From: Lentzea tibetensis
GTDB taxonomy: Bacteria > Actinomycetota > Actinomycetes > Mycobacteriales > Pseudonocardiaceae
Length of the DNA stretch: 64,000 nucleotides
Assembly: GCF_007845675.1 (NCBI RefSeq)
Contig: NZ_VOBR01000006.1
Span: forward strand, 186,001 to 250,000
Direction: 5' to 3'
The notes under the pieces are model-generated. The model searched no databases and was not told where the DNA came from. It saw nothing but the letters and a program-made list of their open reading frames with translations. Positions 1-64,000 of the stretch are shown piece by piece. The position numbers were made by a program, and so were the translations under genes. Within the stretch, counting starts at the first letter, position 1; the number at the start of each line of letters is the position of its first letter.

Positions 1-678
1 ACCGGGCTGTTCATCTTCGTCGGCACGGCCACCGGTGTGCGGCTGAACCCGGTGGAGATCTACGCCGGGCTCGCGGTGGTGCTGCTGGTGATCGTCCGGC
101 AGCTGGTGACGCTGATGGAGAACGTCCGGCTCGTCGACGAGCTGCGGATCAGCCGCGAGCAGCTGCGCCACGAGGCGCTGCACGACCCGCTCACCGGTGT
201 CGCGAACCGCGTGCTGTTCCGCGAACGCCTCACGAACGCGCTGGGCGTGCGCGACCGCGACCGGCCGCTGGTGCTGCTGTTCATCGACGTCGACGGGTTC
301 AAGGCGGTGAACGACTCGTACGGCCACGCGGAGGGCGACGCGGTGCTGCGCAACGTCGCCAAGCGGCTCACGCACTGCCTGCGGGCCCAGGACACGGTGG
401 CGCGGCTCGGCGGCGACGAGTTCGGCGTGCTGGTGGACGGCGCCGATCCGGACGAGCTGGGCGGCCGGGTGCTCGAGGCGCTGCGGAGCCCGCACCAGGT
501 GCACGGGCGCAGGCACGAGGTGCACGCCAGCATCGGCGCCGCGCAGCAGGCCACCTACGATCCCGGCTGCACGGCCGACGACATGCTCGGCAGCGCGGAC
601 GCCGCGATGTACACGGCGAAGCGGCTGGGCAAGGGGATGGTCGTCGTCCACGGATCACCGCTTCAGGAGCTGACGTGA
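1..678 (+). CDS. GGDEF domain protein, 5' end outside window
   Basis: Diguanylate cyclase-type protein; the reading frame is open to the left edge, so the N-terminus is missing. What remains begins in a hydrophobic membrane stretch (about the first 40 codons), then a short helical linker and a complete GGDEF domain. The Mg/GTP site FIDVDGFK and an intact GGDEF signature (nt 409-423) are visible. An RAQD motif lies five residues before GGDEF and matches the RxxD product-inhibition I-site. The family condenses two GTP into cyclic di-GMP at the membrane; intact motifs suggest activity. No EAL domain follows before the stop. The stop overlaps the next start by four bases (GTGA). Confidence 0.9.
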   Translation, partial: TGLFIFVGTATGVRLNPVEIYAGLAVVLLVIVRQLVTLMENVRLVDELRISREQLRHEALHDPLTGVANRVLFRERLTNALGVRDRDRPLVLLFIDVDGFKAVNDSYGHAEGDAVLRNVAKRLTHCLRAQDTVARLGGDEFGVLVDGADPDELGGRVLEALRSPHQVHGRRHEVHASIGAAQQATYDPGCTADDMLGSADAAMYTAKRLGKGMVVVHGSPLQELT

Positions 679-1106
679 CGCCAGAGGAGATCATCACCTC
701 GCTCGGACTCGAGGAGCTCCCGGTCGAGGGGGGCTATTTCGGACAGTCCTACCGAGACGCGGAAGTCTCGGCGATCTACTACTTGTTGCGGACGCCGGAC
801 TACTCCGGGATGCACGTGCTGAAGCACCTGGAGATCTACGCGTTCCACGCGGGCTCACCACTGCGGATGCTGTTGCTGCACCCGGACGGCTCGGTGGAGA
901 CGCCCGTGCTCGGCCCGGAGAACCCGCAGGTCGTCGTCCCCGCGGGGGTGTGGCAGGGCAGCAGGCCGAGCGGTGACTGGTCGTTCGTCGGCACCGTCGT
1001 CGTGCCGCCGTACACCGACGACATCGTCGAGTTCGGGCACGCGGACGACCTTTCCGAGCGTTATCCCACACATGCCAACGAGATCAGGACCCTCTGCCGC
1101 TTCTAG
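675..1106 (+). CDS. Cupin superfamily protein, DUF985 (Cupin_5)
   Basis: A 143-residue single-domain protein of the DUF985/Cupin_5 family. It shows the characteristic N-terminal EGGYFGQSYRD segment, an AIYYLL strand, the AFHAGSPLRMLLLHPDG core and a VVPAGVWQGSRP segment. Members are small beta-barrels with no settled substrate; some are annotated as sugar epimerase-like, which is not proven. The GTG start overlaps the GGDEF gene stop by four bases, so the two are probably translationally coupled. The function here is unknown. Confidence 0.85.
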   Translation: MTPEEIITSLGLEELPVEGGYFGQSYRDAEVSAIYYLLRTPDYSGMHVLKHLEIYAFHAGSPLRMLLLHPDGSVETPVLGPENPQVVVPAGVWQGSRPSGDWSFVGTVVVPPYTDDIVEFGHADDLSERYPTHANEIRTLCRF

Positions 1107-1120
1107 GCTAGGTTCGGATC

Positions 1121-1930
1121 ATGCCGATCGTGGAGCTGAACGGGATCAGGCTGAGCTACCAGGTCGAGGGGGACGACGGAGAACTCGTCCTCCTGATCAT
1201 GGGCACCGGTAGCCCAGGCCGGGTGTGGCGGATGCATCAGGTTCCCGCGCTGCGCAAGGCCGGGTACCGCGTCGCGACGGTCGACAACCGCGGCATCCCG
1301 CCGACGGACGAGTGCGCGGACGGTTTCACCATCGACGACGTGGTGGCGGACGCGGCCGCGCTGATCGAGCACCTCGGCGGACCGGCGCACGTCGTCGGCA
1401 CGTCGCTCGGTTCCCGGATCACGCAGGAGCTCGCCCACACGCGCCCGGATCTGGTGCGCAGCGCGGTCATGCTGGCCGCGCACGCGCGCCGGGACCCGCT
1501 CCAGCAGGCGTGGAACCTCGGCGAGCGCGCGTTGCACGACCACGGGATCGTGCTGCCGGACAAGTACTACGCGGCCGTCACCGCGCTGCGGAACCTGTCG
1601 CCGCGCACGCTCGAAGACCCGGTCGCGACCCGCGACTGGCTCGACCTGTTCGAGATGGGCGGCTCGAAGATCGGCTCGGGCGTGCGGGCGCAGCTGAACC
1701 TCGGCGACGTCCCGTCGGACCTGGCGAACTACCGCAAGATCACCGCGCCGTGCCTCGTCGTCGGGTACGCGGACGACCAGGTGCTGCCGACGTACCTGCA
1801 GCGCGAGGTGGCGAACGCGATCCCCGGCGCGCGGTACGCGGAGATCACGGACTGCGGCCACTTCGGCTACCTGGAGCGTCCCGACGAGGTCAACCGGGTG
1901 ATCCTGGACTTCCTCGCGTCGGTCAGCTGA
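1121..1930 (+). CDS. Alpha/beta hydrolase
   Basis: A 269-residue alpha/beta hydrolase. The nucleophile elbow is GTSLG within VVGTSLGSRITQE, the acid is probably the Asp of GYADDQVLP, and the histidine is in DCGHFGYLERP; MGTGSPG near the N-terminus supplies the oxyanion region. The family hydrolyses esters, amides or epoxides, and nothing in the sequence fixes the substrate. It starts with ATG 14 bases after the cupin stop, so it may be cotranscribed with it. The 3' end overlaps the convergent lipoprotein gene by 8 bases. Confidence 0.88.
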   Translation: MPIVELNGIRLSYQVEGDDGELVLLIMGTGSPGRVWRMHQVPALRKAGYRVATVDNRGIPPTDECADGFTIDDVVADAAALIEHLGGPAHVVGTSLGSRITQELAHTRPDLVRSAVMLAAHARRDPLQQAWNLGERALHDHGIVLPDKYYAAVTALRNLSPRTLEDPVATRDWLDLFEMGGSKIGSGVRAQLNLGDVPSDLANYRKITAPCLVVGYADDQVLPTYLQREVANAIPGARYAEITDCGHFGYLERPDEVNRVILDFLASVS

Positions 1931-2675
1931 TCTTCCGCAGCGTCGGCTTCAGCTGCTCCAGCACCCACTCGACACCGGCGACGTTGGGCTGCCGCAACAA
2001 CTGGATCACCGCGGGCTCCGCTTCGAGGTTGACGTCGGCCCCGCCGGCATCGGCCGCGCGGCGCAGTCCGAGCGAGTCGAGGAACGGCAGCGCGTCGGCG
2101 TGGAAGTAGGACTTGCCGGACAGCTTCGGCAGGTCCTTGCGGAACCCCTCCAGCTCGGTGCGCGCGGTGTCGATGAGCTTGCGCGCTCCGGCCGGGTTGC
2201 CGACCGCGGTGCCGATCAGCTCGGCGTCTTCGTCCATTGTGGACTTCTCGGTGGGTCGCGCGACCGTAGGTGCGATCTTGCTCAGTTCGCCGTACCGGGC
2301 GGCGTCGAGCTCGACGCCCACCGCGAGGATGAGATCCGGCTGGTACGACGCGATCTTCGCCGGGTCGATCTTCGCCTCGTCGAGCCCCAGCACCTCCTGG
2401 CTGAGCTGCGCGTCGACGTACGGGAGGTTGGCGCTGTCCGGGAACCGCGCCGCGCCCGCGATCGGCGCGTCGAGCCGGTTCGCGACGGCGACGTCGGTCC
2501 AGCCGAGCGCGACGACCCGCTCCGGCTTCTTCGGGACCGTCACCTCACCGAACGCGTGCTTCACCGTCACCGGGAAGACGGCGGGCGGTGCGGATGACGT
2601 GGGCGGCGGGCTGGCAGGCGTTGCCGAACAGGCGCTGACCAGCACTGCTGCGATGACGATCGGCCTCAGGGACAC
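1923..2675 (-). CDS. Siderophore-type ABC substrate-binding lipoprotein, short
   Basis: Iron-siderophore/cobalamin-type periplasmic binding protein (250 aa). I chose the GTG at 2675 because it begins a lipoprotein signal with lipobox LVSAC. Domain landmarks are FGEVTVPKKPERVVALGW (first lobe) and SYQPDLILAVG. It is shorter than the usual 300-340 residues: the stretch between GKSYFHAD and LDSLGLRR, where relatives carry a ligand-binding strand, is compressed. No permease or ATPase gene lies beside it in the window, so it would have to work with a transporter encoded elsewhere, or it may be degenerating. Upstream residues in this frame (to 2849) are low quality and cross a terminator hairpin. 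Confidence 0.8.
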   Translation of the reverse strand: MSLRPIVIAAVLVSACSATPASPPPTSSAPPAVFPVTVKHAFGEVTVPKKPERVVALGWTDVAVANRLDAPIAGAARFPDSANLPYVDAQLSQEVLGLDEAKIDPAKIASYQPDLILAVGVELDAARYGELSKIAPTVARPTEKSTMDEDAELIGTAVGNPAGARKLIDTARTELEGFRKDLPKLSGKSYFHADALPFLDSLGLRRAADAGGADVNLEAEPAVIQLLRQPNVAGVEWVLEQLKPTLRKIS

Positions 2676-2683
2676 GGGCCAGC

Positions 2684-2722
2684 CTAGCGGTGGCCTGGAC
2701 TCATGGTCCAGACCACCGCTAG
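2684..2722 (-). terminator. Long hairpin, probable terminator of the beta-propeller gene
   Basis: Inverted repeat with a 17-position stem (2684-2700 against 2706-2722), one C/A mismatch and a five-base loop. It lies four bases after the stop of the minus-strand gene at 2726-3634 and just before the start of the lipoprotein gene. There is no U-tract, as is common in actinobacteria. Confidence 0.7.
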
Positions 2723-2725
2723 CGC

Positions 2726-3634
2726 TCAGAGCCTGTCGAGACGGAAGTCGTCCACCGGGGTGCCGGCGAGCAACTTGTCCAGGTACCCCGTGACGACGTA
2801 CGCGCCGTGCGGCGTCACGGTCACCGTGGTCGGCGACGTCGTCGGCCACGCCTTCTCCCGCACCACGTGCGCTTGCCCGCCCGCGATCCGCAGCACGGTG
2901 ACCGCGTTGCGACCCTGCGACGCCAGCGAGTTCGTCACGACCAGCAGCGCGCCGTCCGGCCGGAACGCGATGCCGTCCGCACCCACCAGCGGCTGCTCCA
3001 GCGCGATCTCGTCGACCTCGTCACGAGTGACGCGGAAGAGCTTGCCGTTGGCGTAGTGCCCGACGACCAGGTAGCCGCTCGGGTGCCACGCGATGCCGTT
3101 GTTGCCGAACTGCCCCAGCCGGGCGTCCCGCGCGTACACCTCGGCCCGCCCGTCGACGCCCACCCGGTAGATCGCGTCCGACACCGGGTCGGTGACGTAC
3201 GCGTTGCCCGCCCGGTCGACCGTCACGTCGTTCGCGCGGTGCGGACCCGCCCCGATCGCGAGATCGACCACGTGCAACGGCCTGCCGTCCCGCAGGTCGA
3301 AGATCGCGAGCCCCGACCGCACCTCCTCGCTCAGCATGTTCGCGTACGTCACCAGCACCCGGCCGCGCCGTGCGTCGACCTTCAGCCCCAGCGTCGACAC
3401 CTGGTGCGGCAGCGGCACCTTCGCCAGCGTGCCGACCTCACCGGACGGCCGCACCACCGACACGGTGCCGTGCACGGCCGAGCCGACCAGGAACGCGTGC
3501 CTCGACTGGTCCCACGCCACACCCTCCGGGTGCAGCTGCGGCGCCTTCCCCTCGATCACCCTCGGCACCGCCGTTGCCGTGCCCGTCCCCACCAGCACGA
3601 ACGCGAGCACGACGAGCAAAACCCTGCGCAGCAT
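2726..3634 (-). CDS. Secreted SMP-30/NHL-type beta-propeller protein
   Basis: A 302-residue secreted protein with an N-terminal signal peptide (hydrophobic LLVVLAFVLVG, likely cleavage after TATA). The mature part has repeated propeller-like blades, for example GVAWDQSRHAFLVGS, DVTVDRAGNAYVTDP, GIAWHPSGYLVVGHY and GIAFRPDGALLVV, typical of SMP-30/gluconolactonase-like and NHL proteins. The fold is clear but no enzymatic residues can be assigned; it could be a lactonase or a sugar/ligand-binding propeller. It is divergent from a MarR-type regulator with a putative operator between, which suggests control by that regulator. Confidence 0.82.
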   Translation of the reverse strand: MLRRVLLVVLAFVLVGTGTATAVPRVIEGKAPQLHPEGVAWDQSRHAFLVGSAVHGTVSVVRPSGEVGTLAKVPLPHQVSTLGLKVDARRGRVLVTYANMLSEEVRSGLAIFDLRDGRPLHVVDLAIGAGPHRANDVTVDRAGNAYVTDPVSDAIYRVGVDGRAEVYARDARLGQFGNNGIAWHPSGYLVVGHYANGKLFRVTRDEVDEIALEQPLVGADGIAFRPDGALLVVTNSLASQGRNAVTVLRIAGGQAHVVREKAWPTTSPTTVTVTPHGAYVVTGYLDKLLAGTPVDDFRLDRL

Positions 3635-3670
3635 TCGAATCCCCTCAGTAGATGAACAGGTCTGAGCCTA

Positions 3671-3684
3671 ATCAGAACTCTGAT
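3671..3684. promoter_or_regulatory. Inverted repeat, candidate MarR operator
   Basis: ATCAGA-AC-TCTGAT inverted repeat in the 88-bp divergent intergenic region between the propeller gene and the MarR-type gene. MarR proteins usually bind short palindromes of this kind near their own promoter. The assignment rests on position and symmetry only. Confidence 0.45.
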
Positions 3685-3722
3685 AACTATCAAGGCACTT
3701 ACACTGTTCGTACGATGAGCGC

Positions 3723-4160
3723 ATGCGGATCCCCATGAGCGAGCGCCTCGGCGGCGACATCAAGCGCGTCGAGCAGGACCTCATGGCGGCGAAAGCGGCG
3801 GCCGTGAAGCCCTGCGGCCTGACCGTGCCCCAGTACGCGGCACTGCTGGCGCTGACGGAGAACCCCGGCATGCCCGCGGCGTCGCTCGCGCGGCTGTGCC
3901 TGGTGACGCCGCAGACGATGACGACGATCCTGCAGAACCTCGTCGCGATGGGTCTGGTCGAGCGCACCCCGCACCCGTGGCACGGCAACGTGCTGGAGAC
4001 GCGGGTGACCGAGGCGGGCCTGGCCGCGTTCGACCGGGCGGACGAGCAGGCGGCTCAGGTCGAGAAGCGCCTCGCCGCCGAGTTCAGCGACGAGGAGCGG
4101 CGCATCTTGCGCGCACTCCTCGCCCGCTGCTCCAAGTCCCTTACCGAGCAGCGCCCGTAG
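3723..4160 (+). CDS. MarR family transcriptional regulator
   Basis: A 145-residue winged-helix regulator. The HTH is visible as AASLARLCLVTPQTMTTILQNL and the wing as GLVERTPHPWHGNVLETRVT, flanked by N- and C-terminal dimerisation helices, all at normal MarR length. MarR proteins bind palindromic operators as dimers and are usually released by small ligands. ATG at 3723 is used; a second in-frame ATG at 3735 is possible. It is divergent from the secreted propeller gene, its likely target. The last 35 codons plus the stop lie in a 108-bp sequence repeated 282 bp downstream. Confidence 0.87.
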   Translation: MRIPMSERLGGDIKRVEQDLMAAKAAAVKPCGLTVPQYAALLALTENPGMPAASLARLCLVTPQTMTTILQNLVAMGLVERTPHPWHGNVLETRVTEAGLAAFDRADEQAAQVEKRLAAEFSDEERRILRALLARCSKSLTEQRP

Positions 4161-4165
4161 GCCGC
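4058..4165. repeat. 108-bp direct repeat, copy 1 (3' end of marR-like gene)
   Basis: Positions 4058-4165 and 4340-4447 are identical except at one position (G at 4126, A at 4408), an offset of 282 bp. Copy 1 is the C-terminal coding end of the MarR-type gene. On the opposite strand both copies encode the same seven-residue tail RPTGAAR followed by a stop. Confidence 0.95.
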
Positions 4166-4266
4166 GAGCCGAGGCGGATCACGTCGACGACGAACGCCTC
4201 GGCACCACGCGAGCACAGCGCGGGCTGCTTGGACCGCAGGTGGCCAAGGCGGATCAACAGCCCACC
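4141..4266 (-). pseudogene. Possible C-terminal gene fragment in the 4161-4422 gap
   Basis: The 262 bases between the MarR gene and the SDR gene contain no complete gene. One minus-strand frame of 41 codons (stop at 4141-4143, upstream stop at 4267-4269) has ordinary high-GC codon use and a protein-like C-terminus, HLRSKQPALCSRGAEAFV then VDVIRLGSRPTGAAR. It resembles the extreme C-terminus of LysR-type regulators, but this is weak. It has no start of its own and is either a remnant of a deleted gene or chance. Its last codons come from repeat copy 1. Confidence 0.25.
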
Positions 4267-4339
4267 TCACCCGCCAACGAGTGGCAGCGCACGCCGCGCA
4301 CCGCTCCCCCACCTGCGCGAAGACACTCGGCGCGCAAGC

Positions 4340-4447
4340 GGTCGAGAAGCGCCTCGCCGCCGAGTTCAGCGACGAGGAGCGGCGCATCTTGCGCGCACTC
4401 CTCGCCCACTGCTCCAAGTCCCTTACCGAGCAGCGCCCGTAGGCCGC
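4340..4447. repeat. 108-bp direct repeat, copy 2 (end of SDR gene)
   Basis: Second copy of the marR 3' end, with one mismatch at 4408. On the minus strand its distal part supplies the last seven codons (RPTGAAR) and the stop of the SDR gene at 4423. On the plus strand it is a truncated MarR tail that is not expressed as a gene. Confidence 0.95.
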
Positions 4448-5094
4448 ACCAGGATCTCGTTCACGTCGACCGACGGCGGCTGCGACACCGCGTACAACAC
4501 GGCCCGAGCCACGTCGGCGGCGTCGAGCTTCGGGTCGTTGGCCCGCGAGGCGGGGATGCCGCCGGTGTCGACCAGGCCCGGCTGCAGCAGCGTGACTCGA
4601 ACGCCTGTACCAACGCATTCCGCGCGAATGGCCTCAGCCAGACCGGTCACCGCCCACTTCGTCGCGGAGTACAGGTTGCCCGGCCGCACGCCCCTGCCCG
4701 CGGCGGAACCGGTCAGCACCAGGTGCCCGCGACTGCGCATCAGCGCGGGCATCGCGGCCCGCGCGGTGAACGCCGGGCCGCACACGTTGGTGAGCACCAT
4801 GTCCGTCCACTCAGGAGGCGGCGCGCCGGCGTCCGACACGAAAGACGTGTCCACGGACGTGCCCGCGTTGGCGAACACGACGTTGACGCTGCCCCACTCA
4901 CCCTCCACACGGGACACGAGAGACGACACGTCATCCCATGATGCGACGTCGCACGGTATGTCCCACGTGGAGTCGGTGACCTTCTCCACGCACGACCGCG
5001 AGGCGCGCACCACCCGGTAGCCCGAGGCGAGGGCCAGCGCGGAAACAGCCGCCCCGATACCCCGCGAAGCACCGGTCACCACGAAGACATCCAT
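4423..5094 (-). CDS. Short-chain dehydrogenase/reductase (SDR)
   Basis: A 223-residue classical SDR with the cofactor motif TGASRGIG at the N-terminus, the strand motif FANAG, a catalytic Ser in LTGSAAG and the YSATK active-site pair. These proteins oxidise or reduce hydroxyl/keto substrates with NAD(P)H; the sequence does not show which. The ATG at 5094 is chosen because the Rossmann motif starts seven residues later. The C-terminus VDVNEILVRPTGAAR ends inside repeat copy 2, so the stop codon and last seven residues derive from DNA antisense to a MarR tail. Confidence 0.87.
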   Translation of the reverse strand: MDVFVVTGASRGIGAAVSALALASGYRVVRASRSCVEKVTDSTWDIPCDVASWDDVSSLVSRVEGEWGSVNVVFANAGTSVDTSFVSDAGAPPPEWTDMVLTNVCGPAFTARAAMPALMRSRGHLVLTGSAAGRGVRPGNLYSATKWAVTGLAEAIRAECVGTGVRVTLLQPGLVDTGGIPASRANDPKLDAADVARAVLYAVSQPPSVDVNEILVRPTGAAR

Positions 5095-5158
5095 GATCAA
5101 CACCTTAGTTTCAGTACGCGTCAGCGGTGTGTCAGCGTCACCTGATTGGATGAGGCGC

Positions 5159-6190
5159 ATGAACATCAACCGCAGGTTCGCGCTCGGCCTCGGGACCGTG
5201 GCCGCCGCGACCGCCGTGCTGGGCTCCGGCAGTGCCTCCGCGCAGACGGAGGACGAGCCCGAGATCGAGCGCTTCCCCACGACCGCCGAACGGTCGCGCA
5301 AGAAGGTGGCCCAGGTCTACAAGCGGCAGGTCCGCAAGGCCAAGGGCACCTGGTCTTCCTACATCACCGTCGCCGACCCGAACGGCGCCTGCCGCGCCGC
5401 GGTCGAGGAGAACGCCGACCAGGTCGTCGAGGCCTACAGCGTCAACAAGATCGCCGTCGCGGTCGCGGTGCTGGACAAGGTCGACCGGGGCCTGATCAAG
5501 CTCACCGACCGGGTCGAGGTCACCCAGGCGATCGTCATCCAGGACACCGACGGCATCTTCGGCCTGGACGGCGCCTACCCCAGCTCCGTCACGGTCGGCC
5601 ACGCGCTCGCCGCGCTGCTGACCGTCTCGGACAACACGGCCGTCCGGCTCAGCGGACTGGTCTGCCCGGCCCTGGAGCTCAACGAGATCCTGCGTTCCAA
5701 GGGTTTCGTGCACACCCAGGTCGTGCCGGTCGCGAACCCGAACCGCTTCTTCCTCGGCACCACGACGCCGCGCGAGATGCACACGATGCTGCAGAAGCTG
5801 GTCGAGGGCTCGCTGCTCTCCCCCGCGTCCACGCAGTACGTGCTGAACATCCTCCGCTCGCTCACCAGCTTCACCGACGGCGCGCGGCTCAACCTGTCGT
5901 CCAACGAGCGGCTGCGCGTCGCCACGAAGGCCGGCTGGTTCGACGACGGCCGCAACGAGGCCGGTGTCATGTTCAGCGAGGACGGCAGGCCGATCCTGAT
6001 CTACTCGCTGTTCGCGTCGGGCACGTTCGCGGGTGACAAGGCGGCGAACGACGAGAACTTCAGCTTCACGCACCCGGCCGTCGGCGCGCGCGCCGAGCTG
6101 GGCCGCACCATGTACGACGCGGTTCTCAAGATCACGACGACCAAGCCGAAGCACAACCCGACCGTCTACCGGATGGTCAACGGCGGCTGA
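5159..6190 (+). CDS. Secreted class A beta-lactamase-fold protein (tandem copy 1)
   Basis: A 343-residue exported serine hydrolase-like protein. The start at 5159 aligns with its paralogue at 6289 and gives a twin-arginine-like signal (NRRFALGLG) ending near SASAQ. Motifs in order are SVNK (nucleophile SxxK), SDN in TVSDNTAVRL, TTTPREM, and KAG in ATKAGWFDDG where KTG is usual. Between SDN and TTTPREM there is no ExxLN, the deacylating Glu of true class A beta-lactamases. It may therefore acylate without turnover, act on another amide or ester, or be a sensor. It is followed by a strong terminator and then the paralogue. Confidence 0.85.
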   Translation: MNINRRFALGLGTVAAATAVLGSGSASAQTEDEPEIERFPTTAERSRKKVAQVYKRQVRKAKGTWSSYITVADPNGACRAAVEENADQVVEAYSVNKIAVAVAVLDKVDRGLIKLTDRVEVTQAIVIQDTDGIFGLDGAYPSSVTVGHALAALLTVSDNTAVRLSGLVCPALELNEILRSKGFVHTQVVPVANPNRFFLGTTTPREMHTMLQKLVEGSLLSPASTQYVLNILRSLTSFTDGARLNLSSNERLRVATKAGWFDDGRNEAGVMFSEDGRPILIYSLFASGTFAGDKAANDENFSFTHPAVGARAELGRTMYDAVLKITTTKPKHNPTVYRMVNGG

Positions 6191-6195
6191 CAGAT

Positions 6196-6229
6196 CCCGG
6201 TGCGTCAGGGCCTGCCCTGACGCACCGGG
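6196..6229 (+). terminator. Rho-independent-type hairpin after first beta-lactamase-like gene
   Basis: Perfect 15-bp stem (6196-6210 with 6215-6229) and a four-base loop, six bases after the stop at 6190. It separates the two paralogues into different transcription units. There is no U-tract. Confidence 0.85.
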
Positions 6230-6288
6230 CCCGACAGGTGTGCGCGGAGTAACTGAACTGCCGCGGCTCGTACACCGTGTAACCGGGC

Positions 6289-7317
6289 ATGAAAATCAAC
6301 CGCAGATCAGCTCTCCGGCTCGGCACCGTCGCGGCCTCGGCCGCCGTACTGGGCGCCGGAACCGCCGCACTGGCGCAGGAGTCGCCGGCGGGGAGCTCCT
6401 CAGGCGCTGCGGAGCAGTCGCGCAGGAAGATCGCGCAGTCCTACGGCAGGCAGGTCAAACAGGCCAGGGGCACCTGGTCGTCGCTCATCACGGTCGCTGA
6501 ACCGACAGGCTTACCCATGGCCGCCGTCGAGGACAACGCCGACCGCGTCGTCGAGGCCTACAGCGTGAACAAGATCGCCGTCGCGATCGCCGTGCTCGAC
6601 AAGGTCGACCGCGGCCTGATCAGGCTCGACCAGCGGGTCGACGTCGTCGAGAGCATCGTCGCGAAGGACACCGACGGCGTCTTCGGCCTGGACGGCGCGT
6701 ACCCGAGCCAGGTCACCATCGGACACGTGCTGTCGACCATGCTGACCGTCTCGGACAACACCTCCGTCCGGCTCTGCGGCCTGGTCTGCCCGGCGCAGGA
6801 GCTCAACGAGATCCTGCGCGCCAAGGGATTCCCCATGACCCAGGTCGTGCCGCTCGCCGACAAGCCCAACCGCTTCTTCCTCGGCACCACCACACCGCGC
6901 GAAACGCACGCACTGCTCCGGCAGCTCGTCGACGGCACCCTGCTGTCCGCGAACTCCACCCGCTACCTGCTGAACATCCTGCGCTCGCTGTCGGCGTTCA
7001 CCGACGGCGTGCGGCTGAACCTGTCGTCCACCGAGCGGCTGCGCGTCGCGACGAAGGCGGGCTGGTTCGCGGACGGCCGCAACGAGGCGGGCATCATCTT
7101 CTGCTCGGCGGACCGCCCGGTGCTGATCTACTCGATGTTCGCGTCGGGCACGTTCGCCGGTGACAAGGCTGCGAACGACGAGAACTTCGGCTTCACGCAC
7201 CCCGCCGTCGGCGCACGCGCCGCACTCGGACGCACCATGTACGACGCGGCGGTCAACATCAGCACGACGCAGCAGCAGTACCCGCCGCTCGCCTACCGCA
7301 TGGCCAACGGCGGCTAG
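6289..7317 (+). CDS. Secreted class A beta-lactamase-fold protein (tandem copy 2)
   Basis: A 342-residue paralogue of the preceding gene, highly similar throughout. It has the Tat-like signal INRRSALRLG, SVNK, SDN in TVSDNTSVRL, TTTPRET and KAG in ATKAGWFADG, and again no ExxLN glutamate. Conservation of the same non-standard set in both copies argues that the altered active site is functional rather than decayed. It probably has its own promoter, since a terminator precedes it. Its stop shares the palindromic CTAG with the convergent tctA stop (7314-7317). Confidence 0.85.
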   Translation: MKINRRSALRLGTVAASAAVLGAGTAALAQESPAGSSSGAAEQSRRKIAQSYGRQVKQARGTWSSLITVAEPTGLPMAAVEDNADRVVEAYSVNKIAVAIAVLDKVDRGLIRLDQRVDVVESIVAKDTDGVFGLDGAYPSQVTIGHVLSTMLTVSDNTSVRLCGLVCPAQELNEILRAKGFPMTQVVPLADKPNRFFLGTTTPRETHALLRQLVDGTLLSANSTRYLLNILRSLSAFTDGVRLNLSSTERLRVATKAGWFADGRNEAGIIFCSADRPVLIYSMFASGTFAGDKAANDENFGFTHPAVGARAALGRTMYDAAVNISTTQQQYPPLAYRMANGG

Positions 7318-8825
7318 CTGGCGTCGTCACGGCCACCTCGACCGACCTCGTGCCGATCGAGGTGGCCGTGCCGCCGGACCCGCAGGAGCGGCACGGCCAC
7401 CACGGCGATCACGAACAGCGCCAGCAGGGTCGCGGAGATCGGCCGGGTCACGAAACCCAGCAGGGAGCCGTCGAACAGGCGCATCGACCGCCGGAACGCG
7501 GACTCCAGCAGCTCGCCGAGCACGAACGCCAGCACGAACGGGCCGGGTTCGAAGCCGAGCTTCTTCATCCCGTAGCCGAGCAGCCCCAGCACCGCGACCA
7601 GCACCATGTCGAACACGTTGTTGCGCAGGCTGTAGACGCCGATCATGGTGATCAGCACGGTCAGCGGGGCCAGGATCGACTGCCGCACCTTCAGCAGCCG
7701 CACGAAGAGCCCGATGAGCGGGACGCTGAACAGCAGCAGGAACAGGTTCCCCACGTACATCGAGTTGATCACGCCCCAGAACACGTCCGGGTGCTGGTCG
7801 ATCAGCGCGGGCCCCGGCGGCACGCCCTGAAGCATCAGCGCGCCGTACAGCACGGCCATCGTCGCGTTGGCCGGGAGTCCCAGCACCAGCAACGGGATGA
7901 ACGACGACGTGGCCGCCGCGTTGTTCGCGGTCTCCGGCCCGGCGACGCCCTCGATGGCGCCCCGGCCGAACCGCGACGGGTCCGCCGCGAACCGCTTCTC
8001 CACCGCGTACGCGACCAGTGACGACATCGTCGCGCCACCGCCGGGCAGCACGCCGAGCAGGAAGCCGACCACCGACCCGCGCAGGATCGCGAGCCGCGAC
8101 CGCAGCCAGTCCAGCCGCGACGGCCACGCGCGCCCGAACGCGGGCACGTCGGCGGACGCGCTCTGCCGGTGCTCGAGGTTGTAGAGGATCTCCCCCACCC
8201 CGAACAGTCCCATCGCGACGATCACGAAGTCGATGCCGTCCGCGAGCTGGTCGCTGCCGAACACGAACCTCGGCTCGCCCACCATCGGGTCCGACCCGAC
8301 CGTCGCGAGCAACAACCCGGCGGCAGCGGCGGCGACGCCTTTGACGAGCGTCCCGTTGCCCAGTGACGCCACCAGGAAGATGCCGATCAGCGCCAGCACC
8401 GTGTACTCGGCGGGCCCGAACTTCAACGCGAAGTCGGCCACGAACGGCGCGACGGCCGACAGCAGCACGATCGACGCGGTGCCGCCGATGAACGACCCGA
8501 TCGCCGCGATCCCCAGTGCGGGCCCGGCTCTGCCCTGCCGCGCCATCTCGTGCCCGTCGAGCACGGTCACCACGGTCGACGCCTCGCCGGGCAGGCGCAG
8601 CAGCACAGACGTGATGGTGCCGCCGTACTGCGCGCCGTAGAAGATGCCCGCCAGCAGGATGATCGCCGGCGCGGGCTCGAGGTCGTAGGTGATCGGCAGC
8701 AGGATCGCGATCGTCGCCGCGGGCCCGAGTCCGGGCAGGACGCCGACGAGCATGCCGAGCGTGACGCCGAGCAGGCACCACAGCAGGTTCTGCGGCTCGA
8801 ACACCACCGCGAAGCCGGACCACAC
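7314..8825 (-). CDS. tctA: Tripartite tricarboxylate transporter large permease TctA
   Basis: A 503-residue multi-spanning membrane protein of the TctA family, the ion-coupled permease of tripartite tricarboxylate transporters. The N-terminal half carries the conserved [17 protein letters not shown] segment and [13 protein letters not shown]; the second half repeats the theme with [13 protein letters not shown], pointing to the internal duplication typical of the family. GTG at 8825 follows the tctB stop by three bases. It is the last gene of the tctC-tctB-tctA operon. The substrate, probably a carboxylate such as citrate or tartrate, cannot be read from sequence. A 14-bp-stem hairpin lies within its 3' coding end. 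Confidence 0.93.
7328..7370. terminator. Hairpin at the tctA 3' end, possible bidirectional terminator
   Basis: Perfect 14-bp stem (7328-7341 with 7357-7370) and a 15-base loop, sitting 11 bases past the end of the plus-strand beta-lactamase-like gene and inside the last codons of convergent tctA. It is placed to end transcription from the plus strand. For tctA it would lie before the stop codon, which is unusual. Confidence 0.5.
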
Positions 8826-8828
8826 GGC

Positions 8829-9245
8829 TCAGGCCCCGATCAGGTGCGGCAACGGCACACCGAGCACCGAGATGAACAACCCGTACGCACACGCGGTCGC
8901 CACCACCGAGACCACCGCCGTCACCCGCCAGCCCTCCGCGCCGAGCAACCGCAGCCACAGCGCGAGCAGCACGACCGTCGGGATCTCGAAGCCCACGTGC
9001 TCGATCACCGCCGCGTACCCGGCGAGGCTCGCGGCCGCCAGCAGCACCGCGACCACCTGGCGCGTGAACGGCTCGGTGTCGTCCGGCCGCCGGATCGCGA
9101 TGACCACGCCGGTCACCACGAGCACCACCGACACGATCGCGGGCCACAGCCCCGGTCCGGGGTCGGTCAGCGAGCCGAACCCCAGGCCCCAGCCGAGCAC
9201 CAGCGCGGCCAGGCCCAGTGCGGCGACGACGATCCCGGCGATCAT
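8829..9245 (-). CDS. tctB: Tripartite tricarboxylate transporter small subunit TctB
   Basis: A 138-residue protein with four predicted membrane helices (GIVVAALGLAALVLGWGL, the segment around GLWPAIVSVVLVV, QVVAVLLAAASLAGYAAV and a C-terminal pair), as in TctB small subunits. The GPGLWPAIV segment is a common TctB feature. The ATG at 9245 overlaps the tctC stop by four bases (ATGA), and tctA follows after three bases, so this is one operon. TctB is required for transport with TctA, though its exact role is unclear. Confidence 0.9.
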   Translation of the reverse strand: MIAGIVVAALGLAALVLGWGLGFGSLTDPGPGLWPAIVSVVLVVTGVVIAIRRPDDTEPFTRQVVAVLLAAASLAGYAAVIEHVGFEIPTVVLLALWLRLLGAEGWRVTAVVSVVATACAYGLFISVLGVPLPHLIGA

Positions 9246-10249
9246 TTGCCCAGTCGCAGGCCGAACTTCTCCACCTGAGCCGCGTACTGCGCGCGAGCGT
9301 CCTTGATGTGCTGCCGGGCCTCGTCCTCGGACACCTCCCAGCGCTCGACGAAGTTGTCCTTCAGGAACTTGTCGTAGTCCGCGTCCTTGCGCGCCGCGGT
9401 GAAGCTGTCGGCCAGCTTCTTCGCGACGGCGTCCGGGATCCCCGGCGGCGCGACGACGAAGCGGCGCTGGTCGACGACGACGTCGTGGCCCTTCTCCTTG
9501 ACCGTCGGCACGTCCGGCAGGTAGCTGCTGCGCTTCTCGTTGAACGTCGCGAGCGGCCGCAGCTTGCCGGCCTTGACGTGCTGCATGACCTCGGACGGCG
9601 CCGCGGCCAGCGCGTCGACCTGCGCGCCGAGCAGCGCGGTCACCGCGGGCGCGCCGCCGTCGAACGGCACGTCCGTCGCGTTCGTGCCCGCGGACTTGAA
9701 CAGCAACGCCTGCGAGAGCTGCGCACCCGTGCCCACGCCGGTCGTGGCGTACTTGACCGACGGCGCCTTGAGCAGGTCCTCCAGCGACGCGTGCGGCGAG
9801 CTCGCGTTGACGACCAGCACGTAGTCCTCGGTCGTGAGCGTGCCGACGATCTTCAGCTTGTCCAGGTCGATCGCGGTCTGGTCCTTGGTGGCGAGCGGCG
9901 TGATCGCGAACAGCGACTTCACCAGCAGCGCGATGTTGTAGCCGTCCGGAGCGGACGCCAGCACCTCCTTGCCGCCGACCGCGCCGTTCGCACCGGGCTT
10001 GTTCGCCACCGGGACGGACTGCCCGAGCGGCTTCTCGACGGCCCGCGCGACAGCTCTTCCGACGAGATCGGTGCTCCCGCCGGGCGGGAACGGTACGGTG
10101 AACTGCACAGCTCGGGCGGGGTACTCCGTTCCCGAGTCGTTCCTGCCGCCTTTGACGCCGCCGCACCCCGCTAGAAGGACGAGAAGGAAAGCAGTCAGGA
10201 TTCGGACAGATGGATGAATCGGAACCTGAAGGTCGGCTGAAGAGTGCAA
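9242..10249 (-). CDS. tctC: Tricarboxylate-binding lipoprotein TctC (Bug family)
   Basis: A 335-residue extracytoplasmic solute receptor of the TctC/Bug family. It has a lipoprotein signal with lipobox LLAGC, then the family landmarks TVPFPPGGSTDLVGRAVA and ANKPGANGAVGGKE, and YATTGVGTGAQLSQ in the ligand loop. Start choice: the only good start is TTG at 10249, with a GGAGGG ribosome binding site eight bases upstream; no ATG or GTG precedes the signal peptide. It is the first gene of the tctCBA operon. No two-component regulator of the TctDE type is adjacent. Confidence 0.92.
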   Translation of the reverse strand: MHSSADLQVPIHPSVRILTAFLLVLLAGCGGVKGGRNDSGTEYPARAVQFTVPFPPGGSTDLVGRAVARAVEKPLGQSVPVANKPGANGAVGGKEVLASAPDGYNIALLVKSLFAITPLATKDQTAIDLDKLKIVGTLTTEDYVLVVNASSPHASLEDLLKAPSVKYATTGVGTGAQLSQALLFKSAGTNATDVPFDGGAPAVTALLGAQVDALAAAPSEVMQHVKAGKLRPLATFNEKRSSYLPDVPTVKEKGHDVVVDQRRFVVAPPGIPDAVAKKLADSFTAARKDADYDKFLKDNFVERWEVSEDEARQHIKDARAQYAAQVEKFGLRLGK

Positions 10250-10293
10250 CCGAACAGCCCTCCGTCTCGTCTAATACATACCAACGCCGGGGT

Positions 10294-10318
10294 CGATCGT
10301 CGCCGCCGTCGACGATCG
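10294..10318 (-). terminator. Hairpin terminator of the sugar catabolism operon
   Basis: Perfect 9-bp stem (10294-10302 with 10310-10318) and a seven-base loop, 41 bases beyond the stop of the minus-strand operon and upstream of tctC on the same strand. It probably separates the two operons. Confidence 0.6.
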
Positions 10319-10359
10319 GCTTCGGCGCTGCCCGACTGAGTCGCTCCGTCGAGTGACCG

Positions 10360-11160
10360 TCACAGCGCAGGCTCCACAACGGAGTGGAACCTGCGCACCA
10401 CTTCCGCGATCACCTCGTCGGGATCCGCCGCCCACAGCTCGGCGTTGAAGACCTCCACCTCAACATCGCCCCGGTAGCCCGCCTTCGCGACGTGCCTGGT
10501 CATCCGGTCGAGGTCGATGGGTCCCGAACCCGGCAGGGTCCTGCCGAGCAGCACGTCCTCCGGCAGCGGTGAGAGCCAGTCGCAGACCTGGTAGGACGCG
10601 ATGCGGCTGCCCGCGCGGCGGATCTGCTCGTCCAGCTCGGGGTCCCACCACACGTGCACCGCGTCGACGACGACGCCCGTGTCGTAGCGCTCCGCCCAGT
10701 CCAGTGCCTGTCTCAACGTCGAGAGCACGCCGCGGTCCGCGCAGAAGATCGGGTGCATCGGCTCCAGCGCGAGCGTCACGCCCGCCTGCTTCGCGTACGG
10801 CACGAGCTGCTCGATGCCGTCCGCGACGCGCTGCCGCGCACCGACCAGGTCCCGGTCCGGCACGCCGCCGACCACCATGACCAGGCAGTCCGTGCCCAGC
10901 GCGACGCACTCGTCGATCGCGCGCCTGTTCTCGTCCAGTGCAGCGGCGACGTCCGGCCCGGTGAGGAACCCGCCGCGGCACAGCGAGGACACCCGCAGTC
11001 CCGCGTCGCGCACCACCTTCGCCGACCGCTCGAGCCCGAACTCCCGCACCGGCTCGCGCCACAGCCCGATCGACTCGATGCCGTGCCGCGCGCACCCGTC
11101 GACGGCCGTCTGGACGGTCGCGTGCTTGATCGTCGCCTGGTTCAGCGACAGGCGGTTCAC
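10360..11160 (-). CDS. Sugar phosphate isomerase/epimerase, TIM barrel
   Basis: A 266-residue xylose isomerase-like TIM barrel (AP endonuclease 2 family). It shows NQATIKHATVQTAVDGC at the N-terminus, a strand with ALEPMHP (metal-ligand Glu), VVDAVHVWWDP and a late Glu in DVEVEVFNAELW, consistent with a divalent-metal sugar isomerase or epimerase. GTG at 11160 overlaps the preceding DUF993 stop by four bases. It is the third gene of an operon with a Gfo/Idh dehydrogenase and DUF993, so it probably acts on an oxidised sugar or polyol intermediate; the exact substrate is unknown. Confidence 0.87.
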   Translation of the reverse strand: MNRLSLNQATIKHATVQTAVDGCARHGIESIGLWREPVREFGLERSAKVVRDAGLRVSSLCRGGFLTGPDVAAALDENRRAIDECVALGTDCLVMVVGGVPDRDLVGARQRVADGIEQLVPYAKQAGVTLALEPMHPIFCADRGVLSTLRQALDWAERYDTGVVVDAVHVWWDPELDEQIRRAGSRIASYQVCDWLSPLPEDVLLGRTLPGSGPIDLDRMTRHVAKAGYRGDVEVEVFNAELWAADPDEVIAEVVRRFHSVVEPAL

Positions 11161-12176
11161 CGGGACTGGGCCAGCCACTCGCTCCACCGCCTGTTCGCGA
11201 GTTCGGGGTCGACGACGCCTGCCAGCTCGGCCAGCCGCTTCGCCTCGGCGAGGTGCTCGACGCTGCGCGCGGTCTGCAGCCCGTCCAGCAACAGGAAGTG
11301 GTCCTGGTGCCCGGCCAGCCACGCCAGGAAGACCACGCCGGTCTTGTAGTAGTAGGTCGGCGCGCTGAAGAGGTGCCGCGACAACGGGACCGTCGGGTCG
11401 ATGATCTTGCGGAACCCTGCCGTGTCACCGGAGTCCAACGCGCGCAACGCTTTCGCCGCGACCGGCGCGATCGGGTCGAAGATGCCGAGCAGCGCGTCGC
11501 TGTACCCGTGCTCGTCGCCCGCGATCAGCTCCGGGTAGTTGAAGTCGTCGCCGGTGTAGCAGCGGACGCCGTCCGGCAGCGCGCGCCGCAGCCCGATCTC
11601 GTGGTCGGCGTCGAGCAGCGACACCTTCACGCCGTCGACCTTCGCGCTGTGCTCGCGGATGATCTGCAGGAAGTTGTTCGTCGCGTCGGTGACGTCCCGC
11701 GCGCCCCAGTAGCCCTCCAGCGCGGGGTCGAACGCGGTGCCGAGCCAGTGCAGGATCACCGGTTCGCTCACCTGGTCCAGCAGCGCGCCGTACACCTTCG
11801 CGTAGGCCTCCGGGCCGCGCGCCGCCGCCGCGAGCTGCCTGCTGCACATCAGCACCGGCTGCGCGCCCGCGGTGACCACGACGTCCAGCTGCTCGACGTA
11901 CGCCTCCTGCACGTCGTCGATCGTCACCTCGCCGCGCAGGTGGTCGGTCGCGACGCCGGCGCAGATCCGGCCGGTCGCCTCGGCCGCGCTGCGCTTGATC
12001 AGCTCGGCGGCCGTCGGCCACTCCAGGCCCATGCCGCGCTGCGCCGTGTCCATCGCCTCGGCGACGCCGAGCCCGAGGTCCCACAGGTGGTGCCGGAACC
12101 TCAGCGTCGCGTCCCAGTCGACGGTCCGCTCGTCCGCGGTGACCACGTGCGCGGCCGCGAACACTTCCCTAGACAT
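11157..12176 (-). CDS. DUF993 protein (dihydrodipicolinate synthase-like TIM barrel)
   Basis: A 339-residue protein of the DUF993 family, annotated as dihydrodipicolinate synthase/N-acetylneuraminate lyase-like. Visible segments are AMDTAQRGMGLEWPTAAELI, VILHWLGTAFDPALEGYWG and VKVSLLDADHEIGLRRALP, with a likely Schiff-base Lys in DGVKVSLLDAD. By analogy it would do an aldol cleavage or condensation in sugar breakdown. ATG at 12176 is chosen; upstream residues in the frame cross a non-coding gap. It is placed between the Gfo/Idh dehydrogenase (170-base gap) and the isomerase (four-base overlap). Confidence 0.85.
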   Translation of the reverse strand: MSREVFAAAHVVTADERTVDWDATLRFRHHLWDLGLGVAEAMDTAQRGMGLEWPTAAELIKRSAAEATGRICAGVATDHLRGEVTIDDVQEAYVEQLDVVVTAGAQPVLMCSRQLAAAARGPEAYAKVYGALLDQVSEPVILHWLGTAFDPALEGYWGARDVTDATNNFLQIIREHSAKVDGVKVSLLDADHEIGLRRALPDGVRCYTGDDFNYPELIAGDEHGYSDALLGIFDPIAPVAAKALRALDSGDTAGFRKIIDPTVPLSRHLFSAPTYYYKTGVVFLAWLAGHQDHFLLLDGLQTARSVEHLAEAKRLAELAGVVDPELANRRWSEWLAQSR

Positions 12177-12346
12177 CGGGCACCCCGCAGACACCGGACA
12201 CCACGCCGGGCGCGCTCTCGCAGACGGCCCCCGCCCGAGGGGGAACCCCCTGTTTTCCAGTCTTCCACGCGACACCGACAGTTCCGGCGCCCGCGAGCGG
12301 TGAACGGCCCGTTGATCGCACCGTTCCGCCGAGGGCTGAACCCCGC

Positions 12347-13489
12347 CTACACACCGGGCACCTCGACGCGGCGTCCCTCGGCCGACGACTGGAGCCCGCA
12401 CGCGGCGAGCTGCACACCCCGTGCGCCCGCGAGGAAGTCGTACGGGAAGGGCGCGCCCGCGTAGACGTGCCGCAGGAACTCCTCCCACTGCGCCTTGAAA
12501 CCGTTGTCGAACTCCTCGTTGTCCGGCACCACCTGCCACTGCTCGCGGAACGCGTGCGTGGCGGGCAGGTCCGGGTTCCACACCGGCTTCGGCGTGACGG
12601 CGCGGGGCTGCACGACGCATTCGCGCAGCCCCGCGACCGCACTCCCCTCGGTACCGTCCACCTGGAACTCGACCAGCTCGTCGCGGTGCACGCGCACGCA
12701 CCACGAGGAGTTGACCTGGGCGATGACGCCGCCCGGCAGTTCGAAGATCGCGTACGCCGCGTCGTCCGCGGTCGCGTCGTAGGGCTGGTCCTGCTCGTCC
12801 CACCGCTGCGGGATGTGCGTGACGGCGCGGGCCGTCACCGCCTCCACCCGGCCGAAGAGCGACTCGAGCAGGTAGCTCCAGTGGCAGAACATGTCCATGA
12901 CGATGCCGCCGCCGTCCTGGGCGCGGTAGTTCCACGACGGGCGTTGCGCGGCCTGCCAGTCGCCCTCGAAGACCCAGTAGCCGAACTCGCCGCGCACGCT
13001 CAGCACCCGGCCGAAGAACCCTCCGTCGATCAACCGGCGGAGCTTGCGGATGCCGGGCAGGTACAGCTTGTCCGCGACCACACCGTGCTTCACGCCGGCC
13101 GCGTCCGCGAGCCGCGCCAGCTCGACCGCCTCGTCGACGGTCTCCGAGACGGGCTTCTCGGTGTAGATGTGCTTACCTGCGGCGATGGCCTTGGAGATCG
13201 CTTCCACGTGCCGCGAGGTGACCTGCGAGTCGAAGTAGACATCGATGTCGGGGTCGCCCAGCGCCGCGTCCAGGTCGGTGGTCCAGCGCGGGAGGTCGTG
13301 CCGGTCGGCGATCTCCTTGAGCTTCGCCGCGTTGCGGCCGACGAGGAGCGGCTCGACCTTCAGCAGGGTGTCGTCGGGGAGCCGGAGTCCTTGCTCGCGC
13401 AACGGAAGCAGCGATCGCACCAGGTGCTGGCGGTACCCCATCCGGCCGGTGACACCGTTGACGGCGACACCGATGGTCCGCACGGCCAT
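12347..13489 (-). CDS. Gfo/Idh/MocA family oxidoreductase
   Basis: A 380-residue NAD(P)-dependent dehydrogenase. The N-terminal Rossmann domain has GVAVNGVTGRMGYRQH, and the family signature EKPVSET (the catalytic Lys) is clear; the C-terminal alpha/beta domain includes GGIVMDMFCHWSYLLES with a conserved His. The family oxidises sugars, inositols or their derivatives. ATG at 13489 has a GGAGG site six bases upstream. It is the first gene of the catabolic operon, divergent from a LacI regulator across an intergenic region with a perfect palindromic operator. Confidence 0.9.
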   Translation of the reverse strand: MAVRTIGVAVNGVTGRMGYRQHLVRSLLPLREQGLRLPDDTLLKVEPLLVGRNAAKLKEIADRHDLPRWTTDLDAALGDPDIDVYFDSQVTSRHVEAISKAIAAGKHIYTEKPVSETVDEAVELARLADAAGVKHGVVADKLYLPGIRKLRRLIDGGFFGRVLSVRGEFGYWVFEGDWQAAQRPSWNYRAQDGGGIVMDMFCHWSYLLESLFGRVEAVTARAVTHIPQRWDEQDQPYDATADDAAYAIFELPGGVIAQVNSSWCVRVHRDELVEFQVDGTEGSAVAGLRECVVQPRAVTPKPVWNPDLPATHAFREQWQVVPDNEEFDNGFKAQWEEFLRHVYAGAPFPYDFLAGARGVQLAACGLQSSAEGRRVEVPGV

Positions 13490-13517
13490 TGCGATCCTCC
13501 CCAACTGGTTGAACGCT

Positions 13518-13531
13518 GGAAAGCGCTTTCC
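13518..13531. promoter_or_regulatory. LacI-type operator, perfect 14-bp palindrome
   Basis: GGAAAGCGCTTTCC lies in the intergenic region between the Gfo/Idh gene and the lacI-like gene. The central CG flanked by symmetrical arms is the typical LacI/GalR operator form. It is positioned to control the divergent catabolic operon and possibly the regulator itself. Confidence 0.8.
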
Positions 13532-13614
13532 CGCCACGCTACGGGTGGTTCTTCACGGCCGTCAACCGCTTGGCGAGCTACCCTTCCCCCGCACCAACTG
13601 AGATGGAGGTGGTC

Positions 13615-14631
13615 GTGTCCGCCCGACAGGTGACGCTCGCCGAGGTGGCCAGGCAGGCGGGCGTGTCGCTGGCGACCGCGTCCCGCGTGCTCAACGGCAG
13701 CACCAGGCAGGTGAGCGACGAGCTGCGCGACCGCGTGCTGGCGACCGCGGAGGGGCTCGGCTACGTCGTGAACGCCTCGGCGCAGGCGCTCGCGCGGAAC
13801 ACCAGCTCGCTCGTCGGGCTCGTGGTGCACGACATCACGGACCCGTACTTCTCCTCGATCGCCGCGGGCGTGACCCGCGTGGCCGAGGAGGCCGGGCTCG
13901 TCGTGGTGCTGGGCACGACCGGCCGGGCGCCGGACCGCGAGGCCGAGCTGGTGTCGACGCTGCGGGCGCACCGGGCGCGCGCCGTCGTCCTCGCCGGTAG
14001 CCGCACCGCCGACCGCAAGGCGCAGGCGAGGCTCGCCGGCGAGATCGACGCGTTCACCGCGCAGGGCGGGCGGATCGCGTGCGTCTCCCAGGCGAAGCTC
14101 GCCACGGACACCGTCGTCCCCGGCAACCGGGCGGGCGGCCGCGCGCTGGCGCGTGCGCTCGCCGAGCTCGGGCACAAGAAGTTCGCCGTGCTCGCCGGAC
14201 CGGCGGACCTGGTCGTGACCCGCGACCGGCTGGCCGGCTTCAAGGCGGGGCTCGCGGACGCCGGACTGGCCGCGCCGACCGTCATCGAGGGCGCGTTCAC
14301 CAGGGACGGCGGCTACGAGGCCGCGCTGGAGCTGCTCGCCAAGAAGACCAAGGCGACCTGCGTGTTCGCCGTGAACGACGTGATGGCGATGGGCGCGATG
14401 GCCGCGCTGCGGGAACGCGGCGTGCGGGTGCCGGACGACATCTCGATCGCCGGCTTCGACGACATCCCCACGCTGCGTGACACGGTGCCCGCGCTGAGCA
14501 CCGTCCGGCTGCCGCTGGAGGAGATGGGCGCCCAGGCCGCGCGGCTCGTGCTCGACGAGGGGAGTGACGTTCCCCGCACCGTACGGGTGGCAGGAGAAGT
14601 GGTGCTGAGGGAGAGCACGGCGGCCAACTAG
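13615..14631 (+). CDS. LacI family transcriptional regulator
   Basis: A 338-residue LacI/GalR regulator. The N-terminal HTH and hinge are evident in VTLAEVARQAGVSLATASRV, followed by a periplasmic-binding-like sensor domain (GLVVHDITDPYFSSIAAGV, and the late FAVNDVMAMGAM and SIAGFDDIP motifs). The GTG at 13615 is preferred because a GGAGG site lies five bases upstream; an ATG at 13603 is an alternative. It probably represses the divergent Gfo/Idh-DUF993-isomerase operon until a sugar-derived inducer binds. The palindrome at 13518-13531 is its likely operator. Confidence 0.92.
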   Translation: MSARQVTLAEVARQAGVSLATASRVLNGSTRQVSDELRDRVLATAEGLGYVVNASAQALARNTSSLVGLVVHDITDPYFSSIAAGVTRVAEEAGLVVVLGTTGRAPDREAELVSTLRAHRARAVVLAGSRTADRKAQARLAGEIDAFTAQGGRIACVSQAKLATDTVVPGNRAGGRALARALAELGHKKFAVLAGPADLVVTRDRLAGFKAGLADAGLAAPTVIEGAFTRDGGYEAALELLAKKTKATCVFAVNDVMAMGAMAALRERGVRVPDDISIAGFDDIPTLRDTVPALSTVRLPLEEMGAQAARLVLDEGSDVPRTVRVAGEVVLRESTAAN

Positions 14632-14738
14632 AATGGCTGTCGTCCTGCATCTGATTTCTTGAGGAGTTGAGCCGTCCCCGTGGGTACTGGCCCCGGCTGG
14701 CATACCAATCCGGTCCCCCTCTCCACTGGAGCTGGCCG

Positions 14739-16064
14739 GTGACCGGAGTAACCCTGAGCGTTCTCGGCCTGTTGGCGGTGGTGGCACTGACCGCGGGCAC
14801 GTTCATCGCGGTGGCCGCGGAGTTCTCGCTGACCGCACTCGAACGCAGCACGGTCGAGAAGCACCTCGCCGAAGTCGGCGACAGCAAGGCGAAGACGATC
14901 GACAAGGCGCATCGGTCGCTGTCGTTCCAGCTCTCCGGCGCACAGCTCGCCATCACGCTGACCACCCTGATCACCGGTTACATCGCGGAGCCCGCGATCG
15001 CGGAGCTCATCCGGCCCGGCCTGACCGCGCTCGGCGTGCCCGCGTCGTTCGCGGGCGGCCTGTCGCTGGTGATCGCGCTGGCGCTCGCCACGACGTTGTC
15101 GATGATCTTCGGTGAGCTCGTGCCGAAGAACCTCGCCATCGCGAAGCCGCTGGAGACCGCACGCGCTGTCGCGGGCATCCAGGCCGGGTTCTCGTCGGTG
15201 TTCCGCTGGCTGATCACCGGCATGAACGGCGCGGCGAACTGGCTGGTCCGGCGCTTCGGCGTCGAGCCGGTCGAGGAGCTGGCGTCGGCCCGTTCCCCCG
15301 AGGAGCTGGGCGCGCTGGTCCGCACGTCGGCCCAGCACGGCACCCTCGACCAGAGCACCGCGGCGCTGCTGGACCGCTCGCTGCGGTTCGGCGATCGCAC
15401 GGCCGGAGAGCTGATGACCCCGCGTGTGCAGGTGGAGGCGCTGAAGGCCGACGCGACCGTGCTCGACCTGGTCGACAAGGCCAGGGAGACCGGGTTCTCC
15501 CGCTTCCCCGTGCACAACGGCGACCTCGACGAGGTGCGCGGCATGGTGCACGTGAAGCAGGCGTTCGGCGTGCCCGCCGCGTTGCGCGGCACGACGCCGC
15601 TGTCGGCGTTGACCCGCCCGGTGCAGACCGTGCCGGAGACGCTGGAGGGCGACGCGCTGCTCGATCGGCTGCGCGCGTCCGGCCTGCAGACCGCGCTCGT
15701 CGTCGACGAGTACGGCGGCACCGCGGGCATGGTGACGCTGGAGGACGTGGTCGAGGAGATCGTCGGCGACGTCCGCGACGAGCACGACCGCGGCGAGGCG
15801 GCGCCCGTCCGCTCGCTGGGCAAGGACAGCTGGATGGTGTCCGGCCTGCTGCGCGACGACGAGGTGCTGGAGGCCACCGGGTTCGACATGCCGTCCGGTG
15901 ACTACGAGACGCTCGCCGGCCTGGTGCTGGCGCGGCTCGGCCGGATCCCGGACGTCGGTGACGAGATCCGGGTGGACGGCTGGCGGGTGACCGTGATGCG
16001 GATGGATCGGCACCGCGTCGCCGAGCTCCGCGTCGCGCGCGTCGAAGCGGCGGTGGCCCAGTGA
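14739..16064 (+). CDS. CNNM/CBS-pair transporter-like protein (hemolysin C family), full length
   Basis: A 441-residue membrane protein with the DUF21/CNNM transmembrane domain (residues about 1-190, with AEFSLTALERS and FGELVPKNLAIAKPLE), then a pair of CBS domains (RTAGELMTPRVQVEAL onward, ALVVDEYGGTAGMVTLEDV) and a C-terminal CorC_HlyC domain. CNNM proteins are implicated in Mg/Co efflux. GTG at 14739 is chosen because it begins directly before TM1; a TTG at 14667 would add an unlikely 24-residue tail. The stop overlaps the next CNNM gene by four bases, so the two may form a heteromeric complex. Confidence 0.88.
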   Translation: MTGVTLSVLGLLAVVALTAGTFIAVAAEFSLTALERSTVEKHLAEVGDSKAKTIDKAHRSLSFQLSGAQLAITLTTLITGYIAEPAIAELIRPGLTALGVPASFAGGLSLVIALALATTLSMIFGELVPKNLAIAKPLETARAVAGIQAGFSSVFRWLITGMNGAANWLVRRFGVEPVEELASARSPEELGALVRTSAQHGTLDQSTAALLDRSLRFGDRTAGELMTPRVQVEALKADATVLDLVDKARETGFSRFPVHNGDLDEVRGMVHVKQAFGVPAALRGTTPLSALTRPVQTVPETLEGDALLDRLRASGLQTALVVDEYGGTAGMVTLEDVVEEIVGDVRDEHDRGEAAPVRSLGKDSWMVSGLLRDDEVLEATGFDMPSGDYETLAGLVLARLGRIPDVGDEIRVDGWRVTVMRMDRHRVAELRVARVEAAVAQ

Positions 16065-17095
16065 ACTTCCTGATCGTGGTTTTGTTGTTGGCGGGCAACG
16101 CCTTCTTCGTCGGCGCCGAGTTCGCGGTGATCACCGCACGACGCGACCGGCTGGAGGCGCTGGCCTCGCGCGGCAGTTCACGCGCGCGCACCGCGATCAA
16201 GGCGTCGCAGGAGCTGCCGCTGCTGATCGCGGGTGCCCAGCTGGGCATCACGCTGTGCTCACTGGGTCTCGGCGCGATCGCCGAGCCCGCGCTGGCTTCG
16301 TTGCTGGAAGCCCCCCTGGGCGCGCTGGGCCTGCCTTCCGCACTGGTGCACGGCATCGCGTTCGCCGTCGCGCTGGTGCTGGTGGTCGCGGCGCACACGA
16401 TCCTCGGCGAGATGGTGCCGAAGAACCTGGCGATCGCCGGTCCCGAGCGGGCCGCGCTGTGGCTGGTTCCGGTGCACTACGGGTTCAGCCGGATGATCGC
16501 GCCGGTGCTGGCGCTGTTCACGCACGCGGGCACGTGGGTGCTGCGGCGGTTCGGCGTGGAGCCGGTGGACGAGCTGGAGTCGGCGTACACGCCCGACGAG
16601 CTGGCGCTCCTCATCGGACAGTCGCGTTCGGAGGGCCTGCTCGAGGACTCGGAGCACCGCCGCCTGGCGCAGACCCTGTCGTCGGCCGAGCGGATCGTCG
16701 CGGACGTGCTGGTCCCGCTGGACCGGCTCACCACGGTGTCCGCGTCCCCGACCGTCGGCGAGCTGGAGACCGTGGTCGCGTCGACCGGGTTCTCCCGCTT
16801 CCCGGTGCGCTCGGACGGCAGGCTGGCCGGGTACCTGCACGTGAAGGACGTGCTGGATCTGCTGGGTTCGTCGGCGGACACCCCGGTGCCGCGCACGCGC
16901 ATCCGCGGCCTGCCCGAGGTCCCGGTGGACGCCCGGTTGGACGAGGCACTGGCGGCGTTGCGCCGCGCGCAGTCCCACCTGGCGCGCGCCGTCGACGCCG
17001 ATGGTGAGCTGCGCGGTGTCGTGGCGCTGGAGGACCTGGTCGAGGAGTACGTGGGCACCGTCCGCGACGGCACCCACGTGCGCCGCTTCGACTAG
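16061..17095 (+). CDS. CNNM/CBS-pair protein lacking the CorC domain
   Basis: A 344-residue partner of the preceding gene. It has a DUF21 membrane domain (FVGAEFAVITARRDRLEAL, GEMVPKNLAIAGPE) followed by two CBS domains (from about residue 205, with TGFSRFPV and LRGVVALEDLVEEYVG), and ends there, so the CorC_HlyC domain present in the first protein is absent. GTG at 16061 overlaps the previous stop (GTGA). The full-length plus short arrangement is common for actinobacterial CNNM pairs. Its role is presumably divalent cation efflux or membrane homeostasis. Confidence 0.87.
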   Translation: MNFLIVVLLLAGNAFFVGAEFAVITARRDRLEALASRGSSRARTAIKASQELPLLIAGAQLGITLCSLGLGAIAEPALASLLEAPLGALGLPSALVHGIAFAVALVLVVAAHTILGEMVPKNLAIAGPERAALWLVPVHYGFSRMIAPVLALFTHAGTWVLRRFGVEPVDELESAYTPDELALLIGQSRSEGLLEDSEHRRLAQTLSSAERIVADVLVPLDRLTTVSASPTVGELETVVASTGFSRFPVRSDGRLAGYLHVKDVLDLLGSSADTPVPRTRIRGLPEVPVDARLDEALAALRRAQSHLARAVDADGELRGVVALEDLVEEYVGTVRDGTHVRRFD

Positions 17096-17526
17096 AACTG
17101 CCGGCCGAGCTGGTCGAACAGGGTGTTCGTGCCCTGCTCGCGCCACTCGACCCGGTCGAGGTCGTCGAAGAAGGCACCCTGCTCGGTGTAGGTGAGCCGG
17201 GTGCCTTCTCCGTCCGGCTCGATCTCCACGGTCGCGACGCTCACGCTGGTGCGCGTCTCGTCCTGGTACATCTGGTAGGTCGTCACGATCCGCTCGTTGG
17301 GCACGATGTCCTGGTAGACGGCCTCGTAGCGGTGCAACGTGTCCTCGGCCTTGCCGCTGACGTGCTCGCGGCCGCCGATCCGGAAGTCCAGCTCGTGGTC
17401 GGACGTCTCGTGCGGCCCGGCGAACCACTTCGCCTTCTTCTCGGGGTCGCTCCAGGCGTTCCACACCTTCTCCGGCGACGCCGGGTAGGTGCGCTCGATC
17501 GTGAACGTCGCGTGCTTGACGGTCAT
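17092..17526 (-). CDS. SRPBCC (AHSA1-type) domain protein
   Basis: A 144-residue START-like ligand-binding protein of the AHSA1 (activator of Hsp90 ATPase homologue) group. Landmarks are FTIERTYPASPEKVWNAWSD at the N-terminus, KWFAGP, and the C-terminal GTNTLFDQLGR helix. The ATG at 17526 overlaps the stop of the ArsR gene by four bases. ArsR-SRPBCC pairs are widespread in actinobacteria; the SRPBCC protein is thought to bind hydrophobic small molecules, with no defined reaction. The 3' end overlaps the convergent CNNM gene by four bases. Confidence 0.87.
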   Translation of the reverse strand: MTVKHATFTIERTYPASPEKVWNAWSDPEKKAKWFAGPHETSDHELDFRIGGREHVSGKAEDTLHRYEAVYQDIVPNERIVTTYQMYQDETRTSVSVATVEIEPDGEGTRLTYTEQGAFFDDLDRVEWREQGTNTLFDQLGRQF

Positions 17527-17855
17527 CGTTCCTCCTCCAGGAAGTCCCCGAGCCGGTCGAGCTTGCGCTCCCAGCTCGTACGCCTCTCGGTGATCCACTG
17601 CTCGGCCGTGCGCAACGCGACCGGCTCGATCTGGCACGTCCGCGTCCGCCCCTGCTTCGACGTGCTGACGAGACCGCTCTTCTCGAGCACCTGCAGGTGC
17701 TGCACGACCGCCGGGAGCGACATGGCGAGCGGCTTCGCCAGCTCGCTCACGCTGGCGGGCCCCCGGCACAACCTCTCGACCATGCTCCGGCGGCTCGGAT
17801 CGCTCAGCGCCTGGAACATCAGGTCGAGCTGATGGTTAAGCATATACTTAACCAT
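17523..17855 (-). CDS. ArsR family transcriptional regulator
   Basis: A 110-residue winged-helix repressor. MFQALSDPSRRSMVERL is the classic start of SRPBCC-linked ArsR proteins, and the recognition helix is AKPLAMSLPAVVQHLQVL. No metal-binding cysteine box is visible, so it is unlikely to be a metal sensor. I chose the ATG at 17855 (MVKYMLNHQ), the usual N-terminus of this group; a start at 17879 would add eight residues. A palindrome covers the first codons and could be the self-operator. Confidence 0.88.
   Translation of the reverse strand: MVKYMLNHQLDLMFQALSDPSRRSMVERLCRGPASVSELAKPLAMSLPAVVQHLQVLEKSGLVSTSKQGRTRTCQIEPVALRTAEQWITERRTSWERKLDRLGDFLEEER
17833..17854. promoter_or_regulatory. 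Palindrome over the arsR start region, candidate operator
   Basis: TGGTTAAG, six-base spacer, CTTAACCA: eight-base arms in AT-rich sequence against a GC-rich background. It covers codons 1-8 of the ArsR gene and sits 45 bases before the divergent RibD-like gene start. The symmetry suggests an ArsR binding site, but the stretch is also coding, which could bias it. Confidence 0.4.
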
Positions 17856-17898
17856 CGCATCGCTGTCGTTTTTCGGCAACCCCGTTCGACGTACAGGT

Positions 17899-18498
17899 AT
17901 GACACACGTTTACACGAGCGCGTCCATGTCACTCGACGGCTACATCGCAGGCCCTGGCGACTCCGGGTTCGACCACCTCTTCCAGTGGTACGGCAACGGC
18001 GACGTCGAGATCCCGACGACCGACCCGGAGATGACGTTCAAGCTCACGCCGCAGTCCGCGGCCTACTTCAGCGCGAGCACCAGGTCGACCGGCGCCCTCG
18101 TGGTGGGCCGCCACCTGTTCGACTTCACGTCCGGCTGGGGCGGCGAGCACACGCTGGGCGTGCACACGTTCGTCGTGACGCACTCCGTGCCTTCCGGGTG
18201 GGAGCACTCGGAGAACTTCACGTTCGTGACCGACGGCATCGAGTCCGCGATCGCACAGGCCAAGAAGCACGCCGGCCCGGACCGGGTGGTCGGCGTGAAC
18301 GGCGGCACGATCGCGCGGCAGTGCCTGGAGGCGGGGCTGCTGGACGAGATCTGCGTCGACCTCGTGCCCGTGCTGCTGGGTGCCGGGACGCCGTTCTTCT
18401 CGGAGCTGCGGAAGGTTCCGGTGACGTTGGAAGGGCCGACGACCGTGATCGAGGGCAAGGCCGTCACGCACCTGCGGTACAAGGTGGTGCATCCGTGA
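17899..18498 (+). CDS. Dihydrofolate reductase family (RibD C-terminal domain) protein
   Basis: A 199-residue protein with the RibD_C/DHFR-like fold: VYTSASMSLDGYIAGP at the N-terminus, ALVVGRHLFDF, a cofactor loop VVGVNGGTIARQCLEAGLLD and the C-terminal LVPVLLGAGTPFFSEL. Relatives reduce pteridine- or pyrimidine-like substrates with NADPH, but most actinobacterial members are uncharacterised. It is divergent from the ArsR-SRPBCC pair with 43 bases between starts, so the ArsR may regulate it too. Confidence 0.87.
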   Translation: MTHVYTSASMSLDGYIAGPGDSGFDHLFQWYGNGDVEIPTTDPEMTFKLTPQSAAYFSASTRSTGALVVGRHLFDFTSGWGGEHTLGVHTFVVTHSVPSGWEHSENFTFVTDGIESAIAQAKKHAGPDRVVGVNGGTIARQCLEAGLLDEICVDLVPVLLGAGTPFFSELRKVPVTLEGPTTVIEGKAVTHLRYKVVHP

Positions 18499-18512
18499 GG
18501 TAGAACGGTGCG

Positions 18513-19964
18513 GTGTCGATCGAGCCGGACCTGACGTGCATCATCGCGGACTGCGCGGCCATCCGCCTGGACCAGTTCGATCGATGTCTGGCTCATCTGG
18601 GCGAGACAGACCTGAACGAGTTCCTCAGGAAGCTCGAATCCAGGTCATACCTTGAGCTGCGAGGCACCACGATCAGCTCCGACCTGTTGAACAGGATGCT
18701 CGAAGCCGTGTCTCGCTCCGCCGGGCAGTGGAACTTCGACGAGTGCACATTTCCGGAGCCGGTCGAGCTCAACGACGTCACGTTCACCGAACTGGATCTC
18801 ACCAACGCGGTCTTCCACGCGGACGTCAGGTTCAGCAGGTCAACTTTCCACGGCGACCTGTCAATACTCGCCACGGAGTTGCACGGACACGTCCGCGCGG
18901 ACGAAGCCACCTTCACCGTCGGCTGCACGCTGGATTTCCACCTGCCCGGAAGCATGATGGAGCTCAGCTACTCGAACTTCTCGGCGAGCAGCCACATCAC
19001 GGTGAAAGGCGCCAGGTTCGCCAACCTGGAGAGCACGGTTTTCCAGCAGCGGGCCCAGATCAGAGCCGAGGTCGGCGCGCTGGCACTGGACGGCGCGCGC
19101 TTCGAAGACGGAGCGACGATCGTGAACCGGGGCAACACGAGAACCAGCCTGCACAAGGTGCACTTCGCTTCCCCGAGCACGCTGTCCGGCGGTCGCGTCA
19201 GCACTCTCGCGGAAACGGACGTCTCCAATCTGACGCTCGCCGAGGTCGACCTCGGGAACTGCCTCTTCGCCGCAGCGCACCACCTGGACGAACTGCGCCT
19301 GGAGGGGCACAACCCGTTCAGCCGCCCACCCTCAGGCGTGCACTCCGGGTGGGCCTGGCCGCCGGTCTGGTGGTGGACCTCCCGGCGGGTCGTCGCCGAG
19401 GAACGCATCTGGCGCAGGAAGCAGCGCAAGTCAGCGGGCTGGGAGGATCACCGGGCCGACGCGGTCACGCCGGAGCGCGTGTCCGCGCTCTACCGGTCAC
19501 TGCGCAAAGCCTTCGAGGACAACAAGAACGAGCCGGGCGCGGGCGACTTCTACTACGGCGAGATGGAGATGCGGCGACACGCGCCGTCGACCAGCCGGGC
19601 CGAGAAGGTGATTCTCGGGCTGTACTGGGCCATCTCCGGATACGGGCAACGCGCCAGCCGCGCACTGGCCGCGGTGACCCTGCTGGTCGCCGTGCTCACC
19701 ACGTCGCTGATCGGCTGGGGTGTGCCGGAGAACGCCCCGACGCCGGCCCCCGGCACCGTGCAGGTCGTGCAACTGCCGAAGGACCGGTGGACCGGAGATC
19801 GGCTGAACAAGTCGCTGCGACTCGCGCTCGGCTCGGTCGTCTTCCGCGACGCCGACCAGAAGCTGACCGACGCCGGCGCGTGGACGGTCATGGCTGGGCG
19901 GGCGATCGGCCCGGTGCTGCTGGCACTGGCCGCGCTGGCGATCCGCGCGAGGGTCAAACGATGA
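18513..19964 (+). CDS. Pentapeptide-repeat-like protein with C-terminal membrane segments
   Basis: A 483-residue protein. Residues about 60-270 form a degenerate right-handed beta-helix of the pentapeptide type (NDVTFTELDLTNAVFHADV, ARFANLESTVFQ, SNLTLAEVDLGNCLF). A Trp-rich stretch (WAWPPVWWW) follows, then a conserved cytoplasmic-type helix with YRSLRKAFEDNKNEPGAGDF and YYGEMEMRR, and two membrane helices near the C-terminus. The architecture is known in actinomycetes as a pentapeptide-containing membrane protein of unknown role; the late cytoplasmic block is the most conserved part. GTG at 18513 begins it. Its stop overlaps the next gene by four bases. Confidence 0.82.
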   Translation: MSIEPDLTCIIADCAAIRLDQFDRCLAHLGETDLNEFLRKLESRSYLELRGTTISSDLLNRMLEAVSRSAGQWNFDECTFPEPVELNDVTFTELDLTNAVFHADVRFSRSTFHGDLSILATELHGHVRADEATFTVGCTLDFHLPGSMMELSYSNFSASSHITVKGARFANLESTVFQQRAQIRAEVGALALDGARFEDGATIVNRGNTRTSLHKVHFASPSTLSGGRVSTLAETDVSNLTLAEVDLGNCLFAAAHHLDELRLEGHNPFSRPPSGVHSGWAWPPVWWWTSRRVVAEERIWRRKQRKSAGWEDHRADAVTPERVSALYRSLRKAFEDNKNEPGAGDFYYGEMEMRRHAPSTSRAEKVILGLYWAISGYGQRASRALAAVTLLVAVLTTSLIGWGVPENAPTPAPGTVQVVQLPKDRWTGDRLNKSLRLALGSVVFRDADQKLTDAGAWTVMAGRAIGPVLLALAALAIRARVKR

Positions 19965-20788
19965 CCTACTCGGAGAGCGTGATCCCGGTGTCCGGCGACA
20001 TGTCGTTGTTCGTGGCGCAGACCTCCGGACACCGGCCGCTCCTCGTGATCCACGGCGGCCCGGACTGGGACCACAGCTACCTCCGCTCCCCCGTGGACCG
20101 GCTCGCGATGCGCGTGGTGCTGCCGGACCTGCGCGGCTGCGGACGTTCGGCGAAGGCCGCGGAGTACACGCCGGACCTGGCGGTCGGAGACCTGCTGGGC
20201 CTGCTGGACGCGTTGAACATCGAGCAGGCGGACTTGCTGGGCTTCTCGTACGGCGGCATGCTCGGCCAGCGGCTCACGCTCGCGGCGCCTGATCGCGTCC
20301 GGTCGCTGATCGTGGCGTCGAGCAGCATCCTGCCCGTCCTCACCAACGCGTTCGAGGGCTGGACCGAGCGGGATGCGTTGCGAGCGGCCGAATCCGCGGT
20401 CTGGGAGTCCTCCCTGGAGGGCCCGGAACTGACCCGGACAGCGGCTTTCGCCGGTGCACCGGCCAACGTGTGGCAGGCGTTGCCCACGTACCTGCGGCTG
20501 CTGCACGAGGTGCGCTTCTCCGCCGAGTGGATCGGCCCGTGGCGTGCGGGCACGTTGCCGCCCGCACGGCCCGAAAACGCGCTGGAACGCCTGGCAGCGC
20601 TGGACATCCCGATCCTGCTGCTGCACGGCCGATACGACATGATCTTCCCCGCGTCACTGGTCTCGCAGGTTTCGTTCGCGCGCAAGGTGATCCTCGACGA
20701 CGCGGGGCACATGGCGCACGTCGACCAGCCGCGCGCCTGGATCGCCGCCGTCGAAGAGTTCCTGAGCTGCGGATTTACCGCCGCCTAA
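19961..20788 (+). CDS. Alpha/beta hydrolase, proline iminopeptidase-like
   Basis: A 275-residue alpha/beta hydrolase related to peptidase family S33. HGGPDWDHSYL corresponds to the HGGPG oxyanion motif, the nucleophile elbow is GFSYGG, the acid is in LLHGRYDMIFP and the histidine in DDAGHMAH. The substrate could be an N-terminal proline peptide or an ester. The ATG at 19961 overlaps the pentapeptide-protein stop (ATGA), so the two are translationally coupled; why a hydrolase should be coupled to that membrane protein is not evident. Confidence 0.87.
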   Translation: MTYSESVIPVSGDMSLFVAQTSGHRPLLVIHGGPDWDHSYLRSPVDRLAMRVVLPDLRGCGRSAKAAEYTPDLAVGDLLGLLDALNIEQADLLGFSYGGMLGQRLTLAAPDRVRSLIVASSSILPVLTNAFEGWTERDALRAAESAVWESSLEGPELTRTAAFAGAPANVWQALPTYLRLLHEVRFSAEWIGPWRAGTLPPARPENALERLAALDIPILLLHGRYDMIFPASLVSQVSFARKVILDDAGHMAHVDQPRAWIAAVEEFLSCGFTAA

Positions 20789-20840
20789 CCACGCGGACCG
20801 AGTGTTTCCCCAACAAGAACCAGGGCTGGGGAGAACCACC

Positions 20841-21263
20841 ATGCTGAAGACACTGGCCGCCGTCGCCGCCGTGGCGGCCGCACTGCTGAGCACCGGCACC
20901 GCGAGCGCGGCCGAGGTGCCGCCGGGGTGCGCGAGCGCCAAGCAGATCGGCACCACCGGGTACGTGCAGTACCAGGGCAAGACGATCGCCTCGGTGAAGC
21001 AGTTCGCCGGCTGCGGCAAGAACTGGCCGTACACCTGGGTGTGGGACTCGTACGCGAGCGGCCGGAACTACCGCGTGTCCAACTGGATCGCGGAGATCAA
21101 GGGCGACGAGGAGATCCCGCACGGCGGCGCGCAGGGCGTGCGCAACAAGCAGGAGGTGTGGGGCGCGCCCGCGAACACGATCAAGAGTTGCACGCGCGCG
21201 GTCACGTCGGTCACCACGACCGGCGACAACTACGTCTCCGCCTGGACCGACCTCCGCTGCTGA
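20841..21263 (+). CDS. Small secreted protein with four cysteines
   Basis: A 140-residue exported protein of unknown function. A signal peptide (LAAVAAVAAALLS, cleavage near ASAAE) precedes a mature domain of about 115 residues rich in Trp, Tyr and Gly, with four cysteines (in PPGCAS, AGCGK, KSCTR and the terminal LRC), suggesting two disulfides. I recognise no family. The ATG at 20841 has a purine-rich GGGGAGA upstream. It is followed by another small secreted cysteine-containing protein, so the pair may be coexpressed. Confidence 0.75.
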   Translation: MLKTLAAVAAVAAALLSTGTASAAEVPPGCASAKQIGTTGYVQYQGKTIASVKQFAGCGKNWPYTWVWDSYASGRNYRVSNWIAEIKGDEEIPHGGAQGVRNKQEVWGAPANTIKSCTRAVTSVTTTGDNYVSAWTDLRC

Positions 21264-21350
21264 CGCGTCCGGTGCAACCTCGGGAACCAGGCGGTCGTCT
21301 TCTCTCAGTGATCGACATCTGGGGAACACCAGACCTCCGAGGAGACCCAC

Positions 21351-21704
21351 ATGCAGTTCACCAAGGCCGCGGCCGGTTCCGCACTGGCCGCGGCCGCCCT
21401 GGTCGGCAGCGCGACGACCGCCGTCGCGGCACCCGCCGAGCTCTACCACGTGACGGCGTGGCACGACGTCAACATCCGTTCCTGCGAGGCGCGGTCGTGC
21501 CCGGTCGTCGGGCACATCGAGGCGGGTGAGCGGCACATCGCGTACTGCTGGACGGACGGGGAGACGATCAGCGACTTCGGGATCACCAACAACATCTGGC
21601 TCATGGTGAGCAGGCAGGACGGCGGGCGCTGGCTGGCCAGCGCCGTGTACTTCCAGGGTGACCGGTACGCGAACCTGCCCGCGGACGCGCACTGCGACTA
21701 CTGA
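21351..21704 (+). CDS. Small secreted SH3-like domain protein
   Basis: A 117-residue exported protein. After a signal peptide (ending near AVAAP) the sequence HDVNIRSCEARSCPVVGHI resembles bacterial SH3 domains, followed by YCWTDGETISDFG and NIWLMVSRQDGGRW. Bacterial SH3 modules usually bind cell wall peptides. Four cysteines could form two disulfides. A GAGGAGAC ribosome binding site precedes the ATG. A strong terminator hairpin lies seven bases after the stop. Confidence 0.8.
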   Translation: MQFTKAAAGSALAAAALVGSATTAVAAPAELYHVTAWHDVNIRSCEARSCPVVGHIEAGERHIAYCWTDGETISDFGITNNIWLMVSRQDGGRWLASAVYFQGDRYANLPADAHCDY

Positions 21705-21710
21705 GGGGCA

Positions 21711-21738
21711 CCGGCGGCGGGCACGCGCCCGCCGCCGG
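21711..21738 (+). terminator. GC-rich hairpin terminator
   Basis: Perfect 12-bp stem (21711-21722 with 21727-21738) and a four-base loop, seven bases after the small SH3-like gene and before the MFS gene. Confidence 0.75.
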
Positions 21739-21777
21739 GCTGTGGCGGGAACGCCGGAGCGCGCTCACGCTGTACCG

Positions 21778-22929
21778 GTGACCAGATCCGGCGAGCGGCT
21801 GTTCGGGGCGCGGTTCGTGCTGCTCACGGTGGGCGATCTCGGCTACTTCACCGCGACGGGCGTCGCGATCTACGCCCTGCCGCTGTACGTGACCGGCCCG
21901 CTGCGTTCCGACGAGGCCGCCGCCGGGCTGGCGTTCGGCTCGTTCGCCGTCTCCGCGCTGGTGCTGCGGCCGTTCGCGGGACGCCTGACCGACTCGCTCG
22001 GCAGGCGGCCGATGCTCGTCGGTGGCGCGCTGCTCTGCGTGCTGGGCCTGGTGCTCACCGCGTTCGCCAACACGCTGGTGCCGGTGATCCTGCTGAGGTT
22101 GCTGCTCGGCGTGGCCGAGGCCGCGTTCGTCGTGGCCGGGTTCGCCGCACTCGCCGACCTCGCCCCGCCCGCGCGCCTCGGCGAGGCGCTGAGCTACAAC
22201 TCGCTCGGCCTCTACCTCGGGCTCGCGCTCGGGCCACCGCTCGGCGAACTCCTGGTGGAGCAAGGGAGTTACACCGTCGCCTGGCTGGGAGCGGCGGCAC
22301 TGGCGGTGGCGGCGACCGCGGCGGTGGCGTGCATCGGCGAGACCCGCGCGCCCGAGCGCTCGGCGACGTCCCACGCGTTGATCCACCGCAGGGCGATCGC
22401 GCCCGGCATCGGCTTCTGCACCTCACTCGCCGCGATCGGCGGGTTCCTGACGTTCGCCGCGCTGCACGCCGGAACAACGGGACTGCAGAACACCAGCCTC
22501 CCGCTGTTCCTCTACGGAGCAACCGTCGTGGTGTGCCGGATCGCGTTCGCCAGGGTGCCGGACAAGCTGCCGTCGCTGCCGCTGGGCGCCGCGGCGCTGG
22601 CGGCCATCGCCGCCGGGCTGGCCGTGGTGGCCTCGTGGACGACACCGGTGGGCATGCTCGCCGGGACTGCCCTGATGGCGGTGGGAGTCACGTTCAGCAC
22701 GCCCGCGTTCTTCGGCGCCATCTTCGCCACCGCGCGCCCCGAGGAACGGGGCGCGGCGGCGGGCACGGCGAGTGCGTTCATCGACCTCGGACTCGGCGGC
22801 GGGCCCATCCTGCTCGGGCTGGTCGCCCGCGCCGCGGGCATACCGTGGGCCTTCGGCGCCGCAGCAGGCCTCGCGCTCGCCGGGTGCGCGTGGACGTTGT
22901 TCGTCCACAAAGGACTTTCGAGGTCCTAG
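21778..22929 (+). CDS. MFS transporter
   Basis: A 383-residue major facilitator superfamily protein with about 12 membrane helices. The loop 2-3 motif is FAGRLTDSLGRRPMLVGG, the usual antiporter signature, and LRLLLGVAEAAFVVAGFAAL matches the drug/sugar exporter region of the fourth and fifth helices. It is probably an exporter of a small molecule; substrate unknown. GTG at 21778 is chosen as it begins just before helix 1. The 3' end overlaps the convergent SDR gene by four bases. Confidence 0.86.
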   Translation: MTRSGERLFGARFVLLTVGDLGYFTATGVAIYALPLYVTGPLRSDEAAAGLAFGSFAVSALVLRPFAGRLTDSLGRRPMLVGGALLCVLGLVLTAFANTLVPVILLRLLLGVAEAAFVVAGFAALADLAPPARLGEALSYNSLGLYLGLALGPPLGELLVEQGSYTVAWLGAAALAVAATAAVACIGETRAPERSATSHALIHRRAIAPGIGFCTSLAAIGGFLTFAALHAGTTGLQNTSLPLFLYGATVVVCRIAFARVPDKLPSLPLGAAALAAIAAGLAVVASWTTPVGMLAGTALMAVGVTFSTPAFFGAIFATARPEERGAAAGTASAFIDLGLGGGPILLGLVARAAGIPWAFGAAAGLALAGCAWTLFVHKGLSRS

Positions 22930-23570
22930 TCGACGAGACCGGCCTTCGCGGCGCGACTGATGTCGTCGGCCAGCACCTCCTCGCGGTCGTGCTCGAGTGC
23001 ATCGATGACCTGCGACACCACCGACTCGGGGGTGATCTTCGGCGCGGTGACCTCGGCAACCATGTCCGTGTCGATGAACCCCGCGTGCACCGCGACGACG
23101 AGCGTGCCCTGCTCGTTCAACGCCAGCCGGGTCGACTTGGTGAGCGACCACGCCGCCGCCTTGGACGCCGCGTAGCCCCGTGACCGCGGCCAGCCGAGGA
23201 ACGACAGCACGGACAGCACGTTGACGATGGCGCCACCGCCGTTGCGGCCCAGCACCGGCCCGAACGCGTCGGTCAGCATCAGCGGGCCGAAGTAGTTCGT
23301 CTCCATCTCGGCCCGCGGGTCGTCCGCCCGCAGGATGCCCGCGTTGTTGATCAGCAACGTGGTGTCGCCCGCCAGGTCGACCGCGGCCTCGACGGACGCG
23401 CGATCGGTGACGTCGAGCTGGATCGGCTTCACCAGCGGATCGGTGATGGACAACGGATCCCGCGCGGCGGCGTAGACCGTCGCACCCCGAGCAGCCAGCT
23501 GCCGCGCGAACTCCCGGCCCAGACCGCGGTTGGCACCCGTCACGAGCGCGACCGCACCTTCGATCTTCAC
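22926..23570 (-). CDS. Short-chain dehydrogenase/reductase (SDR)
   Basis: A 214-residue SDR with TGANRGLG, the NNAG strand, a Ser in NVLSVLSFLG and the active-site YAASK. GTG at 23570 is preceded by AGGAGAACT and overlaps the thioesterase stop by four bases. The SDR is therefore cotranslated with the acyl-CoA thioesterase-like protein and probably belongs to the same fatty-acyl or xenobiotic pathway, under the divergent HxlR regulator. The substrate is not indicated. Confidence 0.87.
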   Translation of the reverse strand: MKIEGAVALVTGANRGLGREFARQLAARGATVYAAARDPLSITDPLVKPIQLDVTDRASVEAAVDLAGDTTLLINNAGILRADDPRAEMETNYFGPLMLTDAFGPVLGRNGGGAIVNVLSVLSFLGWPRSRGYAASKAAAWSLTKSTRLALNEQGTLVVAVHAGFIDTDMVAEVTAPKITPESVVSQVIDALEHDREEVLADDISRAAKAGLVD

Positions 23571-24292
23571 AGTTCTCCTCCTAGTACCCGCCGGGACTGG
23601 CGGGCGAGAGCGAGCAGCCGTCCGTCGGCTGCCCACACGGTTCCGTCCTCGACGGCCCAGCCGCCCGCGGCGTGGTCGGTGCGGATGCGCACCAGCGCCC
23701 AGCCGTCGACGGGCTCAGGATGTCCGAAGTGGACGGTCAGTTCGGCGGACGGGACCGGCAGCGGACGCGTCCAGATCGCGAACAGCGCGGGCGGCAGCGC
23801 GTCGACGAGCACCACGGCGGACTCGGCGTCGAGCGGGCGGCCGTCCAGGAAACGCATCCAGGCCACCAGTTCCGCCCGCGGGCCGCCCGCCAGCGGCAGG
23901 TCGCGCGTGGCGGGCCGGATCTCCAGGTGTTGCGCGAACGCGGCGAGCTCGCGCGGCGGCGTGAACCGGTCGCAGTCGTGCGGCGGCGGAACGCGCGGCG
24001 CGGGCGTTCCCGCGTACTCCGGCCCGCGCTGCGCAACGCCGAACGCGGCCGTCCCGAACAGCGCGACCTGACCGCCCTGGTGACCGGTGAACGACGCGAC
24101 GGTCGCGCTGCGCCCCTCGCGGTCGACGCGCGTCTCGAACGTCAGCGGCCGGTCGTCGACGGCCTCCAGGTAGTGCACGTTCAGCAGTCGCGCCTGCCTG
24201 TCGGCGGGACGCACCGCGGCCAGCGCGGACGCGGCGAGCAGCCCGCCGTGCGCGCCGCCGAACCCCCACCAGGTCCGATCGATGACCAGCAT
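23567..24292 (-). CDS. Acyl-CoA thioesterase family protein (double hotdog, TesB-like)
   Basis: A 241-residue protein resembling TesB-type double-hotdog thioesterases. The N-terminal GFGGAHGGLLAASAL matches the hotdog-helix segment, LLNVHYLEAVDDRPLTFETRV a core strand, and the C-terminal half VDALPPALF and AELTVHFGHP the second hotdog. ATG at 24292 is chosen: the frame runs further upstream but into the regulatory region. The protein would hydrolyse an acyl-CoA; which one is unknown. It overlaps the SDR downstream and is divergent from the HxlR gene. Confidence 0.82.
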   Translation of the reverse strand: MLVIDRTWWGFGGAHGGLLAASALAAVRPADRQARLLNVHYLEAVDDRPLTFETRVDREGRSATVASFTGHQGGQVALFGTAAFGVAQRGPEYAGTPAPRVPPPHDCDRFTPPRELAAFAQHLEIRPATRDLPLAGGPRAELVAWMRFLDGRPLDAESAVVLVDALPPALFAIWTRPLPVPSAELTVHFGHPEPVDGWALVRIRTDHAAGGWAVEDGTVWAADGRLLALARQSRRVLGGEL

Positions 24293-24316
24293 GCCCACTC
24301 CCCTGAGTTGGAAATC

Positions 24317-24343
24317 CCAACCCACTATCACCAGCTGGGTTGG
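24317..24343. promoter_or_regulatory. Inverted repeats, candidate HxlR operator
   Basis: CCAACCCA (24317-24324) and TGGGTTGG (24336-24343) form eight-base arms around 11 bases; nearby GTTGG-N5-CCAAC (24307-24321) and a further TTGG/CAACT half-site repeat the theme. The cluster lies in the 80-bp gap between the thioesterase and HxlR starts and contains the only AT-rich sequence there. Confidence 0.5.
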
Positions 24344-24372
24344 ATAAGTCAACTAACTGCTATCGTGGTCAC

Positions 24373-24789
24373 ATGGCACGCACCTGCTCCATCGCGAACG
24401 CACTGGAGGTCATCGGCGAGCGCTGGACCCTGCTGGCCCTGCGCGAGGTGTTCTTCGGCGTCCGCCGCTTCGATCAAATCGCGAAGAACACTGGCGCGAG
24501 CCGCGACATCCTGGCCGCGCGGCTGCGCAAGCTCGTCGACGAGGGCGTGCTGACCAGGGAGCAGTACGAGGAGCACCCGCCGCGGTTCGAGTACGTGCTG
24601 ACGCCGTCCGGCCAGGACCTGCACCAGGTCCTGCTGATGCTGATGGACTGGGGCGACCGGCACGTCACGCAGGGCCCGCCGCCGATCGTGTGGGAGCACT
24701 CGTGCGGCGCGGTCGTGCGGCCGGAAGCCGTGTGCGCGCACTGCCGCGAGACCATCAGGCCGGAGGACATGGCCCGCCAGCTACCGTGA
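24373..24789 (+). CDS. HxlR family transcriptional regulator
   Basis: A 138-residue winged-helix protein. CSIANALEVIGERWTLLALR is the HxlR opening, followed by GVRRFDQIAKNTGASRDILA (recognition region) and wing YEEHPPRFEYVLTPSG. A C-terminal pair CGAV...CAHC resembles the zinc ribbon seen in some members. The ATG at 24373 places the conserved Cys at residue 5, as is usual. It is divergent from the thioesterase/SDR operon, which it probably controls. Its truncated relative lies at 27482-27790. Confidence 0.9.
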   Translation: MARTCSIANALEVIGERWTLLALREVFFGVRRFDQIAKNTGASRDILAARLRKLVDEGVLTREQYEEHPPRFEYVLTPSGQDLHQVLLMLMDWGDRHVTQGPPPIVWEHSCGAVVRPEAVCAHCRETIRPEDMARQLP

Positions 24790-24793
24790 TCGC

Positions 24794-26809
24794 GTGCAGC
24801 GTCCCTCGGTGGTCACCATCGTCCTGCTGGCCGCCGCGCTGGCGCTCGCGGGCAACATGGCGACCAACACCGTGCAGGTGTCCTCCGGCTGGTGGCCGTA
24901 CGCGATCTGGGGCGTCGTCGCGCTGCTGGTGATCGCGACGATCGCGGTCGAGGTGAACCGCGCCCGCGACGCGCTGGACGTGACGCGGGTGTCGAGGCTG
25001 ACCGACCCGATCAAGCTCGGCGTGCACCCGGCGGCGTCCGTCTCCTCGTCCCGCGTCCCGCCGTTCATCGCGCGCGATCGCCTGCCGGACCTGGAGAACG
25101 CGCTGCGCACCGGCGGTTTCGTGCTCGTCGTCGGCGACTCGACGGCGGGCAAGACGCGACTGGCGTACGAGGCGATGCGTCGCGTGCTGCCGCGCCACCT
25201 GTTCATCCGCCCGCGCACCCCGGACGCGCTGCCCGCGGCCCTGGCTCTCGCGAAACGCAAGCGCCGCAGCGTGCTCTGGCTCGACGACCTGGAGCGCTAC
25301 CTCGGGTTCCACGGCCTGGCCGAGCTCCCCCGCTGCGTCGTGCTCGCCACCATGCGCACCCACGAACGCGACGACCTCAGCCACCGCCACGACCCGGCCC
25401 GGTCGGCGGGCGAACGCCAGTCCGCGCGCGTCGGCCGTGACGTGCTGAACCTGGTCACGGTCGAGATCCGCCTGGACCGCATGTGGTCGCAGGACGAGCT
25501 GGCCCTCGCCGGCGCGTCCGACGACTCCCGCATCACGCAGGCGCTGGCGAGCGCGGACAAGCACGGCATCGCCGAGTCGATGGCCGCGGGCCCGCAGCTG
25601 CTGCGCGAGTGGCAGGACGCGCGTGACGTCCGGGGCGCGGCGATCGTCGCGGCCGCGGTGGACGTGCGGCTGGCCGGCTACCACCGCCCGCTGCCGCTGG
25701 ACTTCCTGCGCTCGCTGCACACGTCGTACCTGGACGCGGCGGATCGTCCGGGGTCCTGGGAAGCCGCTCTTCAGTGGGCCGCGCAGCCGCTGCACGGCAC
25801 CAGCAGCCTGCTGGAGCCTTCCGGCGACGGCTTCCTGGCGTTCGACTACCTGGTCGACGCGACCGCGCAGTCACCCGCGATCCCCACCGCCACCTGGGAA
25901 GCGCTGATCGAGCACGCCGCACCGGCCGACCTCGTGGAGATCGCCTGGCAGGCGTCCTACAGCGGGCAGCTCGACCAGGTGGAGCGCGTCTTCGACCTGG
26001 TGCTCGACGCCGGGCTCGTCATGGGCGCGATGGAGGTCGCCACGTGTCTCGGCGACGCGGGACGCACCGAACGCGCCGTCACGATGCTCGAACAGCTCGT
26101 CGACCGGGCCGAAGGCGTCGTCTCGGCGGAGGAGCTGCTGGTCCTGCGCGGCAACCTGGTGTGGGAGATGGGCCAGAAGGTCGACGGCGAAGGCGATCCC
26201 GTCCGGGCGCTCGCACTCGCCGGGCAGGTCGCCGACGACTGCGCGGCCCTGCTCGGCGCCGAGCACCCCGACACCCTCGCCGCCCGGCTCACGCTGGCCA
26301 GACAGCTGGGCGGAGCAGGTCAGCCCGGCGAGGCCCTGCTGCTCGCCACCGGCGTGGGCATCACGGCGGCGGCACTGCACGGGGCCGACCACTGGGTCAC
26401 CCGGCGCTCGCGCTTCGAGGTCGCGAGCTGGACCTGGACCGTGCACGGAGCCGCGACCGCGGCGCCGCTGTTCCTCGCGCTGGCGCAACAGTTGGGATCA
26501 CTGCCCGCGGTCCGCGTGTCGGAGTTCGTCGACGTCCTGTGGAACCTCGGCGGCACCCTGCTGGAAGCGGGCGACGCGGCGGAAGCGGTCAGCGTGCTCG
26601 CCGACGCCGCCGACCAGGCCGCGCTGGCGTTCGGCAACCAGCACGAGCGGACGCTCCGCGTGCGCCTCTCCCACCTGGAAGCCGTTGCGGCGACAGGTGA
26701 TCCCGGCGAGCTCGCGGCGTCACTGGCGGCCGACTGCGTGGCCGCACTCGGCCCGGACCATCCGACCACAGTGGACGCTCTGCGCCTCAGTACTCGTCAC
26801 GGAGCTTGA
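24794..26809 (+). CDS. Membrane-anchored P-loop NTPase with TPR-like C-terminus
   Basis: A 671-residue protein. Two N-terminal membrane helices (about residues 6-20 and 33-54) are followed by a P-loop ATPase domain with Walker A GDSTAGKT (114-121) and Walker B VLWLDDLER (160-168), then a long alpha-helical region with tetratricopeptide-like repeats (for example GEHP/AEHPDTLAARLTLARQL, a motif shared by Kinesin-light-chain-type TPRs). The layout resembles STAND-type signalling ATPases, with TPRs as a sensor. No catalytic effector domain is visible, and the membrane helices may be the effector. GTG at 24794 starts four bases after the HxlR stop. Confidence 0.75.
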   Translation: MQRPSVVTIVLLAAALALAGNMATNTVQVSSGWWPYAIWGVVALLVIATIAVEVNRARDALDVTRVSRLTDPIKLGVHPAASVSSSRVPPFIARDRLPDLENALRTGGFVLVVGDSTAGKTRLAYEAMRRVLPRHLFIRPRTPDALPAALALAKRKRRSVLWLDDLERYLGFHGLAELPRCVVLATMRTHERDDLSHRHDPARSAGERQSARVGRDVLNLVTVEIRLDRMWSQDELALAGASDDSRITQALASADKHGIAESMAAGPQLLREWQDARDVRGAAIVAAAVDVRLAGYHRPLPLDFLRSLHTSYLDAADRPGSWEAALQWAAQPLHGTSSLLEPSGDGFLAFDYLVDATAQSPAIPTATWEALIEHAAPADLVEIAWQASYSGQLDQVERVFDLVLDAGLVMGAMEVATCLGDAGRTERAVTMLEQLVDRAEGVVSAEELLVLRGNLVWEMGQKVDGEGDPVRALALAGQVADDCAALLGAEHPDTLAARLTLARQLGGAGQPGEALLLATGVGITAAALHGADHWVTRRSRFEVASWTWTVHGAATAAPLFLALAQQLGSLPAVRVSEFVDVLWNLGGTLLEAGDAAEAVSVLADAADQAALAFGNQHERTLRVRLSHLEAVAATGDPGELAASLAADCVAALGPDHPTTVDALRLSTRHGA

Positions 26810-27440
26810 CCCGGCTCCACGTGGGCTCCTGCGGCCAGCCCTCCGGCGAGTCCTCCCACTCCTCCTGCCTGCCGTACGGCGTGAGGTCGAGCAGGTTGAA
26901 GTCCGTCCGCAGCCGATCCACTCCGCGCCCGCTCGTGAAGTAGGTGCGGAACACCTCATCGCCGTCGCGCAGCAGCACGCTCAGCCCGAACCCCCGCAAC
27001 CCCATGTCGTCGTTGAAGTCGCTGCCGTACGACGAGTACCAGGGGTGCGTCCACCCGAACCGCTGCCGCGTCTTCTCGATCTCCTCCTGCGGTGCCCGGC
27101 ACATCAGGATCAGGCGCGTGTCGCGGGCGTTGAGGTGCGTCTGGTCGGAGGCGAGGTTGTCCGTGAACCCCGCGCAACCGCCACAGGTCCAGTCCTGGCC
27201 CGGTTCGAGCATGAAGTGGTAGATCACCAGCTGCGGCTTGCCGTCGAACAGGTCCAGCAGTGTGCTTTCCGAACCATCGGGGGCAGTGAACCGATAGTCC
27301 TTCCCCAGCCGCACCATCGGCAACCTGCGCCGCTGGGCCGCCAACGCGTCGAGCGCCCGCGTCATCTCCTTCTCCTTGACCAGCAACGCGTCCCGCTCCA
27401 CCTGCCACTCCTCGGCACTGACCACCCGCGGCCTGCGCAT
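26787..27440 (-). CDS. DUF899 thioredoxin-like protein
   Basis: A 217-residue member of the DUF899 family (thioredoxin-fold, AhpC-related). Landmarks are an N-terminal helical section with a lysine/arginine-rich RRRLPMVRLGKDYRF, LLDLFDGKPQLVIYHFM, DWTCGGCAGFTDNL with the paired cysteines, and a late FNDDMGLRGFGLSV. The function is unproven; a role in thiol redox is inferred. ATG at 27440 has a GGAGGGG site seven bases before it. The 3' end overlaps the P-loop/TPR gene by 23 bases convergently. Confidence 0.85.
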   Translation of the reverse strand: MRRPRVVSAEEWQVERDALLVKEKEMTRALDALAAQRRRLPMVRLGKDYRFTAPDGSESTLLDLFDGKPQLVIYHFMLEPGQDWTCGGCAGFTDNLASDQTHLNARDTRLILMCRAPQEEIEKTRQRFGWTHPWYSSYGSDFNDDMGLRGFGLSVLLRDGDEVFRTYFTSGRGVDRLRTDFNLLDLTPYGRQEEWEDSPEGWPQEPTWSRVKLRDEY

Positions 27441-27481
27441 GTTCGCCCCTCCATAGAGTTCCTCTACGAAACTAACCGTAG

Positions 27482-27790
27482 GCATCACGCAAGGTGCTGA
27501 CCGAACGCCTGAAGTGGCTGGTGGCCCAGGAGGTGCTGGAGCGGCGGGAGTACTCGACGCGCCCGGTGCGGTACGAGTACGTGCTCACCGAGCGCGGCAT
27601 GGAGCTCGTCGACCTGCTGATGGTCATGGGGTGGGGTGACCGCTGGCTGGCGGGCTCCGAGGGGCCGCCCGTGTACTACCGGCACCACGCGTGCGGCGAG
27701 ATCAGCCACGTCGAGCTGCACTGCTCGGTGTGCGACAAGCCGATGAACGGCACGAACATCGACGTCCTGCCAGGTCCGGGCTCAGCCTAG
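27482..27790 (+). pseudogene. 5'-truncated HxlR regulator remnant
   Basis: About 102 codons match the C-terminal two-thirds of an HxlR protein: ASRKVLTERLKWLVAQEVLE (recognition helix), wing REYSTRPVRYEYVLTERG, and a C-terminal C-G-E-I/CSVCDKP pair. The usual opening with the first HTH helices (about 45-55 residues) is absent: the homologous frame stops at TAG (27479-27481) directly before ASRK. A GTG at 27494 could start a 98-residue peptide, but it would lack half of the DNA-binding fold. The break lies at the DUF899 promoter, which suggests a deletion joining two loci. The 3' end overlaps the TPR regulator by nine bases. Confidence 0.75.
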
Positions 27791-29128
27791 GAAGTCGGCG
27801 ATCCGCTCGTCGAGGTCCGCGTGTCGCTTGTCCGCCCTGCGCCGCAACGCCTTGACCCGCTCGACGATCCGCGACGACGACAACCCGCCGATCGCGGTCA
27901 GCGCCTCGCCGGTGACCTGGTCGGCCTTCTCGTAGTCGCGCAGTTCGAGGTACGCGGCGGCGATGTGGATCTGTGTCTTGGCGCGTGCCGTGACCCGGTG
28001 CTCGGGCAGTTCGGAGAGGGCCCGTTCGAGCATCGCGACGCCCTGCTGCGGGCGTCCCGTGTCGCGCAGGCACTGGCCGATGTCCGACATCAGGTCGGAC
28101 TCGCCGTAGAAGCTGAGCCAGTCCGGCTCGGTGCCGTCGCGATCGAAGGACCGCTGCGCGTTCTCCAGTGCCTTCGTCGTGCCCTTGGCGTCACCGAGCA
28201 GCGCGAGCCCGCGGGCTTCGATCGCGTGCAGGTACGCACCCAGCGCGGGCGTCGCGTCCCCGTTGGCGACCTGCAGCGCCGACCGGGCGAGAGCTGTCGC
28301 TTGATGCGCCTCGCCGGGAGATACGTCGATGGTCACCCGGCTCATCTCCGCGAGCGCGTTCGCGGCGTAGAGACGGTCGCCCGCGTGCGAAGCCAGGTTG
28401 AGAGCCTGAGCGTAGTAACGCTGCCCGAGAGCGTGTCGGCCGCTGTCCACAGTGGTCAGACCGGCCATCCACGTCGCCTGCGCGACAGCGGAGAAGAGAT
28501 CCCGGCGCACGCGGTCCGAGCACGTACCGTGCAACGCGGCTCGTGCCTGGTGGTGAACGAAGTGGATCAGTTGCTGCCGGACGGTACCTCCGCCGTGTCT
28601 GCGGTGCAGCGTCTCGAAGTGGCGAACAGTCGCGAGCAAGACCTCGACATCAGAGTTGCCGATCCGCGTGCCCTCCGCCCAGGCCGTGGCGGGTGTGGTG
28701 AGCGCCAGCCAGGCGGGCTGGGCGAAGGCCGCGGCGGTGAAGGCGGTTCCCATGAGGAAGTTTCGCCTGTTCATGTCGCGCCCGGAGAGTTCCACCACGG
28801 TGGCGATCGTGCCACCTATGGTCGGCGAACAGGCGAAGCCGTCGAACGTGTCGCCCACCGGGCTCCGGTCGGCGAACCCGCAGTCGGTGACGTTCACCTG
28901 GTAGCCGAGCCGGACCGTCAGCACGCTCGCCGCGATTCTCGGCACCGGCCAGCGGGGCTGGGCACCCTGCAGCATCCGTTTGACCGAGGTCGTGGTCGTG
29001 CCGAGATGCAGCCCTTCCTTCTCGGCCATCGCGACGATCGCCCGCGCCAGCGCGCAGTTGCTGAGGCCTGCCTCAGCCAGCAGCCGACGGAGCGCGGCGT
29101 TCTCCACGACCTCGAAGGTAGCGGTCAT
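27782..29128 (-). CDS. Transcriptional regulator with N-terminal HTH and TPR repeats
   Basis: A 448-residue protein of a type common in Streptomyces and relatives. The first 90 residues hold a helix-turn-helix-like region (RRLLAEAGLSNCALARAI, GTTTTSVKRMLQG, PRWPVPRIAASVL), then a segment with a twin-arginine-like RRNFLMGTAFTAAAF, and the rest is alpha-helical with TPR-like repeats (ALNLASHAGDRLYAANALAE, YLELRDYEKADQVTGEAL). Such proteins are thought to be peptide- or protein-sensing regulators; targets are unknown. ATG at 29128 is chosen over upstream codons of poor quality. It is divergent from the 29.2-30.5 kb genes. Confidence 0.82.
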   Translation of the reverse strand: MTATFEVVENAALRRLLAEAGLSNCALARAIVAMAEKEGLHLGTTTTSVKRMLQGAQPRWPVPRIAASVLTVRLGYQVNVTDCGFADRSPVGDTFDGFACSPTIGGTIATVVELSGRDMNRRNFLMGTAFTAAAFAQPAWLALTTPATAWAEGTRIGNSDVEVLLATVRHFETLHRRHGGGTVRQQLIHFVHHQARAALHGTCSDRVRRDLFSAVAQATWMAGLTTVDSGRHALGQRYYAQALNLASHAGDRLYAANALAEMSRVTIDVSPGEAHQATALARSALQVANGDATPALGAYLHAIEARGLALLGDAKGTTKALENAQRSFDRDGTEPDWLSFYGESDLMSDIGQCLRDTGRPQQGVAMLERALSELPEHRVTARAKTQIHIAAAYLELRDYEKADQVTGEALTAIGGLSSSRIVERVKALRRRADKRHADLDERIADFLG

Positions 29129-29250
29129 TAGCTCCCAAACCGCTCGGATCCAGAAGTGGGACGGAAGTGGGACCCCTGCAACCGATTCGCCTCTGACCAG
29201 CCCCGTTGTGCGACTGCCGCCAGATTTCACGGACACCTTCACTGGTTCGC

Positions 29251-29475
29251 ATGGCACCACAGCCCGACGAGAACCAGCGCCGGATCAGAGAGGCCCGCGA
29301 GAAGTGCGTGAGCTGGCTGACCAGCCGGTGCGCGCCGGGCTGCACCAACTGCGTCAACTGGGACCGCCCGTCCGAAGGAGACCGACGTGACTGTTCAGCA
29401 CACCCACCGGCTCGACGGCCACTCACTCGTGCCGACCGCTCTGTTCGACCGCCTGGTCGCCCGGATCACGGCTGA
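29251..29475 (+). CDS. Possible small cysteine-containing protein
   Basis: A candidate 74-codon gene from ATG 29251. The first 45 codons have strong high-GC codon bias and encode REKCVSWLTSRCAPGCTNCV, a cysteine-rich motif that looks protein-like. The remaining codons overlap the next gene by 89 bases and look like out-of-frame coding sequence, so the real C-terminus may be incidental. No ribosome binding site is obvious. I cannot assign a family. Confidence 0.35.
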   Translation: MAPQPDENQRRIREAREKCVSWLTSRCAPGCTNCVNWDRPSEGDRRDCSAHPPARRPLTRADRSVRPPGRPDHG

Positions 29476-29773
29476 CCACGGCTTCGACCCCACCCTGTCC
29501 GCACGAATCGTCGACCAGGCGCCGGTGTTCCTCAAGGCGTGCGCCGACAACCGCGGCACGCCGCTGTCGCCGAGCTGGCTGGTCGACATCGGGTGGCACG
29601 CCTTCCTGCTGCACACCCGCGAGTACGCCGAGTTCTGCCAGCGGGTCGCGGGACGGTTCATCCACCACGTGCCGACCGACGAGCCGGGCGGCACGACCAC
29701 CGGTCACACCATCGAGGCAATCAGGGCATCGGGCTTCACCGTCGACGAAACCCTGTGGGAGAACAGCTGCTGA
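29387..29773 (+). CDS. Glycine-rich-domain-containing-protein-like small protein
   Basis: A 128-residue protein. The segment PSWLVDIGWHAFLLHTREYAEFC matches the W-H-xF-x-L-x-T-xx-Y-x-FC pattern of the GRDP-like (DUF1399-type) family; the C-terminus ends DETLWENSC. GTG at 29387 has a clear GAAGGAG site. The family has no established biochemical role. It is the first of a compact set: the phosphotransferase-like gene overlaps its stop by one base (TGATG). Confidence 0.72.
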   Translation: MTVQHTHRLDGHSLVPTALFDRLVARITADHGFDPTLSARIVDQAPVFLKACADNRGTPLSPSWLVDIGWHAFLLHTREYAEFCQRVAGRFIHHVPTDEPGGTTTGHTIEAIRASGFTVDETLWENSC

Positions 29774-30546
29774 TGACGAAGCACATGCTCTGGGAAGACC
29801 TGCCCGACCAGGTGCGGGACGCGGTCGCGGCGCACACCGGCCTCGTCACCACGGCCACCCCGGTGACGGGCGGCGTCAACTCGGCCCTCACCGTCGCTCT
29901 CGACACGGAGCAGGGCAGGTTCTTCTGCAAGGCAGTCGCAGCCGACAGCCGCATGGCGTGGATGCACCGCAACGAACTGACGGTGCATCCCGTCCTCCCG
30001 GGCATCGCCCCGGCCCTGCACTGGAACGTTGAGCAGGACGGCTGGCTTCTCCTCGGCTTCGAGCACGTCAGCGGCCGCCACCCCGACCTCTCCCCCGGCT
30101 CACCAGACATCGCTCCCACCATCGACGCGCTCCACGACCTCCACACGAAGCTCACCCCTTGCCCGAAGATCAGAGTCGCGAGCTTCGCCGACCACTGGCG
30201 GCAGCTGGACGTGGACCCGAAAGCACTCGAAATGACCGAAGGCGACACGCTGCTGCACACCGACCCGCACCCGCTGAACTTCTTGATCGACACCAGGGTC
30301 CGGGTGATCGACTGGGCGTGGGCGCGCAGAGGCGCATCGTGGGTGGACGACGCGTTCTTCGCCACCCGGCTGATGATCGCCGGCCACACCCCTGAACAGG
30401 CGGAACGCCACACGAACCGAGTCCCGGACGAGTTCGTGAGGGCACTGAGCCAGGTGTGGGCACAGCTCGCCGAGAAGGACCCGAAACCACACCGCCGCCG
30501 ACTCGCGGACGTTGCGAAGCGGTGGGCCCAGCACCGGGTAGCGTGA
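29773..30546 (+). CDS. Aminoglycoside phosphotransferase-like kinase
   Basis: A 257-residue protein-kinase-like small-molecule kinase (APH/choline kinase fold). The N-lobe includes TPVTGGVNSALTVALDTEQG; the catalytic loop is LLHTDPHPLNFLID (a D-x4-N pattern) and the metal-binding Asp lies in VIDWAWARRG. It is likely to phosphorylate a small hydroxylated molecule; antibiotic resistance should not be assumed. It is translationally coupled to the GRDP-like gene (one-base overlap) and probably controlled with it opposite the TPR regulator. Confidence 0.83.
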   Translation: MTKHMLWEDLPDQVRDAVAAHTGLVTTATPVTGGVNSALTVALDTEQGRFFCKAVAADSRMAWMHRNELTVHPVLPGIAPALHWNVEQDGWLLLGFEHVSGRHPDLSPGSPDIAPTIDALHDLHTKLTPCPKIRVASFADHWRQLDVDPKALEMTEGDTLLHTDPHPLNFLIDTRVRVIDWAWARRGASWVDDAFFATRLMIAGHTPEQAERHTNRVPDEFVRALSQVWAQLAEKDPKPHRRRLADVAKRWAQHRVA

Positions 30547-30550
30547 CGCC

Positions 30551-30793
30551 ATGGGCGAGGACGAAGAGTACGACGAGGTCGAAGACGAGTTCGAGGACGA
30601 GGAAGACGACGACGACCTCTTCTCCGTCACCCCCGAAGCCCGCACGGTGTGCCACCTGTGCGGTGGCGCGGGCTTCATCGCCAGCCCCACGCTCGCCATC
30701 ATCGGCGGCGCCGCGCGCACGGTCGACAACGGCCGCGAGTGCCCGCACTGCGCGGGCAGCCGCACGTTCAACGGCCTCATCCCGCCCCTGTAA
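30551..30793 (+). CDS. Small acidic protein with DnaJ-type zinc finger
   Basis: An 80-residue protein in two parts: a strongly acidic N-terminus (residues 1-24, almost all Glu and Asp) and a CxxCxGxG-type zinc-binding module (CHLCGGAGF and CPHCAGSR) spaced as one zinc-finger unit of DnaJ. It may be a small chaperone-like or nucleic-acid-linked adaptor; function unknown. The ATG at 30551 follows the kinase stop by four bases. Confidence 0.72.
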   Translation: MGEDEEYDEVEDEFEDEEDDDDLFSVTPEARTVCHLCGGAGFIASPTLAIIGGAARTVDNGRECPHCAGSRTFNGLIPPL

Positions 30794-30804
30794 CCTGGGC
30801 GGAC

Positions 30805-31713
30805 GTGGAGGTCCTCACCCGAGCCGAGTGGCACGAGCGCCGTGACGCGCATGTAGACCGCGTCCGCAGGTGGACGGGTCCGCACCAGGAACGCAAGCTC
30901 CGCAAGGAGAAGCACCCGGTCCTCGACTTCCTGTTCACGTACTACTCGCACCGGCCGGTCCGCCTGGAGCGCTGGCACCCCGGCCCCGGCGTGATCCTCG
31001 AGGACGCGACCGAGTACGCGGACATCCCGCACTACAAGGTCACCGCACAGGGCGTCACCCTCGACGAGGACAGCTTCCGCGAGGCGCGCGGTAAGACGAT
31101 GACCTTCGTCGAAGCACTCCTGAAAGCCACGCTCAGCCGACCGGCCCGGCTCAACTGCTTCGGGCTGCACGAGTGGGCCATGGTGTACCGCCAGACCCCG
31201 GAACAGGTCCGCCACAACGCGTGGCCGCTCAGACTCCAAGAGAACACCGACGAGGTCGTCGAGAACGCCAAGATCCAGTGCGGGCACTTCGACGCGTTCC
31301 GGTTCTTCACCGAGGACGCGCGGCCGCGCAACGCCCTTCAGCCGACGCGCGAAGGTCAGACCGAGAACGAGCAGCCCGGTTGCCTCCACGCGAACATGGA
31401 CATCTTCAAGTGGGCCTACAAGCTCGAGCCCGCTACGCCGTCCGAGCTGGTCGCGGACTGCTTCGAGCTCGCGGGGGACGTGCGTGAGCTGGACATGCGC
31501 GCCAGTCCGTACGACCTGGCCGGCCTCGGCTACCCGCCGATCAAGATCGAGGATCCGCAGGGGCGCGCCGAGTACGTCCGGCAGCAGGCCGAGTTCGCGA
31601 AACGGGCCGAGCCGCTCAGAAGGCAGCTCATCGAGCTCTGCGAAGAACTACAGGCCGGCGGCCAGCGCGGTGACGACCTCGTCCTGACGGTCCTCCCGCA
31701 CGGAACGCGATAG
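30805..31713 (+). CDS. Protein annotated in relatives as 3-methyladenine DNA glycosylase
   Basis: A 302-residue protein of an actinobacterial family often labelled 3-methyladenine DNA glycosylase, although no catalytic HhH or AAG motif is visible to me. Characteristic segments are KHPVLDFLFTYYSHRP, LNCFGLHEWAMVYR, CGHFDAFRFFTEDARPRN, QPGCLHANMDIFKWAY and ELVADCFELA; the conserved His/Cys/Asp residues suggest an enzyme with a metal or covalent site. GTG at 30805 is used, 11 bases after the small zinc-finger gene. The 3' end overlaps the convergent lipoprotein gene by 66 bases. Confidence 0.78.
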   Translation: MEVLTRAEWHERRDAHVDRVRRWTGPHQERKLRKEKHPVLDFLFTYYSHRPVRLERWHPGPGVILEDATEYADIPHYKVTAQGVTLDEDSFREARGKTMTFVEALLKATLSRPARLNCFGLHEWAMVYRQTPEQVRHNAWPLRLQENTDEVVENAKIQCGHFDAFRFFTEDARPRNALQPTREGQTENEQPGCLHANMDIFKWAYKLEPATPSELVADCFELAGDVRELDMRASPYDLAGLGYPPIKIEDPQGRAEYVRQQAEFAKRAEPLRRQLIELCEELQAGGQRGDDLVLTVLPHGTR

Positions 31714-32475
31714 CTCGACGTGTGCGAACGGGCTGCCCGCCTCCGCGCAGGCGCGGCCCTGGACGTTGCGGGTGCCCTCGAGCTTGCCGCACTCCGACTG
31801 CCAGCCGCGGCAGACCTCGAACGAGCTGAGCGACTCGGCAAGAGAACGCACGAAAGGCCCGGTGGCCGCGCTGCCGGGCGACACCACGACGTCGGCGTCC
31901 GGCAGGCTGCCGTCGTGGAAGCCGTGGATCTGCAGCTGCGGCACGTCCTGCTCGGCCAGCCGGACGGCCATGGCGTGGAAGACGGTGTCCGGCTCGTGTG
32001 CGACGTCGGCCACGCGGCGGTGGGTGCCGGAGACCAGCAGCATCGCGCCGGGCACCTTGCGCCACAGCGCGAGGCCGATGCGTTCGGTGTCCAGGTCGGT
32101 GGTCGGGTGCGGCACCTCGATCGCCACGCGCAGCGACGTGGACGTGTCGGCCAGGTAGAGCCCGTCGCCGCGGGACGACCGCGCCAGCGCGTACTTGCGG
32201 CCGGAGACGGGGTCGGTGCCGTTCACGGTGGTGAAACCCGCAGGTGAGGAACCCTCTAAAAGCTCCTGAGCTGTCCGCTTCGGGGCCGATGGGCGCCGAA
32301 ACGAGACGTCCGGTGACAGGGCTGTGGTGAATTCCGCAATGACGTCGGCGAGATCGGGCTCAGCGATCACCGGAGCCTCTGACCTGCCCGAACACGCCAC
32401 CAGCAGGGAACCTGCGAGCAGCGTCCCGATCACTCGCACCCGCAGACCGACTCGCACGCTTTGGACGATAACCAC
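31648..32475 (-). CDS. Lipoprotein of unknown function, divergent from the PGA-type locus
   Basis: A 275-residue lipoprotein with lipobox LLVACS. GTG at 32475 is used; GTG at 32457 is nearly as good. The mature part has a compact set of conserved-looking polar motifs: VAIEVPHPTTDLDTERIG, LLVSGTHRRVADVAHE, LQIHGFHDGSLPDADVVVS, and near the end CRGWQSECGKLEGTRNVQG. The His/Glu/Asp content (PHP-x-T-D-x-D-TE, GTHR, HGFH) looks like a metal-binding amidohydrolase or peptidase surface, but I recognise no named family. Its position, divergent from pgsB-pgsC-type genes, would suit a polymer-trimming enzyme; this is inference. Confidence 0.72.
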   Translation of the reverse strand: MVIVQSVRVGLRVRVIGTLLAGSLLVACSGRSEAPVIAEPDLADVIAEFTTALSPDVSFRRPSAPKRTAQELLEGSSPAGFTTVNGTDPVSGRKYALARSSRGDGLYLADTSTSLRVAIEVPHPTTDLDTERIGLALWRKVPGAMLLVSGTHRRVADVAHEPDTVFHAMAVRLAEQDVPQLQIHGFHDGSLPDADVVVSPGSAATGPFVRSLAESLSSFEVCRGWQSECGKLEGTRNVQGRACAEAGSPFAHVELSRSVREDRQDEVVTALAAGL

Positions 32476-32613
32476 CCATATGGCACCCTTGCCCGCGTTC
32501 GGGTGAACCTCGCACACGTGATGCCCCGCACTCATTGGGCCAAACGTGTCACGCGAGCACGCTTTCGGGCGATACGCACTCGAATCGGACTGACCTGGGG
32601 GGGTCCTGGGAAA

Positions 32614-34713
32614 ATGGCGAGCAGACGAAGACCTGACCGACCGCGGTTGGTGGAGCAGATCCCGGAGAGCGGGTTTCCCTCCGGGGTGAAGACCCCGTCC
32701 GCGGTGCTGCTGGTGATGTTGCTCGCGCTCGCAGGCCTGTGCGCGTTCCTGGTGCGCACCAACGACAACGGTGCCGTACCTGGCGCGTTCGTGCAGTCGC
32801 AGGAACGCCTCGTCGACGGGCTGTCCCGCTCGGTCGCGGCGACCGCGGCGCAAGGCGTGAACGACCTGCGCACCGCCGCCGCGGCGAAGACGGTGAACAC
32901 CGAGGCGCTGCTCGGCAGCCATCCGCAGTGGCGCGGTGTCGCACTCCTCGACGGCGCGACGACGGTGTCCGCGCACGGTGAGCCGGTGCCCGCCGACGCG
33001 GTCTCCGCCAAGACCGACGCGTCGGTGACGCCGGTGCCCGGTCCCGAGCTGCGCATGGTCGTCGCCGTGAAGCTCCCGGACGACAGCGGCCGCGTGCTCG
33101 TCGCGACCATGGCCGCCGGTGTGCCGTTCGCGCCGCTGGACGCCGGCCTGCGGCAGGGCCTCGTGCTGCTCGACCGCGAGGGTCACGTCGTGGGCACGCG
33201 CGGCACCGCGCCCACCAAGGAAACCGCCAGCGAGAAGCTGCTCGGCGACGCGGCCCGTGCCGACCAGGTCGGCAGTGCGGTCGTCGAGAACGGCGACAAG
33301 CACGCCACCGTCGTCGCGCACGCGCCCGTCACGTCCGAGAGCCTCAACGGCGCGCTCGGGCTGTCCGTCGCGGCCGTGTCCGAGGTGCCGCTGACCACCC
33401 CGGTGTCGCGCTGGCCGGGCCTGCTGCCCGCCGCGGCGCTCGCGCTCATCGCGCTGATCGGCTTCGCGCTGATCAGGAAGGTGCTGGTCGGGCCGGTGCT
33501 GCGGCTGCGCGAGGACGCGCTGGCCATCGCGGGCGGCGACCTCGACCACCGCGTCCGCACGACGCGCTGCGCCGAGGCCAACCGGATCGCGCTCGCCGTC
33601 CGGCAGTGCCAGAGCGCGTTGCGCCGCAAGCACTCCCGCAAGTCGCCACGCGCCCGCCGCTACTCGGCCGCGCTGGCCGTCGTCATCGCCGCCACGGGTG
33701 TGCTCGCGTGGTCGGCGGCCGTCGCGGTCACGTCCGGACGCGGCGCCGTGCTCGTCCCGAACACCGTGGTCGCGGGCAGCCACAGCCTCCTCGGCGGCAC
33801 CGCGGAAGCCGTGCGGCGCAGCATCAACGACGGCCTCGCCGACGTGCGCGCGTTCGCCAAGCTCAACGGCGCGCAGGACACCGAGTCGATGAGGGCCGCC
33901 GTCGAGCAGCTGGCAGGGCAGAGCCGCTACCGCAACGTGTCGGTCGTCGACCAGGCGGGCGCGCCGCTGGTCTCGTCGGGCCGGGATCCGTTGCGCGCCA
34001 AGGAGACCAAGCCGTCCGGCGAGGGCATCCGCCTGCAGGACGCGACCAGTCCGGTGCCGGTGCTGTTCGCGCACGCGCCGCTGGGCGACGGCACGCGGCT
34101 GGTGGTCGCCGAGTACGACGTCGAGCACCTGTCGAACCTGCTCCGCCGCGCGCCGGGCGAGGTGCGGCTGGTCGACGCCGAGCTGCGGACCATCGCGTCA
34201 ACGCACGGGTTCTCCGCGTTCGAACCGCTGCGCGCGGAAGCGTTGCGCACCAGCGCGATCGACGCGCTCGCCGGTGCGCCGACGACGCACGTGCGGGACG
34301 TGTCCGGCAGCCGCTCGGTGATCGCGGCCCGCGGGCTCGACAACGACCTGCACTGGGCCGTCGTGTCCGAGCAGCCCGCGAGCGAACTGGACCTGGCGGG
34401 CAACGTCGAGCAACGCGGTGCGCTGCTCGTCGCACTGCTGGGTGCGATCCTCGCGCTGACCCTGTTCGGCTGGCACCACCTGGTGCTGGTGCGGCCGCTG
34501 CGCAGGCTGGCGGACACCGCCGACCGGCTGCGCGAGGGCGACACCGGCGAGACGATCTTCCCGCAGCGCCAGGACCAGGTCGGCACGATCGCGTGCTGCC
34601 TGGAGATCTGCCGGCAGGCGCTGGTGGACGGGGTCGGACGGCTGGGCGTGGTGCGCAGGCCGCGCGGCGCGGCGACCGACGTCACCGAGCTGATGAAGCC
34701 CGTGCGGGTCTGA
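32614..34713 (+). CDS. Double HAMP-domain membrane protein without output domain
   Basis: A 699-residue protein built of two similar modules. Each has a membrane helix (about residues 27-46 and 350-372), an extracytoplasmic sensor region of 200-230 residues (cache-like, containing VSVVDQAGAPLVSSG), a second membrane helix (about 268-290 and 603-625) and a HAMP domain (VLRLREDALAIAGGDLDHRV and RLADTADRLREGDTGETIF). No kinase, cyclase or methyl-accepting domain follows the second HAMP. It may relay signals by partner proteins or sense the extracellular polymer. ATG at 32614 is used. pgsB follows after three bases, so they form one operon. Confidence 0.82.
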   Translation: MASRRRPDRPRLVEQIPESGFPSGVKTPSAVLLVMLLALAGLCAFLVRTNDNGAVPGAFVQSQERLVDGLSRSVAATAAQGVNDLRTAAAAKTVNTEALLGSHPQWRGVALLDGATTVSAHGEPVPADAVSAKTDASVTPVPGPELRMVVAVKLPDDSGRVLVATMAAGVPFAPLDAGLRQGLVLLDREGHVVGTRGTAPTKETASEKLLGDAARADQVGSAVVENGDKHATVVAHAPVTSESLNGALGLSVAAVSEVPLTTPVSRWPGLLPAAALALIALIGFALIRKVLVGPVLRLREDALAIAGGDLDHRVRTTRCAEANRIALAVRQCQSALRRKHSRKSPRARRYSAALAVVIAATGVLAWSAAVAVTSGRGAVLVPNTVVAGSHSLLGGTAEAVRRSINDGLADVRAFAKLNGAQDTESMRAAVEQLAGQSRYRNVSVVDQAGAPLVSSGRDPLRAKETKPSGEGIRLQDATSPVPVLFAHAPLGDGTRLVVAEYDVEHLSNLLRRAPGEVRLVDAELRTIASTHGFSAFEPLRAEALRTSAIDALAGAPTTHVRDVSGSRSVIAARGLDNDLHWAVVSEQPASELDLAGNVEQRGALLVALLGAILALTLFGWHHLVLVRPLRRLADTADRLREGDTGETIFPQRQDQVGTIACCLEICRQALVDGVGRLGVVRRPRGAATDVTELMKPVRV

Positions 34714-34716
34714 GCC

Positions 34717-35925
34717 GTGGTCTTCCTGTTCTGCGTGTTCGCCATCGCCTGCTCGGCCGTGCTGTTCGCGGGCGTGGTCGAGCAGCGGCGGCACTTCGCC
34801 CACCTGGAGACGATCCCGACGAGGGTGCTGGTCAACGGCATCCGCGGGAAGAGCTCGATCACCCGGCTGTGCGCGGGCGCGCTGCGCGGCGGCGGGCTCG
34901 TGACGGTCGCGAAGACGACCGGCACCGCGGCGCGGTTCATCCACCCGGACGGCAGCGAGGAGCCGGTCTACCGCAAGTTCGGCATCGCGAACGTCGTGGA
35001 GCAGATCGGCATCGTGCGCCGCGCCGCCGCGTACCACCCGGACGCGCTGGTGATCGAGTGCATGGCGGTGATGCCGGACCTGCAGGAGATCAACCAGACC
35101 AAGCTGATCCGGTCCACCATCGGCGTGCTGTGCAACGTCCGCGAGGACCACCTCGCCGAGATGGGACCGACGCTCGACGACGTCGCGCGCTCGCTGAGCC
35201 GCTCCATGCCGGTCGGCGGCGTGTGCGTGACCGCGGAGCGCGACCGGCTGGACATCCTGCGGGACCAGGCGAAGCGACGCGCGTGCGAGCTGATCGTCGT
35301 CGACCCGGAGTCGGTGTCCGACCGGGAGATGGCCGGGTTCAGCTGGATCACGTTCAAGGAGAACGTGGCCATCGCGCTGAAGGTCGCCGAGCTGCTCGGC
35401 GTGAACCGGACGCTCGCGCTCGCCGGCATGTGGTCGGCGCCGCCGGATCCCGGCGTGCTGAGCGTGCGGCACCACCGGTACGGCCGGAAACGGCTGCGGC
35501 TGGCGAACGTGTTCGCCGCCAACGACCCGGAGTCGACGCTGATGAACATCGAGCAGCTGCTCGGCCAGGGCGCCATCGCGCGCCCGCTGCACGTGGTGAT
35601 CAACTGCCGTCCCGACCGGGTGGAGCGCAACGGGCAGATGGGCGCGCTGGTCGAGCACATCGCGCCGGACCGGGTCGTGCTGATCGGCGAACCGACCCGC
35701 AGCGCGCGCAACGCCGTGCACCCGGACTGGCAGGACACCGTCACGGACCTCGGTGGCCGCCGCGACTCCAGCGAGCTCGTCAAAGCGTTGTTCGCAGGCG
35801 TCCCGGACGGCGGTGAGGCGTCGGTCGTGACCGTCGGCAACATCCACGGCCAGGGCGAGCTGCTGCTGGAGGCGTTGCACCCGCTGACCTTCGACCCGCA
35901 GACCGAACCGAGGAGCCCCCGTTGA
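34717..35925 (+). CDS. pgsB: Poly-gamma-glutamate synthase subunit PgsB/CapB
   Basis: A 402-residue amide ligase of the CapB/PgsB family, close to the 393-residue Bacillus subtilis protein. An N-terminal membrane anchor precedes the P-loop NGIRGKSS (residues 40-47), then AKTTGTAARFIHPDGSEE (the relatives have GKTTGT), ECMAVMPDLQEINQ, NVREDHLAEMGPTLDD, the AANDPEST segment, INCRPDRVERN and VGNIHGQGE, all recognisable PgsB blocks. The family polymerises glutamate through gamma-amide bonds via an acyl phosphate. GTG at 34717 follows the HAMP gene by three bases, and the stop overlaps pgsC by four. Confidence 0.95.
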   Translation: MVFLFCVFAIACSAVLFAGVVEQRRHFAHLETIPTRVLVNGIRGKSSITRLCAGALRGGGLVTVAKTTGTAARFIHPDGSEEPVYRKFGIANVVEQIGIVRRAAAYHPDALVIECMAVMPDLQEINQTKLIRSTIGVLCNVREDHLAEMGPTLDDVARSLSRSMPVGGVCVTAERDRLDILRDQAKRRACELIVVDPESVSDREMAGFSWITFKENVAIALKVAELLGVNRTLALAGMWSAPPDPGVLSVRHHRYGRKRLRLANVFAANDPESTLMNIEQLLGQGAIARPLHVVINCRPDRVERNGQMGALVEHIAPDRVVLIGEPTRSARNAVHPDWQDTVTDLGGRRDSSELVKALFAGVPDGGEASVVTVGNIHGQGELLLEALHPLTFDPQTEPRSPR

Positions 35926-36410
35926 ACGCCACCGGCCAACTGATGCTGCCGGGGGTCATGACCCTCGCACTCGCCATCGGGCTGGTGTTCTCACTGGTCT
36001 GCTACCTGACGACGAACCTGTCGCCGGGCGGGATGATCACGCCGGGCTGGCTGGCGCTGACGCTGGTCACGAAGGCGGAGTTCGTCGCGATCATCGTGCT
36101 GATGACGGCGCTCACCTACGGCGCGACGCGGCTGCTGCAACGGTTCGTCATCCTCTACGGCAAGCGGCTGTTCGCGGCGGTGGTGCTGACCGCGGTGCTG
36201 TTGCAGAGCGGGCTGTTCCTGCTCGTCCTGCACGACGCGCCGACGTTGTTCATCCACCAGACGCTCGGCTTCGTCGTGCCCGGCCTGATCGCCTACCAGC
36301 TGGTGCGCCAGCCGCCGCTGGCGACGGTCCTCGCGACCGGCGCGGTGAGCCTGGTGAGCTACGGCGTCGTGATGAGCGGCGTGCTGATCGGGCTGGTGCC
36401 TGCCCTGTGA
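35922..36410 (+). CDS. pgsC: Poly-gamma-glutamate synthesis membrane protein PgsC/CapC
   Basis: A 162-residue integral membrane protein with several helices, matching the CapC/PgsC family (149 residues in Bacillus). Conserved parts are NLSPGGMITPGWLAL, the helix end RFVILYGKRLFAAVVL and GFVVPGLIAYQLVRQ. It forms the membrane part of the polymerase complex with PgsB and probably helps secretion. The start is TTG at 35922, overlapping the pgsB stop (TTGA), with GAGGAG upstream. The GTG start of the next gene overlaps its stop. Confidence 0.94.
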   Translation: MNATGQLMLPGVMTLALAIGLVFSLVCYLTTNLSPGGMITPGWLALTLVTKAEFVAIIVLMTALTYGATRLLQRFVILYGKRLFAAVVLTAVLLQSGLFLLVLHDAPTLFIHQTLGFVVPGLIAYQLVRQPPLATVLATGAVSLVSYGVVMSGVLIGLVPAL

Positions 36411-37468
36411 AGCTGCGCGTGTCGACCAACACCACCGGCAAGCCGTGGCCGCGCTGGGTGCGGATGACGGTGCTGCTCGGCGTGATCTGCGTGTCCGGGG
36501 CGGGCGCGGTGTACGTGGCGATGCAGGAGCCGGTCGCCGACCAGCTGCCGAAGGCGCTGCCGCTGGAGAAGGTCACGGCGTCCGCGCCCGCGGGCGCGTC
36601 GTTCCGGTTCGACCGGTTGGACGGCCCGCCGCGCACCGTGGTGCGCGACGCGAACGGCGCGGTCGTGGCGACCATGACGGACGGCGCGCGCACGGTGGCG
36701 CTGACCGGGCCCGCCAGGTCGTTCAAGGAGCCCGCGTTCACCACGGCGGCGGTCAACACGACGGTGTGGGTGCGGCTGCTCGACCAGCCGTGGGAGGCGG
36801 GCGCGGAGAAGGCGCAGTGGTTCCGGCCGTGGCTGGACAAGGTGCTCACCGACCAGAGCCCGGACGTGCTCGCCGTCGCGATGGAGTACCTCAACGGCGC
36901 GCCGGCCGAGAAGGACGCGAAGGCCGTGCGGTTCCGCGGTGACGCGCAGTTCGGGCCGGTCGCGGCCGGTGGCGCGGGCAGGCTGGAGCAGTCCGACTTC
37001 CTCGACTACCTGGGCCTGACCTGGACGTTCCCGGACGCCGGCGCACGCAAGCCCAAGCCGGCGCACCTGGGCGCGCTCGACTGCTCGGGCTTCGTGCGGA
37101 TGGTCTACGGGTACCGGCTCGGCTACCCGCTCCTCGGCACGAACGAGGCCGGACAGGGGCTGCCGCGCAGGGCGTTCGCGATCGCCGAGTCCGGGCCGGG
37201 CGCGCTGGTGGTACCGAACCGTCGTCAGCGCACCACCGAGTACGGCGTGCTCCAGCCGGGTGACCTGGTGTTCTTCGAGGTCGAGCAGGGTGAGGACCAA
37301 CTCGACCACGCGGGCATCTACCTCGGGCTGGATTCGGACGGCCATCACCGGTTCGTGTCGAGCCGCGAACGGGCGAATGGTCCGACGTTCGGCGACCTCG
37401 GTGGCACGTCGTTGCTGGATGACGGCGGTATGTATTCGAGGGGATTCCGGGCTGCCCGGCGTATTTGA
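36407..37468 (+). CDS. Membrane-anchored NlpC/P60 cysteine peptidase
   Basis: A 353-residue protein with an N-terminal membrane anchor (about residues 19-37), a long linker region and a C-terminal NlpC/P60 domain. The catalytic Cys226 lies in LDCSGFVRMVYG and His301 in DHAGIYLG; the helix between resembles papain-like cell wall hydrolases. In Bacillus, an NlpC/P60-type gamma-DL-glutamyl hydrolase (PgdS) is encoded beside pgsBCA, so this protein may trim or release the polymer; it could instead cut peptidoglycan peptides. It overlaps the pgsC stop by four bases. Confidence 0.85.
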   Translation: MKLRVSTNTTGKPWPRWVRMTVLLGVICVSGAGAVYVAMQEPVADQLPKALPLEKVTASAPAGASFRFDRLDGPPRTVVRDANGAVVATMTDGARTVALTGPARSFKEPAFTTAAVNTTVWVRLLDQPWEAGAEKAQWFRPWLDKVLTDQSPDVLAVAMEYLNGAPAEKDAKAVRFRGDAQFGPVAAGGAGRLEQSDFLDYLGLTWTFPDAGARKPKPAHLGALDCSGFVRMVYGYRLGYPLLGTNEAGQGLPRRAFAIAESGPGALVVPNRRQRTTEYGVLQPGDLVFFEVEQGEDQLDHAGIYLGLDSDGHHRFVSSRERANGPTFGDLGGTSLLDDGGMYSRGFRAARRI

Positions 37469-37544
37469 TTTCACGGTCACCCCACCGATTCACCTGTTAG
37501 CGTGACGATCGGTCGTCGGGGGTCACCGGAGAAAAGGGAAGTCG

Positions 37545-39311
37545 ATGTCTCGACACCGCGCGCTGCGGGCGAGGGTCCGGCGCGGAGTCGCCAAGTGGCC
37601 GGTCGCCATCGTGGCACTCGTCGCCCTGCTCGGTCTCGGCTACCTGGGCTGGACCTGGGTCGGCGGGGTGCTCGAGGACAGGGCCGCGGCGCAGGCGAAG
37701 AACTGCAGCGAGGGCGAGGCCCTGCTGCGGATCGCGGCGACCCCGACCATCGCGGACTCCGTCGTCGAGGTCGCGAAGGCGTGGAGCGCCCAGCGGCCCG
37801 TCGTCTACGACCACTGCATCGTCGTCGAGGTGAAGTCCGTCGAGCCGCAGGTCGTGCAGGACAGCCTCACCACCACCTGGGACGAGGCCAAGCTCGGCGG
37901 ACGCCCGCACGCGTGGCTGCCCGACTCCTCGCTCTGGGCGAACCGGCTGGCCGCGCAGAACCGCGCGCTGCTCGGCGCCGAACCCAAGTCCATCGCCACC
38001 AGCCCGGTCCTGCTCGCGGTGCCCGAGGCGGGCGCGCAGGCGTTGATGACCGGCAACAGCTTCCGGTGGACCGACCTGCCCGACGTCACGAACTGGGCCA
38101 AGTACGGCCAGGCCGCGTGGGGCCGGTTCAGCGTCGCGATGCCCGACCCGGCGACGAACACGGCGACCGCGATGGCGATCCAGTCCGCGCTGGCCGGGGC
38201 GAGCCCGACCGGCAAGGGCCCGGTGACCGTCGAGATGCTCGCGATGGCGCCGGTGAAGTCCACGATGAGCAAGCTCGCCGCCGCGCAGGGCGAGACGACG
38301 GGCAGCACGTTCGACCTGCTGGCGAAGCTCAGCGAGAAGCCCGAGGTCAACAGCGCCGGGTTCAGCGGCGTGCCGGTGTTCGAGGTCGACCTCTACCGGC
38401 ACAACCTGGGCAAGGCGAAGAACACCGCGCCCGCGAAGCCCGTGGTCGGTGTCGCCGCGGGCGGGCCGACGCCGGTGGCGGACTTCCCGTACGTGCCGCT
38501 CGCCGGTGAGGGCGTCGGCGAGGCGGAAGCCCGTGCGGCGCAGGCGTTCCGCGAGTTCCTGATGGAACCGGACCAGCAGAAGATCCTGGCGCGCGGTGGT
38601 TTGCGGGTCGAGTCGTCGAAGGAGCACCCGAACCCCTCCCCCGGCGTGCGCTGGGCCGTGACGACCGAGAACCTGGTGCCCGCGGACGAGAACACCACGC
38701 AGCAGATCTCCGCGGCGTGGGCGACGGCCGACAACGGCGGCCAGGTCGTGACGCTGCTCGTCGACGTGTCCGCGTCGATGAAGGAGCCCGGTGGGGACGG
38801 GAAGAGCCGCCTCGACTGGCTCAAGACCGCGTTGAAGGGCCAGGTCGACCGGTCCGTCTCAGGATCGCTGGGGCTGTGGGAGTTCTCCCGCAACGTCGAC
38901 GGTGACAAGCCGTACAAGCAGGTCGTCGCCACCGGACCCGTTGGGCAGCAACGGGATGCGCTCGTCGCGGGGATCGACGGGTTGCAGCCCGTCAACGCCA
39001 CGCACCTCTACAGCAGCCTCGCCGCGGTCTACGGCTCGGCGCAGCAGGGCTTCCAGACCGGCAAGCCGAACCGGATCGTCGTGATCACCGACGGGCGCAA
39101 CGACGGTGGCATCGACCTGGCGGCGTTGAAGGACAAGCTCAAGGAGCTCAAGAAGAACGACGTGGTGGTCTCGTTCATCGCCGTCGGGTCCGAACCGGAC
39201 CGTCAGGCGCTGACGGACATCGCCAAGTCGACCGGGGGAACCCTTTCCGTCGTGGAGGACGGAAAGGGCATCGACCCGGCGCTGGGACAGTTGCTGTCCG
39301 AGCAGACTTAG
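37545..39311 (+). CDS. Substrate-binding and VWA domain protein
   Basis: A 588-residue protein anchored by an N-terminal helix (about residues 18-38). Residues about 55-350 resemble an extracellular solute-binding fold (LLRIAATPTIADSVVEVAKA, VAMPDPATNTATAMAIQSAL, and a last EARAAQAFREFLM). Residues from about 400 form a von Willebrand A domain with an intact MIDAS motif DVSASM (Asp407) and a TDGRNDGG metal-loop. Such proteins are thought to bind ligands at the cell surface through a metal ion. It is the last gene of the pgsB-pgsC-NlpC operon, in the place where other PGA loci have CapA/PgsA. Confidence 0.85.
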   Translation: MSRHRALRARVRRGVAKWPVAIVALVALLGLGYLGWTWVGGVLEDRAAAQAKNCSEGEALLRIAATPTIADSVVEVAKAWSAQRPVVYDHCIVVEVKSVEPQVVQDSLTTTWDEAKLGGRPHAWLPDSSLWANRLAAQNRALLGAEPKSIATSPVLLAVPEAGAQALMTGNSFRWTDLPDVTNWAKYGQAAWGRFSVAMPDPATNTATAMAIQSALAGASPTGKGPVTVEMLAMAPVKSTMSKLAAAQGETTGSTFDLLAKLSEKPEVNSAGFSGVPVFEVDLYRHNLGKAKNTAPAKPVVGVAAGGPTPVADFPYVPLAGEGVGEAEARAAQAFREFLMEPDQQKILARGGLRVESSKEHPNPSPGVRWAVTTENLVPADENTTQQISAAWATADNGGQVVTLLVDVSASMKEPGGDGKSRLDWLKTALKGQVDRSVSGSLGLWEFSRNVDGDKPYKQVVATGPVGQQRDALVAGIDGLQPVNATHLYSSLAAVYGSAQQGFQTGKPNRIVVITDGRNDGGIDLAALKDKLKELKKNDVVVSFIAVGSEPDRQALTDIAKSTGGTLSVVEDGKGIDPALGQLLSEQT

Positions 39312-40141
39312 GCGCTGTTGAACTTGTCCGGATCCGGGCCCGTTCGGGTCCCGTTGTTGAGTTCATTGATGACGGCCATGTCGTCCAGGGCGAGCTCGAA
39401 GTCGAAGACGTCGATGTTCTCCTTGACGCGGTACGGCGTGACCGACTTGGGGATCACGACGTTGCCGATCTGGATGTGCCACCGCAGCACGATCTGAGCG
39501 GGCGTCTTGGCGTACTTGTCCGCCAGGCCGCGGATCGCCTCGTCGTGCAGCAGTTCGCCGCCGCGCGCGAGCGGGGACCACGCCTCGGTCGCGATGCGGT
39601 GGGTGACGTGCACCTTGCGCATGTCTTCCTGCGCCAGCAACGGGTGCAGCTCGATCTGGTTGACGGCGGGCGTGATCGACGTTTCGTCGAACAGCCGCTG
39701 CAGGTGCTCGGTGTGGAAGTTGGACACGCCGATGGCGCGCACGCGGCCGTCGGCGTAGAGCTTCTCCAGCGCCTTCCACGACTCGACGTAGAGATCGCGC
39801 CGCGGGGTCGGCCAGTGGATCAGGTAGAGGTCGAGCACGTCGAGGCGCAGCTTGCTCATGCTGGCGTCGAACGCGCGCAGGGTCGAGTCGTAGCCCTGGT
39901 CGGAGTTCCACAGCTTCGTGGTGACGAACAGTTCCGAACGGGGGATGCCGCTGGCGGCCAGTGCGTCGCCGACGCCGGCCTCGTTGCGGTAGGCGGCCGC
40001 GGTGTCGATGCTCCGGTAGCCGGCTTCCAGCGCGGTGCGCACGGCGCCCGCGACCTGGTCCTCCGGCACCTGGAAGACGCCGAAGCCGAGTTGGGGGATG
40101 CGTACTCCGTTGTTGAGCCCGATCAGAGGAACTACTCCCAT
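39308..40141 (-). CDS. Aldo/keto reductase
   Basis: A 277-residue NADPH-dependent aldo/keto reductase. The catalytic tetrad is visible: Asp and Tyr in SIDTAAAYRNEAGVG, Lys in VTTKLWN and His in YLIHWPTP; the cofactor-binding end carries VVIPKSVTPYRVKEN. The substrate is likely to be an aldehyde or keto compound (family resembles 2,5-diketo-D-gluconate reductases). ATG at 40141 overlaps the WYL regulator gene end by ten bases, so the two are probably cotranscribed. Its 3' end overlaps the VWA gene by four bases convergently. Confidence 0.92.
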   Translation of the reverse strand: MGVVPLIGLNNGVRIPQLGFGVFQVPEDQVAGAVRTALEAGYRSIDTAAAYRNEAGVGDALAASGIPRSELFVTTKLWNSDQGYDSTLRAFDASMSKLRLDVLDLYLIHWPTPRRDLYVESWKALEKLYADGRVRAIGVSNFHTEHLQRLFDETSITPAVNQIELHPLLAQEDMRKVHVTHRIATEAWSPLARGGELLHDEAIRGLADKYAKTPAQIVLRWHIQIGNVVIPKSVTPYRVKENIDVFDFELALDDMAVINELNNGTRTGPDPDKFNSA

Positions 40142-41112
40142 GGAGGCAGCTTTCCACCTTCGTACACGGAGTGCATCGCCGAGATCGTCTGAATCATCTG
40201 CTCGCGCAGCTCCACAGGGGACACCACCTCGACCTCGGCGCCGAGTCCCAGCAGGTCACCATAGGCGTGCCGGAGCGACTCGGTCGGGAAGTCGAACTCC
40301 TCCCCCGGCGCGGGTTCCAGTGATCGGATGAACCGCGCCTGGAAGCCGGTCAGCCGGTACTGGGACCGGTCCAGCCCGGCCTTCGTCATCCGCACGCGCA
40401 CGCGCGTGCCGTACAGGGTCCGCTCGAACCGGTCCGACCACGCCGTCCAGAACTCGGCCAGGTCGAAGTCCTCCGGGCGTTCGAACGCGTCCCCTTCGGC
40501 GAGCTCCAGCACCCGTGAGACGCGGTAGGTCCGCGGCTCGGGAGCACCGGCCACGAGGTACCAGACGCCCGCCTTCACCACAAGCCCGAGCGGCTCGACG
40601 GTCCGTTCGACGACCAGCGCCTGACCGCCCCACCGCTGGTAGCGCAGGTGCAGGCGGCGCTGGTTCCACACCGACTCGGCGATCACCGCCAGGTGCGGCG
40701 ACTGCTCCTGCCCACGGAACCACGACGGCGTGTCGAGGTGGAAGCGCTCGCGGATGCGCGACGCCCGCGACCGCAGCTCGGGCGGCAGCGCGGCCATCAG
40801 CTTGAGCTGCGCGGCCGCGACGACCGTGCCGAGGCCCAGTTCGGCGGCGGGGCCGGGCAGTCCGGCCAGGAACAGCGACTCGGCCTCCTCGGTGGTCAGC
40901 CCGGTGAGCCGGGTGCGGTAGCCGTCCAGCAGCTGGTAGCCGCCCGCGGGCCCGCGATCGGCGTACACGGGCACCCCGGCGGCCGACAACGCCTCGACGT
41001 CGCGGTACACCGTGCGCACCGAGACCTCGAGCTCGTCGGCCAGCACCTGCGCGGTCATCCGGCCGCGCGACTGGAGCAGCAGCAGCACCGACAACAACCT
41101 GCTGGCTTTCAC
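40132..41112 (-). CDS. WYL domain transcriptional regulator (YafY-type)
   Basis: A 326-residue regulator with an N-terminal HTH_11 (RLLSVLLLLQSRGRMTAQVL, VSVRTVYRDVEALSAAGVPV) followed by a WYL domain (RLHLRYQRWGG, GLVVKAGVWYLVAG) and the WCX C-terminal extension. WYL proteins bind nucleic acid ligands or act as effector-sensing repressors. GTG at 41112 is used because the HTH begins at residue 4. The palindrome at 41120-41140 is directly upstream and is probably its operator, shared with the divergent DUF3224 gene. Confidence 0.9.
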   Translation of the reverse strand: MKASRLLSVLLLLQSRGRMTAQVLADELEVSVRTVYRDVEALSAAGVPVYADRGPAGGYQLLDGYRTRLTGLTTEEAESLFLAGLPGPAAELGLGTVVAAAQLKLMAALPPELRSRASRIRERFHLDTPSWFRGQEQSPHLAVIAESVWNQRRLHLRYQRWGGQALVVERTVEPLGLVVKAGVWYLVAGAPEPRTYRVSRVLELAEGDAFERPEDFDLAEFWTAWSDRFERTLYGTRVRVRMTKAGLDRSQYRLTGFQARFIRSLEPAPGEEFDFPTESLRHAYGDLLGLGAEVEVVSPVELREQMIQTISAMHSVYEGGKLPPWE

Positions 41113-41119
41113 CGGACAA

Positions 41120-41140
41120 ACCTGACACAAGTTGTCAGGT
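41120..41140. promoter_or_regulatory. Palindrome, candidate operator of the WYL regulator
   Basis: ACCTGACA, five-base spacer, TGTCAGGT: perfect eight-base arms immediately upstream of the regulator GTG and 22 bases before the divergent DUF3224 start. TGTCAGG/CCTGACA boxes of this kind are associated with YafY-type regulators. Confidence 0.65.
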
Positions 41141-41161
41141 ACTGCCAGCAGAGTGGGCGTC

Positions 41162-41557
41162 ATGAAGGCAACCGGAAGCATCGAAGTGCAGAGCTGGGAC
41201 GAGAAGACCTGGGACGGCAGGCCGTACACCGAGGTCACCGGCCCGAAGATGACCGAGGCGCTGGTGACGTTCGGCTACTCCGGCGAGGTCGAGGGCACGA
41301 GCGCGTGCCGCTACCTCATGTCGTACTACGACGAGACGCGCTGCGAGACCGTGGCGATGGAGGAGTTCACCGGCCGCGTCGGCGACCGCGAGGGCACGAT
41401 CATCCTGAGGCACATCGGTGCCTACGAGGACGGCAAGGTCACCGCCGAGATCACCGTCGTCGGCGCGTCCGGCGGGCTCACCGGTCTGCGTGGTGCGGCC
41501 GTGGCGGACTGGGCGGAGACTGGCACCGCCACGTTCACGCTGGAGTACGACGTGTGA
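41162..41557 (+). CDS. DUF3224 protein
   Basis: A 131-residue protein of the DUF3224 family: KATGSIEVQSWDEKTWDG at the N-terminus, LTKMTEALVTFGYSGEVEGT-like strands, and the C-terminal GLTGLRGAAVADWAETGTAT. The family has a lipocalin/avidin-like beta-barrel and no known activity; the genes often sit next to YafY-type regulators, as here. ATG at 41162 is used. It is divergent from the WYL regulator across the palindrome. Confidence 0.88.
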   Translation: MKATGSIEVQSWDEKTWDGRPYTEVTGPKMTEALVTFGYSGEVEGTSACRYLMSYYDETRCETVAMEEFTGRVGDREGTIILRHIGAYEDGKVTAEITVVGASGGLTGLRGAAVADWAETGTATFTLEYDV

Positions 41558-41565
41558 GGTCACCC

Positions 41566-42225
41566 ATGAGCAATGCGGCCATCTACGACGCGACCAAGCA
41601 GCGGATCACCGACCTGGTGACGGGGAAGGACGGCGGCACGCCCGTGAACGCCTGTCCCGGTTGGTCGGTCAAAGACGTGGTGGCTCATCTCGGCGGCGGC
41701 CTGCGCGACTTCGTGGACCGCCGCTTCGACGGCGTCGAGTCCGGCGAGTGGGGCGAGCGGCAGGTCCGCGACCGCAAGGACAACACCATCGACGACGCGT
41801 TCGTCGAGTGGGACTCCAACCGGCAGCTCGCCGAGCCGCTGTTCGACACGCCCATGGGCTCGGTGCTGATCACCGAGGTCGTCATGCACGAGCACGACCT
41901 GCGCGCCGCACTCGATCAGCCGGGCGAGCGCGAGAACGTGGCAGTGCGGTCCGCGTTGACGAAACCCTTGCAGGAGCTGGACAAGCGGATGCGCGAGAAC
42001 GCCGTGCCCGCGTTGCGCGTCGAGCTGGAGCACGGCGAGCGGGTCATCGGGAGCGGCGATCCGCAGGGCACGCTGCACGCGTCGTCGTTCGAGCTGCTGC
42101 GGGCCATCGGCGGGCGGCGGAGCGCGGACCAGATCAAGGCCATGAACTGGGATGGCGACCCGGACACCTGGATCTCCAGCCTCGCGTTGTTCGGCAAGCA
42201 CCGGCAGTCCGACTTCACCGAGTAA
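41566..42225 (+). CDS. Maleylpyruvate isomerase N-terminal/DinB-like protein
   Basis: A 219-residue four-helix-bundle protein of the mycothiol-dependent maleylpyruvate isomerase (MDMPI/DinB) superfamily. NACPGWSVKDVVAHLGGGLRD is the family opening with a conserved His, and EVVMHEHDLRAALDQPGE the second metal-ligand segment; the third expected His is not certain. Members use a divalent metal and sometimes mycothiol for isomerase or transferase reactions. ATG at 41566 with GAGG before it is preferred; GTG at 41554 would overlap DUF3224 by four bases. Probably cotranscribed with DUF3224. Confidence 0.82.
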   Translation: MSNAAIYDATKQRITDLVTGKDGGTPVNACPGWSVKDVVAHLGGGLRDFVDRRFDGVESGEWGERQVRDRKDNTIDDAFVEWDSNRQLAEPLFDTPMGSVLITEVVMHEHDLRAALDQPGERENVAVRSALTKPLQELDKRMRENAVPALRVELEHGERVIGSGDPQGTLHASSFELLRAIGGRRSADQIKAMNWDGDPDTWISSLALFGKHRQSDFTE

Positions 42226-42244
42226 GTCGCGTCCAAGGCTTGAC

Positions 42245-42272
42245 AGGCACGGTCCCGAAGCGGACCGTGCCT
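42245..42272. promoter_or_regulatory. Hairpin/inverted repeat before the TetR gene
   Basis: AGGCACGGTCC (42245-42255) and GGACCGTGCCT (42262-42272) pair perfectly over 11 bases with a six-base loop. It lies 20 bases after the MDMPI-like gene and five bases before the TetR ATG. It may be a terminator for the upstream gene, a TetR operator, or a translational block because it sits over the ribosome-binding region. Confidence 0.55.
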
Positions 42273-42276
42273 AACC

Positions 42277-42894
42277 ATGAGCGCTGCACCTAATCGCGAT
42301 AGGCGGGCCGAACGACGTGAGGCCACACGAAGGGAGATAGTCGACGCCGCGTGGGAGATCGCGCGGCGCGACGGGATCTCCGCGGTCACGTTGCGCGAGG
42401 TCGCGGCCATCGTCGGCATGCGCTCACCGTCGCTGTACTCGCACTTCGAGTCGAAGAACGCGATCTACGACGCGATGTTCGGCGACGCGTGGGCGCTCTA
42501 CCTCGACCGCGTCACCGAGCACCTCCGGACGCTGCCCGACGCACCGCGCGAAGCGCTGCTGTCGATGTTGCGGCACTTCTTCGACTTCGCGACGGCCGAC
42601 CTGGCGCGCTACCAGCTCATGAACCAGCGCTCGATCCCCGGCTTCGAGCCGAGCCCCGCGTCGTACGCGCCGTCCGTCGAGGTCATGGCGCAGCTGCACC
42701 GGACGATGCGCTCACTCGGCATCACCGACGAGGCGGACATCGACCTCTACACGGCACTGGGCGGCGGGCTCGTCGACATGCAGCTGGCCAACGATCCCGG
42801 CGGCGACCGCTGGCGCCGTCACCTTCCCCGAGTCGTGGACATGTTCGCGGACGACGTGAACCTGCCAGGGCCGAGACTGAGGAGCAGCAGATGA
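42277..42894 (+). CDS. TetR family transcriptional regulator
   Basis: A 205-residue regulator. The N-terminal HTH is clear (REIVDAAWEIARRDGISAVTL and REVAAIVGMRSPSLYSHFES), with the usual TetR C-terminal ligand-binding helices after residue 70. It is cotranscribed with and overlaps the next gene by four bases (ATGA), so it probably controls that gene and itself; the palindrome at 42245-42272 is a candidate operator. Confidence 0.9.
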   Translation: MSAAPNRDRRAERREATRREIVDAAWEIARRDGISAVTLREVAAIVGMRSPSLYSHFESKNAIYDAMFGDAWALYLDRVTEHLRTLPDAPREALLSMLRHFFDFATADLARYQLMNQRSIPGFEPSPASYAPSVEVMAQLHRTMRSLGITDEADIDLYTALGGGLVDMQLANDPGGDRWRRHLPRVVDMFADDVNLPGPRLRSSR

Positions 42895-43640
42895 CCACCG
42901 CCACCGCCGAGAAGCCGCGCACGTCCGCACTCGACCGCGACACCGCGATGCGCCTGGCGCAGACCGAGTACGAGCGATTCCTCCAGCTGCTCCAGAGCCT
43001 CGCGCCCGGAGACTGGGCCAAGCCGACCGAGTGCGCGGGCTGGGACGTTCGCGCGATGGCCGCGCACCTGCTGGGCATGGCCGAGATGTCCGCGTCGATC
43101 CGGGAGAGCATGCGCCAGCTCAAGATCGCCCAGGGCCGCGGCGGCGAGTTCATCGACGCGTTGACCGGGTTGCAGGTCGAGGAACGCGCACACCTGAGCC
43201 CGGCCGACATCATCGAGCAGTACGCGCGGGTGACGCCCAAGGCCGCGCAGGCGAGACGCCGCACGCCCTGGTTCCTGCGCCGGCAGAAGATGTCTCCCAA
43301 CCAGGTGATCAACGGCCGAGAGGAGACCTGGACGCTCGGCTTCCTCACCGACGTGATCATGACGCGCGACCCGTGGATGCACCGGGCCGACATCAGCAGG
43401 ACGACCGGCGCCGAGCTCGTTCTCACACATGAACACGACGGCCTACTCGTCAACGACGTTGTCCAGGAATGGGCCGAACGGCACGGCCGGTCGTTCAATT
43501 TGCGACTGACCGGACCAGCAGGCGGCACTTGGAGCAGCGGCGCGGCTCCCGAGGTTGCGCTGGACGCCGTGGAGTTCTGTCGTGCCTTGTCAGGGCGTGC
43601 GCAGGCAGACGGCCTACCTCCGACGGAAGTACCCTTCTAA
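42891..43640 (+). CDS. Maleylpyruvate isomerase family (mycothiol-dependent DinB) protein
   Basis: A 249-residue DinB-fold protein. The opening EYERFLQLLQSLAPGDWAKP and CAGWDVRAMAAHLLGMAEM are typical of the TIGR03083-type mycothiol enzymes, with a conserved His in AAHLLG; a second segment LGFLTDVIMTRDPWMHRADI carries further potential metal ligands (Asp, His). The likely reaction is an unspecified mycothiol-dependent isomerase or transferase. ATG at 42891 overlaps the TetR stop. An inverted repeat follows the gene by ten bases. Confidence 0.85.
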   Translation: MTTATAEKPRTSALDRDTAMRLAQTEYERFLQLLQSLAPGDWAKPTECAGWDVRAMAAHLLGMAEMSASIRESMRQLKIAQGRGGEFIDALTGLQVEERAHLSPADIIEQYARVTPKAAQARRRTPWFLRRQKMSPNQVINGREETWTLGFLTDVIMTRDPWMHRADISRTTGAELVLTHEHDGLLVNDVVQEWAERHGRSFNLRLTGPAGGTWSSGAAPEVALDAVEFCRALSGRAQADGLPPTEVPF

Positions 43641-43650
43641 CGAATGGCGT

Positions 43651-43689
43651 AACGCGGAAAAACACCGTTAACGCTAATATTTCCGCGTT
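43651..43689. promoter_or_regulatory. Inverted repeat between MDMPI-like gene and protease gene
   Basis: AACGCGGAAA (43651-43660) and TTTCCGCGTT (43680-43689) are perfect ten-base arms around a 19-base spacer that includes GTTAAC. It may terminate the preceding operon or be an operator in the protease promoter; the spacer length favours a protein-binding site. Confidence 0.5.
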
Positions 43690-43724
43690 CCTAGAAATCG
43701 GACCTCGACGGAGGTTGATTCACC

Positions 43725-44675
43725 ATGCGATTAATTCCCTCTATTGGCTCAGTGCTCGTGGCTTGGGCGGTGGCGGTGGCCGTCGCAAGCCCGGCGCAAG
43801 CCGCCCCGGCGGCGGCGCAGAACGCGGGTTCCCCGACGGCGTCGACGATCCAGAGCTCCGAGGAGTACTGGACCCCGGAGCGCATGAAGTCCGCGATCCC
43901 GGCCGACCTGCCCCAGGCGACCGTCTCGCAACAACAGCAGGCGGTGCCCAGACCCGGACCATCGGGCAAGCACGACGGCGTGGCGCCGAAGGGCGTGCAG
44001 GCCAGCGCTGACGTGATCACCATGTCCGGCCGGGTGTTCTTCGTGAGCGACCAGGGCCAGAACATGTCGTGCAGCGGCAGCACGGTGAACAGCGACGGCA
44101 AGAAGCTGGTCTTCACCGCGGGCCACTGCGTGCACGGCGGCGGCGCGGGCCGCGGCTGGTTCGACGTCAACAGGTGGGTGTTCGTGCCCGGCTACAACAA
44201 CGGCAACCGGCCGTACGGCACGTGGAACGCCTACCAGCAGTGGACGAAGACGGCGTGGATCAACAACGCCAACCGCGCCTTCGACGTGGCCGCGGTCGTC
44301 ATGCAGCAGCTCAACGGACGCCGGATCGTCGACGCGGTCGGCGGCCAGGGCATCAAGTGGGGCGCCGGCTACGGTCTGCGCACCTACATGTTCGGCTACC
44401 CGGCGGGCCCGCCGTTCAACGGCAGCCTGCTGTACCAGTGCAACGGCAACACCCGCAACGAGGGCGGGTTCCCGACCCTCAGCTGCAACATGACCGGCGG
44501 CGCGTCCGGCGGGCCGTGGCTGGAGAACTACGGCGCCACGTTCTGGGCGTACGTCAACGGGGTCAACAGCTGGATGTTCTGGAACGGCAGCCCGTCGAAC
44601 GTGTTCAAGTGGCAGAGCCCGTACTTCAGCTACGACACCGCGGGCAGCCTGTTCGACCAGGTGAAGAACATGTAG
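43725..44675 (+). CDS. Secreted trypsin/V8-like serine protease with pro-region
   Basis: A 316-residue exported protease. Signal peptide (hydrophobic VLVAWAVAVAVAS, cleavage near AQAAP), a pro-region of about 70 residues containing SSEEYWTPERMKSAIPADLP, then a chymotrypsin-fold domain similar to V8 glutamyl endopeptidases. The triad is His in FTAGHCV, Asp in RAFDVAAVV and Ser in GGASGGPWLE; the Cys flanking the His and one in SCNMTGG probably pair. ATG at 43725 has CGGAGG upstream. The following gene carries a copy of the pro-region motif. Confidence 0.9.
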   Translation: MRLIPSIGSVLVAWAVAVAVASPAQAAPAAAQNAGSPTASTIQSSEEYWTPERMKSAIPADLPQATVSQQQQAVPRPGPSGKHDGVAPKGVQASADVITMSGRVFFVSDQGQNMSCSGSTVNSDGKKLVFTAGHCVHGGGAGRGWFDVNRWVFVPGYNNGNRPYGTWNAYQQWTKTAWINNANRAFDVAAVVMQQLNGRRIVDAVGGQGIKWGAGYGLRTYMFGYPAGPPFNGSLLYQCNGNTRNEGGFPTLSCNMTGGASGGPWLENYGATFWAYVNGVNSWMFWNGSPSNVFKWQSPYFSYDTAGSLFDQVKNM

Positions 44676-44710
44676 TGCAACGGGAATCGCCCGAATCCCG
44701 TCCTTCGGTC

Positions 44711-44953
44711 ATGAGCAGACGTGTGCTGTTGGGGTTGCTGGCCGCGCTCGCCGTGGCGGGCATCGCGGTCACCGCCGTGGTGCTCACGACGTCGAGCCCC
44801 AAGTGCGGTGATGGGCACATCGCCGTGTCCGATGCTCCGACGGGCAATGCCGCAGGCCCGATCGTCACCTCGTCCGGCGAGGAGTACTGGACCGAGGAGC
44901 GGATGAGGAACGCCAAACCCGCTCCGATGCCCACCGTCGACAGCTGCGAGTAG
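44711..44953 (+). CDS. Small membrane-anchored protein carrying the protease pro-region motif
   Basis: An 80-residue protein with an N-terminal membrane helix or signal (VLLGLLAALAVAGIAVTAVV) and a short outside tail with two cysteines. The tail contains SSGEEYWTEERMRNAKPAPM, which repeats the pro-region motif of the protease gene just upstream (SSEEYWTPERMKSAIPADLP). In the protease this segment is removed on maturation, so a free copy could act in trans as a chaperone or inhibitor. The stop is four bases before a strong terminator. Gap to the protease: 35 bases, probably one transcript. Confidence 0.75.
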   Translation: MSRRVLLGLLAALAVAGIAVTAVVLTTSSPKCGDGHIAVSDAPTGNAAGPIVTSSGEEYWTEERMRNAKPAPMPTVDSCE

Positions 44954-44955
44954 CG

Positions 44956-44993
44956 CCGTCGGGGGCACTTCATCCGTGAAGTGCCCCCGGCGG
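44956..44993. terminator. Bidirectional terminator between protease operon and gcvP
   Basis: 17-bp stem (44956-44972 with 44977-44993, one G-U pair) and a four-base loop. It lies three bases after the plus-strand stop and nine bases after the gcvP stop on the minus strand, so it can end both convergent transcripts. Confidence 0.9.
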
Positions 44994-45001
44994 ACCAGCT
45001 G

Positions 45002-47893
45002 TCAGGCGTTGTAGGCGGAGAGCGGCGGGCAGGAGCAGACCAGGTTGCGGTCGCCCTTCGCGCCGTCGATGCGCCGCACCGGCGGCCAGATCTTCGGGGC
45101 ACCGGTGCCCGCCGGGTAGACGGCCTCTTCGCGGGTGTACGGGTGGTTCCACTCGCCGATGGTCACGCACGCCGCGGTGTGCGGGGCGTTGCGCAGCGGG
45201 TTGTCCTCCACCGGCCACTCCCCCGCGCCCACGCGGTCGATCTCGCGCTTGATCGCGATCATCGCGTCGATGAAGCGGTCGATCTCGGCGAGGTCCTCGG
45301 ACTCGGTCGGCTCGACCATCAGCGTGCCCGCCACCGGGAACGACATCGTCGGCGCGTGCAGGCCGTAGTCCGCGAGGCGCTTCGCCACGTCGTCGACGGT
45401 CACGCCGGTCGCCTTGGTGATCGGGCGCAGGTCGAGGATGCACTCGTGGGCCACGAAACCGCCCTCGCCGGTGTAGAGCACCGGGTAGTGCTCGTCCAGC
45501 CGGCGGGCGACGTAGTTCGCGGCCGCCACGGCGGTCAGGGTCGCGCGGCGCAGGCCGTCGCCGCCCATCATCCGCACGTACGCCCACGAGATCGGCAGGA
45601 TCGACGCGGAACCCCATGGGGCGGCGCTGATCGGGCCGACACCGGTCGCCGGGCCCGCGGTGGGCTGCAGCGGGTGGTTCGGCAGGAACGGCGCGAGGTG
45701 CGCGCGCACACCGATCGGGCCGACGCCGGGGCCACCGCCGCCGTGCGGGATGCAGAACGTCTTGTGCAGGTTCAGATGCGAGACGTCCGAGCCGAACTTC
45801 CCGTACTGCGCGAGGCCGATGAGCGCGTTGAGGTTCGCACCGTCGACGTACACCTGACCGCCCGCGTCGTGCACCAGGCCGCAGACCTCGCGCACGGTGT
45901 CCTCGTACACGCCGTGCGTGGACGGGTAGGTGATCATGATCGCGGCGAGGTCGTTCTTGTGCTCGTCGACCGTCTCGCGCAGGTGGCCGAGGTCGATGTT
46001 CCCCTTGTCGTCACAGCGAACCACGACGACGCGCATGCCGGCCATGACGGCGGACGCGGCGTTGGTGCCGTGCGCGGACGACGGGATCAGGCAGACGTCG
46101 CGCTCCGCCTGGTCGTTCGAGCGGTGGTACGCGCGGATCGCCAGCAGGCCGGCGAACTCGCCCTGCGAACCGGCGTTGGGCTGCAACGACACCGCGTCGT
46201 AGCCGGTGACCTCCGCGAGCCACAGCTCGAGGTCGGACACGATCTTCAGCAGGCCCGCGGCGTCGGAGACGGGCGCGAACGGGTGCAGGCCTGAGAACTC
46301 CGGCCAGGTGATGGACTCCATCTCGGCCGTGGCGTTGAGCTTCATCGTGCACGAGCCGAGCGGGATCATGCTGCGGTCGAGCGCGACGTCCTTGTCCGAC
46401 AAGGCACGCAGGTAGCGCAGCAGCGCGGTCTCGCTGCGGTGCGCGTGGAACACCGGGTGCGTCAGGTAGTCCGAGGTGCGGCGCAGCTCGGCGGGGATGC
46501 CGTCCGCGGTGTCCGCGTCGATGGCGTCCACATCGGACCCGGTGACGCCGAACGCCTCCCACACCGCGATGACGTGCGCCCGCGAGGTCTTCTCGTCGCA
46601 GGCGATCGCGACGACGTCGTCGGACACCTGGCGCAGGTTGATGCCGAGCGCGCGGGCCTTCTCGACGATCGCGGCGGCCTGGCCCGGCACGGAAACCCGC
46701 ACGGTGTCGAAGAACTCGCCGTGCACGACGTCGAACCCGGCCTCGCACAGGCCGGTCGCGAGCACCGTCGCCATGCGGTGCGTGCGGGTCGCGATCGCGC
46801 GCAGGCCGTCCGGACCGTGGTAGACCGCGTACATCGACGCGATCACCGCGAGCAGCACCTGCGCGGTGCAGATGTTGGACGTCGCCTTCTCGCGGCGGAT
46901 GTGCTGCTCGCGCGTCTGGAGCGCGAGGCGGTAGGCGAGCGAGCCGTCGGCGTCCACGGACACACCGACGAGACGGCCGGGCAGCTGGCGCTCGAGGCCC
47001 TGGCGGACGGCCATGTAGCCGGCGTGCGGACCGCCGAAGCCGATCGGCACGCCGAAGCGCTGGGTGGTGCCGACGACGACGTCCGCGCCGATCTCACCGG
47101 GCGGGCGGAGCAGCGTCAGCGCCAGCAGGTCCGCCGCGACGACGGCCTGCGCGCCCGCGGCGTGGATCTCCTCGATGAGCGCCGACTGGTCGCGCACGAC
47201 GCCGGAGTCGCCGGGGTAGGACAGCAGCACGCCGAAGAAGTCACCGCCGAGGCCGAGGCCCTCGATGCCCTGCGACAGGTCGGCGACGACGATCTCGATG
47301 CCCAGCGGCTCGGCGCGCGTCTCGATGACGGCGAGCGTCTGCGGGAGCGTGTCCGCGTCCACCACGAACTTGTTCGACTTGGACCGTCCGGCGCGGCGCA
47401 CCAGCGTCATCGCCTCGGCGGCGGCGGTCGACTCGTCCAGCATGGACGCGTTCGCCACCGGCAGGCCTGTCAGGTCGCCGACCATGGTCTGGAAGTTCAG
47501 CAGCGCTTCGAGACGGCCCTGCGAGATCTCCGGCTGGTACGGCGTGTAAGCCGTGTACCAGGCCGGGCTCTCCAGCACGTTGCGCAGGATCACGCCCGGC
47601 GTCACGGTGTCGTGGTAGCCGAGGCCGATCATCTGCGTCATCGGGCGGTTCCGCGAAGCGAGCTCGCGCAGCTCGGCGAGCGCCTCGGTCTCGGTGGCGG
47701 GCGCGGGCAGGTCCAGCACCAGGTCGCGCTCGCGAATGGACTCGGGGACCGCGCGCTGGGCCAGTTCCTCCAGCGACCCGACGCCGATGACGTCGAGGAT
47801 CCGCGCCAGCTCTGCCGGCCGGGGGCCGACGTGCCGGTCCGCGAACGGGGTGCCGTGCTCGAGAGCGGCGAGAGGAATGCGGTCCTGCGACAT
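45002..47893 (-). CDS. gcvP: Glycine dehydrogenase (decarboxylating), glycine cleavage P protein
   Basis: A 963-residue single-chain P protein that decarboxylates glycine with pyridoxal phosphate and passes the aminomethyl group to lipoylated GcvH. The PLP lysine is Lys711 in [17 protein letters not shown]; other landmarks are [37 protein letters not shown] and [18 protein letters not shown] at 47893 with GGAGG seven bases upstream is the start. A tandem glycine riboswitch lies 69 bases upstream, so expression should rise with glycine. gcvH is 3.4 kb away within the same conserved block; gcvT is not in the window. Confidence 0.98.
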
Positions 47894-47961
47894 AGAACGC
47901 CTCCGGGGCTGGTGCGGGCACACTGCTGCGGTGCCCTCCCCACTCTGTCCGTACCCGCTAG

Positions 47962-48138
47962 ACGGGCGCCTGAGAGCTTCACCTGGCGAGCCAGGCTTTC
48001 ACCGTCGGCGGGGCCTGAATCAGCCCACTTTCCAGAGGCGTCTCGCCCACGCGGTCCTGGGTGCCTGAGAGGTTCCGGGGAGGAACTTGCTCCTTCGGCG
48101 CCGAGCCGGGTTCGCTCGGACTCTCCCGCACGGGTTCA
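47962..48138 (-). promoter_or_regulatory. Tandem glycine riboswitch upstream of gcvP
   Basis: Transcribed toward gcvP. The first aptamer opens with GCGGGAGAG and contains GCGCCGAAGGAGCAA, closing with CTCTCAGGCA; a short linker leads to the second aptamer with GGCGAGACGCCTCTGG, CCGACGGTGAAAGC and closing GCTCTCAGGCGC. These are the conserved glycine riboswitch elements, present twice in the usual tandem arrangement. Boundaries are approximate. Confidence 0.93.
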
Positions 48139-48276
48139 GCGACTACCCGCGAAGAATACCCGCCTGTTCACCCGCTAGTCCCACAGGCGCGACGGGAATC
48201 TCACTCGGGCCTGACGAGACGCGACGAACCCTCGGCGCTGCTCTTCGTCACCGGGGTCGTGAAGCCTGCTCGGCGA

Positions 48277-48843
48277 CTAGCCGGTCGCGCGCTCGCGGCG
48301 ACGACGGGACAGCTCGTCCTCGGTCATGGGAGCGATCTCGACGCCGTCGGCGCGTTCCGCGGGGAACTCGTGGATGGTGCCGCTGATCTCCCGCATGGCG
48401 CCGCTCACCGCGATGCCGAACACGCCCTGGCCGCCCTGGAGCAGGTCCACGACCTCTTCGGGGGAGGTGCACTCGTAGACCGTCGTGCCGTCGCTGAACA
48501 GCGTGATCTTCGCCAGGTCCTGCACGCCGTGCCTGCGCAGGTGGTCGACGGCGACGCGGATGTTCTGCAGCGACACCCCGGTGTCCAGCAGTCGTTTGAC
48601 CACCTTCAGCACCAGCACGTCCTTGAACGAGTACAACCGCTGGCTCCCCGAGCCGTGTGCACTCCTTATGGTCGGAGCCACCAGCCCCGTCCTGGCCCAG
48701 TAGTCGAGCTGCCGGTAGGTGATCCCAGCGATCTGACACGCCGCTGGCCCCCGGTAGCCGACGAGTTCGTCCGGCAGCGAGGAGTCCGGGAACAGCTCAC
48801 CCTGCTGCCCGGATTCGGCCCGGATGGGCGCTTCCTCGACCAC
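48277..48843 (-). CDS. MerR family regulator (second copy of gcv-garA block)
   Basis: A 188-residue MerR-type regulator equivalent by position to the mycobacterial gene Rv1830. A short extension precedes the winged-helix motif QIAGITYRQLDYWARTGLV and the wing, followed by VLKVVKRLLDTGVSLQNIRV and a C-terminal acidic region ending in MTEDELSRRRRERATG. The GTG at 48843 is chosen over upstream codons since GGGGAGG lies five bases before it. It lies upstream of the gcvP riboswitch (about 138 bases between the stop and the aptamer). Its targets are unknown; homologues are linked to cell division timing in mycobacteria. Confidence 0.85.
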   Translation of the reverse strand: MVEEAPIRAESGQQGELFPDSSLPDELVGYRGPAACQIAGITYRQLDYWARTGLVAPTIRSAHGSGSQRLYSFKDVLVLKVVKRLLDTGVSLQNIRVAVDHLRRHGVQDLAKITLFSDGTTVYECTSPEEVVDLLQGGQGVFGIAVSGAMREISGTIHEFPAERADGVEIAPMTEDELSRRRRERATG

Positions 48844-49145
48844 GCCTGCCTCCCCTCGAACGGCCCGTACGCACCGGCCGTCAAGCCGCCGCGGAGCTCT
48901 AAGCACACCGTGGCGGTTCACTAGTCATCGACGGTAAGACCGGCATGGGGGCAGGTCAACGCGACGCGCGGGGTGTGTCGGCGGTCGACTCACAAGTCAA
49001 CTTTCCCCATCACCCGAACTAACCGATTGAGGTGACATTTAGTGACCGTTTAGCGAGTCATGTTGCAATGAGTAGTCCGATCGAGCGACACGCACACGTG
49101 TGTCCACACCGGCCAAAAGAGACGCGGTGCGACACGCCGAACCTC
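48844..49145. other. 302-base gap between the MerR gene and bifunctional nuclease gene
   Basis: No gene seen. The part near 48950-49070 is AT-richer than its surroundings (for example around 48995-49075) and probably holds the promoter of the MerR gene. A CACACGTGTG palindrome is at about 49095-49104. No RNA gene or hairpin with a loop was found. Confidence 0.4.
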
Positions 49146-49619
49146 TCAGGTGTCGGCGCCGCGGAAGTCCTCAGGGGACACCGAGTCGAGGAACTCGCGG
49201 AACTTCTCGACCTCGTCCTCCTGCTCGTCCGGGATGATCAGCCCGGCCTCGGCGAGCACGGACTCCTCGGCGTGGATGGGGACGCCGACGCGCAGCGCGA
49301 GCGCGACCGAGTCGCTCGGTCGTGCGGACACCCGGATGTCACCGTCGAACACGAGCTCGGCGAAGAACGTGCCTTCCTGGAGGTCCGTGATGCGGACCTG
49401 CTCCAGCTGCCGCCCGAGTGCCCCGATGACATCCTTCAGGAGGTCGTGGGTGAGCGGACGCGCCGGACGCACGCCCTGCTGTTCCAGTGCGATGGCCGTC
49501 GCCTCGACGGACCCGATCCAGATCGGCAGGTAGCGCTCACCCTCGGTTTCGCGCAGCAGGAGGATCGGCTGGTTCGCGGGCAGCTCCACCCGCACGCCGA
49601 CGACGCGCATCTCGCTCAT
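49146..49619 (-). CDS. Bifunctional nuclease family protein (DUF151)
   Basis: A 157-residue protein of the bifunctional nuclease (DUF151/BFN) family, positional equivalent of mycobacterial Rv1829. Landmarks are MRVVGVRVELPANQPILLLR, RYLPIWIGSVEATAIALE, RPLTHDLL and the SDSVALALRVGVPIHAEE segment. Plant homologues have nuclease activity, but the bacterial role is not established. ATG at 49619 is chosen; the upstream frame is low quality. It is flanked on both sides by MerR genes of the conserved gcvP-garA block. Confidence 0.88.
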   Translation of the reverse strand: MSEMRVVGVRVELPANQPILLLRETEGERYLPIWIGSVEATAIALEQQGVRPARPLTHDLLKDVIGALGRQLEQVRITDLQEGTFFAELVFDGDIRVSARPSDSVALALRVGVPIHAEESVLAEAGLIIPDEQEDEVEKFREFLDSVSPEDFRGADT

Positions 49620-49756
49620 CGGGTCTCGCCTCCCTCTGCGTTCGACATCTGCGTTCGATCTCGGGAGCCCCGGTTCGTGTCCCGAGGATCCCCCGCGTTC
49701 ATCTTCGACGCTACCCGCCAAGCGGGCCCCGTGCCGGGTCGCTGGACACAACGAAG

Positions 49757-50332
49757 CTAACTCCCCAGCACGTTCCGCAAGCTCGCCTTGACCAGCAACG
49801 AGTGCAATGCTGCGGAAAGTCCGGTCAATTCCCTGATCGTCTCGGGATCTGGGAAGGATCTCAACAGGGCGGCTTCCCGGTCGGCTGCGGCGCGAAACGC
49901 GCGGAGTTGTTCCTGCTCGACGCCCAGTCCGGTCATCGTCCGGATGATGCGGAGCATGGTGAGGTCGTCGACGGAATAGGCGCCGCCCCGACCTGGCCGG
50001 ACGAGACCGTCCTGTTCGAGCTGTGCCAGTGTCGCGGCATCGATTCCGGACTGTGCAAGGAGATTCTCGCGGGAAAGGTCAGCGGATCCGATGTCGGAGA
50101 GCTGTTCCCTGATGACTCTCAGCGGCAGGTAGCGGTCACGTTGCGCGCACAGCACGAAACGGAGCCGCTCGACGTCCGACCGCGTGAACTCGCGGTAGCC
50201 GGACGACGTGCGCGCGGGGCGAACCAGTCCCTCGGACTCGAGGAACCGGATCTTCGAAATCGTGACCTCGGGGAACTCGGGGCGGAGCTCTGCGAGCACC
50301 GCCCCGATGCTGAGTCCCCGAGAGGCCACCAT
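49757..50332 (-). CDS. MerR family regulator (Rv1828-like)
   Basis: A 191-residue MerR-type regulator, positional equivalent of mycobacterial Rv1828. The HTH is GLSIGAVLAELRPEFPEVT followed by SKIRFLESEGLVRPART and the wing SGYREFTRSDVERLR; a long coiled or helical region (EQLRAFRAAADREAALL) follows. ATG at 50332 is used; garA ends ten bases upstream on the same strand, so it is probably in the garA operon. Ligand unknown. Confidence 0.9.
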   Translation of the reverse strand: MVASRGLSIGAVLAELRPEFPEVTISKIRFLESEGLVRPARTSSGYREFTRSDVERLRFVLCAQRDRYLPLRVIREQLSDIGSADLSRENLLAQSGIDAATLAQLEQDGLVRPGRGGAYSVDDLTMLRIIRTMTGLGVEQEQLRAFRAAADREAALLRSFPDPETIRELTGLSAALHSLLVKASLRNVLGS

Positions 50333-50342
50333 CAGCGCCGCT

Positions 50343-50801
50343 CTAGCTCTGGCCTCCGGCGCCCGGCCCCGTCAGGAAGACGAGCCGGAACTTGCCGATC
50401 TGAACCTCGTCACCGTTCGCGAGTACGGCCTGGTCGACCGGCTCGCGGTTGACGTAGGTGCCGTTGAGGCTGCCGACGTCGATGACGACGAACTCGCCGC
50501 CCTCCCTGCGGAACTCGGCGTGGCGGCGCGAGACCGTCACGTCGTCCAGGAAGATGTCGCTGTCCGGGTGGCGCCCCGCGCTGGTGGTGTCACGGTCCAG
50601 CAGGAAGCGGGAGCCCGCGTTGGGGCCACGCTTCACGACGAGGAGCGCGGAACCAGCGGGAAGTGCGTCTACGCCGGCAACGGCCGGCTCCTGGGCGGGC
50701 GCCTCGGCGCCCTCGACCTCGGCGAGGAAGTCCGCCCGGAAGACGGAGGTCCGCTCCGGGGACTGCTCCGGCGGAACGCCTGGGCCGTCGTTCGTGCTCA
50801 C
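50343..50801 (-). CDS. garA: FHA domain protein GarA
   Basis: A 152-residue forkhead-associated protein equivalent to mycobacterial GarA/corynebacterial OdhI, which inhibits 2-oxoglutarate dehydrogenase and tunes glutamate metabolism when unphosphorylated. The FHA domain (about residues 55-140) has SAGRHPDSDIF, SRRHAEFR and GSLNGTYVNREPV. The N-terminal phospho-motif reads ERTS (Thr18) where GarA has ETTS, so only one of the two threonines is present. GTG at 50801 has AGGAG eight bases upstream and is preferred; a GTG at 50918 would overlap gcvH but its codons are atypical. Located between MerR and gcvH. Confidence 0.92.
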   Translation of the reverse strand: MSTNDGPGVPPEQSPERTSVFRADFLAEVEGAEAPAQEPAVAGVDALPAGSALLVVKRGPNAGSRFLLDRDTTSAGRHPDSDIFLDDVTVSRRHAEFRREGGEFVVIDVGSLNGTYVNREPVDQAVLANGDEVQIGKFRLVFLTGPGAGGQS

Positions 50802-50914
50802 CTGAGCTCTCCTCCTGCTGCTGGAACCGTCTTGACCCTGCAAACCTATCGTGCCTGCGTCGTCGGCCGAGGAGCGGCTCCCCAACCGACCGAAGATGCG
50901 ACGGAAGATCGTCG

Positions 50915-51298
50915 TCACTCCTTCTCCACCAACGCTTTGTACCCGCCCGCGTCGAGCAGGTCGTCAGCGCTGGCGGGATCGGTCAGCCGGAGCTCGATCA
51001 TCCAGCCCTCGCCGTACGGATCGGTGTTCACCAGCTCCGGCTGCTGGTCGAGCTGGTCGTTGCGCGAGACCACCTCGCCCTCGAGCGGCGCGAAGATGTC
51101 GGACACGCTCTTGGTGGACTCCACCTCGCCGAGCGTGTCGCCCGGATTCACGGTCTGCCCGATCTCCGGGAGCTGGACGAACACCACGTCGCCGAGCTGC
51201 TCCTGGGCGTAGTCGGTGATGCCGATCCGAACGGTGTCCTCACCCGTGCGCGCGACCCACTCGTGTTCCTCGGTGTACCTGAGCTCCTCGGGAATCAC
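50915..51298 (-). CDS. gcvH: Glycine cleavage system H protein
   Basis: A 127-residue lipoyl carrier of the glycine cleavage system. Lys63 in VESTKSVSDIFAP is the lipoylation site; YTEEHEWVAR and DYAQEQLGDVVFVQLP are typical. It shuttles the aminomethyl group between GcvP and GcvT. GTG at 51298 is the start, with AAGGAG about ten bases upstream. Its place next to garA and the CDP-alcohol phosphatidyltransferase is the known mycobacterial order. Confidence 0.97.
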   Translation of the reverse strand: MIPEELRYTEEHEWVARTGEDTVRIGITDYAQEQLGDVVFVQLPEIGQTVNPGDTLGEVESTKSVSDIFAPLEGEVVSRNDQLDQQPELVNTDPYGEGWMIELRLTDPASADDLLDAGGYKALVEKE

Positions 51299-51352
51299 CT
51301 AACTGCGCTCCTTGACTACTGGACCTGTTGACAGTGATCTTTCCACGCTCGA

Positions 51353-51931
51353 TCAGGTACTTGACACCGGACGTCGCATGGCCAGGAAGAACTGGTAGAC
51401 GTACAGCAGCGCCGACCACAGGTAGAGCGCGCCGCCCCAGGCGATGAACGCGTACGCGAACGGCTTCGCGGCCTGCGCCCAGCCGCTGTCCCCCTGCGCG
51501 AGCAGCAGCAGCGGGAACGCGTACAGCAGGTTGAAGGTCGCCGCCTTGCCGAGGTACGTCACCTCGAACGGCCCGTACCCGCGGCGCCGCAGGATCAGCA
51601 GGCAGATGCCCACCACGAGCTCCCGTGCCACGAGGACGGCCGCGATCCACACCGGAATGATGTCCCTGACCACGAACGCCAGCAGCGTGGAGAACACGTA
51701 GAGGCGGTCCGCGGCCGGGTCCAGGAGCGTGCCGAGGCGGCTCGTCTGGTCGAGCCACCTGGCGAGCTTGCCGTCGAGCCAGTCGCTCAGACCCGCGGCG
51801 ACCAGGACCAGGAGGGCCCAGCCGTCCTCCTTCGGGACCAGCAGGAGGTACAGGAACAGCGGGACACCGGCCAGCCGCAGGACGCTGAGCAGGTTCGGGA
51901 TGGTCAGCAGGCGATCAGCCGGGTCGCGCAC
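51353..51931 (-). CDS. CDP-alcohol phosphatidyltransferase (PgsA2-like)
   Basis: A 192-residue integral membrane enzyme with the CDP-alcohol phosphotransferase signature DG-x2-AR-x8-G-x3-D-x3-D intact (DGKLAR and GTLLDPAAD). Length and position next to gcvH match mycobacterial pgsA2 (Rv1822), annotated as phosphatidylglycerophosphate synthase; the acceptor alcohol is not shown by the sequence. GTG at 51931 is chosen; upstream residues look non-coding. About five to six membrane helices. Confidence 0.92.
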   Translation of the reverse strand: MRDPADRLLTIPNLLSVLRLAGVPLFLYLLLVPKEDGWALLVLVAAGLSDWLDGKLARWLDQTSRLGTLLDPAADRLYVFSTLLAFVVRDIIPVWIAAVLVARELVVGICLLILRRRGYGPFEVTYLGKAATFNLLYAFPLLLLAQGDSGWAQAAKPFAYAFIAWGGALYLWSALLYVYQFFLAMRRPVSST

Positions 51932-52226
51932 ACCCGCACTGTAATGGTCAAGTGGGCCTGATGCGGTGGCAGGCACGCGGTGGGGGCGCGGTGTCACGGG
52001 TGGGCCGGTCACGGGCTGCACGAGCGCACCGCAGACCGAAGCGCACCAGGAACTGAAGTGGACCTTCAGGAAGCGAACCGTCGAGCGTCCCGAACCAGTC
52101 GCGTCAGCGGGCCGTTGACACCGCGCACGCACCAGAACTGTCGGTGCTCACTGGCAAGAATGAGAACCCGGCGGGGACGGCTGCGAAAGCATGCGCGCCC
52201 CACGAGTTGCCGGCGAAGAAGGAAGA
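51932..52226. other. 295-base gap downstream of a small gene
   Basis: Between the phosphatidyltransferase start and the small minus-strand gene. I see no convincing gene, repeat or RNA. The phosphatidyltransferase promoter must lie in it. A TTGACA-like hexamer occurs at about 52105-52115. Confidence 0.35.
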
Positions 52227-52430
52227 TCAGGCGCAGCGTGTGCGGGTCCACCCACGACGCTGCAGGTCGGCACCGCTCAGAGCGTGCGGCCGGCCGCGGT
52301 CGTCGACGCCGACCCAGCGAGCGCGGAAACCCTCGAGCACGTAGGCGTGACCCTTGCTCCACACAACGCTGCAAGGCGCGGTGGGCAGGGTCGATCCCTG
52401 CGTCGGCTGGGCTTCCGTGGCGGTTCTCAT
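52227..52430 (-). CDS. Small hypothetical protein
   Basis: A 67-residue gene with ATG at 52430 and GGAGGG seven bases upstream, in an otherwise empty 760-base stretch. The sequence PCSVVWSKGHAYVLEGFRAR then WVGVDDRGRPHALSGADL looks like a genuine small folded domain (a beta-rich protein with Trp and Gly), and codon use is normal. I do not recognise a family. No operon partner. Confidence 0.6.
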   Translation of the reverse strand: MRTATEAQPTQGSTLPTAPCSVVWSKGHAYVLEGFRARWVGVDDRGRPHALSGADLQRRGWTRTRCA

Positions 52431-52694
52431 CGCATTCCCTCCGTGTGTCAGGGATGTCGGTCGCCGGTGCTCCGGCGTTATCCCTGGAAACGAATTCTGG
52501 ACCAATGTGGTTCAGGTCACCGCCAACTCGGGGGTGTGACGCGGTCGGCGGAGCTGATCTCGCGCCGAGCTGCAAATGGTCTAAGCCGGGCGGATGACCG
52601 GCCGCTCGTCTCATTTGCCGTTCACCGTGCGCGAGCTACCGCACACCCCGCGTCGGCCATAGGCCCGACTGAACGTCCGGCCTAATGTGGGCGC
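52431..52694. other. 264-base intergenic region, probable divergent promoters
   Basis: It separates the small minus-strand gene from the ANTAR gene. Partly AT-richer around 52490-52520. A GGAAACGAATTCTGG stretch near 52485 may hold a promoter. No gene or hairpin recognised with confidence. Confidence 0.35.
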
Positions 52695-53354
52695 GTGGAC
52701 CAGGTGAGATTCGGCCCCCAGCTGATCACGCGACTACTCGACTACCTGTGCGCCGAGCTGCACGGATGCCTCGGAGCGGGGCTCACCGTGTGGTCGGACG
52801 ACACGCTCACGCCGCTCATCCAGCGCGGCGCGGCGGAGGGACGGGAGGAGGACGTCGCGAAATACGGCGCGCTCGAGGAGCAGGTGTGCGTCGACGACCT
52901 CGACGGCATGGGGTTTCTCGCGGTGCCCGGCAGCTGGGGCAACGAGGGGCCGTTGGTGCTCACCCTCTACCTCGACCACCCGCCGTCGAGTCACGACCTG
53001 CGGGTCGTCGAGGAGATCGAGCCGATGCTGTCGATGGCGGCCGCGGTCGTCGAGTTCTGCGCGGGCGAGGTCATGCGGGCGGACCAGATGGTCACGATGA
53101 TGCAGCACAGGCGGGTCATCGAGCAGGCGAAGGGCCTCGTCATGGGGCAGCAGCGGATCCCGGCGGGCGCGGCCTTCCAGACGCTCGTGCGGGCCAGCCA
53201 GCACGCCAACGTCAAGCTGCGCGACCTGTGCTCCGCGCTCGTGCTGCAGGTGTGCGGCACTCTGGACGAAACGGACGTCGTGCCGGTCACCGCACCCGGC
53301 GACGACGCCGTGCGGGTCGCCCGGCAGGTGTGGGCCGCGCTACAGCCGGGTTGA
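52695..53354 (+). CDS. ANTAR domain RNA-binding regulator with GAF-like N-terminus
   Basis: A 219-residue protein. Residues 1-130 form a GAF-like sensor (LLDYLCAELHGCLGAGLTVW, LVLTLYLDHPP), and the C-terminus is an ANTAR domain, HRRVIEQAKGLVMGQQRIP and AFQTLVRASQHANVKLRDLC, which binds paired hairpins in nascent RNA to block termination. Its target transcripts are unknown. GTG at 52695. It is the first of several stress-response genes; a small protein gene follows after 23 bases. Confidence 0.88.
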   Translation: MDQVRFGPQLITRLLDYLCAELHGCLGAGLTVWSDDTLTPLIQRGAAEGREEDVAKYGALEEQVCVDDLDGMGFLAVPGSWGNEGPLVLTLYLDHPPSSHDLRVVEEIEPMLSMAAAVVEFCAGEVMRADQMVTMMQHRRVIEQAKGLVMGQQRIPAGAAFQTLVRASQHANVKLRDLCSALVLQVCGTLDETDVVPVTAPGDDAVRVARQVWAALQPG

Positions 53355-53377
53355 GCACGATGAAACAGGGGTAGGAC

Positions 53378-53602
53378 GTGGGCGTGCAGCGAACAACGGA
53401 CCACTTGCAGATCCGCCTGTGGGCGGAGCAGCGGGACGCCGTCCCCACGTCCGGGCCCGCGTTCGACTTCCCCGCGTACGACGACGTGGACCCGCTCTCG
53501 TGGGACCGGTGGTTCGAGGAGTTCGACCGGCGCGGGCTGGAGTTCGTCTACCGGGAGGATCCCGGCAACTTCTACGAACTGCGACCGCGCTCGCACAGCT
53601 GA
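53378..53602 (+). CDS. Small acidic/aromatic hypothetical protein
   Basis: A 74-residue protein starting with GTG at 53378. DPLSWDRWFEEFDRRGLEFV followed by YREDPGNFYELRPR is a Trp/Phe-rich conserved-looking motif met in actinobacterial small proteins of unknown role. It lies 23 bases after the ANTAR gene and may be cotranscribed with it. Confidence 0.65.
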   Translation: MGVQRTTDHLQIRLWAEQRDAVPTSGPAFDFPAYDDVDPLSWDRWFEEFDRRGLEFVYREDPGNFYELRPRSHS

Positions 53603-53733
53603 CCCGGCTTGTGATCGCCCAGCCGCGTCCGTACGGTGAGTACGCAGCGGTTGAGCCACCAGCCGCGTTTCCAGGCTGTGGGGAGCACGCTGCGTCGCAG
53701 GTGCCCCTGTCGTCAGCGACAAGGGAGAAATAA

Positions 53734-54111
53734 GTGACCGTGCAGGATCCGAACGTCGTGCGACACGACACGGACCCGCTCATCGAGGTCGTCGTCAAGC
53801 GACTCGAGAACGGCGTCACCGTGCTCACCGTGGCCGGTGAGGTCGACATGACGACGGCACCCGGCCTGCGCACCACCGTCGGCGACCACAGCACCAGCGG
53901 CTCGAAACTGGTGCTCGACCTGAGCCGGGTCACCTTCCTCGGCTCCGCTGGGCTCGCCGTGCTCGTGGAGGCGTCGCAGCAGACCAAGACCCGCGGCGTC
54001 GAGCTGCGCGTCGTGGCCGTCGAGCGCGCGGTGACGCGTCCGCTGGAGGCCACCGGGCTCGGGGACGTGTTCAGCGTCCACCCGTCGGTCGAGTCGGCGA
54101 TCAGCTCCTGA
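53734..54111 (+). CDS. STAS domain anti-sigma factor antagonist
   Basis: A 125-residue STAS protein of the RsbV/BldG type. VTVLTVAGEVDMTTAPGLR and LVLDLSRVTFLGSAGLAVLV are the characteristic strands, with the phosphorylatable Ser in FLGSAGL. Unphosphorylated STAS proteins bind anti-sigma kinases and release the sigma factor. GTG at 53734 has AAGGGAGA upstream. The 3' end overlaps the convergent RsbW-STAS fusion gene by 11 bases, and the SigF gene is 1.3 kb downstream. Confidence 0.92.
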   Translation: MTVQDPNVVRHDTDPLIEVVVKRLENGVTVLTVAGEVDMTTAPGLRTTVGDHSTSGSKLVLDLSRVTFLGSAGLAVLVEASQQTKTRGVELRVVAVERAVTRPLEATGLGDVFSVHPSVESAISS

Positions 54112-54832
54112 GGTCCACCACCGCGCTCAACCCTTCGACCGCCGCACGCGCCGCCGCTTGACGAGGCGCGTGCACGGTCAGGCGGTTGCCTGCCGCACGA
54201 GCGACTTCCGCGACCGCGTGCAACGCGTGCACCAGGCCGTCGGTCTGTCCGACGAACTCGGCCAGGTCGACGGTCAGCGGCACCGAGCCACCCCTGGCGA
54301 GCGTCGAGAGCGTGCGCCTCAGCGTCGGTCCCGCGTGCCCCGGCACGTTGCCCCGCACCACCACCTCGACCTGTCCGGAGGCCTCGTGCACCAGCACCTC
54401 GTGCCCGACGGGCACGCGCGGTCCCTCCTGCAGCGGCACGAGCACGGGGTGGCTGGCGAGGCGCAGCGTGACGGTGGTGCCCGTCAGCGCGCGGTCGACG
54501 ATGACCTGGTCCACGTTCTCGCGCATGAGGAGCAGTCCCCGTCCCCTGCTGGACAGGGTGGCCGGACGGGGGCGCCACCGCCCGCGGTCGGTCACGGCGA
54601 CGCAGACCGCGCCGTCGGCCGTCACTTCCGCGCGCAGCTGGACGCGGCCCTTCATGGGACCCTGGTAGGCGTGCTCGACAGCGTTGCTCACGGCCTCGCT
54701 GACCGCGAGAACCAGGTTGGCGACGGAGTCGTCGTCGAGCCCCGCGTCGTCGAGCCAGGAGGCCACCTGGTGCCTGACAGCCGCCACCTGCCGCGAATGC
54801 GCGGGGAACTCCAACGCCAGCTCGTTGGTCAC
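54101..54832 (-). CDS. RsbW-type ATPase fused to a STAS-like domain
   Basis: A 243-residue fusion. Residues about 1-125 are a GHKL/HATPase anti-sigma kinase: N-box LAVSEAVSNAVEHAY, VTDRGRWRP and the lid SRGRGLLLMRENVD. Residues about 140-243 resemble a STAS domain (GQVEVVVRGNVPGHAGPTLR, TVDLAEFVGQTDGLVHAL), with QTDGL where the sibling has GSAGL, so the serine position is Thr and the next residue Asp. It may be a self-regulated switch for a sigma factor. ATG at 54832. Convergent with the STAS gene. Confidence 0.85.
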   Translation of the reverse strand: MTNELALEFPAHSRQVAAVRHQVASWLDDAGLDDDSVANLVLAVSEAVSNAVEHAYQGPMKGRVQLRAEVTADGAVCVAVTDRGRWRPRPATLSSRGRGLLLMRENVDQVIVDRALTGTTVTLRLASHPVLVPLQEGPRVPVGHEVLVHEASGQVEVVVRGNVPGHAGPTLRRTLSTLARGGSVPLTVDLAEFVGQTDGLVHALHAVAEVARAAGNRLTVHAPRQAAARAAVEGLSAVVDLRS

Positions 54833-54898
54833 AGCCCTCCAAACGGGGGCTACAACCTCACCCCAGGGTGGTTTTCCCCCGTGGCGCTTTGCCTACAC

Positions 54899-54924
54899 GT
54901 GTGAAATGAGATCAATTCGGGTAC
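54899..54924 (+). promoter_or_regulatory. Candidate SigF/SigB-type promoter
   Basis: GTGTG, 15 bases, GGGTAC: the -10 matches the GGGTAC/T element of actinobacterial SigB/SigF promoters. The -35 is poor relative to GTTT. It lies 48 bases before the anti-sigma gene start and would make the rsbW-sigF operon autoregulated. Confidence 0.35.
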
Positions 54925-54971
54925 GGCAGAACATGTGCCGAACCACAGGAGAAACGGACTACGAGGTGGGT

Positions 54972-55388
54972 GTGTCGCAGTTGGGAGAAGACGAGGGCGT
55001 CGAGCTCCGCATGTCGGCGGACGCGAAGCAGCTCGCGGTCGTGCGCACGGTCGCGGCTGACATCGCGATGCGACAGGACTTCGACCTCGACTCGATCGAG
55101 GACCTGAAGCTCGCCGTCGACGAGACGTGCTCGACGTTGATCACGCTGGCGGCGCCGAAGGTGGTGCTCTCGTGCCGGTTCGTCGTCGCTCAGGACGGCG
55201 CGATCCACGTCTTCGCGCAGGTTCCGTCGAACGGCTCCGCTCCGCCCGACCGGGAGAGCTTCGGCTGGCGGGTGCTGACCGCGCTCGTCGACTCGGTCAC
55301 GACGTGGGTCGAGCCCGCCACGACCGGCGACGGTCACGTGGTGCACATCGACCTCGTGAAGAGGTCGGCGGGGACGGTGGATGAGTGA
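54972..55388 (+). CDS. rsbW: Anti-sigma factor, RsbW/UsfX-like
   Basis: A 138-residue anti-sigma kinase-type protein close to mycobacterial UsfX. ELRMSADAKQLAVVRTVAAD, DFDLDSIEDLKLAVDETCST (N-box region) and the C-terminal FGWRVLTALVDSV are typical. It binds SigF-type sigma factors until displaced by STAS antagonists. GTG at 54972 is preferred because GAGG lies five bases upstream; a GTG at 54966 is also in frame. Its stop overlaps the sigma gene start by four bases (GTGA), as in the mycobacterial usfX-sigF pair. Confidence 0.9.
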   Translation: MSQLGEDEGVELRMSADAKQLAVVRTVAADIAMRQDFDLDSIEDLKLAVDETCSTLITLAAPKVVLSCRFVVAQDGAIHVFAQVPSNGSAPPDRESFGWRVLTALVDSVTTWVEPATTGDGHVVHIDLVKRSAGTVDE

Positions 55389-56155
55389 GCGGTTCGGACT
55401 CCGGCGGATACGACCACCTGGCGCCGCTGTTCGCCGAGCTGGCCGCGACCGAGGAGGGGCCGGCTCGGGAGGCGCTGCGCGACCAGCTGGTCACCGAGCA
55501 CCTGCCGGTGGCCAAGCACATCGCGCGCCGGTTCGGGCACCGCGGTGAGCCCTACGAGGACCTGGTGCAGGTCGCGACCGTCGGGCTGATCAACGCCGTC
55601 GACCGGTTCGACCCCGAACGGGGCAGCGACTTCCTGTCGTTCGCGGTGCCCACGATCATGGGCGAGGTCCGCAAGTACTTCCGCGACTCGTCGTGGTCGG
55701 TCCGCATGCCGCGGCGGCTCAAGGAGCTGCACCTGGCGATCAACGCGGGCACGTCGCGGCTCGCGCAGAGCCTCGGTCGCGCGCCGACGCCGTCGGAGCT
55801 GGCCGCGCACCTCGGGATGACCCGCGAGGAGATCCACGAAGGCCTCGCCGCGGGCAACGCCTACCAGAGCGCGTCGCTGGACGACATGCTGATGGCGTCG
55901 GACGAGTCGTCGATCTCGCTGGGGAGCACGCTCGGCGCCGAGGACCCCGAGCTCGAGATGATCGAGCAGCGGGAAGCGTTGCACCCCTTGCTGGAGCGGC
56001 TGCCGGAGCGCGAACGCAAGATCGTGATCATGCGGTTCTTCGGGAACATGACGCAGACGCAGATCGCGCAGAAGGTCGGCATCTCGCAGATGCACGTGTC
56101 CCGCCTGCTGGCGAAGACACTCCGCCAGCTGCGGGACGTGCTGGAAGAGGCTTAG
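55385..56155 (+). CDS. sigF: SigF/SigB-family RNA polymerase sigma factor
   Basis: A 256-residue group 3 sigma factor. Region 2 has EPYEDLVQVATVGLINAVDR and FDPERGSDFLSFAVPTIMGE, then region 3 and a region 4 helix-turn-helix MTQTQIAQKVGISQMHVSRL. Such factors direct general stress, stationary phase or sporulation genes in actinobacteria. GTG at 55385 overlaps the anti-sigma gene. It belongs functionally with the STAS, RsbW and RsbW-STAS proteins nearby. A hairpin terminator follows 15 bases after the stop. Confidence 0.94.
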   Translation: MSGSDSGGYDHLAPLFAELAATEEGPAREALRDQLVTEHLPVAKHIARRFGHRGEPYEDLVQVATVGLINAVDRFDPERGSDFLSFAVPTIMGEVRKYFRDSSWSVRMPRRLKELHLAINAGTSRLAQSLGRAPTPSELAAHLGMTREEIHEGLAAGNAYQSASLDDMLMASDESSISLGSTLGAEDPELEMIEQREALHPLLERLPERERKIVIMRFFGNMTQTQIAQKVGISQMHVSRLLAKTLRQLRDVLEEA

Positions 56156-56170
56156 GTGATCTCGAGGGTG

Positions 56171-56195
56171 GCGCCGGATCGCAACGGTCCGGCGC
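56171..56195. terminator. Terminator hairpin after the sigma factor gene
   Basis: GCGCCGGA (56171-56178) pairs with TCCGGCGC (56188-56195), eight-base stem, nine-base loop. It lies 15 bases after the sigF stop and 33 bases after the convergent whiB-like stop, so it can serve both. Confidence 0.65.
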
Positions 56196-56228
56196 GCCCC
56201 TCACCCACACAGCCTGTTCGGCTGCAGC

Positions 56229-56525
56229 TCAGGCGATCTTCAGACGGCGCCGGGTGGCGGCGATGATCTGGCGCCGCTCGTCCTCGCCCATGCCGCCCCA
56301 CACGCCGTACGGCTCCTGAGCCCTCAACGCGTGCGCGCGGCACTGCGCGAGCACCGGACAACTCCGGCAGATCTCCTTGGCCTTCGACTCACGGGCGACG
56401 CGCGCGTAGCCGCGTTCGTTCTCGGGGTGGAAGAAGATCGCACTGTTGCGGCCCCGGCACAGCCCTTCGAGCTGCCAGTCCCACACGTCGGTCACCGGTT
56501 TGGGCAGACGGGTCGTGCAGGTCAT
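56229..56525 (-). CDS. WhiB-family iron-sulfur regulator (WhiB3/WhiD-like)
   Basis: A 98-residue WhiB protein. The four cluster cysteines are in GLCRG and KEICRSCPVLAQC, the helix turn is GVWGGMGEDER, and VWDWQLEGLCRG with SAIFFHPENERG resemble WhiB3/WhiD rather than WhiB1 or WhiB2. These proteins bind a 4Fe-4S cluster, sense NO or oxygen and bind SigA. ATG at 56525 has GGGAG upstream; GTG at 56531 is the alternative. Convergent with sigF across a terminator. Confidence 0.93.
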   Translation of the reverse strand: MTCTTRLPKPVTDVWDWQLEGLCRGRNSAIFFHPENERGYARVARESKAKEICRSCPVLAQCRAHALRAQEPYGVWGGMGEDERRQIIAATRRRLKIA

Positions 56526-56610
56526 CGCGACTCCCTCACGTGGGCGGATCAGGTCGTTGCGATCACTGCGTACCCCCGGCGTCAGCCTGCCCAAACCTCC
56601 CGAGTTGCGA

Positions 56611-58347
56611 TCAAAGCCTTTCCGGTGCCTCGATACCCAGAAGTGACAGCCCCAGGGTCAGCACGCGCGACGTGAGGTCCGCCAGGAGCAGGCGCGAGTC
56701 CTGGACCTCCTGCGACGGGGCGGTCAGCACCGGGCACTCGTTGTAGAACGTCGAGAACGCGGTGGCCGTCTCGAACAGGTAGCCGGTGAGCTTGTGCGGC
56801 GCGTAGCCCTCGATGGCCGCCTGCACGGCCGGCGGGAGCTGGAGCAGCTTGAGCAGCAGCTCGCGCTCGGCAGGCTCCCCCACGACGATGCGGGCAGCGG
56901 CCTCGGGAACCCGGCCCACCTTGCGCGAGATCGACAGGGCGCGGGCGTTGGCGTACTGGGAGTAGACGGACGTGTCGCCGTTCTTGGCGAGCATCTTGTC
57001 CCAGGTGAAGACGTAGTCCTTCTCGCGGTCGTTGGAGAGGTCCGCGTACTTCACCGCGCCGATGCCGATCGCGCGCGCGACGTCGGGCTGGTCCGCCGCG
57101 TCCACTTCGGACTTCTCCGGCATGACCTTGCCGGCCTCGAAAACGGCTTCCTGCAGCAGGTCCGCGAGCTTGACCGTCCCGCCCGTGCGGGTGCGGAACA
57201 TCTTGCCGTCCTCACCGAGGATCGAGCCGAACCCGATGTGCACGGACGTGTGGTCGTCGGTCAGCCAGCCGGCCTGGCGGGCGATCGCGAACAGCATCTG
57301 GAAGTGCTGGGACTGCGGCGATCCCACGACGTACAGCAGGTCGTCGACCTTGCGGTCGCGGATCCAGTAGCGGATGGTCGCGAAGTCCGTCGTCGCGTAG
57401 CCGTAGCCGCCGTCGCTCTTGCGCACGATCAGCGGCAGCCGGTCGCCGTCGCGGTTGCGGAAGCCGGGCGGGAACACGCACAGCGCCCCGTCGCTCTCCT
57501 CGATCTGCCCGGCGTTCTGCAGCTCGGTGATCGTGTCCGCGAGGAACGGGTTGTAGAAGCTCTCGCCGTAGCTGTCCTCGGCCGTCATGCCGACGCCGAG
57601 CAGCTCGTACACCTGCTGGAAGTGCCGCAGCGACTCGTCGACCAGGTCGCGCCACAGCGCGAGGGTCCGCTCGTCGCCGCCCTGGAGCGCCACCACGCGC
57701 TTGCGCGCACGGGTCGCGAAGTCCGGGTCGGCGTCGAACTTCTGCCGCGCCTCCTGGTAGAACGCGTTCAGGTCGCTGATCGAGTGGTCGTCGCCCGCGT
57801 CCGAGGTCTCGGTGAGGTGCTCGATGAGCATGCCGAACGGCGTGCCCCAGTCACCGAGGTGGTTGTGCGGGATGACCTCGTGCCCGACGAACGTCAGCAG
57901 CCGCGACAGCGCGTCGCCGATGATCGCCGACCGCAGGTGGCCGACGTGCATCTCCTTGGCGACGTTCGGGCTGCTGTAGTCGATCGCGATCCGGCGCGGC
58001 GACTCGACGACGGGCACGCCGAGGCGGTCGTCGGTCAGCAGCGACACGGCCTCGGACTCGAGCCACGAGGTGCGCAGGGTCAGGTTGATGAACCCCGGCC
58101 CGGCGATCTCCGGTTCCTCGACCGCGTCCGCCGCGTCCAGCGCGCCGACGATCAGCGCGGCGACCTCGCGCGGGTTTTTCCCGAGCTTCTTGGCGAGGCT
58201 CATCGCGACGTTGCACTGGAAGTCGACGCCGTCGCGGTTGGACGGTCGGATCACCGCTTCCTCGGGGGTGATCTCGACTCCCAGCGACACGCGCAGCGCC
58301 GCCGCGACCCGCTGGCCAAGCTCCAGCCCGACATCTCCCCGCAACAC
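56611..58347 (-). CDS. argS: Arginyl-tRNA synthetase
   Basis: A 578-residue class I synthetase. The HIGH signature appears as HVGH in AKEMHVGHLRSAIIGD, preceded by IDYSSPNVAKEM; the catalytic segment KSDGGYGYATTDFATIRYW and GEDGKMFRTRTGGTVKL (the KMSK-like loop without the canonical Lys-Ser end, as in many ArgRS) are present. The DALR anticodon domain ends the protein. GTG at 58347 has AGGAGGG nine bases upstream. Essential; single copy in the window. Confidence 0.97.
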   Translation of the reverse strand: MLRGDVGLELGQRVAAALRVSLGVEITPEEAVIRPSNRDGVDFQCNVAMSLAKKLGKNPREVAALIVGALDAADAVEEPEIAGPGFINLTLRTSWLESEAVSLLTDDRLGVPVVESPRRIAIDYSSPNVAKEMHVGHLRSAIIGDALSRLLTFVGHEVIPHNHLGDWGTPFGMLIEHLTETSDAGDDHSISDLNAFYQEARQKFDADPDFATRARKRVVALQGGDERTLALWRDLVDESLRHFQQVYELLGVGMTAEDSYGESFYNPFLADTITELQNAGQIEESDGALCVFPPGFRNRDGDRLPLIVRKSDGGYGYATTDFATIRYWIRDRKVDDLLYVVGSPQSQHFQMLFAIARQAGWLTDDHTSVHIGFGSILGEDGKMFRTRTGGTVKLADLLQEAVFEAGKVMPEKSEVDAADQPDVARAIGIGAVKYADLSNDREKDYVFTWDKMLAKNGDTSVYSQYANARALSISRKVGRVPEAAARIVVGEPAERELLLKLLQLPPAVQAAIEGYAPHKLTGYLFETATAFSTFYNECPVLTAPSQEVQDSRLLLADLTSRVLTLGLSLLGIEAPERL

Positions 58348-58386
58348 GCGAATCGCCCTCCTGAACCGTAAAAGGCCAGTATTCCA

Positions 58387-59067
58387 TCACCGCCCGAGCA
58401 GCAGCCCACCGCCGAGCACCAGCGAGCCGACGGACACGACGAGGAACAGCAGCACCCACGCCAGCGCGGGCACCGGCGTGAGCCTGGCCAGGATGTCCGC
58501 GTCCGAGCCGCGGGCCTGCCGCCGCCAGCGCTTCACCTGCAGCTCCCACACCGGCCGCACGCCGCCGAAGAGCAGGAACCAGCAGAAGCCGAACGCGCAC
58601 GCGTCGCGCACCGGGTCGGACGCGTAGAAGGACACCCAGACGAGGATCGCGCCGGTCGCGATCACCGAGATGACGCCGAAGACGTTGCGGGTCATCACCA
58701 GCACCGCGGCGAGCAGCGCGATCGACAGCCACAGCATCAACCGCACCTGGTCACCGACGACCAGCAGCGCGAACCCGAGGCCGAGCAGCGACGGCGCGAC
58801 GTAGCCCGCCATCGCGGTGAACACCATGCCGGGCCCGGTCGGACGGCCGCGCGAGACGGTGAGGCCGGAGGTGTCGGAGTGCAGCTTGATGCCGGACAAC
58901 CGCCTGCCGGTCAGCACCGCCACCAGGGCGTGCCCGCCCTCGTGGGCGATCGTCACGACGTTGCGGCTCAGCCGCCACAGGACCCCGATCGCGACGAGGA
59001 GGAACGCGGCCGCGGCCGGGCCCCACAGGACCAACTGCTCTTGGGTGGGCATATCCGATGTTGACAT
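58387..59067 (-). CDS. M50-type membrane metalloprotease
   Basis: A 226-residue membrane protein with the zinc motif HEGGH in IAHEGGHALVAVLTGR, and several helices (AAFLLVAIGVLWRLS, PSLLGLGFALLVVGD, VISVIATGAILVWVS). It resembles the M50B-like DUF/peptidase group in actinobacteria; the second zinc ligand (NPxDG-type) is not evident, so activity is uncertain. ATG at 59067 has GGAG eight bases upstream; ATG at 59052 is an alternative. Divergent from the aldo/keto reductase with 31 bases between starts. Confidence 0.8.
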   Translation of the reverse strand: MSTSDMPTQEQLVLWGPAAAAFLLVAIGVLWRLSRNVVTIAHEGGHALVAVLTGRRLSGIKLHSDTSGLTVSRGRPTGPGMVFTAMAGYVAPSLLGLGFALLVVGDQVRLMLWLSIALLAAVLVMTRNVFGVISVIATGAILVWVSFYASDPVRDACAFGFCWFLLFGGVRPVWELQVKRWRRQARGSDADILARLTPVPALAWVLLFLVVSVGSLVLGGGLLLGR

Positions 59068-59080
59068 GGAGCGCGCTCCA
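59067..59080. promoter_or_regulatory. Perfect 14-bp palindrome at the M50 start codon
   Basis: TGGAGCGCGCTCCA contains the ribosome binding region (GGAG) of the minus-strand M50 gene and touches its first codon. It lies in the 31-base gap before the divergent aldo/keto reductase. Binding by a regulator here would affect both genes. Confidence 0.45.
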
Positions 59081-59098
59081 GGATGAAACCTGCTCCCC

Positions 59099-60025
59099 AT
59101 GGGACACGAGATCTGCTTGGGCGCACTGCCGTTCGGAAACACGCTCGACGAGCGCACCTCGTTCGAGATCCTCGACCGCTTCGTCGACGCCGGCGGCACG
59201 TTCATCGACACCGCGAACAACTACGCGTTCTGGACGGGCACCGGCGACGAGAGCGAGGACATGCTCGGCCGCTGGATCAAGGCACGCGGCAACCGGGACT
59301 CGCTTTACCTGGCAACGAAGATGGGCGCGCGGCCGCTCACGCCGGGAACCGGACTGGAGAACGCGGAGGGCCTGTCCGCGACGGCCGTGAAGGCGGCGAT
59401 CGACGGCAGCCTCACCCGGCTGGGCATCGACCGCGTGGACGTCTTCTACGCGCACATCGAGGACCGCGCGGTGCCGCTGGAGGAGACGCTGGGCGCGTTC
59501 GCCGAGCTGGTCGACGCGGGCAAGGTGACGACGATCGGCGCCAGCAACCACGCGACCTGGCGGCTGGAACGGGCTCGCGCGCTGGCGAAGGCCAACGGCT
59601 GGCCGCTGTTCACGTACGTGCAGGGCAGGCACAGCTACCTGCGGCCGCGGCCGAACGCGGTGCTGAACGAGGCGGGCCACACGCAGCTCACCGACGAGCT
59701 GTTCGACTACGCGCGGGCCGAGGGCGACCTGAAGCTGGTGGCGTACACGACGCTGCTGTTCGGCGCCTACACCAACCCGGAGAAGCCGCTGCAGGAGTAC
59801 TACGACCACCCCGGCACGACGCGGCGGCTCCGGGTGCTGAACGAGGTCGCCGCCGAGCTCGGGGTCACCACCAACCAGGTGGTGCTCGCGTGGCTGCTGC
59901 ACTCCGACCCGCCCGTGGTGCCGATCGTGGGCGTCAGTGCGGTGGCACAGCTGGAGGAGGCCCTCCAGGCACGCGAGATCGAGCTCGACGGCGACCTGAT
60001 GTCACGCCTTGATGCTGCTCGCTGA
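59099..60025 (+). CDS. Aldo/keto reductase
   Basis: A 308-residue aldo/keto reductase of the MocA/YdhF-type group. Asp and Tyr are in FIDTANNYAFW, Lys in LATKMGARP, His in FYAHIEDRAV; the cofactor end includes PIVGVSAVAQLEEAL. Likely substrate is an aldehyde or ketone. ATG at 59099 has only 31 bases to the divergent M50 gene start. The 3' end overlaps the convergent DUF4383 gene by 24 bases. Confidence 0.9.
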   Translation: MGHEICLGALPFGNTLDERTSFEILDRFVDAGGTFIDTANNYAFWTGTGDESEDMLGRWIKARGNRDSLYLATKMGARPLTPGTGLENAEGLSATAVKAAIDGSLTRLGIDRVDVFYAHIEDRAVPLEETLGAFAELVDAGKVTTIGASNHATWRLERARALAKANGWPLFTYVQGRHSYLRPRPNAVLNEAGHTQLTDELFDYARAEGDLKLVAYTTLLFGAYTNPEKPLQEYYDHPGTTRRLRVLNEVAAELGVTTNQVVLAWLLHSDPPVVPIVGVSAVAQLEEALQAREIELDGDLMSRLDAAR

Positions 60026-60658
60026 GTCCTTCGGCTTCGGCAGCTTCTCCGTAGCCGGGTCGATCACCGCCTGCTCCTTGGTGATCGGCTCGGGCCTGGC
60101 GTCCCGCGCGGCCCGCGGCTCGGGAACGTCCTTCTCCCGCACGTCCTTCTCCCGCACGTCGGTATCCCGCAGGTCGTTCTCCGGCACGTCGGTCTCGGAG
60201 GAGGCGACCGGCTCGTCCTCCATCTCGATCAGCTTGCGCCGCGCGGGCAGCACGGCCATGAAGAGACCGAGCACGGCGATGCCGAGGTGCAGCCAGTTGT
60301 CGAACGCGTTGAGCGCCAGCGGGTTCCCGAGACCGGAGACCGGGTTGGCTGTCAGCACGCCCGCGATCATCAGGCCCCACACGAACACGGCGCCGTAACC
60401 GAGGAGCAGCAGCCAGCCGTACAGCCGCGAGAGGCCGGAGCGCATGGCCATCAGCAGGCCCAGCACGCCGACCGCGACGTGCAGAGCGTTGTGCATCGGG
60501 TTGACCGAGAAGCCGAGCACGAACGCGTGGTCGTCGCCGGTCGCGCCGGTGCGGGTGAAGCCGACGACACCGAACACGACGAACGCGATACCGGTGAGCG
60601 CGGCCAGCACCTGCACGGGTTGCAGGCCCGCGACCTTGACAGTGACGCGGTGGGTCAT
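60002..60658 (-). CDS. DUF4383 membrane protein with repetitive charged tail
   Basis: A 218-residue protein. The first 140 residues have four membrane helices with the DUF4383 pattern GFSVNPMHNALHVAVGVLGL and FDNWLHLGIAVLGLFMA. The last 75 residues are charged and repetitive (ETDVPENDLRDTDVREKD, DVREKDV) and probably unstructured cytoplasmic. Function unknown. ATG at 60658 has GGAGG upstream. Overlaps the aldo/keto reductase 3' end by 24 bases. Confidence 0.85.
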   Translation of the reverse strand: MTHRVTVKVAGLQPVQVLAALTGIAFVVFGVVGFTRTGATGDDHAFVLGFSVNPMHNALHVAVGVLGLLMAMRSGLSRLYGWLLLLGYGAVFVWGLMIAGVLTANPVSGLGNPLALNAFDNWLHLGIAVLGLFMAVLPARRKLIEMEDEPVASSETDVPENDLRDTDVREKDVREKDVPEPRAARDARPEPITKEQAVIDPATEKLPKPKDSASSIKA

Positions 60659-60730
60659 GACGCCTCCAGAGGTCTGTCTCACCCACCGCAGGTACCCGAG
60701 CGGTCACGCTGGCAAACCCCCGGCGTGCCG

Positions 60731-61393
60731 TCAGGCGGGCTTGTGCCCCACCGCGGCGTACCCGCCGTGCAGCAGCCGGACCTGCCCGTCCCCGACCAGC
60801 GTCAGACCGTCCAGATAGGACTCCATGCGCCCGGTGTGCGACACCGCGAGGAACCCGTTGGGCGGTAACGCGTCCCGGTAGGCCGCGACGAGCCGGTGCG
60901 GGTCGGTGGCGTCGTCCACGTACCGGAGCACGTCGACCATGAGCACCGCGAACGGCTCGTTCAGGTCGATGCTCATCTCGGGGTGGTGCAGCAGCCGGTC
61001 CGGGCAGCGGAAGTCCGCCTGCACGATCCGCGCGTTCGGGTCGCCGCGCAGGATGGCGCGGCCGAACGCGACGGTCGGCTTGTCGTGGTCGACGTACACC
61101 ACGCGCGCGCCAGGAGCGGTCTCGTGGACGCTGCCGCACGTCGGTATGCCGGAGCCGAGGTCGAGGAACTGGCGCACGCCCGCGTCGTGGCAGTGCTTGA
61201 CGGCACGCCGCAGGAACGCCCGGTTCGCCCGGCTGACGAGCGGCAGCTCGGGCTCGATGCGCACCGCCTGCTTGGCGAACGCGCGATCGACGGCGAAGTT
61301 GTGCACGCCGCCGAGGTAGTAGTCGTAGATCCGTGCGGCACTCGGCCGACGTACGTCGACCTCGTAGCGTGCGCAGACAGGGACCGCAGGCAT
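60731..61393 (-). CDS. SAM-dependent methyltransferase, DUF574
   Basis: A 220-residue member of the DUF574 S-adenosylmethionine methyltransferase family. The N-terminus RPSAARIYDYYLGGVHNFAV is diagnostic, then the Rossmann motif QFLDLGSGIPTCGSVHE and VVYVDHDKPTVAFGR. Members are abundant in actinomycetes, and most have no known substrate. ATG at 61393 is preferred because upstream codons are AT-rich and not biased. It lies 72 bases from DUF4383 on the same strand. Confidence 0.88.
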   Translation of the reverse strand: MPAVPVCARYEVDVRRPSAARIYDYYLGGVHNFAVDRAFAKQAVRIEPELPLVSRANRAFLRRAVKHCHDAGVRQFLDLGSGIPTCGSVHETAPGARVVYVDHDKPTVAFGRAILRGDPNARIVQADFRCPDRLLHHPEMSIDLNEPFAVLMVDVLRYVDDATDPHRLVAAYRDALPPNGFLAVSHTGRMESYLDGLTLVGDGQVRLLHGGYAAVGHKPA

Positions 61394-61550
61394 CACCAGA
61401 GGGTAACCGTCCTCTAGTCCGAACGAGCGAAGTATCCCAAAATCTTTGGGTCCATCTGACATGGGTTTCGGCACCGCGCGCCAGACCCTTTAGACCAGCT
61501 TGACAGGTTGACCGGACAGAGACTGGACAAGTGGCCCGCTGGACGTGGGA

Positions 61551-61581
61551 CGGCCCGGTCCACCCCACTGAGACCGGGCCG
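61551..61581 (-). terminator. Terminator hairpin after tRNA-Glu
   Basis: Perfect 10-bp stem (61551-61560 with 61572-61581) and 11-base loop, starting two bases beyond the tRNA 3' end on the minus strand. It separates the tRNA from the methyltransferase gene. Confidence 0.75.
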
Positions 61582-61583
61582 AG

Positions 61584-61655
61584 TAGCGCGTACGGGGATC
61601 GAACCCGTGTTTCCGGATTGAGATTCCGGTGTCCTCACCACTGGACGAACACGCC
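61584..61655 (-). tRNA. tRNA-Glu, anticodon CTC
   Basis: A 72-nucleotide cloverleaf on the minus strand. Acceptor stem GGCGTGT/ACGCGCT (two G-U pairs), D stem GTCC/GGAC, anticodon stem CCGGA/TCCGG with loop ATCTCAA (anticodon CTC), T stem ACGGG/CCCGT with TTCGATC loop. CCA is not encoded. The anticodon and the A discriminator fit glutamate. Confidence 0.93.
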
Positions 61656-61742
61656 GGGGACGCGCATGCGAAAATGACATATCGGCATGCGCGCTGGAAG
61701 ATTGTGCGAACTAGGTGGCCGACAGCGGCGGTTGTCGACGAA

Positions 61743-61856
61743 CTACCAGGTCAAGTTGAGGGAACCTCGGCAAGTGCGCTCACCGCCGAGGATGGCGGGA
61801 GCACCGTTCCAGTCTTCCGCTTCAATAGCGGACAAGAACCTGAATTCGGTGGTCAT
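61743..61856 (-). CDS. Candidate 37-residue peptide with strong ribosome binding site
   Basis: A short ORF with ATG at 61856, six bases after AAAGGAGGG, one of the best ribosome binding sites in the window. The peptide begins MTTEFRFLSAIEAEDWNGAP and ends GSLNLTW; it holds one Cys and two Trp. A TTGACC -35-like hexamer and TAAT-containing stretch lie upstream, with a CACGGG/CCCGTG inverted repeat. There are no modification enzymes adjacent, so a RiPP precursor is unsupported; it may be a small membrane-free regulator or a leader. tRNA-Glu follows 87 bases downstream. Confidence 0.5.
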   Translation of the reverse strand: MTTEFRFLSAIEAEDWNGAPAILGGERTCRGSLNLTW

Positions 61857-61921
61857 CGAGGTCCCTCCTTTCTTGTTCACGGGTATTACCTTGCCCCGTG
61901 CGGAGGGAGTGGTCAAAGCAA

Positions 61922-63376
61922 TTAATCAGGCCATCCGGGCGGTAGCCAGTGCACCGCCTGCCACAGGTCAGCTCGCACACCGGCGTCCGCCAGGTCAAGA
62001 CCCAGCATGCGTTCGATGTGCCTGATTCGGTGCCGAACGCTGTTGCGATGGATACCGAGCACGGAGGCGCTGCGGTCCCAGTTGCCATGTTGCGCGAGCC
62101 ACACCCGCAGTGTTTCGACCAGCCCGCGCGCCGATCGGCCGCTCGCCAGCGGGGCCATCAGGCGCACCGCGAAACGGGCCGCCTGTGCCGGTTCGACCAG
62201 CGACGAAACGGATCCGAGTTCGGACGCGCGTTGTGAACGGCCTGACGCGAGCGCCGAACGGAGCAGCGACTCGGCCTCGTCCGACGCGGCGCCGAGCTCG
62301 CCTGCGCCGACAGGTCCGCTGACCCCGACGACCCAGCCCTGCTCGGCCACCCGGTCGAGGTCGACGGAGTTACCCGCAGCCACCACCGCACGCAGTCCGG
62401 GTTCACCCAGATCGATCAACGGCGTCCCTAACGTCTGGGTCAGCAGCTCGTGGTCCGCGGGAGCTCTTCGCAGGCTCCGCCCGGCGATCACCCGGTACTC
62501 GCGGCTGTCCAGCACGAGCGCCAGCTGGTCGGCGGCGGGCAGGCCGAGCAGCAGCCTGGCGGCGAGCCGCGCGGGGTGGCCGCGTGAGGTGTCGGCGTCG
62601 CGGCGCAGCAGGCTGAGCACCGCGACGGCGACGGCGACGACCGCGCGTTCGGCGACGGAAAGCGCTGTCTCCCTTCCCACGACGAGGATCGCGGGACGCA
62701 GCGACAGCTGTTCGACGGGGTTCAGCACGACGTGGTCGTCGCCGACGGACGTGCTCGCGCTGCGCGGGCCGGTGCCCGCGCCGACGCGCCGGGCGAGCCC
62801 GGCCAGTTCGCCGGACAGCTCGGGCGCGCGGGCGGACCTGCCGAGCACCGCGCCGTTCGCGTCGAGCAGCAGCACCCAGCAGTCGAGCGCGACGGCGAGC
62901 GCGGTGACCGTGCCGTCGACGGGCCTGATCCGCACCGCTGCTCGGGTGAGCGCGCGTTGCGAGTCCGCGAGCATGCGCAGCTCGGCGTTCTGACGCTCGG
63001 CGAGCAGGTCGCCGACTGCCTGGCTGACCGCCAGGAACGGCGTGTCCGGCGGTACCGCGACGAGTGGCATGCCCTGCGCCGCGCACTCCTCGACGAGCCG
63101 CGCGGGCACCTCGGCGTACTCGGGCATGACGCCGAACGCGACCGCGCTGACGCCGGACGACACGAGTCCGGCGACGTAGCGGTCGACGTCGTCGGGGAAC
63201 TTCACGCCCGCCGTCATCAGCAGTTCCTGGCCGACCAGGAACGGGGTCGGGTCGGCGAGCTCGCTCACGTGGGCCCAGCGCACGGGCCGGTCGAGCTGGT
63301 CCTCACCGCACAGGACGGCGAGTCCGAGCTCGGGGCGGGCCACCACCGCACGCAACGAGACGGTTTGCACAACCAT
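61922..63376 (-). CDS. PucR family transcriptional regulator
   Basis: A 484-residue PucR-type regulator. The N-terminal domain (LAVLCGEDQLDRPVRWAHVS, DPTPFLVGQELLMTAGV) is the PucR N-terminal domain, a middle GGDEF-like/CdaR domain follows, and the C-terminal HTH_30 is GNWDRSASVLGIHRNSVRHR with IRHIERMLGLDL. PucR/CdaR-type proteins often control purine or amino acid catabolism. ATG at 63376 is used. It is divergent from a sodium:solute symporter gene across 81 bases, so that transporter is its likely target. Confidence 0.9.
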   Translation of the reverse strand: MVVQTVSLRAVVARPELGLAVLCGEDQLDRPVRWAHVSELADPTPFLVGQELLMTAGVKFPDDVDRYVAGLVSSGVSAVAFGVMPEYAEVPARLVEECAAQGMPLVAVPPDTPFLAVSQAVGDLLAERQNAELRMLADSQRALTRAAVRIRPVDGTVTALAVALDCWVLLLDANGAVLGRSARAPELSGELAGLARRVGAGTGPRSASTSVGDDHVVLNPVEQLSLRPAILVVGRETALSVAERAVVAVAVAVLSLLRRDADTSRGHPARLAARLLLGLPAADQLALVLDSREYRVIAGRSLRRAPADHELLTQTLGTPLIDLGEPGLRAVVAAGNSVDLDRVAEQGWVVGVSGPVGAGELGAASDEAESLLRSALASGRSQRASELGSVSSLVEPAQAARFAVRLMAPLASGRSARGLVETLRVWLAQHGNWDRSASVLGIHRNSVRHRIRHIERMLGLDLADAGVRADLWQAVHWLPPGWPD

Positions 63377-63457
63377 GGTCCGTCAATTGTGCACATCAAC
63401 CACTTACCAGCGCCACCGACCATTTCTAGTGTGATCTGCAACCTAAGGAGGTCCGAA

Positions 63458-64000
63458 GTGGCTCTCGACTACGCGGTGATCGCGGCCTACGTGCTCGGCA
63501 TGGTCGGCATGGGCTGGTGGGGCATGCGACGCGCGACGAGCAAGAGCGAGTACCTGGTCGCCGGACGGCGGCTCGGGTTCGCGATGTACTCCGGCACCAT
63601 GTCCGCTGTCGTGCTCGGTGGCGCGTCGACCATCGGCGGCGTCGGGCTGGGCTACAAGTTCGGCATCTCGGGCGCGTGGATGGTGTTCTCCATCGGCCTG
63701 GGCATCCTGCTGCTGAGCGCGCTGTTCGCCCGCCGGATCGTGCGGCTCAAGGTCTACACCGTCTCCGAGATGCTGGACCTGCGCTACGGCGGCAACTCCA
63801 GCGCCATCTCCGGTGTGGTCATGTGGGGCTACACGCTCATGCTGACGGTCACGTCGACCATCGCGTACTCGACGATCTTCAACGTCCTCTTCGGCTTCGA
63901 CAAGTGGATCGGTGTCGTCATCGGCGGCAGCATCGTGGTTCTCTACTCGGTGCTCGGCGGCATGTGGTCGATCACGCTGACCGACATCGTCCAGTTCATC
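63458..64000 (+). CDS. Sodium:solute symporter, 3' end outside window
   Basis: The first 181 residues of a sodium:solute symporter (SSS) family protein. Helices begin at residue 4; the loop after TM1 carries KSEYLVAGRRLGFAMYSGTM, and GGASTIGGVGLGYKFGISGA is the conserved TM2-3 region. GTG at 63458 has a perfect AAGGAGGT site. It lies opposite a PucR-type regulator and is probably controlled by it, which would suit uptake of an amino acid, purine or related nutrient. Truncated by the window edge. Confidence 0.92.
   Translation, partial: MALDYAVIAAYVLGMVGMGWWGMRRATSKSEYLVAGRRLGFAMYSGTMSAVVLGGASTIGGVGLGYKFGISGAWMVFSIGLGILLLSALFARRIVRLKVYTVSEMLDLRYGGNSSAISGVVMWGYTLMLTVTSTIAYSTIFNVLFGFDKWIGVVIGGSIVVLYSVLGGMWSITLTDIVQFI

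Follow-up and report, generated by a model that had tools for sequence, protein, structure and literature searches.

A locus in Lentzea tibetensis (GCF_007845675.1) probably encodes, at a probability of about 0.62, an actinomycete form of the PgsB-PgsC gamma-polyglutamate (PGA) synthase whose possibly L-rich product is trimmed by two hydrolases and whose synthesis is coupled to an extracellular receptor. The locus occupies positions 31648..39311 of the window, the 64,000-nucleotide stretch at positions 186,001 to 250,000 of contig NZ_VOBR01000006.1. A lipoprotein gene on the minus strand diverges from a plus-strand block in the order HAMP-PgsB-PgsC-NlpC, and a gene for a protein with SBP and VWA domains lies downstream (Table 1). 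Profile searches recovered every gene listed in a first-pass annotation of this DNA, namely PgsB, PgsC, NlpC/P60, SBP/VWA and the HAMP gene. The start that it gave, 31648, is in fact the end of the divergent lipoprotein gene, which went unmentioned there and which belongs to the system. An Rfam search of 31000-39700 gave no match.

Table 1. Genes of the locus in window coordinates, with the evidence for each assignment
Feature	Position	Strand	Evidence
Divergent lipoprotein, PghP-like (putative zinc gamma-PGA hydrolase)	31648..32439	-	Relatives in 61/80 loci; structural model; PDB matches PghL and PghP
Tandem dCache-HAMP membrane protein (modelled), 699 aa, without output domain	32614..34713	+	HAMP profile, 43.5 bits (cut-off 25); structural model; dCache PDB matches; in 80/80 loci
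PgsB, gamma-glutamyl ligase	34717..35925	+	TIGR04012, 380.4 bits (cut-off 222.7)
PgsC, membrane partner of PgsB	35922..36410	+	PF14102, 112.8 bits (cut-off 27); TIGR04011, 74.7 bits (below cut-off, 96.45)
NlpC/P60 protein, single N-terminal hydrophobic segment	36407..37468	+	PF00877, 35.1 bits (cut-off 23); Cys226 and His301; family in 78/80 loci
SBP and VWA protein, neighbour judged outside the system	37545..39311	+	SBP_bac_11, 40.0 bits; VWA, 35.9 bits; in 1/80 related loci

In Bacillus, PGA synthesis uses PgsB, PgsC, PgsA/CapA and sometimes PgsE, and release is performed by PgdS, which in B. subtilis is an NlpC/P60-type hydrolase. The Lentzea PgsB, read from a GTG start codon, passes the NCBIfam equivalog model, and a PDB sequence search with it found no match. 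PgsC passes its Pfam model but falls below the equivalog cut-off, so that the earlier description of both proteins as strong fits PgsB better than PgsC. As in the PgsBCA(E) and CapBCA(E) operons of Bacillus, pgsB is followed by pgsC with overlapping ends and an NlpC/P60 protein is close by (PgdS in B. subtilis). The Lentzea locus differs in that the operon lacks CapA/PgsA, a dCache-HAMP gene stands ahead of PgsB, NlpC lies directly 3' of PgsC, and a PghP-like lipoprotein is encoded divergently. The NlpC/P60 gene overlaps pgsC by 4 bases, and its product retains the catalytic Cys-His pair.

The lipoprotein gene and the HAMP-PgsB-PgsC-NlpC block form a conserved unit. Among 80 related loci, HAMP and PgsC are present in all 80, NlpC in 78, the lipoprotein in 61 and CapA in 26; the lipoprotein was not found in the other 19, some of which have short flanks. 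The recurrence of the same block, which the first-pass annotation had proposed to look for in other actinomycetes, indicates that the grouping is not due to chance, and the arrangement is common to many related soil bacteria. The link between HAMP and PgsB is tight, as the HAMP stop falls -31 to +30 bases from the start of PgsB homology in 78 loci. It is also close to exclusive: in 150 genomes of the host's order, the HAMP protein occurs in 6/7 that have PgsB and in 0/143 that do not. The lipoprotein is found in 6 of 296 genomes of the phylum, five of these six being among the 15 with PgsB. The host genome holds a paralogous cassette as well, the cassette having been kept through duplication. 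The proposal of a PGA-type polymer locus with an unusual partner set is supported.

In the PgsB tree, the proteins from HAMP loci form a distinct clade. Other Actinomycetota have canonical PgsB-PgsC-CapA loci (L114-L121, L123, and L141 of genome G133), which share PgsB and PgsC with the Lentzea locus; four of these loci (L116, L117, L119, L141) carry NlpC of the same family. In contrast, CapA is adjacent in the canonical loci, HAMP is absent, and their PgsB falls outside the HAMP clade (L141 was left out of the tree).

The HAMP gene begins with ATG and stops 3 bases short of the pgsB GTG. Pfam recognizes HAMP as a single stretch and scores dCache_1 under its cut-off (21.3 vs 45), and the protein has four hydrophobic segments. 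Its structural model (pLDDT 90.6) finds dCache receptor domains as PDB matches, amino-acid chemoreceptors among them, and profile comparison matches the HAMP of chemoreceptors. As modelled, the protein would comprise two dCache receptor modules in one chain without an output domain; a search for a cytoplasmic output domain found no further Pfam domain, and the last helix of the model stops at residue 672 of 699, leaving a low-confidence tail. The motif R.W[YF] marks amino-acid-sensing dCache domains. It was found in 0 of 81 HAMP proteins and therefore gives no support for an amino-acid ligand. Known dCache-HAMP receptors, such as the chemoreceptors Tlp3 and PctA and the kinase KinD, resemble the locus protein in predicted extracytoplasmic dCache domains plus HAMP, whereas the locus protein has two modules per chain, lacks a kinase, chemoreceptor or cyclase output, and is genetically tied to a ligase.

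The lipoprotein gene ends in a stop at 31650-31648, and its start is uncertain (GTG at 32439, or else 32457 or 32433). The N terminus is hydrophobic, ending in ..LLVAC; a lipobox count gave 9 of 63, a figure that is uninformative because the N termini were trimmed by homology. Only chance-level matches were returned from Pfam, NCBIfam and PDB sequences, and PF05908 matched none of 56 family members at E 0.1. A PDB structure search with the model (pLDDT 92.6) placed PghL, PghP(PM1) and PghP(phiNIT1) at ranks 1, 3 and 9, with metallopeptidases of other kinds ranking between them. The predicted fold is of the PghP type, with Foldseek E values of 3.3e-6 to 5onj, 3.9e-6 to 21dc and 1.6e-5 to 3a9l, and with TM-scores of 0.55-0.58 by target length but only 0.44-0.46 by query length.

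The active site of PghP-type hydrolases consists of His, Glu and His zinc ligands with a catalytic His and Glu. In a weak profile match (34% probability, E 4e-4), H175, E245 and R251 of the lipoprotein align with PghP residues, while H114, D118/E122 and H151 were matched to the site by order and conservation only. The lipoprotein resembles PghP and PghL (YndL) in predicted fold and in the residue order H..acid, H, HG, N, xE+6R, and differs from them in having no match to their family PF05908 and in being encoded at a synthase locus. We regard it as a putative zinc gamma-PGA hydrolase.

On the reading that we favor, PgsB as ligase and PgsC as its membrane partner would synthesize and export the chain, and the tandem dCache-HAMP protein would sense something extracellular and, within the membrane, switch or support PgsBC. 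At the cell surface, chains would be cut or released by the PghP-like lipoprotein and by the anchored NlpC/P60 protein. A search for CapA (PF09587) at the locus found none, and the product may therefore be L-rich. In favor of this reading, B. subtilis pgsBC without pgsA yielded L-rich PGA (PMC6029982); against it, earlier work cited there and in PMC5751247 found pgsA to be necessary.

The strongest competing explanation, at somewhat less than even odds, is an ordinary PgsBCA synthase that receives CapA in trans, with the HAMP protein as an accessory regulator. The first-pass annotation described the locus as being without CapA/PgsA, which holds for the operon and fails for the genome: a whole-genome search detected PF09587 in two proteins, one at C16 and one at C43, and one of the two adjoins the paralogous cassette. 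The annotation had also named as contrary evidence a complementing CapA gene at another site, and since the genome carries two CapA genes, the first half of that objection applies. Supply in trans is further favored by a search of 50 genomes with no CapA near their HAMP locus, 49 of which have one elsewhere, and by the occurrence of CapA in 15/15 PgsB-positive versus 168/281 PgsB-negative genomes of the phylum (7/7 versus 80/143 in the host's order). However, CapA is also common without PgsB, it is absent from 54/80 loci while the other parts stay together, and the remaining genome of the 50, that of Streptomyces varsoviensis (completeness not given), lacks it. A CapA-like "poly-gamma-glutamate biosynthesis protein" is reported from Frankia (PMC2266912), so that CapA-type proteins of actinomycetes are already in print.

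That the HAMP protein fills the CapA role, as had been suggested, is possible: its constancy as a partner speaks for this, and the CapA genes within 26 loci and elsewhere in the genomes speak against it. A fuller version, which we offer only tentatively, is that dCache-HAMP is a receptor with the polymerase as its output, sitting in the membrane with PgsB-PgsC and gating synthesis directly on an extracellular ligand, without a kinase, cyclase or chemotaxis step. It would have taken over the enhancing role of CapA in this PgsB clade, CapA becoming optional, and CapA-less copies would make L-rich gamma-PGA trimmed by the PghP-like lipoprotein. The link from receptor to ligase is suggested by gene order and exclusivity.

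An unlikely alternative is that PgsB and PgsC build a different gamma-linked or mixed polymer. The sub-threshold PgsC score, the distinct PgsB clade and a product assigned from genes alone would fit this, but PgsB exceeds its equivalog cut-off and the co-encoded lipoprotein has a PghP-like predicted fold. Because that fold is of the gamma-PGA hydrolase type, the evidence runs against the earlier suggestion of a polymer perhaps not strictly of glutamate. Least probable by far is the other earlier suggestion, that the SBP/VWA protein substitutes for CapA; despite its N-terminal hydrophobic segment and its downstream position here and in L007, a Lentzea locus, it was not found in the other 79 related loci, and a 76-base gap separates it from nlpC, and we rejected it as part of the system.

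Among the titles listed for PgsB, PgsC, CapA or CapB in actinobacteria, actinomycetes or Streptomyces, none was on such a locus; the species tables of PMC4497714 may list actinomycetes. This conserved actinomycete locus brings to light a hydrolase-like lipoprotein family missing from Pfam and NCBIfam, and in it the ligase is tied to a receptor-like partner. If the proposed reading is true, the locus would give genetic access to the external switching of PGA synthesis and to the purpose of CapA, and might supply L-rich PGA as well as new enzymes that cut PGA.

The L. tibetensis genome (9.36 Mb in 105 contigs, 98.7% complete) carries in the window a compact cassette around pgsB, encoding a gamma-glutamyl ligase, and pgsC, encoding its membrane partner. 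The pgsB/pgsC and pgsC/nlpC pairs overlap by 4 bases each, and the stop codon of the gene for a 699-aa tandem dCache-HAMP membrane protein (HAMP protein) lies 3 bases 5' of pgsB, so that HAMP-pgsB-pgsC-nlpC reads as a single operon. This is the arrangement described in the first-pass annotation, including the substrate-binding/VWA (SBP/VWA) gene that follows nlpC. Its description of PgsB and PgsC as strong matches holds for PgsB, which scores well inside its family, and in part for PgsC, which lies within PF14102, yet below the NCBIfam equivalog cut-off. Elsewhere in the window, a TPR protein (24794-26806) partially matches FxSxx_TPR (65.6 bits versus a cut-off of 300), and the product of 29539-30543 has a weak NACHT-helical NNH3 match, below its cut-off.

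Genes of the cassette and its 3' neighbor, in window coordinates
Feature	Position	Remark
Lipoprotein	about 31648-32439	minus strand, divergent
Double-HAMP membrane protein	32614-34713	
pgsB	34717-35925	
pgsC	35922-36410	
NlpC/P60 gene	36407-37468	
SBP + VWA protein	37545-39311	76 bases after NlpC/P60 gene

A second PgsB, 73% identical to that of the window, lies on contig C43 within a whole paralogous cassette (L005) of NlpC-like, PgsC, PgsB, HAMP, and divergent lipoprotein genes. The other proteins have 41% (lipoprotein), 37% (HAMP), and 49% (NlpC) identity with their window counterparts, and the completeness of this copy indicates that the five genes stayed together through duplication. The locus had been taken to lack CapA/PgsA (PF09587), a further subunit of the Bacillus PgsBCA synthase. 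This is true of the window operon but not of the genome, where a search for homologues found two PF09587 proteins, on C16 and C43. A multidomain CapA adjoins the C43 cassette, the only one of the two copies with CapA next to it. A further HAMP relative (L140 4153-5411; G000:C27:66146-67377), split across two reading frames, looks like a decayed copy, with no PgsB, PgsC, NlpC, or lipoprotein matches within the 10 kb read.

A contig scan with both PgsB copies gave 147 relatives, of which the best 80 loci were kept, a selection that favors closer relatives; their gene content was assessed with phmmer, using ORFs at least 90 aa long. All 80 are actinomycetotal by record title, and the HAMP-PgsB-PgsC-NlpC block recurs among them: HAMP and PgsC are found in 80/80, NlpC in 78, the lipoprotein in 61, and CapA in 26. 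SBP/VWA occurs in one, which argues against the earlier proposal that it takes the CapA role. In the 68 of these loci whose flanks reach at least 8 kb upstream and 7 kb downstream of pgsB, the counts are 54 for the lipoprotein, 66 for NlpC, and 22 for CapA. Among the same best 80, 52 of 62 lipoprotein matches are upstream and divergent, and the HAMP end lies -31 to +30 bases from the start of PgsB homology in 78, the remaining two being 31 and 275 bases away. When 1,191 predicted genes from 85 loci were clustered, the commonest family outside the cassette, CapA, and SBP/VWA occurred in at least 12 loci, these counts being lower bounds because the gene picker missed some core genes (PgsC was found in 41). 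Individual loci vary: Lentzea sp. NBRC 105346 has a second, partial HAMP-type gene upstream of the lipoprotein (L007 4555-6003; 172 bits), and L049 has a tandem pair of same-family NlpC genes 3' of pgsC (5841-8307). The L008 record, titled Rhodococcus rhodnii, may be mislabelled: its genome size is listed as 12.4 Mb, and its PgsB groups with Kibdelosporangium.

In a PgsB tree of 97 rows, from which genome G133 was left out and for which the program warns of long branches meeting at the base, a branch (99/98) separates the 86 HAMP-linked sequences from the 11 HAMP-less ones outside this clade, nine of which have CapA adjacent. With G133 added, CapA is beside 10 of 12 HAMP-less versus at least 29 of 86 HAMP-linked PgsB, the latter a lower bound as some loci are short (L094 is 3.2 kb). 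Within the HAMP clade, the CapA label switches several times. The pattern fits an ancestral PgsB-PgsC-(NlpC)-CapA locus that gained HAMP, CapA then becoming optional at the locus. The suggestion that the HAMP protein fills the CapA role would fit its constant presence in the 80 loci, the best of 147 relatives; however, CapA is encoded elsewhere in 49 of 50 genomes searched (from 54 HAMP loci in that set without nearby CapA), the exception being Streptomyces varsoviensis (L028), so replacement does not follow.

A sample of 150 genomes of the order was scanned for PgsB, HAMP, and CapA, and one of 296 genomes of the phylum for PgsB, the lipoprotein, and CapA. PgsB exceeds the cut-off in 7/150 order genomes, six of which are also the only ones with HAMP (E 1e-20); the seventh, G133, has PgsB-PgsC-NlpC-CapA without HAMP. 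Fifteen phylum genomes have PgsB above the cut-off, and five of these account for all but one of the six with the lipoprotein; in the sixth, G294, just 4 bases separate the start of the lipoprotein gene from the end of its contig. In G284 the lipoprotein accompanies a HAMP-less PgsB (L124), tying it more to PgsB than to HAMP. CapA exceeds its cut-off in 15/15 PgsB-positive versus 168/281 other phylum genomes, and in 7/7 versus 80/143 in the order.

The HAMP protein has four hydrophobic segments (29-47, 269-287, 354-372, and 602-620) framing two extracytoplasmic domains. The structural matches to its model (pLDDT 90.6) are dCache domains from both chemoreceptors and kinases, and its profile matches chemoreceptor HAMP and the KinD sensor. 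Beyond the second HAMP region, the chain ends in a short tail. With a receptor that has no output domain tied to a ligase in this way, the ligase complex itself may be the output.

Of 80 NlpC sequences (78 loci and both L. tibetensis copies), 66 retain both Cys226 and His301, and the window NlpC looks active. The catalytic Cys is missing in 11, including five of six loci with multidomain CapA, and is Ala in the C43 protein (L005 6110-7084), suggesting a non-enzymatic role there.

For the lipoprotein, 56 members gave no family match beyond chance in Pfam and NCBIfam. Its model is confident (pLDDT 92.6, pTM 0.87), and Foldseek against the PDB ranks first the gamma-PGA hydrolase PghL/YndL with bound PGA, with PghP of phages PM1 and phiNIT1 third and ninth (TM by query length 0.44-0.46). 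Putative metallopeptidases and REP34 lie between these matches, and Atu2144 (2odf) and Csd4 behind them. Compared with nine PF05908 proteins of Actinomycetota, the lipoprotein profile aligns QLHGF/ALHGF, LEG..N/LDG..N, and HVELSRSVR/QLELSKPLR, with an E value of 4e-4 but a probability of only 34%; for comparison, the E value with the HAMP profile, which is unrelated, was 0.38. In PghL, zinc is bound by His41, Glu46, and His102, His77 and Glu165 are important for activity, and Arg171Ser abolished cleavage (PMC6506827). Lipoprotein H175, E245, and R251 (conserved in 63, 62, and 62 of 63 sequences) fit the later three residues; H114, D118, E122, and H151 (63, 63, 62, and 63) correspond to the earlier residues in order alone. 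We call the protein PghP-like, though it is not filed as PF05908; a true PF05908 (PghP-type) protein is encoded elsewhere in the genome (L128, G000:C17:214750-215340; 140.9 bits).

By BLAST, PgsB and PgsC have been reported together in 58 bacterial genera, spanning 250 species (PMC4497714). Our literature search, which extended to sources other than the species tables of that paper, found no description of the lipoprotein/HAMP-PgsB-PgsC-NlpC cassette, and none of the actinobacterial terms looked for in PMC5751247 and PMC3815933 occurs there. Earlier work cited in PMC6029982, and work cited in PMC5751247, found pgsA essential; in PMC6029982 itself, B. subtilis pgsBC without pgsA made PGA with a D/L ratio of 5/95, versus 75/25 with pgsA. 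PghL cleaves L-glutamate stretches (PMC6506827). From these findings, the product of a synthase that lacks CapA and is paired with a PghP-like enzyme would be expected to be L-rich, unless a CapA encoded at another locus acts in trans.
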